Shown here: one piece after another, positions 1 to 64,000 of the stretch | Layout: the number at the start of each line of letters is the position of its first letter | Numbering within the stretch: the first letter of the stretch is position 1 | Assembly: GCF_042242105.1 (NCBI RefSeq) | Contig: NC_092019.1 | Span: 28,296,828 to 28,360,827 of the forward strand | Source of the DNA: Pempheris klunzingeri | Lineage: Eukaryota; Chordata; Actinopteri; Acropomatiformes; Pempheridae | DNA length: 64,000 bases | Reading direction: 5' to 3' | Position numbers and translations under genes: made by a program | The notes under the pieces: generated by a model | What the model was told of the DNA's origin: nothing | The model's input: only the letters and a program-made list of their open reading frames with translations | Databases searched by the model: none

Positions 1-3000
1 TTTTGGTCTGATCCGCCTCCAAACCCGTTGGAAAACAGGTATTGATCACTTTTAATGTGGTAAATCGGCCAGAAAACAGCTGTCAGCCAAAACAGTGGAG
101 GAGGGGGGATTTGAAAAAAACCTTGACCGCGGGGTCAAGGAAATTTCCGTTTTTGGAGCCGACACCAAACTGCCTCTTTTTGGTCTGATCCGCCTCCAAA
201 CCCGTTGGAAAACAGGTATTGATCACTTTTAATGTGGTAAATCGGCCAGAAAACAGCTGTCAGCCAAAACAGCTGTCAGCCAAAACAGTGGAGGAGGGGG
301 GATTTGAAAAAAACCTTGACCGCGGGGTCAAGGAAATTTCCGTTTTTGGAGCCGACACCAAACTGCCTCTTTTTGGTCTGATCCGCCTCCAAACCCGTTG
401 GAAAACAGGTATTGATCACTTTTAATGTGGTAAATCGGCCAGCAAACAGCTGTCAGCCAAAACAGTGGAGGAGGGGGGATTTGAAAAAAACCTTGACCGC
501 GGGGTCAAGGAAATATCAGTTTTTGGAGCCGACACCAAACTGCCTCTTTTTGGTCTGATCCGCCTCCAAACCCGTTGGAAAACAGGTATTGATCACTTTT
601 AATGTGGTAAATCGGCCAGCAAACAGCTGTCAGCCAAAACAGTGGAGGAGGGGGGATTTGAAAAAAACCTTGACCGCGGGGTCAAGGAAATATCAGTTTT
701 TGGAGCCGACACCAAACTGCCTCTTTTTGGTCTGATCCGCCTCCAAACCCGTTGGAAAACAGGTATTGATCACTTTTAATGTGGTAAATCGGCCAGAAAA
801 CAGCTGTCAGCCAAAACAGTGGAGGAGGGGGGATTTGAAAAAAACCTTGACCGCGGGGTCAAGGAAATTTCCGTTTTTGGAGCCGACACCAAACTGCCTC
901 TTTTTGGTCTGATCCGCCTCCAAACCCGTTGGAAAACAGGTATTGATCACTTTTAATGTGGTAAATCGGCCAGAAAACAGCTGTCAGCCAAAACAGCTGT
1001 CAGCCAAAACAGTGGAGGAGGGGGGATTTGAAAAAAACCTTGACCGCGGGGTCAAGGAAATTTCCGTTTTTGGAGCCGACACCAAACTGCCTCTTTTTGG
1101 TCTGATCCGCCTCCAAACCCGTTGGAAAACAGGTATTGATCACTTTTAATGTGGTAAATCGGCCAGCAAACAGCTGTCAGCCAAAACAGTGGAGGAGGGG
1201 GGATTTGAAAAAAACCTTGACCGCGGGGTCAAGGAAATATCAGTTTTTGGAGCCGACACCAAACTGCCTCTTTTTGGTCTGATCCGCCTCCAAACCCGTT
1301 GGAAAACAGGTATTGATCACTTTTAATGTGGTAAATCGGCCAGCAAACAGCTGTCAGCCAAAACAGTGGAGGAGGGGGGATTTGAAAAAAACCTTGACCG
1401 CGGGGTCAAGGAAATATCAGTTTTTGGAGCCGACACCAAACTGCCTCTTTTTGGTCTGATCCGCCTCCAAACCCGTTGGAAAACAGGTATTGATCACTTT
1501 TAATGTGGTAAATCGGCCAGCAAACAGCTGTCAGCCAAAACAGTGGAGGAGGGGGGATTTGAAAAAAACCTTGACCGCGGGGTCAAGGAAATATCAGTTT
1601 TTGGAGCCGACACCAAACTGCCTCTTTTTGGTCTGATCCGCCTCCAAACCCGTTGGAAAACAGGTATTGATCACTTTTAATGTGGTAAATCGGCCAGCAA
1701 ACAGCTGTCAGCCAAAACAGTGGAGGAGGGGGGATTTGAAAAAAACCTTGACCGCGGGGTCAAGGAAATATCAGTTTTTGGAGCCGACACCAAACTGTCT
1801 CTTTTTGGTCTGATCCGCCTCCAAACCCGTTGGAAAACAGGTATTGATCACTTTTAATGTGGTAAATCGGCCAGAAAACAGCTGTCAGCCAAAACAGCTG
1901 TCAGCCAAAACAGTGGAGGAGGGGGGATTTGAAAAAAACCTTGACCGCGGGGTCAAGGAAATATCAGTTTTTGGAGCCGACACCAAACTGCCTCTTTTTG
2001 GTCTGATCCGCCTCCAAACCCGTTGGAAAACAGGTATTGATCACTTTTAATGTGGTAAATCGGCCAGCAAACAGCTGTCAGCCAAAACAGTGGAGGAGGG
2101 GGGATTTGAAAAAAACCTTGACCGCGGGGTCAAGGAAATTTCCGTTTTTGGAGCCGACACCAAACTGCCTCTTTTTGGTCTGATCCGCCTCCAAACCCGT
2201 TGGAAAACAGGTATTGATCACTTTTAATGTGGTAAATCGGCCAGAAAACAGCTGTCAGCCAAAACAGTGGAGGAGGGGGGATTTGAAAAAAACCTTGACC
2301 GCGGGGTCAAGGAAATTTCCGTTTTTGGAGCCGACACCAAACTGCCTCTTTTTGGTCTGATCCGCCTCCAAACCCGTTGGAAAACAGGTATTGATCACTT
2401 TTAATGTGGTAAATCTGCCAGAAAACAGCTGTCAGCCAAAACAGCTGTCAGCCAAAACAGTGGAGGAGGGGGGATTTGAAAAAAACCTTGACCGCGGGGT
2501 CAAGGAAATTTCCGTTTTTGGAGCCGACACCAAACTGCCTCTTTTTGGTCTGATCCGCCTCCAAACCCGTTGGAAAACAGGTATTGATCACTTTTAATGT
2601 GGTAAATCGGCCAGCAAACAGCTGTCAGCCAAAACAGTGGAGGAGGGGGGATTTGAAAAAAACCTTGACCGCGGGGTCAAGGAAATTTCCGTTTTTGGAG
2701 CCGACACCAAACTGCCTCTTTTTGGTCTGATCCGCCTCCAAACCCGTTGGAAAACAGGTATTGATCACTTTTAATGTGGTAAATCGGCCAGCAAACAGCT
2801 GTCAGCCAAAACAGTGGAGGAGGGGGGATTTGAAAAAAACCTTGACCGCGGGGTCAAGGAAATTTCCGTTTTTGGAGCCGACACCAAACTGCCTCTTTTT
2901 GGTCTGATCCGCCTCCAAACCCGTTGGAAAACAGGTATTGATCACTTTTAATGTGGTAAATCGGCCAGAAAACAGCTGTCAGCCAAAACAGTGGAGGAGG

Positions 3001-6000
3001 GGGGATTTGAAAAAAACCTTGACCGCGGGGTCAAGGAAATTTCCGTTTTTGGAGCCGACACCAAACTGCCTCTTTTTGGTCTGATCCGCCTCCAAACCCG
3101 TTGGAAAACAGGTATTGATCACTTTTAATGTGGTAAATCGGCCAGAAAACAGCTGTCAGCCAAAACAGCTGTCAGCCAAAACAGTGGAGGAGGGGGGATT
3201 TGAAAAAAACCTTGACCGCGGGGTCAAGGAAATTTCAGTTTTTGGAGCCGACACCAAACTGCCTCTTTTTGGTCTGATCCGCCTCCAAACCCGTTGGAAA
3301 ACAGGTATTGATCACTTTTAATGTGGTAAATCGGCCAGAAAACAGCTGTCAGCCAAAACAGCTGTCAGCCAAAACAGTGGAGGAGGGGGGATTTGAAAAA
3401 AACCTTGACCGCGGGGTCAAGGAAATATCAGTTTTTGGAGCCGACACCAAACTGCCTCTTTTTGGTCTGATCCGCCTCCAAACCCGTTGGAAAACAGGTA
3501 TTGATCACTTTTAATGTGGTAAATCGGCCAGAAAACAGCTGTCAGCCAAAACAGTGGAGGAGGGGGGATTTGAAAAAAACCTTGACCGCGGGGTCAAGGA
3601 AATTTCCGTTTGTGGAGCCGACACCAAACTGCCTCTTTTTGGTCTGATCCGCCTCCAAACCCGTTGGAAAACAGGTATTGATCACTTTTAATGTGGTAAA
3701 TCGGCCAGCAAACAGCTGTCAGCCAAAACAGCTGTCAGCCAAAACAGTGGAGGAGGGGGGATTTGAAAAAAACCTTGACCGCGGGGTCAAGGAAATTTCC
3801 GTTTTTGGAGCCGACACCAAACTGCCTCTTTTTGGTCTGATCCGCCTCCAAACCCGTTGGAAAACAGGTATTGATCACTTTTAATGTGGTAAATCGGCCA
3901 GAAAACAGCTGTCAGCCAAAACAGTGGAGGAGGGGGGATTTGAAAAAAACCTTGACCGCGGGGTCAAGGAAATTTCCGTTTTTGGAGCCGACACCAAACT
4001 GCCTCTTTTTGGTCTGATCCGCCTCCAAACCCGTTGGAAAACAGGTATTGATCACTTTTAATGTGGTAAATCTGCCAGAAAACAGCTGTCAGCCAAAACA
4101 GCTGTCAGCCAAAACAGTGGAGGAGGGGGGATTTGAAAAAAACCTTGACCGCGGGGTCAAGGAAATTTCCGTTTTTGGAGCCGACACCAAACTGCCTCTT
4201 TTTGGTCTGATCCGCCTCCAAACCCGTTGGAAAACAGGTATTGATCACTTTTAATGTGGTAAATCGGCCAGCAAACAGCTGTCAGCCAAAACAGTGGAGG
4301 AGGGGGGATTTGAAAAAAACCTTGACCGCGTGGTCAAGGAAATTTCCGTTTGTGGAGCCGACACCAAACTGCCTCTTTTTGGTCTGATCCGCCTCCAAAC
4401 CCGTTGGAAAACAGGTATTGATCACTTTTAATGTGGTAAATCGGCCAGAAAACAGCTGTCAGCCAAAACAGTGGAGGAGGGGGGATTTGAAAAAAACCTT
4501 GACCGCGGGGTCAAGGAAATATCAGTTTTTGGAGCCGACACCAAACTGCCTCTTTTTGGTCTGATCCGCCTCCAAACCCGTTGGAAAACAGGTATTGATC
4601 ACTTTTAATGTGGTAAATCGGCCAGCAAACAGCTGTCAGCCAAAACAGTGGAGGAGGGGGGATTTGAAAAAAACCTTGACCGCGGGGTCAAGGAAATATC
4701 AGTTTTTGGAGCCGACACCAAACTGCCTCTTTTTGGTCTGATCCGCCTCCAAACCCGTTGGAAAACAGGTATTGATCACTTTTAATGTGGTAAATCGGCC
4801 AGCAAACAGCTGTCAGCCAAAACAGTGGAGGAGGGGGGATTTGAAAAAAACCTTGACCGCGGGGTCAAGGAAATTTCCGTTTTTGGAGCCGACACCAAAC
4901 TGCCTCTTTTTGGTCTGATCCGCCTCCAAACCCGTTGGAAAACAGGTATTGATCACTTTTAATGTGGTAAATCGGCCAGAAAACAGCTGTCAGCCAAAAC
5001 AGCTGTCAGCCAAAACAGTGGAGGAGGGGGGATTTGAAAAAAACCTTGACCGCGGGGTCAAGGAAATATCAGTTTTTGGAGCCGACACCAAACTGCCTCT
5101 TTTTGGTCTGATCCGCCTCCAAACCCGTTGGAAAACAGGTATTGATCACTTTTAATGTGGTAAATCGGCCAGAAAACAGCTGTCAGCCAAAACAGTGGAG
5201 GAGGGGGGATTTGAAAAAAACCTTGACCGCGGGGGCAAGGAAATTTCCGTTTGTGGAGCCGACACCAAACTGCCTCTTTTTGGTCTGATCCGCCTCCAAA
5301 CCCGTTGGAAAACAGGTATTGATCACTTTTAATGTGGTAAATCGGCCAGAAAACAGCTGTCAGCCAAAACAGTGGAGGAGGGGGGATTTGAAAAAAACCT
5401 TGACCGCGGGGTCAAGGAAATATCAGTTTTTGGAGCCGACACCAAACTGCCTCTTTTTGGTCTGATCCGCCTCCAAACCCGTTGGAAAACAGGTATTGAT
5501 CACTTTTAATGTGGTAAATCGGCCAGCAAACAGCTGTCAGCCAAAACAGTGGAGGAGGGGGGATTTGAAAAAAACCTTGACCGCGGGGTCAAGGAAATTT
5601 CCGTTTTTGGAGCCGACACCAAACTGTCTCTTTTTGGTCTGATCCGCCTCCAAACCCGTTGGAAAACAGGTATTGATCACTTTTAATGTGGTAAATCGGC
5701 CAGCAAACAGCTGTCAGCCAAAACAGTGGAGGAGGGGGGATTTGAAAAAAACCTTGACCGCGGGGTCAAGGAAATATCAGTTTTTGGAGCCGACACCAAA
5801 CTGTCTCTTTTTGGTCTGATCCGCCTCCAAACCCGTTGGAAAACAGGTATTGATCACTTTTAATGTGGTAAATCGGCCAGAAAACAGCTGTCAGCCAAAA
5901 CAGCTGTCAGCCAAAACAGTGGAGGAGGGGGGATTTGAACAAAACCTTGACCGCGGGGTCAAGGAAATATCAGTTTTTGGAGCCGACACCAAACTGCCTC

Positions 6001-6231
6001 TTTTTGGTCTGATCCGCCTCCAAACCCGTTGGAAAACAGGTATTGATCACTTTTAATGTGGTAAATCGGCCAGCAAACAGCTGTCAGCCAAAACAGTGGA
6101 GGAGGGGGGATTTGAAAAAAACCTTGACCGCGGGGTCAAGGAAATTTCCGTTTTTGGAGCCGACACCAAACTGTCTCTTTTTGGTCTGATCCGCCTCCAA
6201 ACCCGTTGGAAAACAGGTATTGATCACTTTT
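1..6231. repeat. Satellite array, 177/193-bp monomers
   Basis: Head-to-tail array of 34 complete monomers plus a truncated first one; it continues past the left edge. Twenty-four monomers are 177 bp. Ten are 193 bp, because a 16-bp stretch (cagctgtcagccaaaa) is doubled. Long monomers start near 231, 955, 1856, 2403, 3127, 3320, 3690, 4060, 4961 and 5862. Diagnostic variants (ccagaaaac/ccagcaaac, aatttccg/aatatcag, ctgcctc/ctgtctc) are shared between non-adjacent monomers, so the array has higher-order structure. Each monomer carries an 8-bp inverted repeat (ccttgacc, gcgg, ggtcaagg). Open frames of 68 codons appear only in long monomers, begin with TTG and end at a fixed TAA; they look incidental. 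The right edge joins repeat R through a shared tttaa. Confidence 0.97.
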
Positions 6232-6558
6232 AACATTATGAAGCTGGCCAACTCTATAGCAATACATTTAAGCAATATGTGTCTGTCCCTGTAAATACAA
6301 AGCCGTGAATACGGTCATAGGCACTATGAATAATAACAACATGATCTTCACACATCATAAGGCACTTGGAAATAGTAACTCTATATTATACTATACTACT
6401 ATATTCTTCACTGTTGGAATAGTTACACTACATTTTCACAAATATATTCCCCACACAGACCTGATTGTCCTCTGCAGTCTGTGCCTGTCCTGTTTGGTGG
6501 CCGATCCAAACCAGACTGTAATGAGGACTGGATAGGTGGATGTATGGATGTATGGCTG
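6232..6558. repeat. Dispersed repeat R, segment A (copy 1)
   Basis: Starts at aacattatgaagctggcc directly after the satellite and runs into the solo LTR at 6559. Near-identical sequence recurs at 16480-16735 and 62590-62781 (same orientation) and at 52430-52740 (reversed). The part near 6440-6530, read on the minus strand, encodes the TVWFGSATKQDR kind of motif found near the C-terminus of fish LINE ORF2 proteins, so segment A is probably derived from a LINE 3' region. No intact frame. Confidence 0.8.
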
Positions 6559-7928
6559 TGTGGCGAGCGGAGAGTCAGGAAAATAAATAAATAGTCGTTC
6601 TTACTCTACTTTTAACAAATCAAGTTGCCAGACAACGCCACTTTGGGATCTCAGCCCAAAGAACTGAATGACACACCTTTAAAGGCGCACAGGTCCGTTC
6701 ACTCAAGCGGCAAGAGACAGTGTTCCAATCTTCAAAATAAGTTTTATTGACCGAATTTGATTAAAATAATATAAAAACACACCATTCACACAGGGATTAA
6801 ACTAGGGGACTAAATTAAAGCTGAGGATACCAGTGCACGAGCTGATGGGGCGGTGAATCCCAACAAAAACAGCAAAAGAGAAGACACCCAGCCGTGACAG
6901 TCACACACACACACACACACACACGAAGGATACCCGAATCCCAGGGAGCACAGCACACAAAAGGGGATCCCACCACCAGACCACCGTACCTCAGCAACTA
7001 AAACAAAAGGAACACACACACATGTTAGTGGGGTTACAATAATCCAACAGAACAATATACAAAAACTTGTAAACAAATAAATGGCAGCAGAAATCAATTA
7101 AATTAAACTAAACTACCGGCTGCCAAATACAAATTACTCAAAATACAAAGCAAAATAAACAATGTAAGAAACAAGAAAAACCCTCTGCCCAAATGAAATA
7201 TCTAAACAAATAAATCTAAATACAAAAATAATCAATACAACAAATCAAGACAATGGGGCAGGGCAACTAAATGAAAACAAAAATGCAACCCACACCCCCA
7301 GCAAACAGACTTTAAAAGGGCTCCAATCAAGCCAGTCAATTAACTCCCGGACGTCGGCACTACAGAGTACCACGCAATACTTGTGAGTGATGTAAGCCAG
7401 GGAAAAGCAAATGTCCTAAGAAGGCAGGTCCACAGCTGGTGAAGTAGAGCCTCTCCACCAGACGGATGCTGGAAATCAGCGCGTTGTAGCAGACATGCCG
7501 AGGAAACTCACTGACGCCGATCTCCACAAAGCAGCAGCGATCCACACAAAGCTGCAGCGATCCACACAACGCAGCAGTGATCCAGACAAAGCAGGTCCCC
7601 ACAAAGCAGCAGCAGTCCCCAGCTACGAGCAGCGCCAACTGTGTGGTGAGTTGCCGATGCCACACACCTGACCGCAAAAATCACCGTGCCAACAGTGAGC
7701 AGGGTACACGATCAATAAAAACTCCGGGGCACTCGAACCAAGGGCCCTGCCCGATGCGAGCGTGGTTGAGCCGGCAATGACGCAACCAACCAGGAAGCAG
7801 AGAGGGAGAGCCAGCAGGAAGGAAATTCACCCCTGAAATAGCCATGGTGCCCTCAGTGGTTGGCTATGGTGCTGCCAATCGGCACCGTCAGAGCATAATA
7901 ATGGCAACACAATTTCTATGCTGCTACA
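6559..7928 (-). mobile_element. Solo LTR, family 1, copy 1 (1370 bp)
   Basis: Begins TGTGGCGAGC and ends TGCTACA, with a 4-bp target duplication GCTG (6555-6558 and 7929-7932). The unoccupied site is present at 59332-59335 in another R copy, where the flanks are continuous around a single GCTG. A second copy lies at 23455-24884. A minus-strand AATAAA (about 6745) suggests minus orientation. No primer site or pol sequence adjoins either end, so this is a solo LTR left by LTR-LTR recombination. Contains a short CA microsatellite near 6901-6924. Confidence 0.88.
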
Positions 7929-8226
7929 GCTGGATGGAGGGACGGACATGCGGATTGGCAGACAACCCAAAGACATAATGACTCTCACAACGGCTGCCAT
8001 TGTTCAGTCCAAATGGAAAGGTTTGTGCAGAATATGAAGCATGAAAATAAATGCGTTCCTGAGATACCTCATTCAGTACAATTGGACACACGGGTGGACA
8101 GACCAATAGATGAACAGATAAACAAAAGGATCGATTGAAATTATCAGCTTACAGTTTGAAACGTAGAAAGTATTTGGGAATCAGTGACTTTCATCAAAAC
8201 CTGTTTGCTTCATGTTTGCTCCTTTC
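7929..8226. repeat. Dispersed repeat R, segment B (copy 1)
   Basis: Continuation of R after the LTR. Matches 59332-59629 in the same orientation and about 52160-52430 and 54310-54590 in reverse. It ends at the hAT target duplication ctcctttc (8219-8226). No coding capacity seen. Confidence 0.8.
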
Positions 8227-8627
8227 CGGGGCCGGCTCTTCCAATAGGCAATATAGGCAAATGCTAAGGGCGCCGTGGCCTCCAGGGGGCGCCACAAAAG
8301 GGGGAAAAAATACCTTAAATATAATTATATTAAAACTAGTTATTACTATTAACTTTTAAGATGGAAAAGCTCACATTGATTCAAATGTAAAGCAATTCGG
8401 CGGCGGCCGTGACCCCCCCTCCCCCCCTCCTCCTCTGGCTGATCGTTAATTGCTTGCTCTCTGTGGGGGGAGGGGCGAATTTATTGATGTGACCCCAGAG
8501 AACCTTGTAAACATGTCAAAACAACCGAAAGTGTCCGGAGCACAGGGAAGAAAAAAAAGAAAAGAAGAAGAGGAAAAACGGGAGAAAGAAAGAGGTAAAG
8601 TAAAGATCCAGTCATGACATGAAGCAG

Positions 8628-9003
8628 CATCAGGTGTAGCAGTTATCACAGTGGAACATCAGGTGTAACAGTCATCACAGCGAGCATCAGGTGTAGCAGT
8701 TATCACAGTGAGCATCAGGTGTAGCAGTTATCACAGTGGAACATCAGGTGTAGCAGTTATCACAGCGAGCATCAGGTGTAGCAGTTATCACAGTGAGCAT
8801 CAGGTGTAGCAGTTATCATAGTGTAACATCAGGTGTAGCAGTTATCACAGTGTAGCATCAGGTGTAGCAGTCATCACAGTGTAACATCAGGTGTAGCAGT
8901 TATCACAGTGAGCATCAGGTGTAGCAGTTATCACAGTGTAACATCAGGTGTAGCAGTTATCACAGTGAGCAGCAGGTGTAGCAGTTATCACAGTGTAACA
9001 GCA
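8628..9003. repeat. Minisatellite inside hAT copy 1
   Basis: About a dozen units of catcaggtgtagcagttatc followed by acagtg plus a variable ag, gaa or taa, giving 26-29 bp periods. The same repeat occupies 43660-45505 in the second hAT copy with many more units, so unit number changed after the copies separated. Confidence 0.93.
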
Positions 9004-9313
9004 AGTTGTTCACTTGCTTCTGAGCGATCAGCCTCAACATCGTATGCTAATCAGTAAATAAGCAGTTTGATATTTCTGTAGCTGAGCGGCATGGAGAGGT
9101 CTTCACTGTTATGGATCATCTGTATAGATTAAACCTACTCAGTAGGTGTCTACATTGGCCTAATCTATGCTTGTTTTATTTCCATCTGGCATTCTGGCTA
9201 GCTAACGGTTTTCCTGCTTTTAATAGTCAGTCAAAATGCTGTTCCATTTTCAACCCTTCATGGATCTGATTTTTAACTTGTGTTACAGTTCATATTATCT
9301 AAAGCATGTTAAT

Positions 9314-11630
9314 CATAGTTAACCATAGACCTGATGTGTACTTGGACTGTTTTTCTCCAATTGATCTTGCTGAATTGACCTCAATAATCTCCTCATCTAG
9401 ATCGTCAACATGTCTCCTAGACCCCATTCCTACTGGACTACTTAAAGAGGTCCTGCCCCTAATTAACACGTCCTTACTGGATATGACAAATCAGTCTTTA
9501 CTAACAGGCTACGTACCACAGTCCTATAAAGTAGCAGTAATTAAACCTCTCCTGAAAAAGCCTACTCTTGATTCAGGTGTGTTAGCTAACTATAGACCTA
9601 TATCCAACCTTCCCTTTCTCTCCAAGATCCTGGAGAAAGTTGTACCTAATCAGCTGTGTAATTTTCTAAACTCTAATAGTCTATTTGAGGATTTTCAGTC
9701 AGGTTTTAGAGCGAACCACAGCACAGAGACAGCACTGGTGAAGGTTACAAACGACCTCCTTATGGCATCAGACAGAGGACTTCTCTCTGTCCTGGTCTTG
9801 TTAGACCTGAGTGCCGCTTTCGACACCATCGACCATCACATCCTGTTACAGAGACTGGAACAGTTCATTGGTATAAAAGGAACTGCATTAAGCTGGTTTA
9901 AGTCCTATTTATTAGATCGATTTCAGTTTGTACATATTAATAACGAATCCTCTGTCCACACTAAGGTTAGACATGGAGTTCCACAAGGCTCAGTGCTTGG
10001 ACCAATACTCTTTATCTTATATATGCTTCCTCTTGGTAATATTATCAGGAAGCACTCCATTCATTTCCACTGTTAGGTAGATGATACACAATTATATTTA
10101 TCAATAAAGCCAGATGAACACAATCAGTTGGTTAAACTTCAAATCTGCCTTAAGGACATAAAGTCCTGGATGAGCAGCAACTTTCTGCTGCTAAATTCAG
10201 ATAAAACTGAAGTTATTTTGCTCGGCCCCAGACACCTCAGAGACAGCTTTTCCACTACCTTAACTGCTCTGGAAGGCATTAATCTGGCCTCCAGCTCCAC
10301 TGTGAGGAATCTGGGAGTCTTATTTGATCAAGATTTGTCCTTTAACTCCCACATTAAACAGATTTCTAGAACTGCCTTTTTCCATCTACGTAATATTGCC
10401 AAAATCAGGCCCATCATATCCACTGATGATGCAGAAAAATTAGTCCATGCATTTGTCACTTCTAGGTTGGACTATTGTAACTCTTTATTATCAGGCTGCC
10501 CCAATAAGTCGTTAAAGACTCTCCAGTTGGTCCAGAACGCTGCTGCTCGTGTTCTGACGAGAACTAAAAGAAGAGACCACATTTCTCCTGTACTGGCTTC
10601 TCTTCATTGGCTTCCAGTAAAATCTAGAATAGAGTTTAAAATCCTTCTCCTCACCTACAAGGCTCTTAAGGGTCAGGCCCCATCATATCTTAAAGATCTT
10701 ATAGTACCGTACTACCCCACTAGAGCACTGCGCTCCCAGAATGCAGGTCTACTGGTGGTTCCTAAAGTCTCCAAAAGTAGTTCAGGAGGCAGAGCTTTCA
10801 GCTATCAGGCTCCTCTCCTGTGGAATCTCCTTCCAGTTTGGGTTCGGGGCACAGACACCCTCTCTACATTTAAGAGTAGACTAAAAACCTTCCTTTTTGA
10901 CAAAGCATATATTTAAGGGCTGGATCAGGCCTTAGACCAGCCCCTAGTTATGCTACTATAGGCTCAGACTGCCGGGGGACTCCTATGGTGCACTGAGCTC
11001 CTCTATTCTCTCTCCTCCTCTTCCTCTCCATCGTTATGTCTCATGTCAGTCAAATGTCTGCCTCTAACTTGCTACCTTCCCCGGAGCGTTTCTGTGCTTT
11101 CTCATCTCCCAGGTTCCTGTGGATCCTGTGGATCCTGGTCCTGGCCCTGCTGATGTGGTTCTCTGGTTCCTGTGGGTCCTGGTCCCGGTCCCGCTGATGT
11201 GGTTCTCTGGTTCCTGTGGATCCTGGTCCTGGTTCTGCTGATGTGGTTCCCTGGTTCCTATGGATCCTGGTCCTGGCCCCGCTGATGTGGTTCTCCACCA
11301 GCCAATGGATGTGCGTCTGTCCAAGGCTACAGCCTGTCCGTCCTTGGGAGCTGGATCTCTCCTTCACTGTGGTGCTCCCGGAGGTTTCTCTTTTCCCACT
11401 GGGTTTTTTGAGTTTTTCCTTCCCGAAGAAGGAGGGTCATAAAGGGCAGGTGATGCCTCGGACTGATCCATCGGACTGATCCATTGGCCTCATCGACTGC
11501 TGGACTCTTTATTAGATTGTTTGTTCGCTTACACTTGTTTATTTCAGTGAACTTTGTAAAGCACTATGAGACACTCTGTTGTGATATTGGGCTATACAAA
11601 TAAAATTGAATTGAATTGAATTGAATTGAA
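9314..11630 (+). mobile_element. L2-type LINE, 5'-truncated
   Basis: Inserted in hAT copy 1 with target duplication ttaat (9309-9313 and 11631-11635). The uninterrupted site is in the second hAT copy near 45805. The 3' end has a gctatacaaataaaa segment followed by a TTGAA-type tandem tail. Other copies are at 31156-32427, 44050-44908 (internal piece) and 60328-61733. Assignment to the L2/CR1 group rests on RT style and tail type. Confidence 0.88.
9330..10916 (+). pseudogene. LINE ORF2 reverse transcriptase remnant
   Basis: Encodes fingers/palm of a non-LTR reverse transcriptase: [38 protein letters not shown] and [11 protein letters not shown] in order, then thumb and C-terminal sequence to KTFLFDKAYI and TAA at 10914-10916. 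The catalytic YADD box is destroyed: a TAG at 10074-10076 takes the place of Y and the next codon is V, leaving VDD. No endonuclease domain remains, because of 5' truncation. The first ATG (9306) is in flanking hAT sequence and is not meaningful. Cannot be active. Confidence 0.9.
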
Positions 11631-11898
11631 TTAATTGTTTTAAACTTTACGTCAGTCTTAAAGTACACATTATTATTATTCACTTATTTACAGGTTTTTA
11701 TTTTGTGGTAAGGGTATTTATATTGTATTTCAGATTTTTTTGTATTAATTTGTGATTTGTTAAGTATGTAAATTTGGTGACATGTTACCTTACAAATTAA
11801 AGACAATGATAAAAGCAATGCTATTCGATTTCTTTTGTAAGTGCATGTAAATCGCCAATGGAGGGGGGCGCCATCTAAAATCTCGCCTAGGGCGCCAC

Positions 11899-12696
11899 CA
11901 CTGATGGGCAGTAACGCGTTACTGTAATCTAATTACTTTTTTCAAGTAACGAGTAAAGTAAGGGATTACAATTGCAAAAACAGTAATTAGATTACTGTTA
12001 CTTTCAGGCTGCGTTACTGCGCTACTGCGTTACTAAATTGTGATTTTGTTATGTGAGACTGTCTTGTGACAATAACGTATTAGCGGCGCGACGTCAGTGG
12101 TAAACAACAGACACATGAAGCGAAGAACAAGAGACAACATGGAGCGCGGGAGAGAGCAGGAACATACAGCGTTTAATGGTTGGAAGTACCGGCATTACTT
12201 TGCGTTTGACTCGGTAAAAGGTGACAAAAATATTAGCGTCCGCTGTACACTGTGCGTGGGAAGAAAACTTTTATCCACATCAAAAAAATTCCACCTCAAA
12301 TTTAACCAAGCACCTAGCTAGCCGGCACGGGAATGTCAAACCCCCGGTTCCCCCCACCGACATGCCCGCTGCGGCTACCACATCCATAGACTTGAGAGCG
12401 ACAGGACTTAGTGATGCAATGTGCATAAAGTTAAAACACTGAAACTGATAAAACAAGTTTTAAAAAAGATTCAATTTTATATAATGGAATATGCAGAAAG
12501 AATAGAATTAGGCTGAAAGGTCTATTGCTTTATAGTGTATTCAGGTTGTGCATCATGTTTTTGAAAAGTAACTAAGTAAAGTAATTAAAGTACCTAATTA
12601 CTTTTAAAAGTAAGTAATCAGTAAAGTAACTGGATTACTTTCTTAGAGAAGTAATCAATAACTTATTACTATTTCCAAATAACTTGACCAACACTG
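11899..12696 (+). mobile_element. hAT element 2, nested, BED-finger remnant
   Basis: 798 bp inserted in the right end of the large hAT with an 8-bp target duplication GGCGCCAC (11891-11898 and 12697-12704). The uninterrupted site is at about 46076-46083 in the other copy. Ends are CACTGATGGGCAGTAACG and, inverted, CAGTGTTGGTCAAG. The interior is rich in gtaatc/attac motifs. At 12113-12345 a decayed N-terminus of a BED-finger transposase can be read across a frameshift (KYRHYF, then CTLC, then NLTKHLASRH). The catalytic region is absent. Confidence 0.9.
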
Positions 12697-12732
12697 GGCG
12701 CCACATTGCGTAGAGCTGGCTCTGCTCCTTTC

Positions 12733-13308
12733 CCACTTGAGTTGTCTGGGCACACTCTGAGCAGAGACTTGCCTGCATCAAAGGCTTATCCAACATTCTG
12801 GAACATGACTCGTCAAAGTGATGACACATCAAAGGACCTTTTGTGAAAAGTCTCATCAGGCACCAAGGGCCCAATCTCTGGATAGCGCTTATCCTTAAGG
12901 GTAATGGGAGAGCTCCCAGTTGACATTGGGCAAGAGGTGGGGTAAAACCCTGGACTCCTCAACAGTCAATCACAGGGTCAATACATAGACACAGACAACC
13001 ACTCACGCTCACACTCACCAGCTGAGAACACCAGGCGGCTGGAGAAGCTGGTTAATAAGGCTGGCTCAGAGCTGGATACAAGTCTGGATTCACTGGGGAT
13101 GGTGGTGGAGGGACGCACACAGTGCAAGCTGCAGGACATCATGGACAATGTCAGCCGTTGTATTCCTAAGAATGAGATAGATGGAAGACAGACAGAGAAA
13201 AGAGAATCATAATGCCTCATCATCTGTAATTAGAATCAACTTTATTGGCCAAGTTTGAACAGGCAAACAAGGAATTTGACTCGGTGCAACTTGACTCTCT
13301 ATGTACAG
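12733..13308 (+). repeat. R copy 1, LINE-derived segment
   Basis: R resumes after the hAT. Plus-strand translation includes NTRRLEKLVNKAGSELD and CKLQDIMDNVSRCIP, which resemble the C-terminal region of fish LINE ORF2 proteins. Matches 59630-60213 in the same orientation and about 53790-54305 reversed. Ends at the hAT-3 target duplication atgtacag. Confidence 0.75.
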
Positions 13309-14968
13309 TAGGGGTGAGTACTGGCAAGCACCTCACGATACGATACATATCACGATACGATAGTATCCCGATATTCACCATAGTTAACTTAAAAATTAAA
13401 AACAGATGAAAACATCAGATGATAGTTATCAGTGTACGAATTCAGTCCAAAGTGTTTGATTCAAAACATTTGCATTTTATTATTAAAGTATAGGCCACTT
13501 TTCATAGAAAAACATACTGAAAATAAAATGCAGTATTGCACACTGCAATTGAAATGAAAATAAAGTGCATCAAATTTCTTGTCACTGAAACTGGTAATGT
13601 CTTAAAGTAACTATTCTCTTTTCCCTTAACAACACTCTGAAAGCACTGTATCCTGCAGTACGGGTCACACTAACTAAAAACCATGAGGGATAAAGTGCCC
13701 TGAGTTCATAACAATGCACAAAAATAAGTGAAAATAATATTTCTTCTATTGTGTTTGAACATTGAACTAAACAGATTATATGAAAATACAATTCCTACGC
13801 ACATATTGCAAACGTGCTCTATGTCACTGAACACACTGTGCTGAAAAGTATGAGGAATGTGCACATAGTTCTCTTGTAAACAAAATTATTACAACTGAAA
13901 GAGTAAACCATGAACATTTTGATACATGAATAGGCCTAGTACTTGTACTTGACTTCTTTTGTTTTTAGATTTTTGTGTAGAAAGAGAATCTGATCAAGAT
14001 GCTCTGGGGTGAGTATACTCCTCTGTGCGGTGAGAATGTCCCCCGCAGTAGAGAAAACTCTCTCAGAGGAGACACTTGTCCCAGGGATGCACAAATACCT
14101 CTTTGCAAGGTGTGACAGGAGGGGAAACTCGCACTCATGCTCCTTCCACCAGTTTGGTGGAATGTGGTGAGATGTTATTGTAATATACGACTCAGTGGCT
14201 CTGGACGTCCACTCGTCACAAGTCAGGGCAACTCTCTGTGCAGCGTCCAGAGACGTTTTCACGGCCTTCTTCACCTGGTCATACATCTTGGGCACAGCTA
14301 TATCCACAATGTGGACGCGCTGCGGGATCTTGTAACGTGGCTCCAAAGTATGTAGCATCCACCTGAAGCCGGTGTTTTAAACCACACTGTATGGGCGCAA
14401 ATCTTTACAAATAAAATGCACAATGGACTCTGTGATGCATTGAGCTCGAGGTGACGTAAATGGTAGGAAGTTATCCAGCGTAGTTTGGTTCAGTACTCTT
14501 CGGCAGCTGCTTCTGTGCCAGTACCTCAGTGTGGTGTCTTGCTAGATGAGTTCTCAAGTTTGTCGTGTTCCCACAGTATTTCACGGCAGCGAGACAGAGC
14601 TTGCAAACGGCGTTGTTTTTGTCAAACTCGTTGTTTTTACTTCCATTTATAACTTTGAAGCCAAAGTGTTTCCAAACGTCGGCTTTATACTGAGAAGGTG
14701 TTTTTATTGTTAGCCATGTTTCTGTTGGCTTTAGCTACTAAGCACAACTCTACTGCAGGATTGCCGCTGCGCCGCACATTTGCTCTTCACCGCCATCTAC
14801 TGGAGTGGTGCTAAAGTCGTACTGTATTCACAAGGCGTCGGAAATGCAAATCATTATTTTCATTGAAAAAAAAAAAAAAAATCGATATTAGGAGATGAAA
14901 AATCGATATCATATCGGGTCACAGAATATCGCAATATATAGCCATATTGATATTGTTTCACACCCCTA
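13309..14968 (-). mobile_element. hAT element 3 (internally deleted)
   Basis: 1660 bp. Ends TAGGGGTG and CACCCCTA, with subterminal blocks of repeated cacgatacgata and atcgatat motifs. The 8-bp target duplication is atgtacag (13301-13308) and atatacag (14969-14976), one mismatch. The unoccupied site is at 60206-60213. It contains a minus-strand transposase remnant (13936-14700) with a large internal deletion, and an A13-type run near 14868. Confidence 0.9.
13936..14700 (-). pseudogene. hAT transposase remnant (ZBED1-like type)
   Basis: Read on the minus strand from about 14700. A BED finger comes first (VWKHFGF, CKLC, NLRTHLARHH). Then comes a break. The frame at 14358-13936 joins part of the catalytic region (VALTCDEWTSRATESY) directly to the C-terminal dimerisation domain (PGTSVSSERVFSTAGD and LTPEHLDQILFLHKNL). 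The second and third catalytic acidic regions between these are missing, so it is an inactive deletion derivative. Confidence 0.87.
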
Positions 14969-15009
14969 ATATACAGTGAGGAGAAAAATAAAAATAAACT
15001 ACAACAATA

Positions 15010-15872
15010 TGTTGCACCTGACTCCACAGGTCAATCATTAAATAAAATGGAGCGCAAGTAATGAAGGTATATAAATGTTAATATTTATTATCCACGGTGC
15101 ATATCATAAAATCACAATCCTATTCCTCCAAACGGGGTAAAATTATGTATACTGTCAATACCTATTGCACATGAGCCTGATAGACCAGGGGGGGTGAAAG
15201 TCACTGCATGCTTAAGATGCCACTGCACATCAATTCATATCAAAACAGCACAGCAATCAATTTATATCAAAATAGCACCGCAATCAGTTCACACGTGACT
15301 ATAACCAGCACACCTAAGTCGGGTCTCAGTACTACTAGGAATTACAGTTGATAATTACCCACCGCGGATCTTAATAGGGAAGTGAATAAACAAAACAATT
15401 AACAAAAAAATAAAGGAAGTTAGTCCGCCCTCGCAGGATGTAACCCCAGGTCTTTACATCCACGAGCCCCGCAAGGCCGAGCGGACTAACTAAAACAAAT
15501 CCTACAAATGAAACTAAAGAGGACAGCAGGAGACAGTGCACACCCGACAAACAGTCACTGTTAAAACACAGATAATAAAAACACAATTAATGACTCAATA
15601 ACTGATTAAACACACCCAAAACAAAATAACATTTTTAATAAACATCCTTAAAAAACCCCATACCTGCTACGCCAGCGCCTCACACGCCGCAGGAAATCAA
15701 TTCCCCTATAAAACTGTGTGGCCACACACAAATCACAGCTGAAGCCTCGTGTCTCTCTGGCCTCACGCCGGCAATCATCCACACCTGCCCACTCACCTAA
15801 CTTGCTTTATTGTTTCCTGCCCCAATCAGAGGCAGACAGCAGAGGACCAACAGGTGCCACTGGTTACAAACA
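15010..15872. mobile_element. LTR-like insertion in R (863 bp)
   Basis: The segment starts TGTTGCACCTG and ends GGTTACAAACA. It is absent from the other R copies, where caacaata joins ggaaaagaacagg directly (60241-60255; reversed near 53660). TG...CA ends and an internal AATAAA favour a solo LTR. I could not find a clean target duplication, so the exact edges are less sure than for the other insertions. It includes a large pyrimidine/purine-poor unique stretch with no frame. Confidence 0.55.
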
Positions 15873-16735
15873 GGAAAAGAACAGGACAATATAAACGATA
15901 TAGAACTCTTTAACAACGGTATGTACAATAGAGGTAGGTGTAGTGCAGAATTGCAGTGCAAAAAAGTTGCAAATGTGCAGGGGTGTGGAACTATTGCACA
16001 GTGGATCCTGATACTCTGAGGCTAGTGCGAGTTCATCAGGGTGACGGCCTGGGGGAAGAAACTGTCTCTGTGTCTGGTGGTTTGGGTGTACAGTGATCTG
16101 TAGCGCCTACCAGAAGGGAGGACTTTGAAGAGTTTATGTGCGGAGTGTGAGGGGTCTGCAGAGATGTTACCTGCCCTCCTCCTGACCCTGGACAGGTACA
16201 AGTCCTGGATGGAGGGCAGATCAGCCCCAATTATCCTCTCTGCAGGTGTAGTGTTGATTTTTTACGAAAGAAAACAGGCAACTTCTCTCATTTAAGGTGT
16301 TTTAATATTCAGTCTGTTCTCGGAAAACCACAGTCAGCAAGCTGTTAGTCTGTAGCCAACAGATAGCAGAGTGAGCCCCGGGCTCTGTGTGAGGCATCAA
16401 TTTGTACATTCAGATATTGTGGATAGAATTAGGATTTGTTTTGACTAGGTGGGGGAGACCATGGTTTAATGGTGAATACGGTACAAAATAAGGCACTATG
16501 AATAATAACAACATGATCTCCACACATCATAAGGCACTTGGAAATAGTAACTCTATATTATACTATTCTACTATATTCTTCACTGTTGGAATAGTAACAC
16601 TATATTTTCTCAAATATATTCCCCACACAGACCTGATTGTCCTTTGCAGTCTGCGCCTGTCCTGTTTGGTGGCCGATCCAAACCAGACCGTAATGATTGA
16701 TTTAATGACACACGGCACCACTGTGGTGTAAGGGC
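15873..16735 (-). repeat. R copy 1, LINE 3' end
   Basis: Minus-strand translation gives SIQDLYLSRVRRRAGN and, after a shift, LLPSGRRYRSL-like sequence and a stop after MNSH-like residues: the C-terminus of a LINE ORF2 with its 3' UTR at 15873-16020. The same segment is at 61740-62270 and, reversed, at 50590-50960 and 53280-53790. At about 16471 R jumps from ccatggttta to the segment A sequence, lacking roughly 400 bp present at 62262-62680. Confidence 0.8.
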
Positions 16736-16745
16736 TTTAACTTGT

Positions 16746-16817
16746 TGGAGATGCTGGGGATTGAACCCAGGACCTTGTACATGCAAAGCACACGCTCTAC
16801 CACTGAGCTACATCCCC
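16746..16817 (-). tRNA. tRNA-Ala(TGC)
   Basis: A full cloverleaf can be drawn: acceptor GGGGATG with CATCTCC (one G-U), D-arm GCTC/GAGC, anticodon stem TGTGC/GTACA around loop TTTGCAT (anticodon TGC), T-arm CTGGG/CCCAG, discriminator A, 72 nt, no encoded CCA. The sequence is identical to 50293-50364. It sits inside a dispersed repeat, and no T-run terminator follows within about 30 nt, so it may be a hitch-hiking copy and not an expressed gene. Confidence 0.8.
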
Positions 16818-16989
16818 TCACTTGCTATGACCTTTTATGAGTATTTCAACTGCTCAATGAGTGTCTCACTACCTCTATGGCTACTCATGATAGGGTAGGG
16901 TGAGGACGTTGTCTATGAAAGATGTTGACAGTAGTTGTACACTAAGTTGTCAGCTTATTACATTATGTTACACTTTTAAGAATGACGCT

Positions 16990-17480
16990 GTGGTCGATCC
17001 TTTGTGTAACACATTCATTTTTATTCCTGCAGAAATGGTAACAAAAACATATCAGTCTTAACGTCTGTGTTGCTCCGTGTTACTCCGTGTACTGTCTGAC
17101 GTCTCACTCTATTAGCGACTGGCATATCTCAGAACACACATTACAAGTTGATCAAGTCAAAAACATTCAAATTACAATCATGCCATCATGTAATAATCCA
17201 TCCTGTAAACAACCTTTTCACCAAAAGTATTTATACTCAATGAACATCTTTTTAATCTACCCTTATTCTCCCATGAACTGTTTCACAGTTTTAACTTAAC
17301 TTATAACTGTTTTTAACTCACCAGTCTTTATTATTGTCTCTGTCTAGCTCTATGTTGCTCAAAAATAACAAAATCTAATACTGAAATTGTGTCTTCCATA
17401 TAAACTCTTGTTTTAAATGTAACCAGATCACCCATGTTCGATATATCGTTCCGCTCTTATTCTGAAAACCCAACCGGAAA
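16990..17480 (-). repeat. Segment inverted relative to 49725-50130
   Basis: This stretch is nearly the reverse complement of 49725-50130, together with the neighbouring tRNA-Ala (16746-16817 against 50293-50364). A 51-bp piece at 17398-17448, flanked by TTCC on both sides, is present only here. An exon-like tail (tttctgcag) is read on the minus-equivalent strand. No protein recognised. Confidence 0.8.
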
Positions 17481-17639
17481 CTGTGTATGGTGTGTGGTTG
17501 TGTGAAGGGTCGGTGTCCGGCAACAGTACAAAGCCGCCGCACACCCCGATATGCACAAAGGTGCGAGGGCCCTTCAACGCTGCAACGCTGCAGCGCTGCA
17601 GCGAGAAGAGCCGTCCACTGCGGCTGCTCCTCTGTCCTG

Positions 17640-17815
17640 CCAGGGTCTAGTGAAGAGGGTGGCTGACATTGTCCATCAATAATTTCCTGGTAGCCCAACT
17701 GTAGGGGGACGAGTGTGTTTTCATACTGTGGTCTCAGGAGGGAGAGATAAAGCTGTTCCAGTGTCTTAATGATGTGCGATGTGAGGCCCACTGTACTATA
17801 GTCGTTACAATTAGT
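17640..17815 (-). pseudogene. LINE reverse transcriptase fragment
   Basis: Minus-strand reading gives VGLTSHIIKTLEQLYLSLL, then LVPLQLGYQ. This is the RT block that in fish LINEs reads roughly as ...ALTS..MKT.ERL...LRP...DPLQFAYQ. It breaks off after about 55 residues. Probably the same broad LINE group as 47062-47676. Flanking 17480-17640 contains tandem gctgca and no frame. Confidence 0.7.
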
Positions 17816-17964
17816 TTTAGCTTGGTGGGCCTAATAAACTGACAACTTAGTGTATAATTACTGTCAATTTTCTATCATAATATACACAACTTACTTACCC
17901 TATCATATCATGAGTACTCATAGAGGTACCAAGGCACTCATTGACCAGATGAAACACTCTTAAT

Positions 17965-18036
17965 GGGAATGTAGCTTATTGGTAGAGCGTGTGCTTTGCA
18001 TGGGCAAGGTGCTGGGTTCACTCCCCAGCATCCCTA
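17965..18036 (+). pseudogene. Degenerate tRNA-Ala(TGC) copy
   Basis: The 72-nt tRNA-Ala layout is recognisable with the TTTGCAT anticodon loop, but the acceptor has an A-C mismatch and a terminal G-U, the A-box is altered (TAGCTTATTGG) and the T-loop reads TTCACTC. Surrounding sequence matches the R-associated tRNA-Ala units. Confidence 0.7.
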
Positions 18037-18489
18037 ACATGTTGGTGCTTACACTACACTGTTATCCTGTAACAGTATTGCATGTAGGGATTCATATGCC
18101 GTGCTCTATATCATATATAACATCAAATTGTTCAAGCATGTGTCCATATCTCTGTGCTGACCATATTCTTCATTGCTGCATTTAACCTATTTTCAGGATA
18201 ACATGTTACAACGGTGCATAGATGTAGATATAGATGTGTGTGTGTATTTCACAAAAAAAATGTGTATGTTGCTCCATTTCTGTTTCAGGGCACAGTTACG
18301 TGGAGATTCAAGGGGATCATTCATACAAAGTAGTTCTCCTTGTTAAGCAAGGGTCAAAGTTAAAAAATACTGGATGAAACAGTAACACCTAATGAATAAT
18401 AACCTAATAATAATGAGCATTGATGTAATGAAACAAATCCATGGCCATGGCATCTGAGCCAAGTACTTTGTGTCTTTCAAAATGTAAGC
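18037..18489. other. Non-coding, partly repeat-derived
   Basis: The first 150 bp resemble 55155-55330, which follows another tRNA-Ala remnant. I see no gene, RNA or element end in the remainder. Confidence 0.5.
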
Positions 18490-18612
18490 TGATGATTTCT
18501 ATCCATCCTTCTGTTTGTCTTCCATCTGTTGGCAGCTTCCTCTTTCTGCCACGTCCAGGTAGTGTAGCCAGTGGTCCTTTAGCTTTGAGCTTGCAAACTA
18601 TGCTTCCAACAG
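18490..18612 (-). pseudogene. Tc1-like transposase fragment, C-terminal side of the break
   Basis: Minus-strand translation gives VGSIVCKLKAKG and LATLPGRGRKRKLP, the second half of the N-terminal helix-turn-helix of a Tc1-type transposase and the following GRPR-like hook. It is interrupted at 18612 by the CACTA element and continues at 28540. Only the DNA-binding region survives. Confidence 0.82.
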
Positions 18613-18624
18613 CACTGTAAAACC
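18613..18624 (+). repeat. CACTA element left terminal inverted repeat
   Basis: CACTGTAAAACC. Beyond 12 bp the ends diverge, but both subterminal regions carry ttaagt/acttaa hexamers. Confidence 0.85.
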
Positions 18625-18815
18625 GAACAGTATAAGTGCCTCAAAAATAGTGGGTTGTGTTAACTCAGAAATTCAAAAATGCTATTTGAACACTACTTTA
18701 TTTTAACTGATTTTGAATTTTAAGTACACTATACTTAATCCCTTTGACTGACATTTCTCTTTGTACTCAAAAAATCTGACAGGTATCTGTGTGACGTCAC
18801 GTACGCAGGTACATG

Positions 18816-19358
18816 TGTTGTGACTTCTCTGATGCCGATGATGTGCAGTTGATGAAAGGAGATGTCCGCTGACAACGACTTAGTGAATAAAAATAGGTTT
18901 ATTACAAAAAGGTCAGTTGTCTAACAGGCACCATGGAGCCTGGGAAGACGTTCAGCCAATTCTAGGAACAGACAGTGTAACCCCCAGCCGAATCTGCTGT
19001 CTCTGTCCTCGCCTTCCTCGAGCCACCTCTCTGGTCACTTCTTTATACCCCTTTGACCATCCATCCCAACATCTGGTTTTCATCCATATAACAGTTCTAT
19101 TCTTTGTTTTAGGGGTACAAGGATATATTAGAAAGACATCATCCCCCAGTATCTAGTAAGGGGGAGCAAAGGTCAGATCTCCACTGCCCAGGTCAAGCAG
19201 TTCCCAGTCTGTCTGTCTCCAGATAATCGATCACAGATCCGAAACAGAGAAACAATGACCACTACCACATCATATGCCCTAAAGGCACATACCAAACACT
19301 ACATACTTAGTTATACTCACTACAGACACATATCAGACACTGCATATCATACACCACA
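18816..19358. mobile_element. Solo LTR (543 bp) inside the CACTA 5' region
   Basis: Begins TGTTGTGACTTC, ends ATACACCACA, with target duplication CATG at 18812-18815 and 19359-19362. TGT...ACA ends and 4-bp duplication are as for retroviral LTRs. It separates the left terminus from the promoter/5' UTR region of the transposase gene. Confidence 0.82.
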
Positions 19359-19529
19359 CATGCTCCTCCCTCATCTGTTGAACAGTCCTCTTTCCGATGT
19401 TTCCCGCTATGAGAAAGTTTGTAGTGAGAGACCAGCTTGCATTTATGTGGATGTTGGTCGGATTTTGCCGGTAAAAAATACGATTTGCGGGTGCTAGTGA
19501 ACTTTTGAAGTGGAGCTCGCTGTAGCCTG

Positions 19530-19615
19530 CAGCACTTTTCTCTACCTGCTCATCTAGCTTCCGCTCCTGTGCTGACCGCCAGCACGTTGCTGCTTTCTCT
19601 CAGCGCGCTTATCTG
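19530..19615 (+). other. Probable 5' UTR exon 1 of the transposase gene
   Basis: A cytosine-rich, AT-poor block that ends at a strong splice donor (atctg|gtaagt, donor at 19616). It resembles a non-coding first exon. The transcription start is not defined by what I can see. Confidence 0.45.
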
Positions 19616-20250
19616 GTAAGTTAACGACTTTGTACCTCACTTTAATGTTGTTTTGCATTATTTTCTACACAAAATGCAAAATGATCCTGCAGTGGAAGCT
19701 TGTTCTGTAGTTCTCTAGTAGTTTACGGTGTGCTGTGGAGGCTGTGGACGTGTCTAATTAGAGGTAACGTCGATGATTTTCCACTCGTTTGCTGTAACAT
19801 AGTGAAGTTGTCTTTTTGTGAGTTCTTCTTTATTAGATAAATTAATTGTTAAAATCGGACTTGTTAGTTGTTAGGTTACAATCCAGACTGTTTTTTTTCT
19901 TCCAAACACCCTGAAACACTTCAAAAACCTTTAAGTTTAACATGCAAGGCCCTTTTCTGATGTTATCACTCTTTTACAGCTGAAAGTTTAGTAATATCTT
20001 TCTGTTGATCTTACTGTGATGATAAAACAGTTAATCATCAGCAAAACTTTCTTTCATTCAAGACATTACTTTAGACACATCTCTGTGTTATTTCAGGCAA
20101 AAAAAGCAGCATAAAACTAGTGGGAAAATATCTAGAAGATATGTAGGCTGTCCTATGTTTATATCATAAGGATTTTCCTGATATTTTATGGAATACTTTT
20201 GTGAAAATGTTGCAACTCCGTTAACTATTAATTTTTGTTTTTCTCTGCAG

Positions 20251-20294
20251 GCTGAAACTGAGACAACCAGCTGATAATCAGAGCTCTCATCCTG
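20251..20294 (+). other. Probable 5' UTR exon 2 of the transposase gene
   Basis: Preceded by a polypyrimidine tract and acceptor (tttttctctgcag ending 20250), followed by a donor (cctg|gtatgt). It has no ATG in useful frame, consistent with a leader exon ahead of the coding exon that starts at 20428. Confidence 0.5.
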
Positions 20295-20427
20295 GTATGT
20301 TGACACTGAACAGTTAGCCTAAATGGATATGTATTACACATAGTCACTTAATTCTGAATGAATATTTGGTGCACAGTACATAGGTTAATTTAAAAACCTG
20401 TCTCATTTGGGGGAGCATTATTATCTA

Positions 20428-23069
20428 ATGTCGTGGACATGTAAACTTTGTGCTGCTGTCTTTGATAAAAGGGGGCAGTTGCTTGAACACTATCGCTTGC
20501 GTCATAGCAATTTTTCTTCAATCTGTCCATTGCCTTGTCTCTGTGATGACTGTATATGCACATTTCAATCAGTAAATGCACTGAAAATTCACTTAACACA
20601 TTTGCATACAGTTGCAGCCGGTGGAAATCAAGTAGCATGTGTGTTATTCATCTGTCCTTTGTGTGGATTCAAGCAACCATTTAATGATAAAAGTCTCCTT
20701 AGCCATCTAAGGACACATTTAAAACAACATGAGATGGTGGATTGTCCATTCAAAAATTGTCATTACCGTACTAATGTGTATTCCTCCTTCAATGCACATA
20801 AAAGTAGGACTCACCCAGACTGTGATGTGTCAGATTTTAAGAATGGAATTGTCTTGACAGACATTGACAGCCAAACAATGCAGAGTCAAACTGATGAGAG
20901 TGGTCCTGAATGTAGTCCTTCTGTGTCAGAAGACACAGGTGAATTTCAAATTCAACTGAGAAACAATTTGGCCTCACTGTTCTTGAAAATGCACAGTGTT
21001 CTCCATGTATCAGAGATGGCTATACAGGACATAGTTGAAAACTTGTCACATATATTCTCATTGTCCCAGCCTCTTGTGAGAGACTCTGTCATTAGAGTTT
21101 TTCAAGAACACGATCAGTCTATCAGTGATGGCCTTCTTAATGAACTAGTGGAAGCCATCATGACAAGTAATGTTTTTGTTAGTGCTACTACAGAAGGTGC
21201 AGAGCTTTCCACCGCCAAGCAAAGGAAAACATTTGTCAGAAGTAACTACCCTCTGGTAATGCCAGTGCAGTATACTTTAGATTCTGGGGGACACACAGCA
21301 GTGTATGTTCCAATACTACAGATGCTTCAAACTATGTTTAAAAGTACTGATCTCCTTGTCAAGATTCAAGAGGCAAAAGCATCAACACCTGGAATGTACG
21401 TGTCTCATGAGGATGGAACATATTTCAAAGAAAATCAGTTACTGTCAGAAGCAGGAGAGCTAAAATTGTCACTGATTTTGTATGTGGATGACATTGAACT
21501 TGCTAATCCTTTGGGCACAGCTAGAAAGATCCACAAGCTTTGTGCAGTCTACTGGTTGCTTGCCAATGTACCCAGTCAGTACAGGTCCAGCCTGCATGTA
21601 ATACAGTTAGCTCTGCTATGTAAAGTACAAGGTCTGGAGAGGTGTGGTTATGAAAAGGTTCTTTCACCTTTGTTGAAAGATTTGCGCACTCTTGAACAGG
21701 ATGGCATTTTTATTGAAAGTGTTGGTCAGTGTATCAGGGGCACAGTGATGTATGTTGCAGCTGATAATCTGGCTGCACATGGCCTCGCAGGCTTTGTGCG
21801 GTGTTTCCGAGGACACTATGTGTGTAGATTCTGTTGCTGTACTACAGACCAGATACAGTCCAGTGAAGTTTCTGAAGGAGAGTTTAGCATGAGAATGAGA
21901 GCCTCACATGATCGTCTTGTGCAGGATGTTGTGCAAGGAGAAAAAGCATCTCACATTGGTGTTACTGGTGAGTGTGCTCTCGGCAAAGCACTGGAGCATT
22001 TTCATCCCATTACAGGTTTTCCACCTGATATCCTTCATGACCTGTTTGAGGGTATAGTTCCAGTTGAGCTGGCCTTGTGCATCCGTGAGATGATTCATCT
22101 TAAATATTTCACTCTTGAATATCTCAACACCAAAATTCACACATTTCCATATCAGCACTATGATAGGCTTGATAAACCACAACAAATCCCAAGGAATTTT
22201 GCAACCAAACTAAACATTGGTGGGAATGGACATGAAAATTCCACTTTATTGAGGTTATTACCATTTATGGTTGGAAGTAAAGTCCCCGAAGGAGATGAAG
22301 TATGGTCCATATTGATGGACCTTAGAGAAATTGTGCAGCTTGTGTTGTCTCCGTCTTTGACAGAGGAGTCTATCCTGTACATGCAGACTAAAATAAGCGA
22401 TCACAGGCAGGGGCTTCAAGCAGTGTTTCCAGACTTTAAACTGCGACCCAAGCATCATTATGTTGAGCACTACCCAGAACTCACAAAGCGTTTTGGGCCT
22501 CTTGTTCACCTATGGACCATGAGGTTCGAGGGAAAACATCGTTTTTTCAAAAGGGTGATCCATGACACAATTTCAAAAATGTCTTGAAAACTCTCGCTAC
22601 CAGGCATCAGCACATGATGGCTTATCATTTCAGTGCACCACTATTTTTCAAACCACACATACAAGCACCCAGTGTCATCTCTGTCCAAGTTGCCACATTG
22701 CCTCAAGTGGCAAAAGACTTCATAAAGACAAAGACGGAGAGCCAAAATGCATACAGTGCATCTAAGGTCTCCATAGAGGGCACAGAGTATACAAATGGAA
22801 TGTTTGTTTCTGCAGGCCAGAGGGGAGGACTTCCAAAATTTGGCAGGATTGAGCATATACTGCTTGTGAATAACGTAGTTTCCTTCCTTTGCAGGGACTA
22901 CGAGAGCTGGTACACTGAGCATTTAGGATCATTTGAGCTGACAAGTTCAGACAACTTCTGTGTGCATCAGCTGTCAGAGCTAAATGACACATTAAGTCTC
23001 ACAGCTTACAGTATTGATGGGCATTTAATGTTGACACAAAAAAGATTTATATTAATCACTGAAATGTAG
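20428..23069 (+). pseudogene. CACTA-type transposase with four C2H2 fingers (frameshifted)
   Basis: Long single-exon frame from ATG 20428 (MSWTCKLC); an upstream TTG is not a credible start. Four C2H2 fingers: C5/C8/H21/H26, C39/C42/H55/H60, C76/C79/H93/H97 and C106/C111/H124/H129. The transposase core follows: YVDDIELANPLG (from residue 352), ADNLAAHGLAGF (D446), a CRFCC cluster, PPDILHDLFEG (from 532), LLRLLPFMVG and WTMRFEGKHRFFK (E701). Order and spacing resemble Tnp2-type CACTA transposases; D354/355, D446 and E701 are candidate catalytic residues (inference). The frame ends at TGA 22585-22587, but homologous-looking sequence continues in another frame from NVLKTLATRHQH (about 22577) to TAG 23067-23069, so a small indel near 22565-22580 truncates the protein. 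Confidence 0.83.
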
Positions 23070-23358
23070 GCTTGAAAAGTTTTTAGAAGTATACTCATGG
23101 AGCAGTGTGGACATAATGAATACTGGTGTTATCTCACAAATAATATCCCATCAGTGACTCTGCCCCATGACAAACCTTAACAGACTTACTGGATCAACTG
23201 ATTTTCTTGCAAACAGCATGCATTTAAGGTTAATGATACATAGTTAAACCCAATGATGTTAATCACTTAAAGCTGTCTGAATTAGCTGTGATCAATTTCG
23301 TGTGTTGCAGAAAAGAAGGTTCTTCACTAATCCATTCTTTTCTGTTTTCTTTTTGTAG

Positions 23359-26300
23359 TTGTGGAAAATGGCAGCTCAGAACTTCATTCTTCGTGCCCAT
23401 ACCTCCACTGACATTGTGAGGAAGATGACTTTGTCCTCATGACCAGATTCTGTGTGTGGCGAGCGGAGGGTCAGGAAAATAAAAAGATAGTCGTTCTTAC
23501 TCTATTTAACAAATCAAGTTGCCAGACAACGCCACTTTGGGATCTCAGCCCAAAGAACTGAATGACGCACCTTTAAAGGCGCACAGGTCCGTTCACTCAA
23601 ATAGCAAGAGACAGTGTTCCAATCTCAAAAAAAATATAAGTTTTATTGACCGAATTTGATTAAAATGATATAAAAACACACCATTCACACGGGGATTAAA
23701 CTAGGGGACCAAATTAAAGCTGAGGATACCGGTGCACGAGTTGATGGAGCGGTGAATCCCAACAAAAACAAAAAAAAGAGAAGACACCCAGCTGTGACAG
23801 TCACACACACACACACACGTGAAGGATGCCCGAATCCCAAGGAGCACAGCACACAAAAGGGGATCCCACCACCAGACCACCGGACCTCAGCAACTAAAAC
23901 AAAAGGAACACACACACACGGGTTAGTGGGGTTACAGTAATCCAACAGAACAAACAATATACAAAAACTTGGAAACAAATAAATGGCAGCAGAAATCAAT
24001 TAAACTAAACTAAACTACCGGTTGCCAAATATAAGTTACTCAAAATACAAAGAGAAATAAGGTAAGAAACAAGAAAAACTCTGCCCAAATGAAATATCTA
24101 AACAAATAAATCTAAATACAAAAATAATCAATACAACAAATCAAGACAACTGAGCAGGGCAATGAAAACAAAAATGCAACCCACACCCCCAACAAACAGA
24201 CTTTAAAAAGGGCTCCAATCAAGCCAGTCAATGAATAACAGTCAGCACACCAGAGTACCACGCAATACTTGCGAGTGATGTAAGCCAGGGGAAAAGCAAT
24301 TGTCTTAAGAAGGCAGGTCCACAGCTGGTGAAGTAGAACCTCTCCACCAGACGGATGATGGAAATCGGCGCGTTATAGCGGACACGCCAAGGAAACGCCG
24401 ATCCACACAACGCAGCAGCGATCCACACAACGCAGGTCCCAACAAAGCAGGTCCCAACAAAGCAGTTCCCAACAAAGCAGGTCCCAACAAAGCAGCAGCG
24501 ATCCCCAGCTACGAGCAGCGCCAACTGTGTAGTCAGCTGCTGACGCCACACACCTGACCGCAAGAATCACCGTGCCGACAGTGAGCGGGGTACACGATCC
24601 ATTAAAAACTCCAGGGCACTCGAACCAAGGGCCCTGCAGTACAACACAGCAATTAATAATACCCACAGGCCTACACAGAAGGTGAGCAGACTAGCCGCCT
24701 TACCTGCCCGATGAGAGCGTGGTCGAGCCAGCAGTGACGCAACCAACCAGGAAGCAGAGAGGGAGAGCCAGCAGGGGGAAATCCACCCCTTAAATAGCCA
24801 TGGCGCCGTCAGTGGTTGGCTATGGTGCTGCCAATTGGCACCGTCAAAGTATAATAATGGCAACACAATTTCTATGTTGCTACATGTGGATGAGCTAAAA
24901 TCAATGATGAAAGAAAAGTTTCAGCTCGACTTTGACTTTAACTTATCCTATGAAGATCCAGACTTTGATGGGCAGCTATTTTCCCTTGTAGAAATTGAGG
25001 AACTTCCACAGAAGGCTGTACTCAAAGTTGTAAGGCCAGAGAGTGATGCCTGTTCTGTAGAGTCAGATGACACGCTAATATTGCCCCATGCCATGACTCC
25101 AAACAGGACCGAGAGATGGCCTGATGTTTTTCCATTGCCTACTTTTTCCCATGATGTAGAACTCATCCTCAGCGAGGGAAATCTTGCATATGAGAGGACA
25201 GGGAAAATTCTAAAGCTATCCAAGGGACAAAAGCATGACATCCTTGAGGCCCTGGCAGCCAAAATGCATAGCTTCAAAGCATACCCCAAAGATCAGGAAG
25301 TGTCAATGGTAGCAGAAGCCCTTGTCACCAGCCATCCTTGTCTTAAAGAGCCAGGTTCACAGACAGGATATTATGGCTGGAAAAATAGTCTAAAATTTAA
25401 AATGGGCAACTACCGCACCAAGTTGAATTGAGCAGGATTTCATGAGGCAGCAGTCAATTCTGGGAAGAGAAGTAAGAACAATCCAGACAAACAAGCTTCC
25501 CACACTGACATCAAAAGACCAAAGAGGGCAGAGGTGAACTTTCTTCCAAATTTCCCAAATGGTGAAAATGGTACAAGCCTTGAGCGACTGAGACTCCAGC
25601 TTGTTGATGAAGTTGAGATGAGTGAGAAAAATCTTCAACTGATTGCAAAGTTGATGCAGACCACCTTTGCCCTACGTCGCAGAGAGATTGTCAGTGAGGA
25701 CCGACCTGTTGGAGAGATCCTGGAACGCTGGCCTGCCCTTAAAATGCAGTCACAGGTGAAAGTACTGTCCTTTCTAGCCTTATTTGACCAGTTACATTTA
25801 CTTTCATATCTTTGCTGTGTCTTTAATACCTTGGACACAGATTTACAATAAACATGGCAAATGATATCGTAGTGTAAGGATCTTCTTTTTATGTATGTAT
25901 TTTCTCACATTTGACATGCAGTTGTTGCTTTATGTTTGCTTATAATTTTTTACAAATACTTTTTACTCTGTTTTAAAAGTGATCTTATATTTGTCCAGAT
26001 CTGCGCCAAGTTCCACAGAATTACAAACATTAGCCTGAAGAACCACTTCTATGGCGAGCTGGATCAGCATGTACCACATCTTCAAAATCTGTTCAGAAAG
26101 AAAGCTGCACGCACCGGGAAAATAGCTGAATCTCTGGACCAACTCTTCAGGACTTACGATCTCCAGGTAAATTGGTTAATCTTTTTGGTACTTGAGAATG
26201 ATATCTGTCTTTGTTACAGAACTTAGATCTCTTAACCATGGAAGGGCTCTATTATATAGTACTCTGTAGGTTTTTTGTTTGGCATTTGTAGTAAAGCATG

Positions 26301-27193
26301 ACTATTCTTCCACACTGAAGGAGCAAGTTGATGTCCATGTCAGACGTGCTGCTGTCCTTCGTGCTCTCCCTGCATATCTGCATGAGGATGACTCCGGATT
26401 TTTGAAGACATGGGATGTAAGTCAGCATGTTCATTTTTACTAACTGGTGTGTAATTTTGTAACTCCTCTACTCTTTAGGTGTTATTTCGGTTCTAGTTGC
26501 AGGTTTTGAATACTAACATAACTGAAAACCAAAGTGAGAATGCAAACACATTCATCAAGGGCTGAATTTCACGTATATTAATCTGAAACAACTGTCATTG
26601 CAAAGTAAAAAATAGGCTTCCCTGACATTATGGCATGACGCTTTAAAATGGATAGCTGTCATTGTCAAGCACACTATCACTCCTAAGTAGAGTCTTTTTC
26701 TGATATACATTAAATTACCAGTTTATTGGATTCATTTAGCTAAGATCTAGTCCTGCAGTGAGGGATGAAATATAATTTATTATGTATTTAGCTGTTTTAA
26801 ATGTATGTATTTTTTTTTTTGACAAACTGGATTTTGGCAATTCTGGGATAATGGATAATAATTTTCTGATGTTTTCAGGTGGCACAGACTGATGAACCAG
26901 ACATCGACAACACAGTGGTTGGGCTGCTCTTGATCTGCACCGGGTCAACACATGCCACATTCTTCTGCCCAGAGAGGGTTGCAGTTGTGCTTGAGGGTAA
27001 CATTGTAATCCATCTCCCCACACTGGCTGATGCTTTTATCATGCTTTTTGCACTGATGTATGTCCTGCATCTAAGCTATCCAAAAGAGATGGTCAATACG
27101 TTTGACTTCACTCAGAAGGTCTTGATGGGTTTAGAGGATGGGACATTGAGGCCCAGGGTGTTGAGTCTAAAAGATTACATTTTGTCAATGTAG
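23359..27193 (+). pseudogene. Second CACTA-borne gene: PB1-like, SAMD3-like family (broken)
   Basis: Five coding blocks with GT-AG borders: 23359-23454 joined to 24889-25755 (one exon split by an LTR), 25999-26166, 26297-26416 and 26879-27193, about 518 codons from ATG 23368. Exons 3 and 4 are exact codon multiples. The N-terminus (VDELKSMMKEKF, YEDPDFDGQLFSL, LPQKAVLKVV) looks like a PB1 fold. Then come WPDVFPLPTFSHDVEL, KLSKGQKHDILEA, PCLKEPGSQTGYYGWK and a conserved C-terminus. This matches my memory of fish proteins labelled SAMD3-like; I see no SAM domain here. Inactivating changes: TGA at 23440-23442, TGA at 25429-25431 (both explained by CGA to TGA decay), and a solo LTR at 23455-24884. 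It lies 0.3 kb after the transposase gene on the same strand. Confidence 0.78.
23455..24884 (-). mobile_element. Solo LTR, family 1, copy 2 (1430 bp), inside an exon
   Basis: Same family as 6559-7928 (TGTGGCGAGC to TTGCTACA) with target duplication TGTG (23451-23454 and 24885-24888). It lies inside a coding exon: flanking codons join in frame (D-S-V-D-E-L) when the LTR and one TGTG are removed. Relative to copy 1 it has extra sequence near 24430-24500 (tandem gtcccaacaaagca) and 24640-24710. Confidence 0.92.
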
Positions 27194-27273
27194 TAATCTC
27201 AAACAATACAAAACTTCTTGACTGATAGGTCTTCTCATTTGCACGTGCACTGCTGCCATTTGGGCACACAAGA

Positions 27274-27560
27274 GAGCATTAACAAATTCTGAATAGTTTA
27301 TAAATTACTTTAATATTTAAAGTTGGACAAATTGGTTTGAACTGTGAATGTCCACCATTTTTACTGCAGAGCATTAACAAATTCTTTATTATTTACTTTA
27401 GTGCTTAAAAAGCACAAGTTGGACAAATTTGTTTGAACTGTGAATGTCCACCATTTTTACTGCAGAGCATTAACAAATTCTTTATTATTTACTTTAGTGC
27501 TTAAAAAGCACAAGTTGGACAAATTGGTTTGAACTGAATGAATGTCCATTGTTTCTACTG
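27274..27560. repeat. Three tandem copies of a 95-bp unit
   Basis: The start gagcattaacaaattc recurs at 27274, 27369 and 27465. Units two and three are nearly identical and contain gtgcttaaaaagcac, an inverted repeat; unit one is more diverged. The array lies after the stop of the accessory gene, within the element's 3' non-coding region. Confidence 0.9.
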
Positions 27561-28189
27561 CAGTACACAGTTTCCATTTCTTTTAATAGTTAAAGTTAAG
27601 TTATTGGGTCTTTATTGCTCATGTGGTAAATCTACAGGCACAAATGTTTTAATGTAATGTGTTAAAGTAGCTCTGTTAATTAAATAGTTTTTACATCTGG
27701 TTATTTCATGTTTAAACAGTTTTTTAACTGAATTTTGTCTCAGGTCACTTTGGGCCCCTGTTGTATTTTTGAAAAACTGTTAAATAGTATGTATCATGTC
27801 ACTGTTCGACACATTTGACACTGTGATCATAATAATTGTGTCTACTGAGTAGAAGAGAAACTGTGAGAAAGCACTTGCACTTTTTATATTACTTATGCAT
27901 TGTTGCAATAGTTTTATAAAAGTTAAATGGTTATTGCCAGAAAGACATTTTTCAGCACTGTCCACTGATAAAAATGTCATCAGGCCATTTCCCAGGGCCC
28001 TTGCACTCTTTTGAATGTTTTTCTTTTTTAAAAGCATCTGAATATTGATGTTTAGCCAGTGTTTATGGCTGCCAACAGTTAATAAAAGAGTTATATGGAT
28101 GTAAATAATCTGTGTTATCTTTTAATGTTTATGTGAAATGTATGCATTGCAATACAATGCAAAAAGGAATAGCAATTAAGTAAGACAAA

Positions 28190-28527
28190 AAAAACAACTT
28201 TAGCTTTGTTTAACTCAGTAAAGTTAAGTACACATAAAGTTAACAATTCTGTGCAGAGTACATAAATATTTTAAGTTAACTGATACAAATTTTCAAGTTA
28301 GCTCTAATTTATGTTTATTTGTACAGTGTAAATAAAACAATTGAGTTACTTTAGCTCAATTCTGCATGTTATTAAACTTAAAAATAAAAGTAAGTATCAC
28401 TTAAAATTGCCAAGTCAAATCTACTTAAACCAGATTGCTGCTGTTAATTAAAAATTTTGAGTTGATGTACTTAAAATTTTTGATGTAATCGGTTTCAAAA
28501 AATGTTTTGAGTTCAATTAACTTATCA
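28190..28527. repeat. Subterminal repeat cluster of the CACTA element
   Basis: Six copies of ttaagt/acttaa and four of aagttaa/ttaactt, in both orientations, within about 340 bp inside the right end; two more ttaagt/acttaa copies lie at 18720-18740 by the left end. In known CACTA elements such subterminal motifs are protein-binding sites; that role here is inference. Confidence 0.55.
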
Positions 28528-28539
28528 GGTTTTACAGTG
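28528..28539 (-). repeat. CACTA element right terminal inverted repeat
   Basis: ggttttacagtg, the reverse complement of the left end for 12 bp. Followed by AG of the target duplication. Confidence 0.85.
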
Positions 28540-28640
28540 AGTATCTCCAAGGACATTCAGTGCCTTTTCTATCTTTTTGTATGCTTTTCCTTTTTTGTGT
28601 AAGGCACAATATTTCAAGAGTGACAATGACGATAGTCATG
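28540..28640 (-). pseudogene. Tc1-like transposase fragment, N-terminal side of the break
   Basis: Minus-strand reading gives LKYCALHKKGKAYKKIEKAL then NVLGDT, the first helices of a Tc1-type helix-turn-helix. It continues in frame into VGSIVCK at 18612 across the CACTA insertion. No start codon or terminal repeat of the Tc1 element found. Confidence 0.8.
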
Positions 28641-29235
28641 TCTATCCACTTTCACAGGACCTATGGTGGCACCTACAGTAGGAATCTACACTTGTTAAAA
28701 AGCTGCTAATTCTTCAGGCTTCAGACTTTTTTGGTAATATTTGTAATTATTAGATTTTGAAAACTGTAATTTCCCAGAGAAAAATTACAAGACTGCAACA
28801 CATGCCCCCGCTTAGTCACAGAAACGAAGTTAAAATGATATAGGCAAGCGATACAAAACCATCAATCATAGTTTTTGTGAAATGGGACAACGCTTCCTAA
28901 TATAGTCATGTTAAGTTTTAAAGGAAAGAGGAAGTTTTGTGGCACCTGGTGAAAAGCTGTCAGTGATACAACTTCTAGATTTTGAACCTTGTTGGGCCTC
29001 GCTCTCCTTTTCATTTTCTCACAGTTTCAACCTTGCTGTGCTGTTCAGTTATGGAGGATGAAAAATGACTGAAATGTCAATATATATAAATATATAAGTC
29101 AATACGGAAATGAATACATGAAAACAGACAAATAAATAAGTAAATAATTAAATGCAGAAAAGTTGTCAGTTAAACAGGAAATGAATCAATAATAATCCTG
29201 TACTTATTTCTACATGTTTGCTCACTTCCATTTTT
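28641..29235. other. No gene recognised
   Basis: AT-rich sequence with no long frame, no element ends and no RNA fold that I could identify. Confidence 0.5.
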
Positions 29236-29318
29236 TTTAGGATGGCCGAGCTGTCTAAGGCGCTGCGTTCAGGTCGCGGTCTCCCCTGGAGGCGTGGGTT
29301 CAAATCCCACTTCTGACA
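29236..29318 (+). tRNA. tRNA-Leu(CAG)
   Basis: 83-nt type II tRNA layout: D-arm region TGGCCGAGCTGTCTAAGG, anticodon stem CTGCG/CGCGG around TTCAGGT (anticodon CAG), long variable arm, B-box GGTTCAAATCC, 3' side TTCTGAC plus discriminator A. The 5' acceptor strand is weak (position 1 mismatched, two G-U pairs), because the usual GTC start reads TTT. A TTTT terminator follows at 29326-29329. Could be a working gene or a slightly decayed copy. It lies 0.5 kb from a provirus that uses tRNA-Leu as primer. Confidence 0.75.
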
Positions 29319-29329
29319 TCAACTGTTTT

Positions 29330-29815
29330 CAGTACGAGACCTGCAGTTTCCCAGTATGAAAAGTTGAGTTACCGAAAGCTGCTTGGCTAATGGTGCGCTT
29401 AGTTTATCAATTACCCCCAACAACTGGAGGAATCTCATCCACAGGTAGTCCACTCAGATGTTATGAGGTTGTTATCATTTGCTGGATAAGAAATAACTCA
29501 TTTAATACAAGTGTGAATGCTTTTTGTAAGAGCAGTAGGATGTAGAATATATATGCAGTCAAAATGTCTGTTCTTCCACGGCGTCCTGCCTGTCTTTGGT
29601 GGATCCGTAGCGGTTTGTCGGCTCTAACAGCTGCTCTTCTCCACAAGTGCTGAATGTGAATGCATAGAAATGTGACTGATTGGAATGAATATGACCACAT
29701 GAGACTTTAAAGCAGTCAAGAGATTAGTTCAAAAAATATGCTTTGCTTCAACCCACATGCGTTTTTAATTCAAATGTATATAATGAATGATTTGAGAACC
29801 ATCTGTAACATGTAA
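29330..29815. other. No gene recognised
   Basis: No long frame or repeat signature found. Borders the provirus target duplication gaag at 29816-29819. Confidence 0.5.
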
Positions 29816-29819
29816 GAAG

Positions 29820-30214
29820 TGTTGTGGAAATTTCTAGGAGATAAAGTCTGCTGCATGGAGTTCTTGTGCGCATTTATTTTTGCAAAAAGGAACAGCTGTT
29901 ACAGAGACAGTCACGCAGTCTAACAGTTCTGCAACAGAGTTCCCCGAGTCCTGTCTCTGTTGCTTTTTTATGAGGTGGGGACCTGTAGGCTTGGGGGTTT
30001 GGCCTGTAGACCCTGGGATATGCAAACGAATACACATCCTGTTGATCAGACGTTATTTCAACACCTCCTTTGTTCCCATACCTGGCCGGGATGCATCCTG
30101 ACAGACCAAATGTTTTAACACCTCTTTCTTCTGCGGTCTGGTCGGGACACACCCTGGTGGATCAAACTGTGAATTTACATTTCTTTGTCTTCTGACATGC
30201 AAATTCCCATCACA
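29820..30214 (-). repeat. Provirus 3' LTR
   Basis: 395 bp, TGTTGTGG to CCATCACA on the plus strand. By eye only two positions differ from the other LTR (offset 126: g/a, and offset 283: a/g), implying recent integration. Confidence 0.93.
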
Positions 30215-30228
30215 ATTCCTCCCTTTTG
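30215..30228 (-). promoter_or_regulatory. Provirus polypurine tract
   Basis: Minus-strand AAAAGGGAGGAAT directly before the 3' LTR, the position of the plus-strand primer. A second similar purine tract (AAAAAGGGAGGAA) is at about 30971-30984 within the integrase remnant. Confidence 0.75.
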
Positions 30229-30552
30229 ATTATACATTAATCACAATATTAACATCAAGAATATTACATCAAACAAAACCACCTCAGGTAGATTTAAGGT
30301 TTGTCATCATAAGGTATTCATGAGAAAATAATGCTGTCTTTCTGGGGTATGGGCACATTTGCAAAGAGTTGGGGGGTGTAATGAAGTCCATGCAGCCTAG
30401 GCTGTTCACACAAATTCCCTCGGAGTCCACGTCCGTGTTCCACCGTTGTCCAACGTTGGCAGATCGAGTCTACTTATGTATGTGTATTCTCTGGATTGTG
30501 TATGTGCGTTATGTGTTTCACCGGTGCAACACTAAGCGCGCTTGGCTCGCAC

Positions 30553-31150
30553 TTAGTGTTGGGAAGAATCAACGCAGCCTCGTCTTGTGTGAGAGCGAGT
30601 GTTCACTCCTGTGCGTTCTCTTGTGGTTTCAAGTTGGTGCACAGGAGGAGAGATGTCCTCTGGTGGAGTTGGGACCTTTCTGCAGTGGCTAGCGTGGATC
30701 CAGGTGACTCTTTTGGAGATCTTTATGGCCGTGTGTGTGGTTAGGAGGATCTGGAACGGACCTAGCCAACGCTTGTGTTTCCAGTGACGCCGTTGGAAAT
30801 CCTTGATGACTACCCAGTCTCCAGGCTTGAAATGATGCAGCGTGTGATCAGTAGGTTGAGGGAGGGCTGTCTTCAAAAAGGGCCATCAGGTGGAGGAACT
30901 TTCACAAAAAAAATTTTTTGAGCTGCAACTGAAAATCCTTTAGTGAACCAAGACTGTGTAATCTGATCCAACATTCCTCCCTTTTTGACACATGGTCAGA
31001 ACCGTGTGTCAAATGGGCATAATGTGGAAAGAAATATTTGGTTAGGTGTGGCTTGCTGTCAGGGCTGATTCATACACCTGTAGGAGAAACATAAGCATTG
31101 CATTTGCGCCACAATGCCTTTTCATCCCCAGTGGCAAACTGCTGTATCGA
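30553..31150 (-). pseudogene. Retroviral integrase remnants (N- and C-terminal domains)
   Basis: From 31150 downwards the minus strand encodes the zinc-binding start of integrase (HYAHLTHGSDHVSK), interrupted by at least one stop and a shift near 30985. Around 30900 it passes without a catalytic core to the C-terminal SH3-like domain (FKPGDWVVIKDFQRRHW, TWIHASHCRKVPTP) in a frame covering 30876-30553. The D,D-35-E core is absent, so integrase activity is not possible. The upstream part is separated from RNase H by the L2 insertion. Confidence 0.85.
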
Positions 31151-31155
31151 GAGAA

Positions 31156-32427
31156 TTCAATTCAATTCAATTTTATTTGTATAGCCCAATATCACAACAG
31201 AGTGTCTCATAGTGCTTTACAAAGTTCACTGAAATAAACAAGTGTAAGCGAACAAACAATCTAATAAAGAGTCCAGCAGTCGATGAGGCCAGTGGATCAG
31301 TCCGATGGATCAGTCCGAGGCATCACCTGCCCTTTATGACCCTCCTTCTTCGGGAAGGAAAAACTCAAAAAACCCAGTGGGAAAAGAGAAACCTCCGGGA
31401 GCACCACAGTGAAGGAGAGATCCAGCTCCCAAGGACGGACAGGCTGTAGCCTTGGACAGACGCACATCCATTGGCTGGTGGAGAACCACATCAGCGGGGC
31501 CAGGACCAGGATCCATAGGAACCAAGGAACCACATCAGCAGAACCAGGACCAGGATCCACAGGAACCAGAGAACCACATCAGCGGGACCGGGACCAGGAC
31601 CCACAGGAACCAGAGAACCACATCAGCAGGGCCAGGGCCAGGACCAGGATCCACAGGATCCACAGGAACCTGAGAGATGAGAAAGCACAGAAACGCTCCG
31701 GGGAAGATAGCAAGTTAGAGGCAGACATTTGACTGACATGAGACATAACGATGGAGAGGAAGAGGAGGAGAGAGAATAGAGGAGCTCAGTGCACCATAGG
31801 AGTCCCCCGGCAGTCTGAGCCTATAGCAGCATAACTAGGGGCTGGTCTAAGGCCTGATCCAGCCCTTAAATATATGCTTTGTCAAAAAGGAAGGTTTTTA
31901 GTCTACTCTTAAATGTAGAGAGGGTGTCTGCCCCCCGAACCCAAACTGGAAGGAGATTCCACAGGAGAGGAGCCTGATAGCTGAAAGCTCTGCCTCCTGA
32001 ACTACTTTTGGAGACTTTAGGAACCACCAGTAGACCTGCATTCTGGGAGCGCAGTGCTCTAGTGGGGTAGTACGGTACTATAAGATCTTTAAGATATGAT
32101 GGGGCCTGACCCTTAAGAGCCTTGTAGGTGAGGAGAAGGATTTTAAACTCTATTCTAGATTTTACTGGAAGCCAATGAAGAGAAGCCAGTACAGGAGAAA
32201 TGTGGTCTCTTCTTTTAGTTCTCGTCAGAACACGAGCAGCAGCGTTCTGGACCAACTGGAGAGTCTTTAACGACTTATTGGGGCAGCCTGATAATAAAGA
32301 GTTACAATAGTCCAACCTAGAAGTGACAAATGCATGGACTAATTTTTCTGCATCATCAGTGGATATGATGGGCCTGATTTTGGCAATATTACGTAGATGG
32401 AAAAAGGCAGTTCTAGAAATCTGTTTA
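31156..32427 (-). mobile_element. L2-type LINE inserted in provirus pol
   Basis: 5'-truncated copy on the minus strand with a TTGAA-type tail at 31156-31180. Target duplication gagaa at 31151-31155 and 32428-32432. The ORF2 C-terminus is readable at 31866-32440, ending KTFLFDKAYI. Removing it reconnects RNase H and integrase coding sequence in one frame. It must be younger than the provirus. Confidence 0.9.
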
Positions 32428-32432
32428 GAGAA

Positions 32433-33640
32433 GTGGATCATCAGTGTCAAGAGGGAGAGAAACAAAAATGTCAGAAGGTGAGATGGAGGGGAAACTTCCA
32501 CTGTTCTTTGCAGCAACCTTAGCAGCTGCATCTGCATCTGCACGAGCGTTGCCTGTGGAAATAGGGTTAGAGTTGCTGGTGTGAGCAGCACACTTGCAGA
32601 CAGCAATAGAGGAAGGCAAAAGAATAGCTTTGAGAAGGTCAGACACTTGTTGAGCATTGGAAATAGATGTGCCTGAGGAGGTAATGAAGTCCCTTTGTTT
32701 CCAGAGGGCACCAAAATCATGAACAACTCCAAAGACATACCTGGAATCTGTATGTATAGTAACAGATTTCCCTTTTGCAATTTTACAGGCTTCGGTGAGC
32801 GCTACAAGTTCATTTTGTTTTGTTTTTTTGAGCAGAGAAATGAGAGGGGAAAGAAACTGAAGCAAGAATTTCAGTTTGAGAGCACACAGCAAAACCCACA
32901 CAGTCTTGTCCTGTAGTGGGGTCCCGGGAATCTATACGAGGGGTACAGAGTTGGGCTGCAGCCACGCAGTCATGTGGCTCGCCATCATCTGGAAGAGGGA
33001 GGAGAGTAGCTGGGATGTTTTCTGTACAGGAGTTTACATACAGAGTGAGGAACAGACAGGGTGAGAGGAGCATACAACACAATATCCTGTGATGCCAGCA
33101 CAGCCTTCTCAGCTGCTGCAACAGCACGAAGACAATGAGGGAGTGCTGCAGCCACAGGGTCAAGTTTTGCAGAGAAAATACGCCACAGGGCGCAGTTTTC
33201 CCTCCATGGTCCTGCAAAAGCACAGAAGTTATGCAACCTCGTCGTTGGTCTACAGTCTGTATGAAGGGTCGAATCGAGTCAGGTAAGCCTAGTCAGCTGT
33301 TGGCTTCGTCAGTCCAGGTCAGGGGCGCATGCGCATGGGGAAGGCCTATCGTGAGCTCACGGAGTGGTTTGTCTATAATGGCAAAGTTTTGAATGAATGT
33401 GCGACAGTAAGAACACATTCCCAGTAAGGACATCGTTTGATTTTTAGTCTGTGGTTTGGGAAGCCTGTGAATGGCTTCAGTTCTTTTTTGAGAGAGAGAG
33501 ATTTTGTCCTGTGGAAGAGATAACATGTCCTAGAAATGTTACTTCTTGTTTCAGAAATTGAAGTTTTGATTGCCAGCTTCGTGGTCTCTTTCAGCTAGGA
33601 GTTTCAACAGTGTAACAGTGCCACATTCACATTGTTTAGC
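32433..33640 (-). pseudogene. Retroviral pol remnant: RT connection and RNase H
   Basis: Minus strand from 33640: AKQCECGTVTLLKLLAE (just after where the palm would be), then LPKPQTKNQTMSLLGMCSYC in the frame 33526-33293, further pol in shifted frames (LPDDGEPHDCVAA near 33000), and an RNase H with QNELVALTEACKIAKGK, TIHTDSRYVFGVVHDF and RADADAAAKVAAK (32901-32433). Several stops and shifts break it. The palm with its YXDD box is not present. Confidence 0.85.
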
Positions 33641-34022
33641 AGACAGCAGTGTGTTGTGTGTGTCCTGTGTGTGTGTATGTGACATGTGTGTGTGTGTCGT
33701 GTGTGTGTGTGACCTGTGTGTATGTGACATGTGTCCTATGTGTGTGTATGTGACATGTGTCCTATGTGTGTGTATGTGACATGTGTGTGTGTGTGTTTGT
33801 GTGTACTGTATGTGTGTTGTGACCTGTGTGTGTACTGTGTGTGTCCTGTGTGTGTATGACGTGTGTGTGTCCTGTGTGTCGTGTGCGTCCTATGTGTGTG
33901 TATGTGACGTGTGTGTGTGTCGTGTGTGTGTGTGTGTGTGACCTGTGTGTGTATGTGACATGTGTGTGTGTCGTGTGTGTGTGACCTGTGTGTGTACTGT
34001 GTGTGTGTGTGTGTGTGTGTAC

Positions 34023-34063
<41 letters not shown>

Positions 34064-34177
34064 CTGTGTGTACTGTGTGTGTGTGTGTGTGTGTACTGTA
34101 TGTGTGTGTGTGTACTGTGTGTGTACCTGTGTGTACTGTATGTGTGTGTGTGTGTACTGTGTGTGTACCTGTGTGTG

Positions 34178-34218
<41 letters not shown>

Positions 34219-34420
34219 GTATATGTGTGTGTGTGTACTGTGTGTGTACCTGTGTGTGTACTGTGTATGTGTGTTGTGACCTGTGTGTGTACCTGTGTGT
34301 GTATGTGACGTGTGTGTGTGTCGTGTGTGTGACCTGTGTGTGTCCTGTGTGTGTATGTGACGTGTGTGTGTGTCGTGTGTGTGACCTGTGTGTGTCCTGT
34401 GTGTTGTGTGCGTGACCTGT
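33640..34420. repeat. Large GT/AC-rich array
   Basis: About 780 bp of tgtg blocks punctuated by tgtact, tgtacctg, tgacctg, tatgtgacatg and tcgtgtg variants, showing nested higher-order repeats and not a pure dinucleotide run. It sits between gag nucleocapsid and RT connection sequence. Long frames through it (THTHTG or CVCV repeats on the two strands) are low-complexity and not credible genes. Confidence 0.95.
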
Positions 34421-34429
34421 CTCTGTGGC

Positions 34430-35850
34430 TCGCACTCCCCGGTCTGATTCTGGAAGTCCTCCCTCTCCACTGGCGCCCGTATGTCAATCCGATGTGTGAG
34501 GTGCCTGCCGCTGCTGGTGGTGCAGGCATCATGAGCAATGTTGGGTGGGGGCCCAGCTGGGTTGGACCTTCGGTCTCGTAGGTCTCCAGTGTTGTCCTTG
34601 GCCTTCTGCAGCTTGTGCTGTAGCTTGACGTTTGTGTTCCTGCATTTGTTTCTTCTCCATCAGCTGTCGTTCGGCGTAAATGGCATGTCGGTGGATTTCA
34701 TTTAATCTTGCTTCAGTGTAGCATACACAGGAGGCCTTCACAGTTGTGGATGTCAGGGCGGAGTCCATTTAGAAAACAATTGGTTAGGTGTGTTTCCCAC
34801 ACCCCCAGTGTGTGTCCCCTGTTTTCAGGTTGCGCAATGCCGTGCTTGTTTGTATGCAGCGTTATCCTGATGGTCCCAGTCAGGGTGTGTGATGCGTTCA
34901 TGGCCGTTGCTTTTGTCAGCAACCTTGGAAAAGTCTGTAGCAGAAACTTTCTTACCCAGAAGGTGTTTTATTTCAGGCATTGTGGGCTGGAATTGATGGC
35001 AAAAGTCATTAAACTGAACTACAAAAACTGTTCCATTGATGTTCATGGGAGGGAGGTGTTCAGAGGCTTCTATGATGTTCTTGTCTGTCCATGGTTTGTA
35101 AACCACAATAGGACCCTCTGGTTGGAAGACAGCATCATCAGAGTTTTGTTCACGGTGTTTCATTCTCTGTCGGGTGGACATGTAGTGGCCTGAAGCTCCC
35201 TCACTTCCCTCAAAAATGACGAGTCTGGCTTTCCTTGTTGGATGCCGTCACGTCTGTTCTGTGGCGGTACAGCTGGCTGGGCAGGCGGAGGAGGCGGCTT
35301 GTTGTTGATGACGGGGCGGCGCAGTGTTGAGGTCGGGGTCCAGCTTCAGAGCGGTGAGCTGCGGATAAAAAAAAAATAGAAACAGGCTGCGAGTATGGGG
35401 GAGGACAATTTAAGTGCGTGCGAAGTTTGTATTACTTCAGGTTTATCGTCAGGCTTCACATCATTCATACGATCACTTTAACAACTTGTACGCTTTCTGT
35501 CCCTACTTTCCGCTTCCTTCTCCCACACTGTGAGACACTTCATGTGCTTCTCCATATCTTCTAACTCCCTTATAGAAACTTTCCTTTTCCTTCTCCTATC
35601 CTTTGCCTCGCTTCTCCAATCTTTCCTACAGTTTCTTCAGTTCATTCATACTAAGAGCCATACTCTGGGAACCCATATTTCGAACTCCATACAGACAAAC
35701 ATGTGAAACCTTTTCTCTCTCCCCCCCCTTTTTTTTTTTTTTCTTTCTTTCTTCTCCCATGACATCCACCATCGGCCCCTCCGGAGGTCCCAGCCTCGAC
35801 GGTATACTCCCCATTCCAAATGTGAAGGTTGTGCACAACTATTACAATAC
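34430..35850 (-). pseudogene. Retroviral gag remnant
   Basis: Minus strand. From about 35838: MALSMNELKKL then a basic stretch (matrix-like). A capsid part follows at 35181-34825 (PEGPIVVYKPWT, HLPPMNINGTVFVVQFNDFC, GKKVSATDFSKVADK), with continuing sequence at 34768-34529 (EIHRHAIYAERQL, KRQATAQAAEGQGQ). The nucleocapsid region near 34540-34430 has no clear intact zinc knuckle. Multiple stops and frame changes; not translatable as one protein. Confidence 0.75.
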
Positions 35851-36204
35851 AGACTTCTCTGTAAGGACCATTTCGTTTACGCTACAAACGGCTGAAAAAG
35901 CAGGTCATTTCGTTTCCGCTACAAATGATAAAAGCCGGTCACTTCGTTTTAGGCTACAAGTGACAAAAGCAGATCGATTGTGGATCTCATGAGAAAAGAA
36001 CTTGTTATGCCAAATTACAACCCAAATTTTAAAGAAGAAAAGGTTCAAATGTCAATATCTCACCAGATGAATTTTGCTGAATTGCGTTCTTGGAATTCCA
36101 GCGGCAATTATCCAGTCCTTTCATAAGGAGTTTTTGAGGTTGGAGGCTGGAAATCTTTGTCCTTCCAGGATGGCCTGTCACCGTCCCAGACAATTGCTCG
36201 TGGA

Positions 36205-36222
36205 ATCCCACTCCTGACACCA
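36205..36222 (-). promoter_or_regulatory. Provirus primer-binding site, tRNA-Leu(CAG)
   Basis: On the minus strand TGGTGTCAGGAGTGGGAT, 3 nt inside the 5' LTR. It is complementary to the 3' end of tRNA-Leu(CAG) plus CCA, over 18 nt. Confidence 0.88.
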
Positions 36223-36225
36223 AAT

Positions 36226-36620
36226 TGTTGTGGAAATTTCTAGGAGATAAAGTCTGCTGCATGGAGTTCTTGTGCGCATTTATTTTTGCAAAAAGGAACA
36301 GCTGTTACAGAGACAGTCACGCAGTCTAACAGTTCTGCAACAGAGTTCCCCAAGTCCTGTCTCTGTTGCTTTTTTATGAGGTGGGGACCTGTAGGCTTGG
36401 GGGTTTGGCCTGTAGACCCTGGGATATGCAAACGAATACACATCCTGTTGATCAGACGTTATTTCAACACCTCCTTTGTTCCCATACCTGGCCGGGATGC
36501 ATCCTGACGGACCAAATGTTTTAACACCTCTTTCTTCTGCGGTCTGGTCGGGACACACCCTGGTGGATCAAACTGTGAATTTACATTTCTTTGTCTTCTG
36601 ACATGCAAATTCCCATCACA
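36226..36620 (-). repeat. Provirus 5' LTR
   Basis: 395 bp; differs from the 3' LTR at two positions by eye. Followed by target duplication gaag. Confidence 0.93.
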
Positions 36621-36807
36621 GAAGAAAGGCAGACAGCCGACCTGAAGGATATTCAAATAGTATTTCAAAAATACGACAAGCTAAAATCTGTTTGTTGTCT
36701 ACAAAATGCTAATTATCAAACAGATTGAATTGGAAGCTGTTTAATGTGATTTTGTGTTTTATACATGTACTTTTAGCATCTGAAATACCCTCTTTCATCA
36801 TCATCAT

Positions 36808-37805
36808 TGTTGGGCTTCACTATACGGTGAACAGCACATGGTGAAGACCGCATGTTTCTTTTCTGTGTGAAACTATTGGGCTCCTTTCCCCAATGCCCCC
36901 AGTTTCACAGATAGGTGTGAAATCACCCCGCACCCAGCTCCACAGTCGCCATTGGCCGGAGGGGACACATGATTTTACGACCTCAGCCCAAGAAAACTAG
37001 TTCACCCCCACTGAACACGCTCTTTTTCTGATGTCTCTACTGAAGTGGAGAGACCAGCTTTTTTCTGCTCCCTCTCCTGAAGAGGAGAGACCAGCTCTCC
37101 TGATCTTTCCTGAAGAGGAGAGAAGCTCAACTCAGCTAAGCTCTGCCTCAGTGTGGTCTGTACCAGAACAGCCACCTCCTTCATGGTAGCGACACAAGGT
37201 CCTGCCTGAAGTAAGCAGATCAGCGCCAGCAGGCACGACCCAGAGTCTGCCAGCTGATAACCAGAACCAACAACAGGAGCACACCAGCAAGTTAGCACAG
37301 AGCTGCTAACTAACAGGAACAAAGGAGCGACCGGATTCCTCCAGCCTGCAACCACACAGCAACGGACAAGAACCACACCTTTCCTCCAGCAACAAGCTGA
37401 GAAAGCAGCACCCTCAAGGACACTTCTTCTACCCCTTTAAGGACTGGTAACAAACTCTAACTGGGCATAATTAGCATAGCATTACTGCATACATGGTTTA
37501 CCCTTGTTAATGTATTAACTTGCTTTAATGTTCGTTGAGTTTGATTATTGTGATGTGTTGTAGATTACTGTGCAGCCATTAAGTTTAGTTGATGTTAGTC
37601 TACAAACTAACCATCCTGTCTTAACCTGCACCTTTATCTCTCTCACACACACACAGTCTGCAACAGGCCACTGAGGGACAAAGCTAAGCTAACAGCACAT
37701 AGCTTCCTTTGTCTCCTTTGCCCCACACCCCAGGGGGTCTGGCCATCACCATTTGGTCTCTCTCCCCCACCTTTGTGGGAGCCATCTCACATTCCTCAGC
37801 CTTAT

Positions 37806-37847
<42 letters not shown>

Positions 37848-38368
37848 TATTATGTGTTAGTTTAGTCATAGAGACTTAGTTAGATTGTTTGATTGATTTT
37901 GTTTCTGTAACAGCAGATGTCTTTAATACCTTCTCTGCTTCAGCTGTACTTACAACCAAAGTACAAGTCCTTCACCTTAATGAGTAACAAATGATGTCCC
38001 TGAATTTTGCTCTGTTTTAATAAATGTTTTAATACTTGCTGTCTCCTTTAATGTTGTACAAGGGTGAACACTGCCAACCTCTACACTGTCAAGAACTCCA
38101 GAAATCCTTCAGCTAGCTATCAATGTGGTCATTTTGGTAGTAATTATTAAATTAATTATAAAACATAATTCCAAAATTGATAGTTTAGTATTTTTATGAG
38201 ACTAAATCAATTAAAACGGCTGTCTTTTCCTCGTTTTTCGAGGTGGTGCCCCAATCGAGGTGGACTTTATTCAAAGTTCATTCATTTTAATAATTATTCA
38301 TTATCTTTGATAATTATTAATTATTCCTGATAGCCAAATTGAACATTACCACTTGTCAAAGCACAACA
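36808..38368. mobile_element. Solo LTR, 1561 bp, in a TCA microsatellite
   Basis: Begins TGTTGGGCTTCAC and ends CAAAGCACAACA, an imperfect inverted match, with duplication TCAT (36804-36807 and 38369-38372) within a tcatcat repeat that blurs its exact length. Contains a CA microsatellite (about 37808-37844) and AATAAA near 38020 in the plus strand, followed by a GT-rich stretch. Tandem gaagaggagagaccagct motifs at 37030-37130. No internal retroviral sequence adjoins. Confidence 0.8.
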
Positions 38369-38599
38369 TCATCATCATCAACATCCCTCTTTTCTGCCCA
38401 GTGTTGCTCCTGCATCAGAGGTCTCTCAGCTTCCCATCATTGTACAGTGTGAAAAACAGCCCAGGTAGTGAACGTTAACCATCAAATCCTCCAGCAGGTC
38501 AGATCTACAGTGAGTGACACGACTACACCACAATGCAGGCTATATGCTATAAGCTGGGTTACTGAGCTATTTTAGCATCTTGTTCATTATATCTATCTA

Positions 38600-39239
38600 C
38601 ACTACTCACAAAAAGTTAGGGATAATCGGCTTTCAGGTGAAATTTCAGGATGAACCTAAAATGCATTCTAACCTTTCCAGGTGAACTTAATGTGACCTTC
38701 TCTAAACTGTTGAATGCACATGTCCAACTGTTCAGTGTTTCAGTACTTTTTGCACAAGTTGCTGTTCTCTAACAAGAAGCTTAACAGCAAAATTCACAAC
38801 AGGTTTGATCCCTGAATCGACCAATACATTTCCTGCTTCAGTTAGAATTGGTATTTAAACAGTCCTCCTCATCATGCTGTTCACATTCTGACATCATGAG
38901 ACCAAGACGACACCTAACAATTGATCAGCAGCACCTCAACACTGGAGGCTTCAGGAGGTTGTAACAGTGATACAGAGTGACTGGAAGAGTCACAGAAAGG
39001 AGAGGAGTGGACATCCTTTGGCCACATCCCAATTTATTGAGACACTGAAAATTTTTTGTTGTGGTATACCCACCACTGTTGTTAGATTTTCTTCAAATAA
39101 ATTGTTTAAGATGAATAAAATTACCATTGCATGCTTCTACTTAAATGTCCTACTTTCATGATATAATATCACTGTAGCATTCACTTTTTACATTTTCCAT
39201 ATATTTCACCTGAAAGTCCCTAACTTTTTGTGAGTAGTG
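38600..39239. mobile_element. Tc1/mariner-type non-autonomous element (640 bp)
   Basis: Terminal inverted repeats of about 23 bp starting CACTACTCACAAAAAGTTAG, flanked by TA on both sides (38598-38599, 39240-39241). A further inner inverted match ctttcaggtgaaat is near both ends. The interior has a short MRPRRHLTIDQQ-like frame with stops, possibly a transposase remnant. Confidence 0.87.
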
Positions 39240-39247
39240 TATATATA

Positions 39248-40259
39248 CAGTGGTGTGAAAAAGTATTTGCCCCCTTACAGATTTCTTCTGATTTTGCTTT
39301 TTTGTCACACTTACATGTTTCAGATCATCAAACCAATTTTAATATCAGACAGAGATAACCTGAGTAAACACAAAAAGCAGTTTTTAAATGATGATTTCAT
39401 TTATTAAGGGAAAAAAGCTATCCAAACCAACCTGGCCCTATGTGAAAAAGTAATTGCCCCCTAAACCTAATAACTGATTGTGCCACCCTTGGCGGCAACA
39501 ACTGCAACCAAGCGTTTGCAATAACTGGCGATGAGTCTTTCACATCGCTGTGGAGGAATTTTGGCCCACTCTTCTTTGCAGAATTGTCTTAATTCAGCCA
39601 CATTGGAGGGTTTTCGAGCATGAATGACCTGTTTAAGGTCATGCCACAGCATCTCAATTGGATTTAAGTCCGGACTTGGACTAGGTCACTCCAAAACCTT
39701 CAATTTGTTTTTTTTTAGCTATTCGGAGGTGGACTTGCTGGTGTGCTTCGGATCATTGTCCTGCTGCATAACCCAAGTGCGCTTGTGCTTAAGGTCACAA
39801 ACTGATGGCCGGACATTCTCCTTCAGGATTTTCTGGTAGAGAGCAGAATTCATGGTTCCATCAATTACGGCAAGTTGTCCAGGTCCTGAAGCAGCAAAGC
39901 AGCCCCAGACCATCACACTACCACCACCATGTCTGACTGTCGGTATGATGTTCTTTCTCCCAAATGCTGTGTTAGCTTTATGCCAGAATTGAACTCAGCT
40001 TTCAAAAATGGGGTTAATCACAGTTAATTCATGATTTAACAAGGAGGGGGCAATTACTTTTTCACATAGGGCCAGGTTGGTTTGGATAGCTTTTTTCCCT
40101 TAATAAATGAAATCATCATTTATAAACTGCTTTTTGTGTTTACTCAGGTCATCTATGTCTGATATTAAAATTGGTTTGATGATCTGAAACATGTAAGTGT
40201 GATAATAAAGCAAAAACAGAAGAAATCTGTAAGGGGGCAAATACTTTTTCACACCACTG
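39248..40259 (-). mobile_element. Tc1-like element, internally deleted
   Basis: Terminal repeats CAGTGGTGTGAAAAAGTATT, with longer imperfect inverted arms of nearly 200 bp at each end, and TA duplications (39246-39247, 40260-40261). The 1012-bp length and missing N-terminus show internal deletion. Only 8 bp separate it from the preceding TIR element. Confidence 0.93.
39467..39990 (-). pseudogene. Tc1-like transposase, C-terminal part
   Basis: Minus strand: MMVWGCFAASGPGQL, then WVMQQDNDPKHTSK (second catalytic D) in the frame 39916-39719, then, after a stop or shift near 39718, LNPIEMLWHDLKQVIH (the E of DD34E) to a stop at 39467. The helix-turn-helix and first catalytic D are lost to the deletion near 40000. 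Confidence 0.88.
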
Positions 40260-40269
40260 TATATATATA

Positions 40270-40874
40270 TAGCACTGGGCTCCTCTCTATTCTCTATCCT
40301 CCTCTTCCTCTCCATCATCATGTTTCATGTCCTCTTAATGTCTGTTACTAACTTGCTATCTTCCCCGGAGCCTTTCTGTGCTTTTCTCATCTCTCAGGTT
40401 CCTGTGGATCCTGGTCCTGCTGCTGTGTTTCTCTGGCTTCATGAATCACTGCTGCGGATCGTCGGCCACTCGTCACGTTTTTCAATATTACCATATTGCT
40501 AATTTATTAGTCACACTCCTATTGTTAGTGCTATAGTCACTGTTAGTATGTTGGTTGCTGTTTGTGTCTCTCTGTCTCTCTCTCTGTCCAACCTCCACCC
40601 AACACGGACCCTGACAGAAAGCCTGGGTCTGTTCCAGGTTTCTTCACGTTAAAGGGGAGTTCTTCCTGCCACTGTTGCTCAATATGATATCTGATGCTGC
40701 TCATGTGGGGATTCTTGAATGCTTAATTTTGAATTCCTGAATTGTTGGGTCTCTCTCTCTTAATTAAAGAGTTTGGTCTAGACCTGCTCTTTAAGTAAAG
40801 CGTCTTGAGATAACGCTATTATGAATTGGTGCTGTATAAATAAAGATTGATTGATTGACTGATTGATTGATTGA
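40270..40874 (+). repeat. LINE 3' fragment (L2-like subfamily with TTGA tail)
   Basis: Starts with the ctcctctctattctcta region also seen after L2 ORF2 copies in the window, continues through a gtataaataaag segment and ends in a gattgattgattga tail at 40846-40874. Only the 3' untranslated portion is present. A related piece is at 57385-57560. Confidence 0.75.
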
Positions 40875-40985
40875 CGAAGAGCCATTTGGGAGCCGTAAGA
40901 GCCGGCTCTTCTAAGAGAAGCCGAGCCAAAAGAGCCAAATCTTCGAAAAGAGCCGGACTTCCCATCACTAGCGTCCTGACGTCCC
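40875..40985 (-). repeat. hAT-type MITE end fragment
   Basis: Contains the palindrome agagccggctct and several agagccaaa-type direct and inverted motifs, ending tcccatcact. Reads like one end of a small hAT-related element on the minus strand; the other end was not found. Confidence 0.5.
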
Positions 40986-42748
40986 TGACAACAACCAGAC
41001 AGGAACCACAACGCCCCCTTGTGTCCTGTAGGGAAATAAACACAGTTGTTGGTGTTTATTTGTCATTTATTGCATCTTTATTTTTCACACTGGAGATATT
41101 GTACTGAAATGTTACTACCTTAAGATTTATTATATCCCAGGTGTAACTGCTAGTGTTTACAATATAACACAGTCAAATAACAGGGGCCTACCGAGTCCTC
41201 CACTTGTACTCTAACTTTTAAGTAAAGTTCAGATTAAGTTTGCTCCACTTACTGTGCTGTTCTCTGTGTGCAGGCCTGACAGCGCTGCAGACATTTGCCA
41301 CTTGTTGCGCTATCTGCAGCACTGACATCAGCTTGACACAGACTTTCCCTGTCTTCTGAGGCCAAGAACCTGCACTCAGACAGGCCAGAAAGCAACATAC
41401 ATATCCAGTAACGGGCTCCACACCTCACTAATCATCATGACCTACATGATAACACACCATCTGCAACACCCCTATAAGAGCTTTTGAGAAATGGCCCTGT
41501 TAACCATCCAAATCACAGATGACACTACAAGTCAGACAGTCCATCATCTACAGAGGTGGTAATTCTTCTATTGCGTGTCGATGTGGCTGTCTGTTGCCTA
41601 CAACAGGGAATGCACCGTCCTCCTCCACCCTCTTGTTCGCTTATAACCATCTGTCTTTTGTTATTGTGGTATGCAAGATGTCAAACTATAATACTCATAT
41701 CATGGTCTTGTGCCATATATCTAAATAAGTTACATAACAATTCACTTATCCTATTAAGTTCACTTTGAAAGCAGTGATTCATTTCATGTGATTTAGCGTC
41801 CAGTGGCATTAAAAGTGAATTAAGATTTACTTTAACATACATTTTCTGAAATGTAACTAGCTATCCTGATCTTGTTGACTGGTCTTGGACACTGCAGCAC
41901 AAAAGACAAACATAAATATTGTATCTGTTTTTAGTTTTATTCTGGGCACTCACAGACTGTGTGGAGCATATAATGAAATGATTTTAGTATTTCTGAGCTT
42001 GTAGTGCCCTCTAGTGTTTGAAGAACCTTAAATGGACAAATAACTTGTGTGTAGCTTTATGTTGTGTTTAGAATCACATTAGTAACTATGGCATGTAAAC
42101 AACATGAAAGAGCTTATTACAATTACTTTGCGCACATGGTGCAGAAAACGTTAAATGATGTCTTACATGGTAATGTTACAGTTAATCTTTATTTAAAAAT
42201 GTTTTGCAAAACACAGTGTTCATCACTGTTTATCATGGAACGCCAAAAGAGAACAAAGTCCTTAAAACAATGTAACACATAATGACAAAAGGCAAAAAAA
42301 AATATTTCATTGTAAATATCAGAATAAACACAAAAATAAAAATAAATGAAAAAAATAAATGCAAGAGAGAAAAAAAAGATAAATTTTCATTATTCAAAAA
42401 TGACTCGTCCAGCTGTCCCCCTCGTCCCCATTTCCTGACTGCCTCTTCACTGTCAATGTCCAATAAATGCATAAAATGCTCAAAACATAACCTTAAAAAA
42501 GACATGTAAGCTACAGTGCTTTTTGTATGTAAGTATGCAAGAATGAATAAAACAGATGGGTTTGGAATGATTAGCTGTGCCGGAACAGGCTGCTTTCATA
42601 GTTTAGTTAATGTCAAGTGCAAGAGGGCCTCTCATGGTGAAACCAATAAAGAATGACACTTTTGAACCCTGGGCATGCCCTCTGAGCTCACTTGGAAACA
42701 CTGGGGTGACTTCAACCTTCAGATCTGGGATACAAGTATCTGCCAGTA
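40986..42748. other. No gene recognised
   Basis: No recognisable element end or gene. Short frames here have no family signature. The stretch 42280-42390 is very A-rich. The segment tcctgtagggaaataaac near 41022 loosely resembles 56230 in reverse. Confidence 0.5.
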
Positions 42749-43247
42749 TCAAGTCACTTGGCCCGTGACCCTGCAAAGAAGTTTGTCCACCTTATTCTCT
42801 TTCCATATTTTGCCATTTTCCCACAGAGAGGCAAACTGTTCGTCCCCACCCACGATGCACCTTTTGATTTCTCTAAAGTGTACCAGTTGTCCATAGCCCT
42901 GCTTCCTCCCCAGGAAGAAATGGACAATGGGCCTCTTGCCATTGTACACTTCCTTCATCACTGTGTGATAAGAGTTCCTCATCTGTGAGATGTACCTCCC
43001 CACATCAACACATTCTGGATGGTGCTGCTGTGGCCACAAAAGCACAACTGCAATGAAGTACAGTGGCAAAATATCATTTAATGGGGTTTGCTGATGCAGA
43101 ACTTGGCAAAGCAGATAAACCAGTTTCTGGTGAGGCAGAATGTATCGTGACTGTAGTTTGATATAACTCAACACAACATTGACATAGATGAAGTTGATTC
43201 TGTCTTTAAGCCAGGAGTTGTGCCTGTTTCTGATTAATGTTGAAGCT
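42749..43247 (-). pseudogene. SAMD9-like C-terminal gene fragment
   Basis: Open on the minus strand from the hAT border (about 43247) to a stop at 42749, roughly 165 codons: RNRHNSWLKDRINFIYVNV, SRYILPHQKLVYLLCQVL, PLYFIAVVLLWPQQHHPE, MKEVYNGKRPIVHFFLG and FASLWENGKIWKENK. The pattern, with VHFFLG and a closing LASLWENG-like block, resembles the C-terminus of SAMD9/SAMD9L proteins as I remember fish versions. Its upstream part is cut off by the hAT element at 43248. The frame itself is intact, so it could be a recently truncated gene or a dispersed fragment. Confidence 0.55.
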
Positions 43248-43659
43248 CAGGGCCGGCTCTTCCAATAGGCAATATAGGCAAACGCTAAGGGCGCCGTGGC
43301 CTCCAGGGGGCGCCACAAAAGGGGGAAAAAAATACCTTAAATATAATTATATTAAAACTAGTTATTACTATCAACTCTTAAGATGGAAAAGCTCACATTG
43401 ATTCAAATGTAAAGCAATTTGGCAGCGGTCGTGACGGGGGCGCCCCCCCCCCTCCTCCTCCTCCTCCTCCTCCTCTGGCTGATCGTTACCTGCATGCTCT
43501 CTGTGGGGGGAGGGGCGAATTTATTGATGTGAGAGAGAACCTTGTAAACATGTCAAAACGACCGAAAGTGTCCGGAGCACAGGGAAGAAAAAAAAGAAAA
43601 GAAGAAGAGGAAAAACGGGAGAAAGAAAGAGGTAAAGTAAAGATCCAGTTATGACATGA

Positions 43660-45505
43660 AGCAGCATCAGGTGTAGCAGTTATCACAGGTGTAGCATCAG
43701 GTGTAGCAGTTATCACAGTGGAACATCAGGTGTAGCAGTTATCACAGTGTAACATCTGGTGTAGCAGTTATCACAGTGGAACATCAGGTGTAGCAGTTAT
43801 CACAGTGAGCATCAGGTGTAGCAGTTATCACAGCGAGCATCAGGTGTAACAGTTATCACAGTGTAACATCAGGTGTAGCAGTTATCACAGTGGAACATCA
43901 GGTGTAGCAGTTATCACAGTGAGCATCAGGTGTAGCAGTTATCACAGCGAGCATCAGGTGTAACAGTTATCACAGTGGAACATCAGGTGTAGCAGTTATC
44001 ACAGTGGAACATCAGGTGTAGCAGTTATCACAGTGGAACATCAGGTGTAGGTGACAGAAAAGCTGTCTCTGAGGTGTCTGGGGCCAAGCAAAATAACTTC
44101 AGTTTTATCTGAATTTAGCAGCAGAAAGTTGCTGCTCATCCAGGACTTTATGTCCTTAAGGCAGATTTGAAGTTTAGCCAACTGATTGGGTTCATCTGGC
44201 TTTATTGATAAGTATAATTGTGTATCATCTGCATAACAGTGGAAACGAATGGAGTGCTTCCTGATAATATTACCAAGAGGAAGCATAAGATAAAGAGTAT
44301 TGGTCCAAGCACTGAACCTTGTGGAACTCCATGTCTAACCTTAGTGTGGACAGAGGATTCATTATTAATATGTACAAACTGAAATCGATCTAATAAATAG
44401 GACTTAAACCAGCTTAATGCAGTTCCTTTTATACCAATGAACTGTTCCAGTCTCTGTAACAGGATGTGATGGTCAATGGTGTCAAAAGCAGCACTCAGGT
44501 CTAACAAGACCAGGACAGAGAGGAGTCCTCTGTCTGATGCCATATGGAGGTCGTTTGTAACCTTCACCAGTGCTGTCTCTGTGCTGTGGTTCGCTCTAAA
44601 ACCTGACTGAAAATCCTCAAATAGACTATTAGAGTTTAAAAAATTACACAGCTGATTAGCTACAACTTTCTCCAGGATCTTGGAGAGAAAGGGAAGGTTG
44701 GATATAGGTCTATAGTTAGCTAACACACCTGAATCAAGAGTAGGCTTTTTCAGGAGAGGTTTAATTACTGCTACTTTATAGGACTGCGGTACATAGCCTG
44801 TTAGTAAAGACTGATTTGTCATATCCAGTAAGGACGTGTTAATTAGGGGCAGGACCTCTTTAAGGAGTCCAGTAGGAATGGGGTCTAGGAGACATGTTGA
44901 CGATCTAGGTGTAGCAGTTATCACAGCGTAACATCAGGTGTAACAGTTATCACAGTGTAACATCAGGTGTAGCAGTTATCACAGTGAACATCAGGTGTAG
45001 CAGTTATCACAGTGTAACATCAGGTGTAGCAGTTATCACAGTGAGCATCAGGTGTAGCAGTTATCACAGTGGAACATCAGGTGTAGCAGTTATCACAGTG
45101 AACATCAGGTGTAGCAGTTATCACAGTGAGCAGCAGGTGTAGCAGTTATCACAGTGTAACATCAGGTGTAGCAGTTATCACAGTGAGCATCAGGTGTAGC
45201 AGTTATCACAGTGAGCATCAGGTGTAGCAGTAATCACAGTGGAACATCAGGTGTAGCAGTTATCACAGTGAACATCAGGTGTAGCAGTTATCACAGTTAG
45301 CATCAGGTGTAGCAGTTATCACAGTGGAACATCAGGTGTAGCAGTTATCACAGTGAACATCAGGTGTAGCAGTTATCACAGTGAGCAGCAGGTGTAGCAG
45401 TTATCACAGTGAGCAGCAGGTGTAGCGGTTATCACAGTGTAACATCAGGTGTAGCAGTTATCACAGTGAGCAGCAGGTGTAGCAGTTATCACAGTGTAAC
45501 AGCAA
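43660..45505. repeat. Minisatellite inside hAT copy 2
   Basis: Dozens of catcaggtgtagcagttatc-acagtg units with ag, gaa, taa or aa suffixes, interrupted at 44050-44908 by LINE sequence. Blocks of the same suffix order recur (for example 43800-43865 and 43918-43975), indicating segmental duplication within the array. Confidence 0.93.
44050..44908 (-). pseudogene. Internal L2 reverse transcriptase fragment in the minisatellite
   Basis: 859 bp corresponding to about 9397-10256 of the L2 at 9314, reversed, with neither 5' nor 3' LINE end. The minus frame 44924-44202 keeps [11 protein letters not shown], but a shift follows; the [13 protein letters not shown] box (intact catalytic sequence) is read in the next frame (44286-44041). 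Both borders lie inside minisatellite units. Lack of the LINE tail argues against normal target-primed insertion. Confidence 0.85.
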
Positions 45506-46103
45506 GTTGTTCACTTGCTTCTGAGCGATCAGCCTCAACATCGTATGCTAATCAGTAAATAAGCAGTTTGATATTTCTGTAGCTGAGCGGCATGGAGAGG
45601 TCTTTACTGTTAGGGATCATCTGTATAGATTAAACCTACTCAGTAGGTGTCTACATTGGCCTAATCTATGCTTGTTTTATTTCCATCTGGCATTCTGGCA
45701 AGCTAACGGTTTGCTTTTAATAGTCAGTCAAAATGCTGTTCCATTTTCAACCCTTCATGGATCTGATTTTTAACTTGTGTTACAGTTCATATTATCTAAA
45801 GCATGTTAATTGTTTTAAACTTTACGTCAGTCTTAAAGTACACATTATTATTATTATTCTTTATTCACTTATTTACAGGTTTTTATTTTGTGGTAAGGGT
45901 ATTTATATTGTGTTTCAGATATTTTTGTATTAATTTGTGATTTGTTAAGTATGTAAATTTGGTGACATGTTACCTTACAAATTAAAGACAATGATAAAAG
46001 CAATGCTATTCGATTTCTTTTGTAAGTGCATGTAAATCGGCGATGGAGGGGGGCGCCATCTAAAATCTCGCCTAGGGCGCCACATTGGGGAGAGCCGGCT
46101 CTG

Positions 46104-46297
46104 CACACAACCCCACTTCAAATAGTCCAAACTATCACTTTCAATAAACCATTTTACCAGTACTACCTGTGCTGTGACAACACCATCAGTATTTTTTAGT
46201 GGAACCACTGGTTTGGTCAAGTGGTTTGTTTGTTTTGCAACGTATGTGCCTGCACAAGAGGCAACAGAAAAGACAAAGAAATTGGAGAGAGTATTTT
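46104..46297. other. Sequence flanking hAT copy 2, unassigned
   Basis: A minus-strand frame (VVTAQVVLVKWFIESDSLDY) is open up to the hAT border, but I do not recognise it and cannot tell whether it continued the SAMD9-like fragment. Confidence 0.35.
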
Positions 46298-46925
46298 AAC
46301 CCTGAGATGAGGGAAACTCTGGGTTTTCAGTTCCAGAAAGAGAGCTGGCTTAAGCTCAGACTTAGTGAACCTAACCTGCTCACTAGCAGGTTTTCTTTAA
46401 CAAATCCTGAGTTTCTCTCAGTCTCCTCCCTTTTAAAAAAACAGACATAATGTTTTACTTCCTCATTGATTCAGCCCATTTAAAAGTACGTAGCGAAGTG
46501 CAGTAATTCGAGGAGCTTCACAGTATATCTGGATGGAACTGGATCAGATTGTGAGCTCACAATCATGTCACTATGTCTTTGATGTATGGGCTATATTTTT
46601 TTTAATCTTCAACTATTTTTCATCTTAAGTTGCTGGCCCCTGTGTTTTGTCCCCATCAGATTCAAGGTGAACAAATCCATTTCTCTTCACTCACTGCCTT
46701 TTATTTACCTGTTGCCATGGTGAATCGTAGCATCAGAACTGATGATTTATGTTCACCACGAACACACTCTCATCAAGTTCAACCCTCTCAGAGCTGATTT
46801 GACAAACTCTGATCAGCTGCTCTGGAACTGAAAACTTGAAAACTGAGTTTCCCATCTCAGGGTTGATCAACTCAGAGTTTGGGGTTAAGCTCAGAGTTGG
46901 TTAAATCTGCTGTCTGAAACAGTGC
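46298..46925. repeat. MITE-like element with inverted arms
   Basis: aaccctgagatgagggaaactc at the left and gagtttcccatctcagggtt near 46846-46866 are inverted matches, followed by further ctcagagttgg repeats on the right only. Also inverted: cagttccagaaagagagc and cagctgctctggaactg. Fish Harbinger-type MITEs with such ctgagtt-rich arms exist, but I see no clear 3-bp target duplication. Confidence 0.5.
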
Positions 46926-47061
46926 CCAGAACATTAAAAAACCTAGTATATAAATTACAGTATGTAAGGATTAGCACCAGTGCCCATGAGATCTGTGAGT
47001 TTACGACATTTAAGTGATGAATGCAACTGAATGCAATAGTTAGTTATGTATAGGTGACTGT

Positions 47062-47973
47062 TTGTTCCAACACAAATCTTTTTTTGTACGTCTCAATCTA
47101 ATTTGTTTCCTTTACAACACGCACAACCCCATTCACATCAACGGGATGGCTGTGGAACGTGTCTCCAGCTTCAAGTTCCTGGGGACTCACATCTCTGAGA
47201 ACCTCTCCTGGTCCACTAACACCTCCAACCTGGTCAAGAAGGCTCACCAACGCCTCTTCTTCCTGAGGACACTGAAGAGACACCACCTGTCCTCAAGCGT
47301 ACTGGTGAACTTCTACCGCTGTGCGATCGAGAGCATCCTGACCAGCTGTGTCACTGTCTGGTATGGGAACTGCTCTGCCGCAGACCGTAAGATGCTACAG
47401 CGGGTGGTGAAAACTGCCCAACGTATCACAAGGACTCCTCTTCCAGCCATTGAGGACGTTCAGAGGAAACGCTGTCTGCGTCGAGCTCGCAGCATCCTCA
47501 AGGACTCCTCCCACCCTGCCCATAAACTGTTTGTCCTCTTACCCTCCGGCAGGCGCTTCAGGAGCCTCCGAACCAGGACCACCAGACTGAGGAACAGCTT
47601 TTTCCCCAGAGCTGTCTCCCTACTGAACTCTGCCCCGACACATCACCATACTGTCCTCTGTAAATATAGTATTTAAATCTAGGTAATATGTATATCACCT
47701 CAATCTGTATACACCTGTATTATATGTACATTCCACTCTTAGTCTAATCCGTATATTATATTTATATTTTTACCGTAGTCACTAGCACACATGTTCATAG
47801 CACTACTCTGTATATAGCACCTGTAATTCTGTATATTCTGTACATACCTTATATATATTCTGCACTTTTTCTACAAATTGCACTTCTGGTTAGATGCCAA
47901 ACTGCATTTCATTGCCTTGTACTGTACAGGTGTAATGACAATAAAGTTGAATCTAATCTAATCTAATCTAATC
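47062..47973 (+). pseudogene. LINE ORF2 C-terminus with 3' UTR and ATCTA-type tail
   Basis: The plus frame runs to TAA 47674-47676. From about 47125 it encodes VSSFKFLGTHISENLSW, HQRLFFLRTLKRH, ILTSCVTVWYGNCSAADRK, LRRARSILKDSSHPAHKLF and LLPSGRRFRSL, the C-terminal region shared by many fish LINEs. About 300 bp of 3' UTR follow, with aataaagttga and a tandem ctaat tail ending 47973. The RT catalytic region is absent through 5' truncation. The tail differs from that of the L2 copies, so this is another family. Confidence 0.87.
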
Positions 47974-47984
47974 ATTGTTTGGTT

Positions 47985-48740
47985 AGCTGCACCACACATC
48001 ATTTTACAGAATGTACCTCCTGAGGCTAAATGGTTCTCTGTTCTTGACCTTGCTAATGCATTTTTCAGCGTTCCAGTTCATCCAGACTCCCAGGACTGGT
48101 TTGCATTCACTTTGAAATGAATGACGATCATAAAACCTGAATGATCATAAAACTTCCCATCTCTCTACAGCTCTCTGGCTCAGATATCACACTGTCCTGC
48201 TTGACAAGCCTAATGTCGTGGGTGCAGAGGTGCTCCAAACTTAATCCTGCCACTCTCCTCCAAACAGAGTTTGACGGCCAACCACATAACTGTGTGGCTG
48301 CCGTAGAGGTTCCGTTCCTCACGTCCTGATGGCATGGCTGATGAACCTCTCACTAACCCTGACCTTGTTCTTTCTCTTTGTTGATGGCTCAGCCTATAGA
48401 TAGCTCTGGCACTAACTGTGTGGGTTTCTGTGTGGTTCCTGATCATGACACTTTCTTCCGTGGCAAGGCTAGGGCGGATGCTGCAGCTAAACACGCAGCC
48501 CTCCATGGTCAAGCTTATGCATTATCTGTACTCAAAACCTTCCAAATGACTAGACAGAGCAAATTACACATGCCCTAATGTCGCTATCTTGGCTCTCCTT
48601 GGTTACATTTGTGTCTTAATCCAGACCAGATCTGACTTTATGCACGCACCGGCAACGTTAACCTCAAGCAATGCCCCCATGGAGCACAAGGGTGGGGGTG
48701 TCCAGATCTGAGAAAATAATTGACTTTGGTGGGCGGTGGT
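47985..48740 (+). pseudogene. Retroviral pol fragments (RT and RNase H)
   Basis: Plus strand: PPEAKWFSVLDLANAFFSV then VHPDSQDWFAFTLK (RT motif with the first catalytic D) to a stop at 48118. After a deletion come LNPATLLQTEFDGQPHNC (equivalent to sequence near 33010 in the provirus), and SSGTNCVGFCV with KARADAAAKHAALHG of RNase H (48378-48578). Several frames and stops. A different, older and more deleted provirus than 29820-36620, in the opposite orientation. Confidence 0.75.
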
Positions 48741-49270
48741 TGGATTATTTATCTAATCATGCCTCTCCAGCCACGATGTGGTGTTAGAAATGTCTGCCTC
48801 GCAGCCCACTGTCTGAAGAGAAGCAGTGCATTTTGGTGCAATTGAGTAAGTCCTTTCTCGTATATACAAAATCCACTTCCTATGCAGTTACAATCCACTA
48901 CGTACTCAATTTGACATCACATGTAGTATGAATAGTATGTTAATATGTGAAACTCTCACAGTCTGTGTGCGACACAGCAGAAAAATTCATGCAGTCTAAA
49001 TTTAGTTAAACTTGCATGCAGACTTAGTGCTGGGTGTGAGCAGCTGCAGGCAAACAAGAGCCTGTCTGAGCCTGTCTGACCCCCCCCCCCCCATTTAAAA
49101 TCTGGATTCATCTGAATTCATAAGAAACGGCTAAGAACTTTAAAACATGTTGAAAATGACTGTATTATTATCCTCGGTGTGATTTCATTCAGTTTCTAGC
49201 AGGTCTGGTTACATTGTACATAGTTGCAGTATCTGGCCAGTAGGTGGGGCTGTGTGCATCAGGTACCAAT
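48741..49270. other. No gene recognised
   Basis: Contains a C12-type run at 49081-49092. No family signature or RNA fold found. Confidence 0.5.
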
Positions 49271-50160
49271 AGCGGACGCCAGTCTCTAATAGAGCGAGAC
49301 GTCAGACCTTAAGACTGATATGTTTTTGTTACCATTTCTGCAGGTAAGATGCTCAAAAATCATAACCAGAAGGAAATATGAAAATAATATAACATGTATA
49401 AGCCTTAGACTGTGACTGTGACATATAGTGATTTGAATGAATGGAGACGAGTGAGTCGTTGTAAGGAGTGCTAACTGAGTACAGCGACGCAGCGCTAAAA
49501 ATGTTAAAAACGAGATAGAAAACTGTTTTCTAAAGTGAGAAACAAGCAACCGTAGATAGAATCACAGACAGGGATAAGAGTTGTGGCTAGCGAATGAGTT
49601 GGAAGGAGTTAAAGCTTTATTTGTGTGAATGAATGAGCGAAGGCAAACGACACAGATGCTAACAATGCTAACAATAATAAAGTCTGCGGGCATTAAAGTT
49701 TGACCGCCGGCAGTACACAGTTTCCGGTTGGGTTTTCAGAATAAGAGCGGAAGACACGATTTCAGTATTAGATTTTGTTATTTTTGAGCAACATAGAGCT
49801 AGACAGAGACCATAATAAAGACTGGTGAGTTAAAAACAGTCAAGTTAAAGTTAAAACTGTGAAACAGTTCATGGGAGAATAAGGGTAGATTAAAAAGATG
49901 TTCATTGAGTATAAATACTTTTGGTGAAAAGGTTGTTTACAGGATGGATTATTACATGATGGCATGATTGTAATTTGAATGTTTTTGACTTGATCAACTT
50001 GTAATGTGTGTTCTGAGATATGCCAGTCGCTAATAGAGTGAGACGTCAACAGTACGAGTAACACGGAGCAACACAGACGTTAAGACTGATATGTTTTTGT
50101 TACCATTTCTGCAGGAATAAAAATGAATGTGTTAAAAGTGTAACATATGTAATAAGCTGA
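49271..50160 (+). repeat. Duplicated exon-like segment
   Basis: The block gacgtcag...ttaagactgatatgtttttgttaccatttctgcag occurs at about 49300-49344 and again at 50041-50115, and reversed near 17030-17105. Ends in a polypyrimidine-AG resembling a splice acceptor; the first copy is followed directly by gtaaga. 49725-50130 is the reverse complement of 16990-17480. No protein recognised. Confidence 0.6.
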
Positions 50161-50292
50161 CAACTTAGTGTACAGCTACTGTCAACATCTTTCATAGACA
50201 ACGTCCTCACCCTACCCTATCATGAGTAGCCATAGAGGTAGTGAGACACTCATTGAGCAGTTGAAATACTCATAAAAGGTCATAGCAAGTGA

Positions 50293-50364
50293 GGGGATGT
50301 AGCTCAGTGGTAGAGCGTGTGCTTTGCATGTACAAGGTCCTGGGTTCAATCCCCAGCATCTCCA
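50293..50364 (+). tRNA. tRNA-Ala(TGC)
   Basis: Complete cloverleaf with all stems paired (one G-U each in acceptor and anticodon stem), A-box TAGCTCAGTGG, B-box GGTTCAATCCC, anticodon TGC, discriminator A. Identical to 16746-16817, with the same repeat flanks in opposite orientation. No T4 terminator closely downstream; expression is uncertain. Confidence 0.8.
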
Positions 50365-50579
50365 ACAAGTTAAAGCCCTTACACCACAGTGGTGCCGTGT
50401 GTCATTAAATCAAAGTGGTTAGCCATATGTCCGTCCCTCCATCCAGCCATACATCCACTTGTCCAATCCTCATTACAGATCATGACTGAGGCGTTAGGAT
50501 TTTGTGTTCTCCATTCATCTATCCCACTTTTGGGAATGTAATATGATATGTGTATATGAATGTATATGATATGTAAATG

Positions 50580-51300
50580 TCATAAACTCTTCAAACTCCT
50601 CCCGTCTGGTAGGCGCTACAGATCACTGTACACCCAAACCACCAGACACAGAGACAGTTTCTTCCCGCAGGCCGTCACCCTGATGAACTCGCACTAACCT
50701 CAGTCTCAGGATCCACTGTGCAATAGTTCCACACCCCTGCACATTTGCAACTTTTTTACACTGCAATTCTGCAGTACACCTACCTCTATTGTACATACTG
50801 TTGTTAAAGAGTTCTATATTGTTTATATATATATTCTTTTCCTATTGTTGTAGTTTATTTCTATTTTTCTCCTCACTGTACATAGAGAGTCAAGTTTCAC
50901 CGAGTCAAATTCCTTGTTTGCCTGTTCAAACTTGGCCAATAAAGCTGATTCTGATTCTCATTACAGATGATGGCTGAGGCATTATGATTCTCTTTTCTCT
51001 GTCTGTCTTCCATCTATCTCATTCTTAGGAATGCAACGGCTGACATTGTCCATGATGTCCTGCAGCTTGCACTGTGTGCGTCCTTCCACCACCATCCCCA
51101 GTGAATCCAGATTTGTAGCCAGCCTTATTAACCAGCTTGACCAGCCGCCTGGTGAGTGTGAGCGTGAGTGGTTGTCTGTCTCTATGTATTGGCCCTGTGA
51201 TTGACTGTTGAGTCCAGGGTTTTACCCCACCTCTCGCCCAATGTGAACTGGGAGCTCTCCCACGACCCTTAAGGATAAGTGCTATAGATGGATGGATGAG
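50580..51300 (+). repeat. R-related LINE segments (reversed copy)
   Basis: 50585-50960 carries the LINE 3' end (ctcccgtctggtaggcgcta, then 3' UTR with ggccaataaagctgattctg). 51000-51300 is the reversed equivalent of 12900-13200, with a deletion of about 20 bp in the EKLVNKAG region. Confidence 0.78.
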
Positions 51301-51608
51301 TGGGATATGTAAATGTAAAATATTCCAGAGATCAGGCTGTTGGTGTTTGGTGAAATTGGCTGCTTGAGGAAGCCCAGAGGCAGTGATGTTAACACCATAA
51401 CAACATCTCTCTAAGCAGTTTGAATATAAACTCAACTGTGTAACATTCATGAAGAGAGGAAGAGACTGTTGTGTTACACCATCAGTTTTAGCTTGGTGCA
51501 CGCAATAAGCTGACAACTTAGTGTACAACTACTCACCCTACCCTATCATGACTAGCCATAGAGGTAGGAAGACACTCATTGAGCAGTTGAAATACTCAAA
51601 ACAAGAGA

Positions 51609-51680
51609 GGGAATGTAGTTCAGTGGTAGAGCGTGTGCTTTGCATGTACAAGGTCCTGGGTTCAATCCCCAGGATCTCCA
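51609..51680 (+). pseudogene. Degenerate tRNA-Ala(TGC) copy
   Basis: Anticodon arm and B-box are intact. The acceptor has two non-pairs (A4-C69 and G7-G66). Flanks match the other tRNA-Ala repeat units. Confidence 0.72.
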
Positions 51681-51759
51681 ACAAGTTAATGTTTAGCACA
51701 AAAAGCCCTTACACCACAGTTGTGCCGTGTGTCATTAAATCAAAATGGTAAGCCATTTG

Positions 51760-52540
51760 TCTTTATCTGTCTGCCAATCCATATGTCCGTCCCTCCATCC
51801 AGCCATCCAGCCATCCAGCCATACATCCATGAGCGTGAGTGGTTGTCTGTGTCTATGTATTGACCCTGTGATTGACTGTTGAGGAGTCCAGGGTTTTACC
51901 CCACCTCTTGCCTAATGTCAACTGGGAGCTCTCCCGCGACCCTTAAGGATAAGCGCTATCCAGAGATTGGGCCCTTGGTGCCTGATGAGACTTTTCACAA
52001 AAGGTCCTTTGATGTGTCATCACTTTGACAAGTCATGTTCCGGAATGTTGGATAAGCCTTTGATGCAGGCAAGTCTCTGCTCAGAGTGTGACCAGACAAC
52101 TCAAGTGGGAAAGGAGCAAACATGAAGCAAACAGGTTTTGATGAAAGTCACTGATTCCCAAATACTTTCTACGTTTCAAACGGTAAGCTGATCATTTCAA
52201 TTGATCCTTTTGTTTATCTGTTCATCTATTGGTCTGTCCACCCGTGTGTCCAATTGTACTGAATGAGGTATCTCAGGAACGCATTCATTTTCATGATTCA
52301 AATTCTGCACAAACCTTTCCATTTGGACTGAACAATGGCAGCGGTGGTGGGAGTCATTATGTCTTTGGGTTGTCTGCCAATCCGCATGTCCGTCCCTCCA
52401 TCCAGCCATACATCCACCTATCCAGTCCTCATTACGGTCTGGTTTGGATCGGCCACCAAACAGGACAGGCACAGACTGCAAAGGACAATCAGGTCTGTGT
52501 GGGGAATATATTTGTGAAAATATAGTGTTACTATTCCAAC
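51760..52540 (-). repeat. Additional R copy, reversed
   Basis: The reverse complement of R segments B and A: 52197-52430 equals about 8115-7929 plus the region before the LTR, with the LTR absent, and 51840-52140 matches 12725-12960. Direct neighbour of the inverted-repeat left arm. Confidence 0.8.
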
Positions 52541-55136
52541 AGTGAAGAATATAGTAGAATAGTATAGTATAATAGTATAATATAGAGTTACTATTTCCAA
52601 GTGCCTTATGATGTGTGGAGATCATGTTGTTATTATTCATAGTGCCTTATTTTGTACCGTATTCACAGCTTTGTATTTACAAGGACAGACACATATTGCT
52701 TAAATGTATTGCTATAGTGTTGGCCAGCTTCATAATGTTAAAGACAGGATACAAGCACTGACCCCAGGTTCTGAAGGGTTAGACACATGAGAGCATGAGA
52801 GAAGTCTGGCAAGAGGGCACACAGCTTACATGCACCACACTAACAACTCCATATAAGGGAGCTCCAAGGACAAGAGATGCTCTCTCTGAATGCCACTATC
52901 GTAGAAGTTAGACAAGATAGACACAATAGGGACAGGTTGCACTGAAAGATGATCATGCATGAGACTAGAGTAGGGAGGGTGTTTTTTCCAGGTTGGGCTT
53001 TACTGGGTTGGAGGTCGTGATGCCAAGAGGCTGGGACCAGCCTGTGCACCAACAAGGGAGGGCTAAGTCTAAACCATGGTCTCCCCCACCTAGTCAAAAC
53101 AAATCCCAATTCTATCCACAATATCTGAATGTACAAATTGATGCCTCACACAGAGCCCGGGGCTCACTCTGCTATCTGTTGGCTACAGACTAACAGCTTG
53201 CTGACTGTGGTTTTCCAAGAACAGACTGAGTCCATGGACATGCTTATGTTTTATTCTTACAAATATTAAAACACCTTAAATGAGAGAAGTTGCCTGTTTT
53301 CTTTTGGAAAAAACCAACACTACATCTGCAGAAAGGATAATTGGGGCCGATTTGCCCTCCATCCAGGACTTGTACCTGTCCAGGTAACATCTCTGCAGGC
53401 CCCTCACACTCCGCACATAAAGTCTTCAAACTCCTCCCGTCTGGTAGGCGCTTCACATCACTGTACACCCAAACCACCAGACACAGAGACAGTTCCTTCC
53501 CCCAGGCCGTCACCCTGATGAACTCGCACTAGCCTCAGTCTCAGGATCCACTGTGCAATAGTTCCACACCCCTGCACATTTGCAACATTTTTACACTGCA
53601 ATTCTGCACTACACCTACCTCTATTGTACATACTGTTGTTAAAGAGTCCTATATTGTTTATATTGTCCTGTTCTTTTCCTATTGTTGTAGTTTATTTCTA
53701 TTTTTCTCCTCACTGTACATAGAGTCAAGTTTCACAGAGTCAAATTCCTTGTTTGCCTGTTCAAACTTGGCCAATAAAGTTGATTCTAATTCTCATTACA
53801 GATGATGACTGAGGCATTATGATTCTCTTTTCTCTGTCTGTCTTCCATCTATCCCATTCTTAGGAATGCAACGGCTGACATTGTCCATGATGTCCTGCAG
53901 CTTGCACTGTGTGCGTCCCTCCACCACCATCCCCAGTGAATCCAGACTTGTATCCAGCTCTGAGCCAGCCTTATTAACCAGCTTCTCCAGCCGCCTGGTG
54001 TTCTCAGCTGGTGAGTGTGAGCGTGAGTGGTTGTCTGTGTCTATGTATTGACCCTGTGATTGACTGTTGAGGAGTCCAGGGTTTTACCCCACCTCTCGCC
54101 CAATGTCAACTGGGAACTCTCCCACGACCCTTAAGGATAAGCGCTACCCAGAGATTGGGCCCTTGGTGCCTGATGAGACTTTTCACTAAAGGTCCTTTGA
54201 TGTGTCATCCCTTTGACAAGTCATGTTCCGGAATGTTGGATAAGCCTTTGATGCAGGCAAGTCTCTGCTCAGAGTGTGCCCAGACAACTCAAGTGGGAAA
54301 GGAGCAAACATGAAGCAAACAGGTTTTGATGAAAGTCACTGATTCCCAAATACTTTCTACGTTTCAAACGGTAAGCTGATAATTTCAATTGATCCTTTTG
54401 TTTATCTGTTCATCTATTGGTCTGTCCAATTGTACTGAATGAGGTATCTCAGGAACGCATTCATTTTCATGATTCAAATTCTGCACAAACCTTTCCATTT
54501 GTACTGAACAATGGCAGCCGTTGTGAGAGTCATTATGTCTTTGGGTTGTCTGCCAATCCGTATGTCCATCCTTCCGTCCAGCCATACATCCACCTATCCA
54601 ATCCTAATTACAGATACAACTGAGGCATTATGATTGTGTGTTCTCTGTTTGTCTGTCTGACTGTCTGTCTTTCTGTTTGTCTGTCTGACTGTCGTCCGTC
54701 CGGGTGTAAACTCGCCTCTCACTCAATGTCAACTGGGATTGGTTCCAGCTCCCCCATGAACCTTAAGGATGAGCACTATAGACGGATGGATGAGTGGGGT
54801 ATGAAAATGTAAAATATTCCAGGGATTGGGCCCTGGCTGCTTAAACTGGAAGGAGCAGCAGTTTACCCTGAGGCAGTGACCATATCACCATCTCTCTAAA
54901 CAGTTTCAACACCAACTGAACATCATGACCCTCATGAAGAGAGGAAGAAACTGTTGTGTTAGACAATTGATCTCTTTAGCTTGGTGAACCTAATACACTG
55001 ACAATTTAGTGAATAATTACTGTCAATTTTCTATCATAATATACAGAACTTACCCTATCCTATCATCAGTATCCATAGAGGTACTAAGGCACTCATTGGC
55101 CAGTTGAAATACCACTGAGGTTCTGGGGTCCTGGGT

Positions 55137-55155
55137 TCAATCCCTAGCATCTCCA
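55137..55155 (+). pseudogene. tRNA-Ala 3' half
   Basis: Only ggtcctgggttcaatcccta and catctcca remain of the tRNA-Ala unit; the anticodon half is deleted. Mirror copy at 58757-58785. Confidence 0.6.
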
Positions 55156-55359
55156 ACATCTTTAGTCTTTACACCACACTGTAATCCTGCAACAGTATTA
55201 CATATAGTGGGTTCATATGCGGTAGTCTATATCATAACTTCAGCCATGTGTCCTTCTCTGTGTGCTGACCATATCCTTCATTGCTGTATTCAACATATCT
55301 TCTAATGGCTACTTTCAGCAGAATAACAAGCCATGTGACAAAGCTGCTTATGTATATTT

Positions 55360-56023
55360 AGGGCCCGTGGACCAAGCGGTGCGAGGACCCTATTGAAATG
55401 TGAGGAAATGCATCCGAAATTAAAGCTGCAAGCAGAAGGGCCCTCACACCTTTGTTGCATGTCGGGCAATGTCATGCAAATCAAATGATGATTGGCACAA
55501 AAGTCTTACTTCCTGTTGTCACTAGGTGGCAAAATGACTGTGGTCGCTAACTGGCATGTAGATATCTTCAGGCCGGGACTCTTATTAATCATGACAAGTT
55601 TGGAACAGATTGGATAATGTACACTGAATATACAACAATTTCCTGTTTCATGGTGAACATGGTGTCGCCACGGTGACCGTGTTTGACGAAACCTCAAAAG
55701 CTTCATAAGTGAGCATCATCCACGTCTTGGGAATGTTTGGACCAAATTTGAAGTGGCTCTAACTAACCTGCTGAGAGAGAGACGTCTGAGAATAAAACAT
55801 GCACTTCGTCCCGCCACTATGCACATGTCTTAAGAGCCGGACAGTCACCAAACAGTATAAATGTGGTGAAGATAGGACCTTGCAGAGTGGAGTTACTGCA
55901 CTTGTAATGCTCACGGCGAAGGAACATTTTCCATCGAAATTCGTCGCGCCGCCAAAGCAACAGCTTTTGGTAAAAACTCACGGTTTTCGGCAGACGGGTT
56001 CTGGCTCATGTGCTTGCTGCAAA
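55360..56023. repeat. Dispersed element X, left-arm copy
   Basis: Begins near tttagggcccg and contains gcgagg, aaattaaagctgcaagcag and gagggccctc motifs, then about 500 bp that recur reversed at 57880-58550. Conserved over its length but with no frame or clear terminal repeat; class unknown. Confidence 0.65.
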
Positions 56024-56633
56024 AATGGCCAGATGTGGCTCCCTGGACATAAAAGAGCACAACAGGCAGGTCCACACACTTCACATTGTTTTTATTTATC
56101 CCAAATGAACAGTGCTAACACATATCATTGAATGACTCATTAAAAGTAAAGATATAGAAAGATATAATAAATGAAAAGAAAAAACAGTGAAAAAGAGAAA
56201 ACCAGTGGAGGAACATTGATAAATAGTTACTCCTACAGGACACAAGGGGGCGCTGTGTCCTCAAAAATGCAAAACACCTGAACCCAACTTCTACCTGCAC
56301 TGTGGAATGAACTCCCTGAAAAGAACTGATTACATTTTGTTTATGATGAACACATCTACAGAGTTATTGCTAAACTTTCCTGGCTGGTTGTGTCACTACG
56401 CTGCCACGTTTTGGAGCCTACAACAAGTCACAGTAAAACATGAACATTTTTTGCCATAATTCTAACAATTTTTTGTATAGACAGTTTTAACTTGACAACA
56501 TTAACAACCGACAACGACCAAAAAGAGACAATAGAAAAAACTGTCAACTGATGATGGCAACTAGTCTGGCCCTAATTCAGGTTCAGTGTTTGCTTTTTTC
56601 AGACCTCCCTCCACACACACACGCTGTGCTGGC

Positions 56634-57384
56634 TCACAGAAAGAGCAGGTCATCTTCATTTTGGTCAAGGCTTTCTATGGCAGGTTCATCAACTGAGGGA
56701 GCTGACTTAAATGAGTAAGCAGCTGATGTGCCAAAAAGCTGCAAAACATTATCAGGCAACTTGTGCTCATAGCAAGCCTCAGCAGACAACTTCAGACCAA
56801 ATCTGACATCCAGGATGGAGTTAAGGGTCTGAAGTTTGCTTTTTACCACACTCATCTGGCTGAATAATCTCTCGACTTCAGCATTGGAGTGTGGCAAGGA
56901 CAACACAGACACAGCAGCCATGTCAAGTTCCTGTAACTTGATATCAGCTGCATCCCTGAACTTCCAAATCTCACCCCAGAAGCCCACGCCATTGGTGGAC
57001 AATCTTGTCTATCTCTGCAGGAGAGTAGCCAAGGAGCTTGGCTAATTTTTTTATTTCTCCCAGGCTCTTATTGTGCTTTAGAGTTTCCTCTACATTGAAA
57101 ACTGACATGTACTGCAATGTTTCAATGTTGTCCAGCAGTCTCACCCTCAACTCATTAGTGAGGGAGATGGTGGAGGCTACACACCGCTTTCTGACATTGT
57201 TCTTCTCCTCAGGCGCAAGGTGGAGCTCAGCTGCCTTTGACTCAAGAAGGTAACCAAGGTACAGTTTGGGACTGATGTATCCATCAATTGGCTCTTTGAG
57301 TACATCAGTATTTGCCAGTGGATTCAGCACCCTGCTACTCACAGACTTTATCAGGCTAACCAAGCTGTCAAGGAGCTGCTTCAT
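56634..57384 (-). pseudogene. hAT transposase C-terminal remnant
   Basis: Minus strand, two frames. 57384-56971 (SLTNELRVRLLDNIETLQYM, SLGEIKKLAKLLGYSPAE) is followed, after a shift near 56985, by 57002-56634 (EIWKFRDAADIKLQELDMAA, LSLPHSNAEVERLFSQMSVV, LDVRFGLKL). The second is the hAT dimerisation domain. Catalytic N-terminal parts are missing. Differs from the ZBED1-like hAT at 13309. Confidence 0.85.
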
Positions 57385-57560
57385 GTCTCTTTAATGTCTG
57401 CCACTAACTTGCTATCTTCCCCGGAGCCTTTCTGTGCTTTTCTCATCTGTCAGGTTCCTGTGGATCCTGGTCCTGGTCCTGCTGCTGTGGTTTCTCTGGT
57501 TCCTGTGGATCCTGGTCCTGGTCCTCCTGCTGTTGTTCTCTGGCTTCATGAATCACTGCT
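57385..57560 (+). repeat. L2-like 3' UTR fragment
   Basis: taatgtctgccactaacttgct... through tandem ctgtggatcctggtcctggt repeats, matching 40335-40450 and the post-ORF2 region of the L2 copies. No tail. Confidence 0.75.
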
Positions 57561-58756
57561 GTGGTTAGAATTATGGCAAAAAATGTTCATGTTTTACTGT
57601 GACTTGTTGTAGGCTCCAAAACGTGACACAACCATTTTTGCAGCAAGCACATGAGCCAGAGCCCGTCTGCCCTGTGCCACAGCTCTGTGAAGAAATCTGG
57701 CAGTTTGAAAAGAAATGACACAGTTAGATTATATCCACATGCAAATGACTTCAGACTGTTTATCCACCACTTTGAGCTATTTCATTATTTGACTATGCCA
57801 GCCACTTTTAGTTGCCCATTTCAACCTCTTTGCTTGCTAACTAGTGTTCAGTCTTTAATACCCCTGCCAGGAATGACTGCTTTAAATTGCTGACTTTGAA
57901 CCGTGTTGTTCCGTAGTGAAAACCGCAAGTTTTCATCAAAAGCTGTTTCATTGGCGGCGCGACGAATTTCGATGGAAAATGTTCCTTCGCCGTGAGCATT
58001 ACAAGTGCAGTAACTCCACTCTGCAAGGTCCTATCTTCACCACATTTATACTGTTTGACGACTGTCCGGCTCTGAAGACATGTGCATAGTGGCGGGAGGA
58101 AGTGCATGTTTTATTCTCAGACGTCTCTCTCTCAGCAGGTTAGTTACAGCCACTTCAAATTTTGTCCAAACATTCCCAAGACGTGGATGATGCTCTTTGA
58201 GGTTTTGTCAAACGCTGTCACCGTGGCGACGCCGTGTTCGCCATGAAACAGGAAATTGTTGTATCTTCAGTGTACATTATCCAATCTGTTCCAAACTTGT
58301 CATGATTAATAAGAGTCCCGACCTGAAGACATCTACATGCCAGTTAGCTACCACAGTCATTTTGCCACCTTGTGACAACAGGAAGTAAGACTTTTGTGCC
58401 AATCATCATTTGATTTGCATGACATTGCCCGACATGCACAAAGGTGCGAGGGCCCTTCAACGCTGCTTGCAGCTTTAATTTCGGATGCATTTCCTCACAT
58501 TTCAATAGGGTCCTCGCATGGCTTGGTGCCCGGGCCCTAAATATACATAAGCAGCTTTGTCACATGGCTTGTTATTCTGCTGAAAGTAGCCATTAGAAGA
58601 TATGTTGAATACAGCAATGAAGGATACGGTCAGCACACAGAGAAGGACACATGGCTGAAGTTATGATATAGACTACCGCATATGAACCCACTATATGTAA
58701 TACTGTTACAGGATTACAGTGTGGTGTAAAGACTCTTATGCTAGTCATACACATGT

Positions 58757-58785
58757 TGGAGATGCTGGGGATTGAACCCAGGACC
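58757..58785 (-). pseudogene. tRNA-Ala 3' half (mirror copy)
   Basis: tggagatgctggggattgaa and cccagga are the reverse complement of the tRNA-Ala T-arm and acceptor 3' side. The rest is missing, as in the left arm. Confidence 0.65.
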
Positions 58786-60327
58786 CCAGAGGTATTTCAA
58801 CTGGCCAATGAGTGCCTTAGTACCTCTATGGATACTGATGATAGGATAGGGTAAGTTCTGTATATTATGATAGAAAATTGACAGTAATTATTCACTAAAT
58901 TGTCAGTGTATTAGGTTCACCAAGCTAAAGAGATCAATTGTCTAACACAACAGTCTCTTCCTCTCTTCATGAAGGTCATGATGTTCAGTTGGTGTTGAAA
59001 CTGTTTAGAGAGATGGTGATATGGTCACTGCCTCAGGGTAAACTGCTGCTCCTTCCTCGAGCAACCAGTTTAAGCAGCCACCCGGGGCCCAATCCCTGGA
59101 ATATTTTACATTTTCATACCCCACTCATCCATCTATCTATAGTGCTCATCCTTAAGGTTCATGGGGGAGCTGGAACCAATCCCAGTTGACATTGAGTGAG
59201 AGGCGAGTTTACACCCGGACGGACAACTGTCAGACACACAAACAGGAAGACAGACAGACAGACAAACAGAAGACATACAATCATAATGCCTCAGTTGTAT
59301 CTGTAATTAGGATTGGATAGGTGGATGTATGGCTGGATGGAGGGACGGACATGCGGATTGGCAGACAATCCAAAAACATAATGACTCTCACAACGGCTGC
59401 CATTGTTCAGTCCAACTGGAAAGGTTTGTGCAGAATTTGAATCATGAAAATGAATGCGTTCCTGAGATACCTCATTCAGTACAATTGGACACACGGGTGG
59501 ACAGACCAATAGATGAACAGATAAACAAAAGGATAGATTGAAATGATCAGCTTACCGTTTGAAACGTAGAAAGTATTTGGGAATCAGTGACTTTCATCAA
59601 AACCTGTTTGCTTCATGTTTGCTCCTTTCCCACTTGAGTTGTCTGGTCACACTCTGAGCAGAGACTTGCCTGCATCAAAGGCTTATCCAACATTCCGGAA
59701 CATGACTTGTCAAAGTGATGACACATCAAAGGACCTTTTGTGAAAAGTCTCATCAGGCACCAAGGGCCCAATCTCTGGATAGCGCTTATCCTTAAGGGTC
59801 GCAGGAGAGCTCCCAGTTGACATTAGGCAAGAGGTGGGGTAAAACCCTGGACTCCTCAACAGTCAATCACAGGGTCAATACATAGACACAGACAACCACT
59901 CATGCTCACACTCACCAGCTGAGAACACCAGGCGGCTGGAGAAGCTGGTTAATAAGGCTGGCTCAGAGCTGGATACAAGTCTGGATTCACTGGGGATGGT
60001 GGTGGAGGGACCCACACAGTGCAAGCTGCAAGACATCATGGACAATGTCAGCCGTTGTATTCCTAAGAATGGGATAGATGGAAGACAGACAGAGAAAAGA
60101 GAATCATAATGCCTCAGTCATCATCTGTAATGAGAATTAGAATCAACTTTATTGGCCAAGTTTGAACAGGCAAACAAGGAATTTGACTCTGTGAAACTTG
60201 ACTCTATGTACAGTGAGGAGAAAAATAGAAATAAACTACAACAATAGGAAAAGAACAGGACAATATAAACAATATAGAACTCTTTAACAACAGTATGTAC
60301 AATAGAGGTAGGTGTAGTGCAGAATTG

Positions 60328-61733
60328 CTGCTAAATTCAGATAAAACTGAAGTTATTTTGCTTGGCCCCAGACACCTCAGAGACAGCTTTTCTACTACCA
60401 TAACTGCTCTGGACGGCATTAATCTTGCCTCCAGCTCCACTGTGAGGAATCTGGGAGTCTTATTTGATCAGGATTTGTCCTTTAACTCCCACATTAAACA
60501 GATTTCTAGAACTGCCTTTTTCCATCTACGTAATATTGCCAAAATCAGGCCCATCATATCCACTGATGATGCAGAAAAATTGGTCCATGCATTTGTCACT
60601 TCTAGGTTGGACTATTGTAACTCATTATTATCAGGCTGCCCCAATAAGTCGTTAAAGACTCTCCAGCTGGTCCAGAATGCTGCTGCTCGTGTTCTGACGA
60701 GAACTAAAAGAAGAGACCACATTTCTCCTGTACTGGCTTCTCTTCATTGGCTTTCAGTAAAATCTAGAATAGAGTTTAAAATCCTTCTCCTCACTTACAA
60801 GGCTCTTAAGGGTCAGGCCCCATCATATCTTAAAGAGCTTATAGTACCGTACTACCCCACTAGAGCACTGCGCTCCCAGACTGCAGGTCTACTGGTGGTT
60901 CCCAAAGTCTCCAAAAGTAGTTCAGGAGGCAGAGCCTTCAGCTATCAGGCTCCTCTCCTGTGGAACCTCCTTCCAGTTTGGGTTCGGGGGGCAGACACCC
61001 TCTCTACATTTAAGAGTAGACTAAAAACCTTCCTTTTTGACAAAGCATATATTTAAGGACTGGCTCAGGCCTTAGACCAGCCCCTAGTTATGCTGCTATA
61101 GGCTTAGACTGCTGGGGGACTCCTATGGTGCACTGGGATCCTCTCTATTCTCTATCCTCCTCTTCCTCTCCATCATTATGTCTCATGTCAGTCAAATGTC
61201 TGCCTCTAACTTGCTATCTTCCCCGGAGCGTTTCTGTGCTTTCTCATCTCTCAGGTTCCTGTGGTTCCTGTGGGTCCTGGTCCCGGTCCCGCTGATGTGG
61301 TTCTCTGGTTCCTGTGGATCCTGGTCCTGGTTCTGCTGATGTGATTCCCTTGTTCCTATGGATCCTGGTCCTGGCCCCGCTTATGTGGTTCTCCATCAGC
61401 CAATGGATGTGCGTCTGTCCAAGGCTACAGCCTGTCCGTCCTTGGGAGCTGGATCTCTCCTTCACTGTGGTGCTCCCGGAGGTTTCTCTTTTCCCACTGG
61501 GTTTTTTGAGTTTTTCCTTCCCGAAGAAGGAGGGTCATAAAGGGCAGGCAATGCCTCGGACTGATCCACCGGACTGATCCATTGGCCTCATCGACTGCTG
61601 GACTCTTTATTAGATTGTTTGTTCGCTTACACTTGTTTATTTCAGTGAACTTTGTAAAGCACTATGAGACACTCTGTTGTGATATTGGGCTATACAAAAT
61701 ATTGAATTGAATTGAATTGAATTGAATTGAATT
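60328..61733 (+). mobile_element. L2-type LINE, 5'-truncated
   Basis: Target duplication gaattg (60322-60327 and 61734-61739) merges with the TTGAA-type tail. The ORF2 C-terminus is open from the junction to TAA 61056 (LASSSTVRNLGVLFDQDLSF, SRLDYCNSLLSGCPNKS, KTFLFDKAYI). The uninterrupted site is at 53599-53604 in the left arm and near 15953 in R copy 1. RT catalytic boxes are upstream of the truncation. Confidence 0.92.
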
Positions 61734-62781
61734 GAATTGCAGTGCAAAAATGTTGCAAATGTGCAGGGGTGTGGAACTATTGCACAGTGGATCCTGAGAC
61801 TCTGAGGCTAGTGCGAGTTCATCAGGGTGACGGCCTGGGGGAAGAAACTGTCTCTGTGTCTGGTGGTTTGGGTGTACAGTGATCTGTAGCGCCTACCAGA
61901 CGGGAGGAGTTTGAAGAGTTTATGTGCGGAGTGTGAGGGGTCTGCAGAGATGTTACCTGCCCTCCTCCTGACCCTGGACAGGTACAAGTCCTGGATGGAG
62001 GGCAGATAGGCCCCAATTATCCTCTCTGCAGATGTAGTGTTGGTTTTTTCCAAAAGAAAACAGGCAACTTCTCTCATTTAAGGTGTTTTAATATTTGTAA
62101 GAATAAAACATAAGCATGGCCATGGACTCGTCAGCAAGCTGTTAGTCTGTAGCCAACAGATAGCAGAGTGAGCCCCGGGCTCTGTGTGAGGCATCAATTT
62201 GTACATTCAGATATTGTGGATAGAATTGGGATTTGTTTTGACTAGGTGGGGGAGACCATGGTTTAGACTTAGCCCTCCCTTGTTGGTGCACAGGCTGGTC
62301 CCAGCCTCTTGGCATCACGACCCCCAACCCAGTAAAGCCCAACCTGGAAAAAATACCCTCCCTACTCTAGTCTCATGCATGATCATCTTTCAGTGCAACC
62401 TGTCCCTATTGTGTCTATCTTGTCTAACTTCTACGATAGTGGCATTCAGAGAGAGCATCTCTTGTCCTTGGAGCTCCCTTATATGGAGTTGTTAGTGTGG
62501 TGCATGTAAGCTGTGTGCCCTCTTGCCAGACTTCTCTCATGCTCTCATGTGTCTAACCCTTCAGAACCTGGGGTCAGTGCTTGTAGCCTGTCTTTAACAT
62601 TATGAAGCTGGCCAACTCTATAGCAATACATTTAAGCAATATGTGTCTGTCCCTGTAAATACAAAGCCGTGAATAAGGTACAAAATAAGGCACTATGAAT
62701 AATAACAACATGATCTCCACACATCATAAGGCACTTGGAAATAGTAACTCTATGTTATACTATTCTACTATATTTTTCACT

Positions 62782-63884
62782 TGTTAGGAAATAGAAAATG
62801 TGCAGACACGTTTATGTTAATACATTTTTATGTTAATACATTTATGCTTTATTATCATGAACTTTTAGCCTGATGCAGGACTGTGTGATAGTTGCTGTGA
62901 CCTTTACACAGACCAAAGAGATGTGTGTTGGTGTAGGATGTATCAGACTGTGCTTGCATTCTTGAGATAAAGAAGAGTTCTAGAAGGCCTTGAACAGTGA
63001 GAAGTCAGCGTACCTGCGCTTCCCACCAACCGCCCCTGCAAGGAGGAGAGGGAACAGGGTGCGGCGGAGGACTGCTGAGGAGGAACTTTGCATATACATG
63101 TTGCATATATGCTTGAAAGACACTGAGACTGCTCAGTGCAGATGTAGATCTTTGCCTGTACTCCTTGCTTGCTGCAAGTAAAACTTTGAACTGAGATCTC
63201 TGTCTCTGAGAGTTTATCTTGTGTGTTGGGAAATTAATGGTACGAACTAACAGCGAAAATACAGTTTTTGTTGTTAGGTTCTTATATTGGCAGCTCAAGA
63301 ACTCAACGGAGGTTTTCAGTCTGGTCTCACAAGCAGTTTATTCTGGTCACAGGTCACAGGTAAAGTACTCGCAGCACTGGGCTCATGACGGACCCCGAGG
63401 GGCCGGTCAGAGGAGCCCCCTCTCGTGTGTGTATCCCTCTGGTGTGTCCTGTCCCGTCTCTGTCCCGTCTCTGTCCTTTCTCTGTTTCGTCTCCAAACAT
63501 CTCATGTTTAAATGCTTGTTGGATATCATAAAGTACGTAACCATTTCTGATTAACTGTTTAGGTTCGTGCGTCACAGATAGCACGTTCCTGTAGTGATGT
63601 TATGGTAATCTAACAGTTGGATGTTGGTTGCAAGGTGTGTATCTATAATCAAACTTCAGAATATGTTTTGCACAACAAAAGCACTACAATCAAGGTCTGT
63701 CTGGTACATTCTGTCTATCTGCTTCACAAAACAATACAGGAGAAGCCACGTCTGTGGAGGTCAGATTGACATATTCTGTTCACTCTCATGAGGAGAGAGT
63801 AACTTTATTTGAGAAGGCCTGAAACATTCTATGGTCATATTAAATTCTAATTCAACATTGTCTTATAGAAATAATTTCCTGACA
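62782..63884 (+). mobile_element. 5' LTR of an LTR retroelement (1103 bp)
   Basis: Begins TGTTAGGAAAT and ends ATTTCCTGACA, inverted matches at 10 of 11 positions, followed after 4 nt by a primer site. Inserted in R segment A (ttcact before it). A TATA-like catatacatg is near 63092. The element runs off the right edge, so its class and coding content are unseen. Confidence 0.82.
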
Positions 63885-63888
63885 TAAT

Positions 63889-63905
63889 TGGTCCTTCGAG
63901 CCGGA
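63889..63905 (+). promoter_or_regulatory. Primer-binding site, tRNA-Tyr
   Basis: TGGTCCTTCGAGCCGGA is complementary over 17 nt to the 3' end of tRNA-Tyr plus CCA (tRNA-Tyr starts CCTTCGA). Its place just after the LTR end supports both calls. Confidence 0.82.
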
Positions 63906-64000
63906 TGTGCAATATCTGGACGCCTGAGGAGGCCCTGGAAGCCTGAGAGGACAAAATCCGTGCACGGTCAGACTACGGTCTGCATTGGTCATCCTTTTCT
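63906..64000 (+). mobile_element. Leader of the retroelement, cut by the window edge
   Basis: 95 bp after the primer site with no start codon in a long frame; the element continues outside the window. Confidence 0.6.

What the first reader, a model, noticed from the sequence alone, without database searches (positions are those of the whole stretch)
18613..28539. A CACTA-type transposon carrying a transposase and a second, multi-exon PB1-like gene
Seen: matching CACTGTAAAACC termini, an AG target duplication, and two same-strand genes between them. The second gene has five coding blocks with clean GT-AG borders and about 518 codons. Known: plant En/Spm makes two proteins (TNPA, TNPD), and fish genomes hold many genes labelled SAMD3-like. 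Inference: part of that fish family may be transposon-borne accessory protein, not host gene, expanded by transposition.
Basis: partly seen in the sequence, partly recalled or inferred. Interest (0 to 1): 0.85.

Follow-up and report, generated by a model that had tools for sequence, protein, structure and literature searches.

The report
Jumping gene carrying SAMD3-like partner gene
A fish DNA transposon of the CACTA type carries, next to its transposase, a second gene that databases list as the host gene 'SAMD3-like'; relatives of this gene travel inside transposons in many fishes, and the pike and salmon lineage appears to have turned a copy into a gene of its own.

Summary
The element is real. 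Window 18613-28539 has exact CACTGTAAAACC ends, a 2-bp target duplication, a zinc-finger/DDE transposase and a downstream same-strand PB1-like gene (gene 2). This copy is dead: the transposase frame breaks, and gene 2 has two stops and a 1,430-bp solo LTR in its first coding exon (510 codons in four exons, not 518). In the same genome 30 of 68 gene-2 loci lie within 10 kb of a transposase match (0.12 expected), all same strand, 29 with gene 2 downstream. Six complete elements of three families (transposase down to 33% identity) carry both genes between CACTG ends with 2-bp duplications; two are 99.8% identical at different sites. Gene-2 and transposase divergence correlate (r=0.92). Of 183 gene-2 proteins retrieved, 20 are fused to transposase, in each of the three deepest clades of my tree. 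None of 57 scanned has a SAM_1/SAM_2 domain. So much of the fish SAMD3-like family is CACTA accessory gene. A conserved pike/salmon gene nested among them looks domesticated. Human SAMD3 may be an older case, but that rests on a recalled sequence. Gene 2's function (TnpA-like) is inferred, not shown.

The parts
18613..18624 (+). left terminal inverted repeat CACTGTAAAACC
   Evidence: exact; same end in the C4 and C23 copies
28528..28539 (-). right terminal inverted repeat CACTGTAAAACC
   Evidence: exact; same end in the C4 and C23 copies
18611..18612 (.). left copy of the AG target-site duplication
28540..28541 (.). right copy of the AG target-site duplication
18816..19358 (.). inserted TG..CA sequence of about 543 bp (probable solo LTR), 4-bp CATG duplication, absent from C4 and C23 copies
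   Evidence: edges set by reading the sequence
20428..22584 (+). gene 1, transposase, first frame (719 aa): four C2H2 fingers (residues 5, 37, 76, 106) and DDE core with D354/D355, D446, C466-x2-C469, H677-x3-H681, E701
   Evidence: relatives
22566..23069 (+). gene 1, C-terminal part in another frame after a frameshift
   Evidence: the C4 copy changes frame at the same residue
23368..23454 (+). gene 2, start of coding exon 1 (PB1-like N-terminus); TGA stop at 23440-23442
23455..24884 (.). solo LTR (1,430 bp, TG..CA) in gene 2 exon 1; TGTG duplication 23451-23454 and 24885-24888
   Evidence: a second copy of this LTR at 6559-7928, about 89% identical over its longer piece
24889..25755 (+). gene 2, rest of coding exon 1; TGA stop at 25429-25431; donor GT follows
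25999..26166 (+). gene 2, coding exon 2
   Evidence: conserved in C4 and C23 copies
26321..26416 (+). gene 2, coding exon 3
26879..27193 (+). gene 2, coding exon 4 with stop
28240..28519 (.). right subterminal region with ACTTAAAAT/ATTTTAAGT repeats (tested together with 18633-18812)
   Evidence: 4 of 200 dinucleotide shuffles reach the observed count

Best explanation
This is a dead copy of an animal CACTA (EnSpm, CMC-group) cut-and-paste transposon with two genes: a C2H2 zinc-finger DDE transposase and, downstream on the same strand, an accessory protein (gene 2: PB1-like domain plus a body for which relatives are named SAMD3-like). Shown: the two genes sit together between CACTG ends with 2-bp duplications in three diverged families, have been copied to new sites together, and have diverged in step in this genome; relatives in other fishes are repeatedly found fused to the same transposase. 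Inferred: gene 2 is the working counterpart of plant TnpA. The PB1 end would make it self-assemble or pair, and the body would bind the subterminal repeats or the transposase, helping bring the two ends together or controlling the element's promoter. Also inferred: both proteins come from one transcript by splicing. Confidence: transposon-borne accessory gene about 0.93; TnpA-like synapsis or regulatory role about 0.45.
For: Linkage 30 of 68 loci, 0.12 expected, 30/30 same strand, 29/30 downstream; 26 of 27 top loci have transposase within 1.5 kb, the 27th being the window. Two-bp duplications in 6 of 6 complete elements: window AG, C4 CA, C23 CA, C16 TG, C10 TA, C7 CA. C10 and C7 copies 99.8% identical over 8,793 bp at different sites, transposase ORF 885 codons open in both, main gene-2 ORF identical in 368 of 368 residues. 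Transposase and gene-2 pairwise identities across 13 dereplicated loci r=0.92, Spearman 0.77, Mantel 0 of 5000. Deep dN/dS about 0.4 for both genes. 20 of 183 gene-2 proteins fused to transposase, present in each of the three deepest clades of the tree. CMC signature D-D-C(2)C-H(3)H-E (motif from passages of PMC12730594). Zinc-finger-plus-gene-2 models in Thunnus and Hoplias, resembling the spliced products of Spm and SmTRC1 (passages of PMC1636069).
Against: 38 of 68 gene-2 loci show no transposase within 10 kb by coordinates; 11 of these were read and 8 proved to hold transposase remnants, 3 did not, 27 were not read. Several loci are subtelomeric duplicates of each other, so the count is not 30 independent events. 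23 of 54 transposase loci have no gene-2 match; 20 of those were not read, and one that was (C7:164597) is a truncated copy without gene 2. dN/dS among young copies is near neutral (0.32 to 2.2 where defined), so constraint on gene 2 is seen only in comparison with a decayed copy. Subterminal repeats exceed chance in two of three families (window 4/200, C10 0/200, C16 30/200). In the tree one nine-row subclade (Polypterus, Carassius and others) has no fusion among my rows. Four near-identical loci keep gene 2 with only a transposase remnant nearby. No structure could be predicted. Splice isoforms are gene models, not RNA I examined.
Confidence: 0.9

Rival explanations
1. Gene 2 is a host gene (SAMD3-like) recently captured by this one transposon as a passenger.
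For: Gene 2 has introns and a host-like PB1 domain; the name SAMD3 comes from a host gene.
Against: Gene 2 is present in three families, two of them with transposases only 33% and 45% identical to the window's, in step with the transposase, and fused to transposase in models from many fishes.
Confidence: 0.04
2. The transposon lineage captured a host SAMD3-type gene long ago, and all transposon copies descend from that capture (host first, transposon second).
For: A SAM-plus-body host gene exists in tetrapods (sequence recalled); direction is not fixed by an unrooted comparison.
Against: The recalled SAMD3 body scores higher against the PB1-type gene-2 profile (71 bits) than the transposon-borne C10-type gene 2 does (45.7 bits), which hints that the transposon gene is older than the split. 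Long branches and the unverified sequence make this weak.
Confidence: 0.3
3. Gene 2 is a selfish passenger or regulator (for example countering host silencing) rather than part of the transposition machinery.
For: Other DNA transposons carry such genes, e.g. TET/JBP dioxygenases in fungi (passages of PMC12730594). Near-identical copies at four sites keep gene 2 with only a 41-residue transposase remnant within 1.5 kb (L035-L038).
Against: Frequent pairing with the transposase and matched divergence suggest a core role, but do not exclude this.
Confidence: 0.3
4. The co-occurrence is produced by segmental duplication rather than transposition.
For: Loci near the ends of C11, C18, C22, C23 and C24 are near-identical around gene 2 (pairs among four of them 99.5-99.9%), and C21 shows the same cluster by coordinates.
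Against: Elsewhere, copies end exactly at CACTG with different flanks and 2-bp duplications.
Confidence: 0.03

Closest known systems
Maize En/Spm (CACTA) with TnpA and TnpD
   Same: CACT-type ends and a second protein on the same strand; [quoted passage not shown]
   Different: 2-bp, not 3-bp, duplication (3 bp recalled); gene 2 has a PB1-like domain and SAMD3-type body; similarity to TnpA itself was not tested
SmTRC1 and animal TRC CACTA elements
   Same: animal CACTA, 2-bp duplications in 7 of 14 copies, extra proteins without the transposase domain made by splicing (passages of PMC1636069)
   Different: SmTRC1's extra proteins had no detectable relatives there; gene 2 here is recognisable across teleosts and annotated as a host gene
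Fish EnSpm families of Repbase
   Same: probably the same superfamily in fish (recalled)
   Different: Repbase is not held here, so whether a consensus with this second protein is already listed could not be checked
Kolobok KolX protein and its domesticated forms P2X7 and Nanor
   Same: a transposon's second protein that was fused into, or became, vertebrate genes (passages of PMC9587614)
   Different: another transposon superfamily; relation of the two proteins was not tested
SAMD3 (host gene of tetrapods)
   Same: body of the recalled human protein matches the gene-2 profile, residues 137-505 to profile 101-501, 71 bits, 0 of 100 shuffles reach E 0.001
   Different: SAM domain in place of PB1; single-copy host gene (recalled)

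Membership tests
CACTA/EnSpm (CMC group) | termini beginning CACTR | tested here: met
   CACTG in all three families read:
CACTA/EnSpm (CMC group) | short target-site duplication (2 bp reported for animal elements) | tested here: met
   6 of 6 complete elements, 2 bp each; animal value from passages of PMC1636069
CACTA/EnSpm (CMC group) | DDE transposase with C(2)C and H(3-4)H between second D and E | tested here: met
   D354/355, D446, C466-x2-C469, H677-x3-H681, E701; the matching columns are invariant or nearly so in 42 relatives. The catalytic roles are read from the motif, not tested
CACTA/EnSpm (CMC group) | Transposase_21 (tnp2) family match | tested here: inconclusive
   window protein: not among its matches at E<=10; 14 of 42 relatives match at E<=1, best 0.001; Plavaka in 6 of 42, best 4.4e-05
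CACTA/EnSpm (CMC group) | subterminal repeats | tested here: inconclusive
   enriched in window (4/200 shuffles) and C10 (0/200), not in C16 (30/200)
En/Spm two-protein system | second protein encoded within the element on the same strand | tested here: met
En/Spm two-protein system | both proteins from one alternatively spliced transcript | not tested
   only gene models joining zinc fingers to gene 2 in Thunnus and Hoplias; no RNA examined
En/Spm two-protein system | second protein binds subterminal repeats and is needed for transposition | not testable with these tools
   needs experiment
SAMD3 (SAM-domain protein) | SAM domain | tested here: not met
   no SAM_1/SAM_2 in 41 (E<=1), 6 (E<=1) and 10 (E<=0.1) gene-2 proteins; 0 of 68 gene-2 loci within 100 kb of any of 88 SAM_1 matches. 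The first exon of the C10-type gene 2 has a weak SAM_TNK match, E 0.054, under the cut-off
SAMD3 (SAM-domain protein) | SAMD3 body | tested here: inconclusive
PB1-domain protein | PB1 fold | tested here: inconclusive
   E 0.0006, below Pfam's cut-off, window protein; 21 of 41 relatives at E<=1; no fold could be predicted

The most novel reading that the evidence does not exclude
Vertebrate SAMD3 itself is a domesticated CACTA accessory gene in which the PB1 end was replaced by a SAM domain, and the pike/salmon gene is a second, independent domestication in which the PB1-type gene was joined to a zinc-finger-protein type N-terminus. The SAMD3-like family would then be a repeated source of host genes, as KolX was for P2X7 and Nanor.
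Probability: 0.5. Interest if true: 0.85.

Novelty: new variant of a known kind. Interest (0 to 1): 0.72.

Why it matters
Many fish gene-catalogue entries called SAMD3-like or PB1-domain protein (one search found 427 clusters related to gene 2, of which 120 were listed) would be transposon accessory genes, which affects gene-family counts, orthology and expression lists (one zebrafish study lists samd3-like among regulated genes, passage of PMC7037442). It supplies a conserved, traceable second protein for an animal CACTA lineage, where SmTRC1's had no recognisable relatives (passages of PMC1636069). It makes the origin of SAMD3, and of a conserved pike/salmon gene, directly testable.

Tried and rejected
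Forkhead-like DNA-binding domain in gene 2: weak PDB matches to FOXO chains (E 0.24-0.7). Profile comparison with typed forkhead domains scored above all 60 column shuffles, but aligned only 9 columns at 3.9% probability; not adopted. The 12-bp terminus as a genome-wide marker: no better than control. Selection on gene 2 from young copies: uninformative. Relatives in viral contigs (transposase profile) and in prokaryote genome contigs (gene-2 profile): none confirmed by tblastn, from 72 and 139 pattern stretches. Host SAMD3 in the window's genome: not found; 0 of 68 gene-2 loci near SAM_1, and the pike protein gave no match to its first 146 residues. SAMD3 tree placement with the recalled sequence: grouped inside PB1-type rows but on a branch of 5.3; not usable. 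Literature, eight searches: SAMD3+CACTA 2, EnSpm+zebrafish+accessory protein+transposase 1, on Kolobok, EnSpm+PB1 domain+transposon 0, SAMD3-like 1, SAMD3+transposon 6; by title and abstract start none concerns this link. Three broader searches listed 20, 9 and 9 papers. Of all these I opened passages of five (PMC1636069, PMC7037442, PMC12062965, PMC12730594, PMC9587614) and none states the link in those passages. The library is open-access only and holds no Repbase Reports as far as these searches show.
Full report
WHAT IS THERE. The window lies in a 646-Mb genome held as G000, unnamed; that it is a fish is inferred from its relatives. The reported termini are exact and the only two in the window, with AG on both sides. 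Gene 1 runs 20428-22584 and continues in another frame to 23069: four C2H2 fingers, then D354/D355, D446, C466-x2-C469, H677-x3-H681 and E701. That order, with C(2)C and H(3-4)H between the second D and E, is the signature given for EnSpm, Mirage, Chapaev, Transib and Plavaka transposases in passages of PMC12730594. Pfam's Transposase_21 is not among the window protein's matches but matches 14 of 42 relatives weakly (best E 0.001) and Plavaka 6 of 42 (best 4.4e-05).

Gene 2 has coding exons 23368-25755 (less an insert), 25999-26166, 26321-26416 and 26879-27193, giving 510 codons and a stop. It begins with a PB1-like domain (Pfam E 0.0006, under the cut-off). This copy is broken: TGA at 23440-23442 and 25429-25431, and a TG..CA insert of 1,430 bp (23455-24884) flanked by TGTG, a solo LTR by its look, inside the PB1-coding exon. 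The C4 and C23 copies run straight through that site. A second such insert (about 18816-19358, CATG) lies near the left end. The transposase frame break recurs at the same residue in the C4 copy, so it may have been copied in trans.

OTHER COPIES IN THE SAME GENOME. A protein search with gene 2 gave 98 matches, which group into 68 loci; the transposase gave 69 matches, 54 loci. By coordinates, 30 of 68 gene-2 loci have a transposase match within 10 kb, all 30 on the same strand and 29 with gene 2 downstream; 0.12 were expected. 31 of 54 transposase loci have gene 2 within 10 kb. The searches score only the best candidates, so these are lower bounds. Of the 30 top gene-2 matches returned as DNA, three are second pieces of a locus already there (L014, L016, L017); of the 27 distinct loci, 26 hold transposase sequence within 1.5 kb and the other is the window, where the LTR has pushed it to 2.3 kb. 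Of the 38 loci unlinked by coordinates, 11 were read: seven among those 27 (L012, L013, L033, L035-L038; the last four by a 41-residue remnant) and C3:30001713 (L042) hold transposase remnants; three (L043-L045, fetched because a 12-mer end lay near) do not, though each joins a CACTGTAAAACC end to element-like DNA. The other 27 were not read. A caution: loci near the ends of C11, C18, C22, C23 and C24 are near-identical blocks (pairs listed at 99.5-99.9%), with a like cluster on C21, and are not independent.

Of the 23 transposase loci without a gene-2 match, three were read. Two belong to the C10 family below and do have gene 2. The third, C7:164597, is a copy of the window's family (94% over 1,573 bp) that stops inside the transposase and has neither gene 2 nor a right end in the following 5.3 kb: a truncated copy, not a complete element without gene 2. 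Twenty were not read.

COMPLETE ELEMENTS. Six elements were delimited. Window: AG/AG. C4:23527604-23534862, 7,259 bp, CA/CA. C23:17821562-17828928, 7,367 bp, CA/CA. C16:19394169-19401471, 7,303 bp, transposase 45% identical to the window's and with two stops, ends CACTGAAAAAACAAACTT, TG/TG; a copy at C1 with an open transposase has the same left end at another site, its right side being Ns. C10:9863409-9872432 and C7:23036895-23045912, about 9.0 kb, transposase 33% identical, ends CACTGTAAAAT, TA/TA and CA/CA, 99.8% identical over 8,793 bp. Were bases equally frequent, 2-bp duplications in the five elements other than the window would have a chance of about one in a million. In C10 and C7 the transposase frame is open for 885 codons and the main gene-2 ORF is identical in 368 of 368 residues. 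This family had first been scored as lacking gene 2; more distant queries found it downstream (22-39% identity). Its first coding exon encodes, in place of PB1, a short domain with a weak SAM-like match (SAM_TNK, E 0.054, under the cut-off).

CO-INHERITANCE. Over 13 dereplicated loci (78 pairs) pairwise identities of transposase and gene 2 correlate at r=0.92 (Spearman 0.77; Mantel 0 of 5000); a few close pairs strengthen r. Comparison of the window with the decayed C5 copy gives dN/dS 0.41 and 0.40 for the two genes; young copies range from 0.32 to 2.2 where defined, near neutral, as expected of copies after insertion.

OTHER FISHES. Three searches gave 300 proteins in all (only the best 120 of 427, 397 and 299 hits are listed, with overlap). 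183 of the 300 carry gene 2, and 20 of these are fused to transposase pieces (14 of the first 240). Three of the 20 came from the transposase search, which favours fusions; without them it is 17 of 180. Some fusions rest on short transposase pieces (28 residues at least). Names in the listings place fusions in Astyanax, Thunnus, Labeo, Leuciscus, Scophthalmus, Collichthys, Coilia, Menidia, Oryzias, Hoplias, Metynnis and Serrasalmus. In a 56-row tree (midpoint root, rows chosen by me) the 11 fused rows fall in each of the three deepest clades (11, 9 and 36 rows), though a nine-row subclade with Polypterus and Carassius has none. Species are scattered: Paramormyrops, an osteoglossomorph, appears in five separate places, and one of its proteins is 93% identical over 473 residues to one of Leuciscus, as expected of mobile or horizontally moved genes; no dS could be computed and contamination is not excluded. 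Models in Thunnus maccoyii (three rows) and Hoplias join the zinc-finger end of the transposase to gene 2, skipping much of the catalytic part. I treat this as a lead for alternative splicing, as in Spm and SmTRC1 (passages of PMC1636069), not as RNA evidence.

A HOST GENE FROM IT. Esox (a protacanthopterygian), Umbra and Salvelinus share a 625-660 aa protein (Umbra 85% and Salvelinus 78% identical to Esox over its whole length), and Oncorhynchus a 468-aa protein that matches 67% of it, joining gene 2 to an N-terminus that I recall as typical of fish zinc-finger proteins (the Oncorhynchus model begins differently). The four form one clade, 100/100, inside the tree, sister (100/98) to a clade containing a fusion. 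Conserved, one cluster listed per species and without transposase in the models, it is best read as a domesticated copy; synteny and expression were not tested. The window's genome gave no match to its N-terminus.

SAMD3. None of 57 gene-2 proteins scanned has a SAM_1 or SAM_2 domain (41, 6, 10), and none of 68 loci lies within 100 kb of the 88 SAM_1 matches, so the name must come from the body (inference). This is unverified. It scores higher than the transposon-borne C10-type gene 2 does (45.7 bits), which hints that SAMD3 split off within the transposon lineage, but the tree placement has a branch of 5.3 and cannot be used.

MECHANISM. Shown: gene 2 travels inside the element and has diverged in step with the transposase. 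Inferred: the transposase cuts at CACTG ends and inserts with a 2-bp stagger; gene 2 assembles through PB1 and acts on subterminal repeats or on the transposase, as TnpA does. Subterminal repeats exceed chance in window (4/200) and C10 (0/200) but not in C16 (30/200). A role in countering silencing is an open rival.

NOVELTY. Eight literature searches and passages of five papers gave no statement of the link. Repbase itself is not held, so a database entry for the second protein may exist. I rate it a new variant of a known kind.

Noticed in passing
window 6559-7928: A second copy of the LTR that interrupts gene 2, about 89% identical over its longer piece.
   Followed up: no
window 9303-10916, 31866-32801, 44202-44933, 60235-61056: Repeated reverse-transcriptase-like ORFs that look like one LINE family; the window is rich in transposons. 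Judged by eye, not searched.
   Followed up: no
window 33736-34659: Long CACA-type simple repeat giving spurious ORFs on both strands.
   Followed up: no
G000 ends of C11, C18, C21, C22, C23, C24: The same cluster of several two-gene loci near chromosome ends; pairs listed (C18, C22, C23, C24) are 99.5-99.9% identical: subtelomeric duplication of transposon clusters.
   Followed up: partly
L035-L038 (C22:3.83M, C11:20.81M, C10:25.54M, C11:23.45M): Near-identical copies that keep gene 2 but show only a 41-residue transposase remnant within 1.5 kb; L035, L036 and L038 are close in DNA to L018, L037 to L019: probably non-autonomous derivatives that retain the accessory gene.
   Followed up: partly
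L056 (G000:C7:161500-171400): Truncated copy of the window's family with a long array of about 50-bp repeats grown from its left part.
   Followed up: partly
P0300 (Triplophysa dalaica): Gene 2 joined to a different N-terminus, perhaps another domestication or a model artefact.
   Followed up: no
P0029 (Paramormyrops) and P0046 (Leuciscus): 93% identical gene-2 proteins in very distant fishes; possible horizontal transfer.
   Followed up: partly
L052:5234-5435: First exon of the C10-type gene 2 encodes a SAM-like domain (sub-threshold) where other families have PB1.
   Followed up: partly
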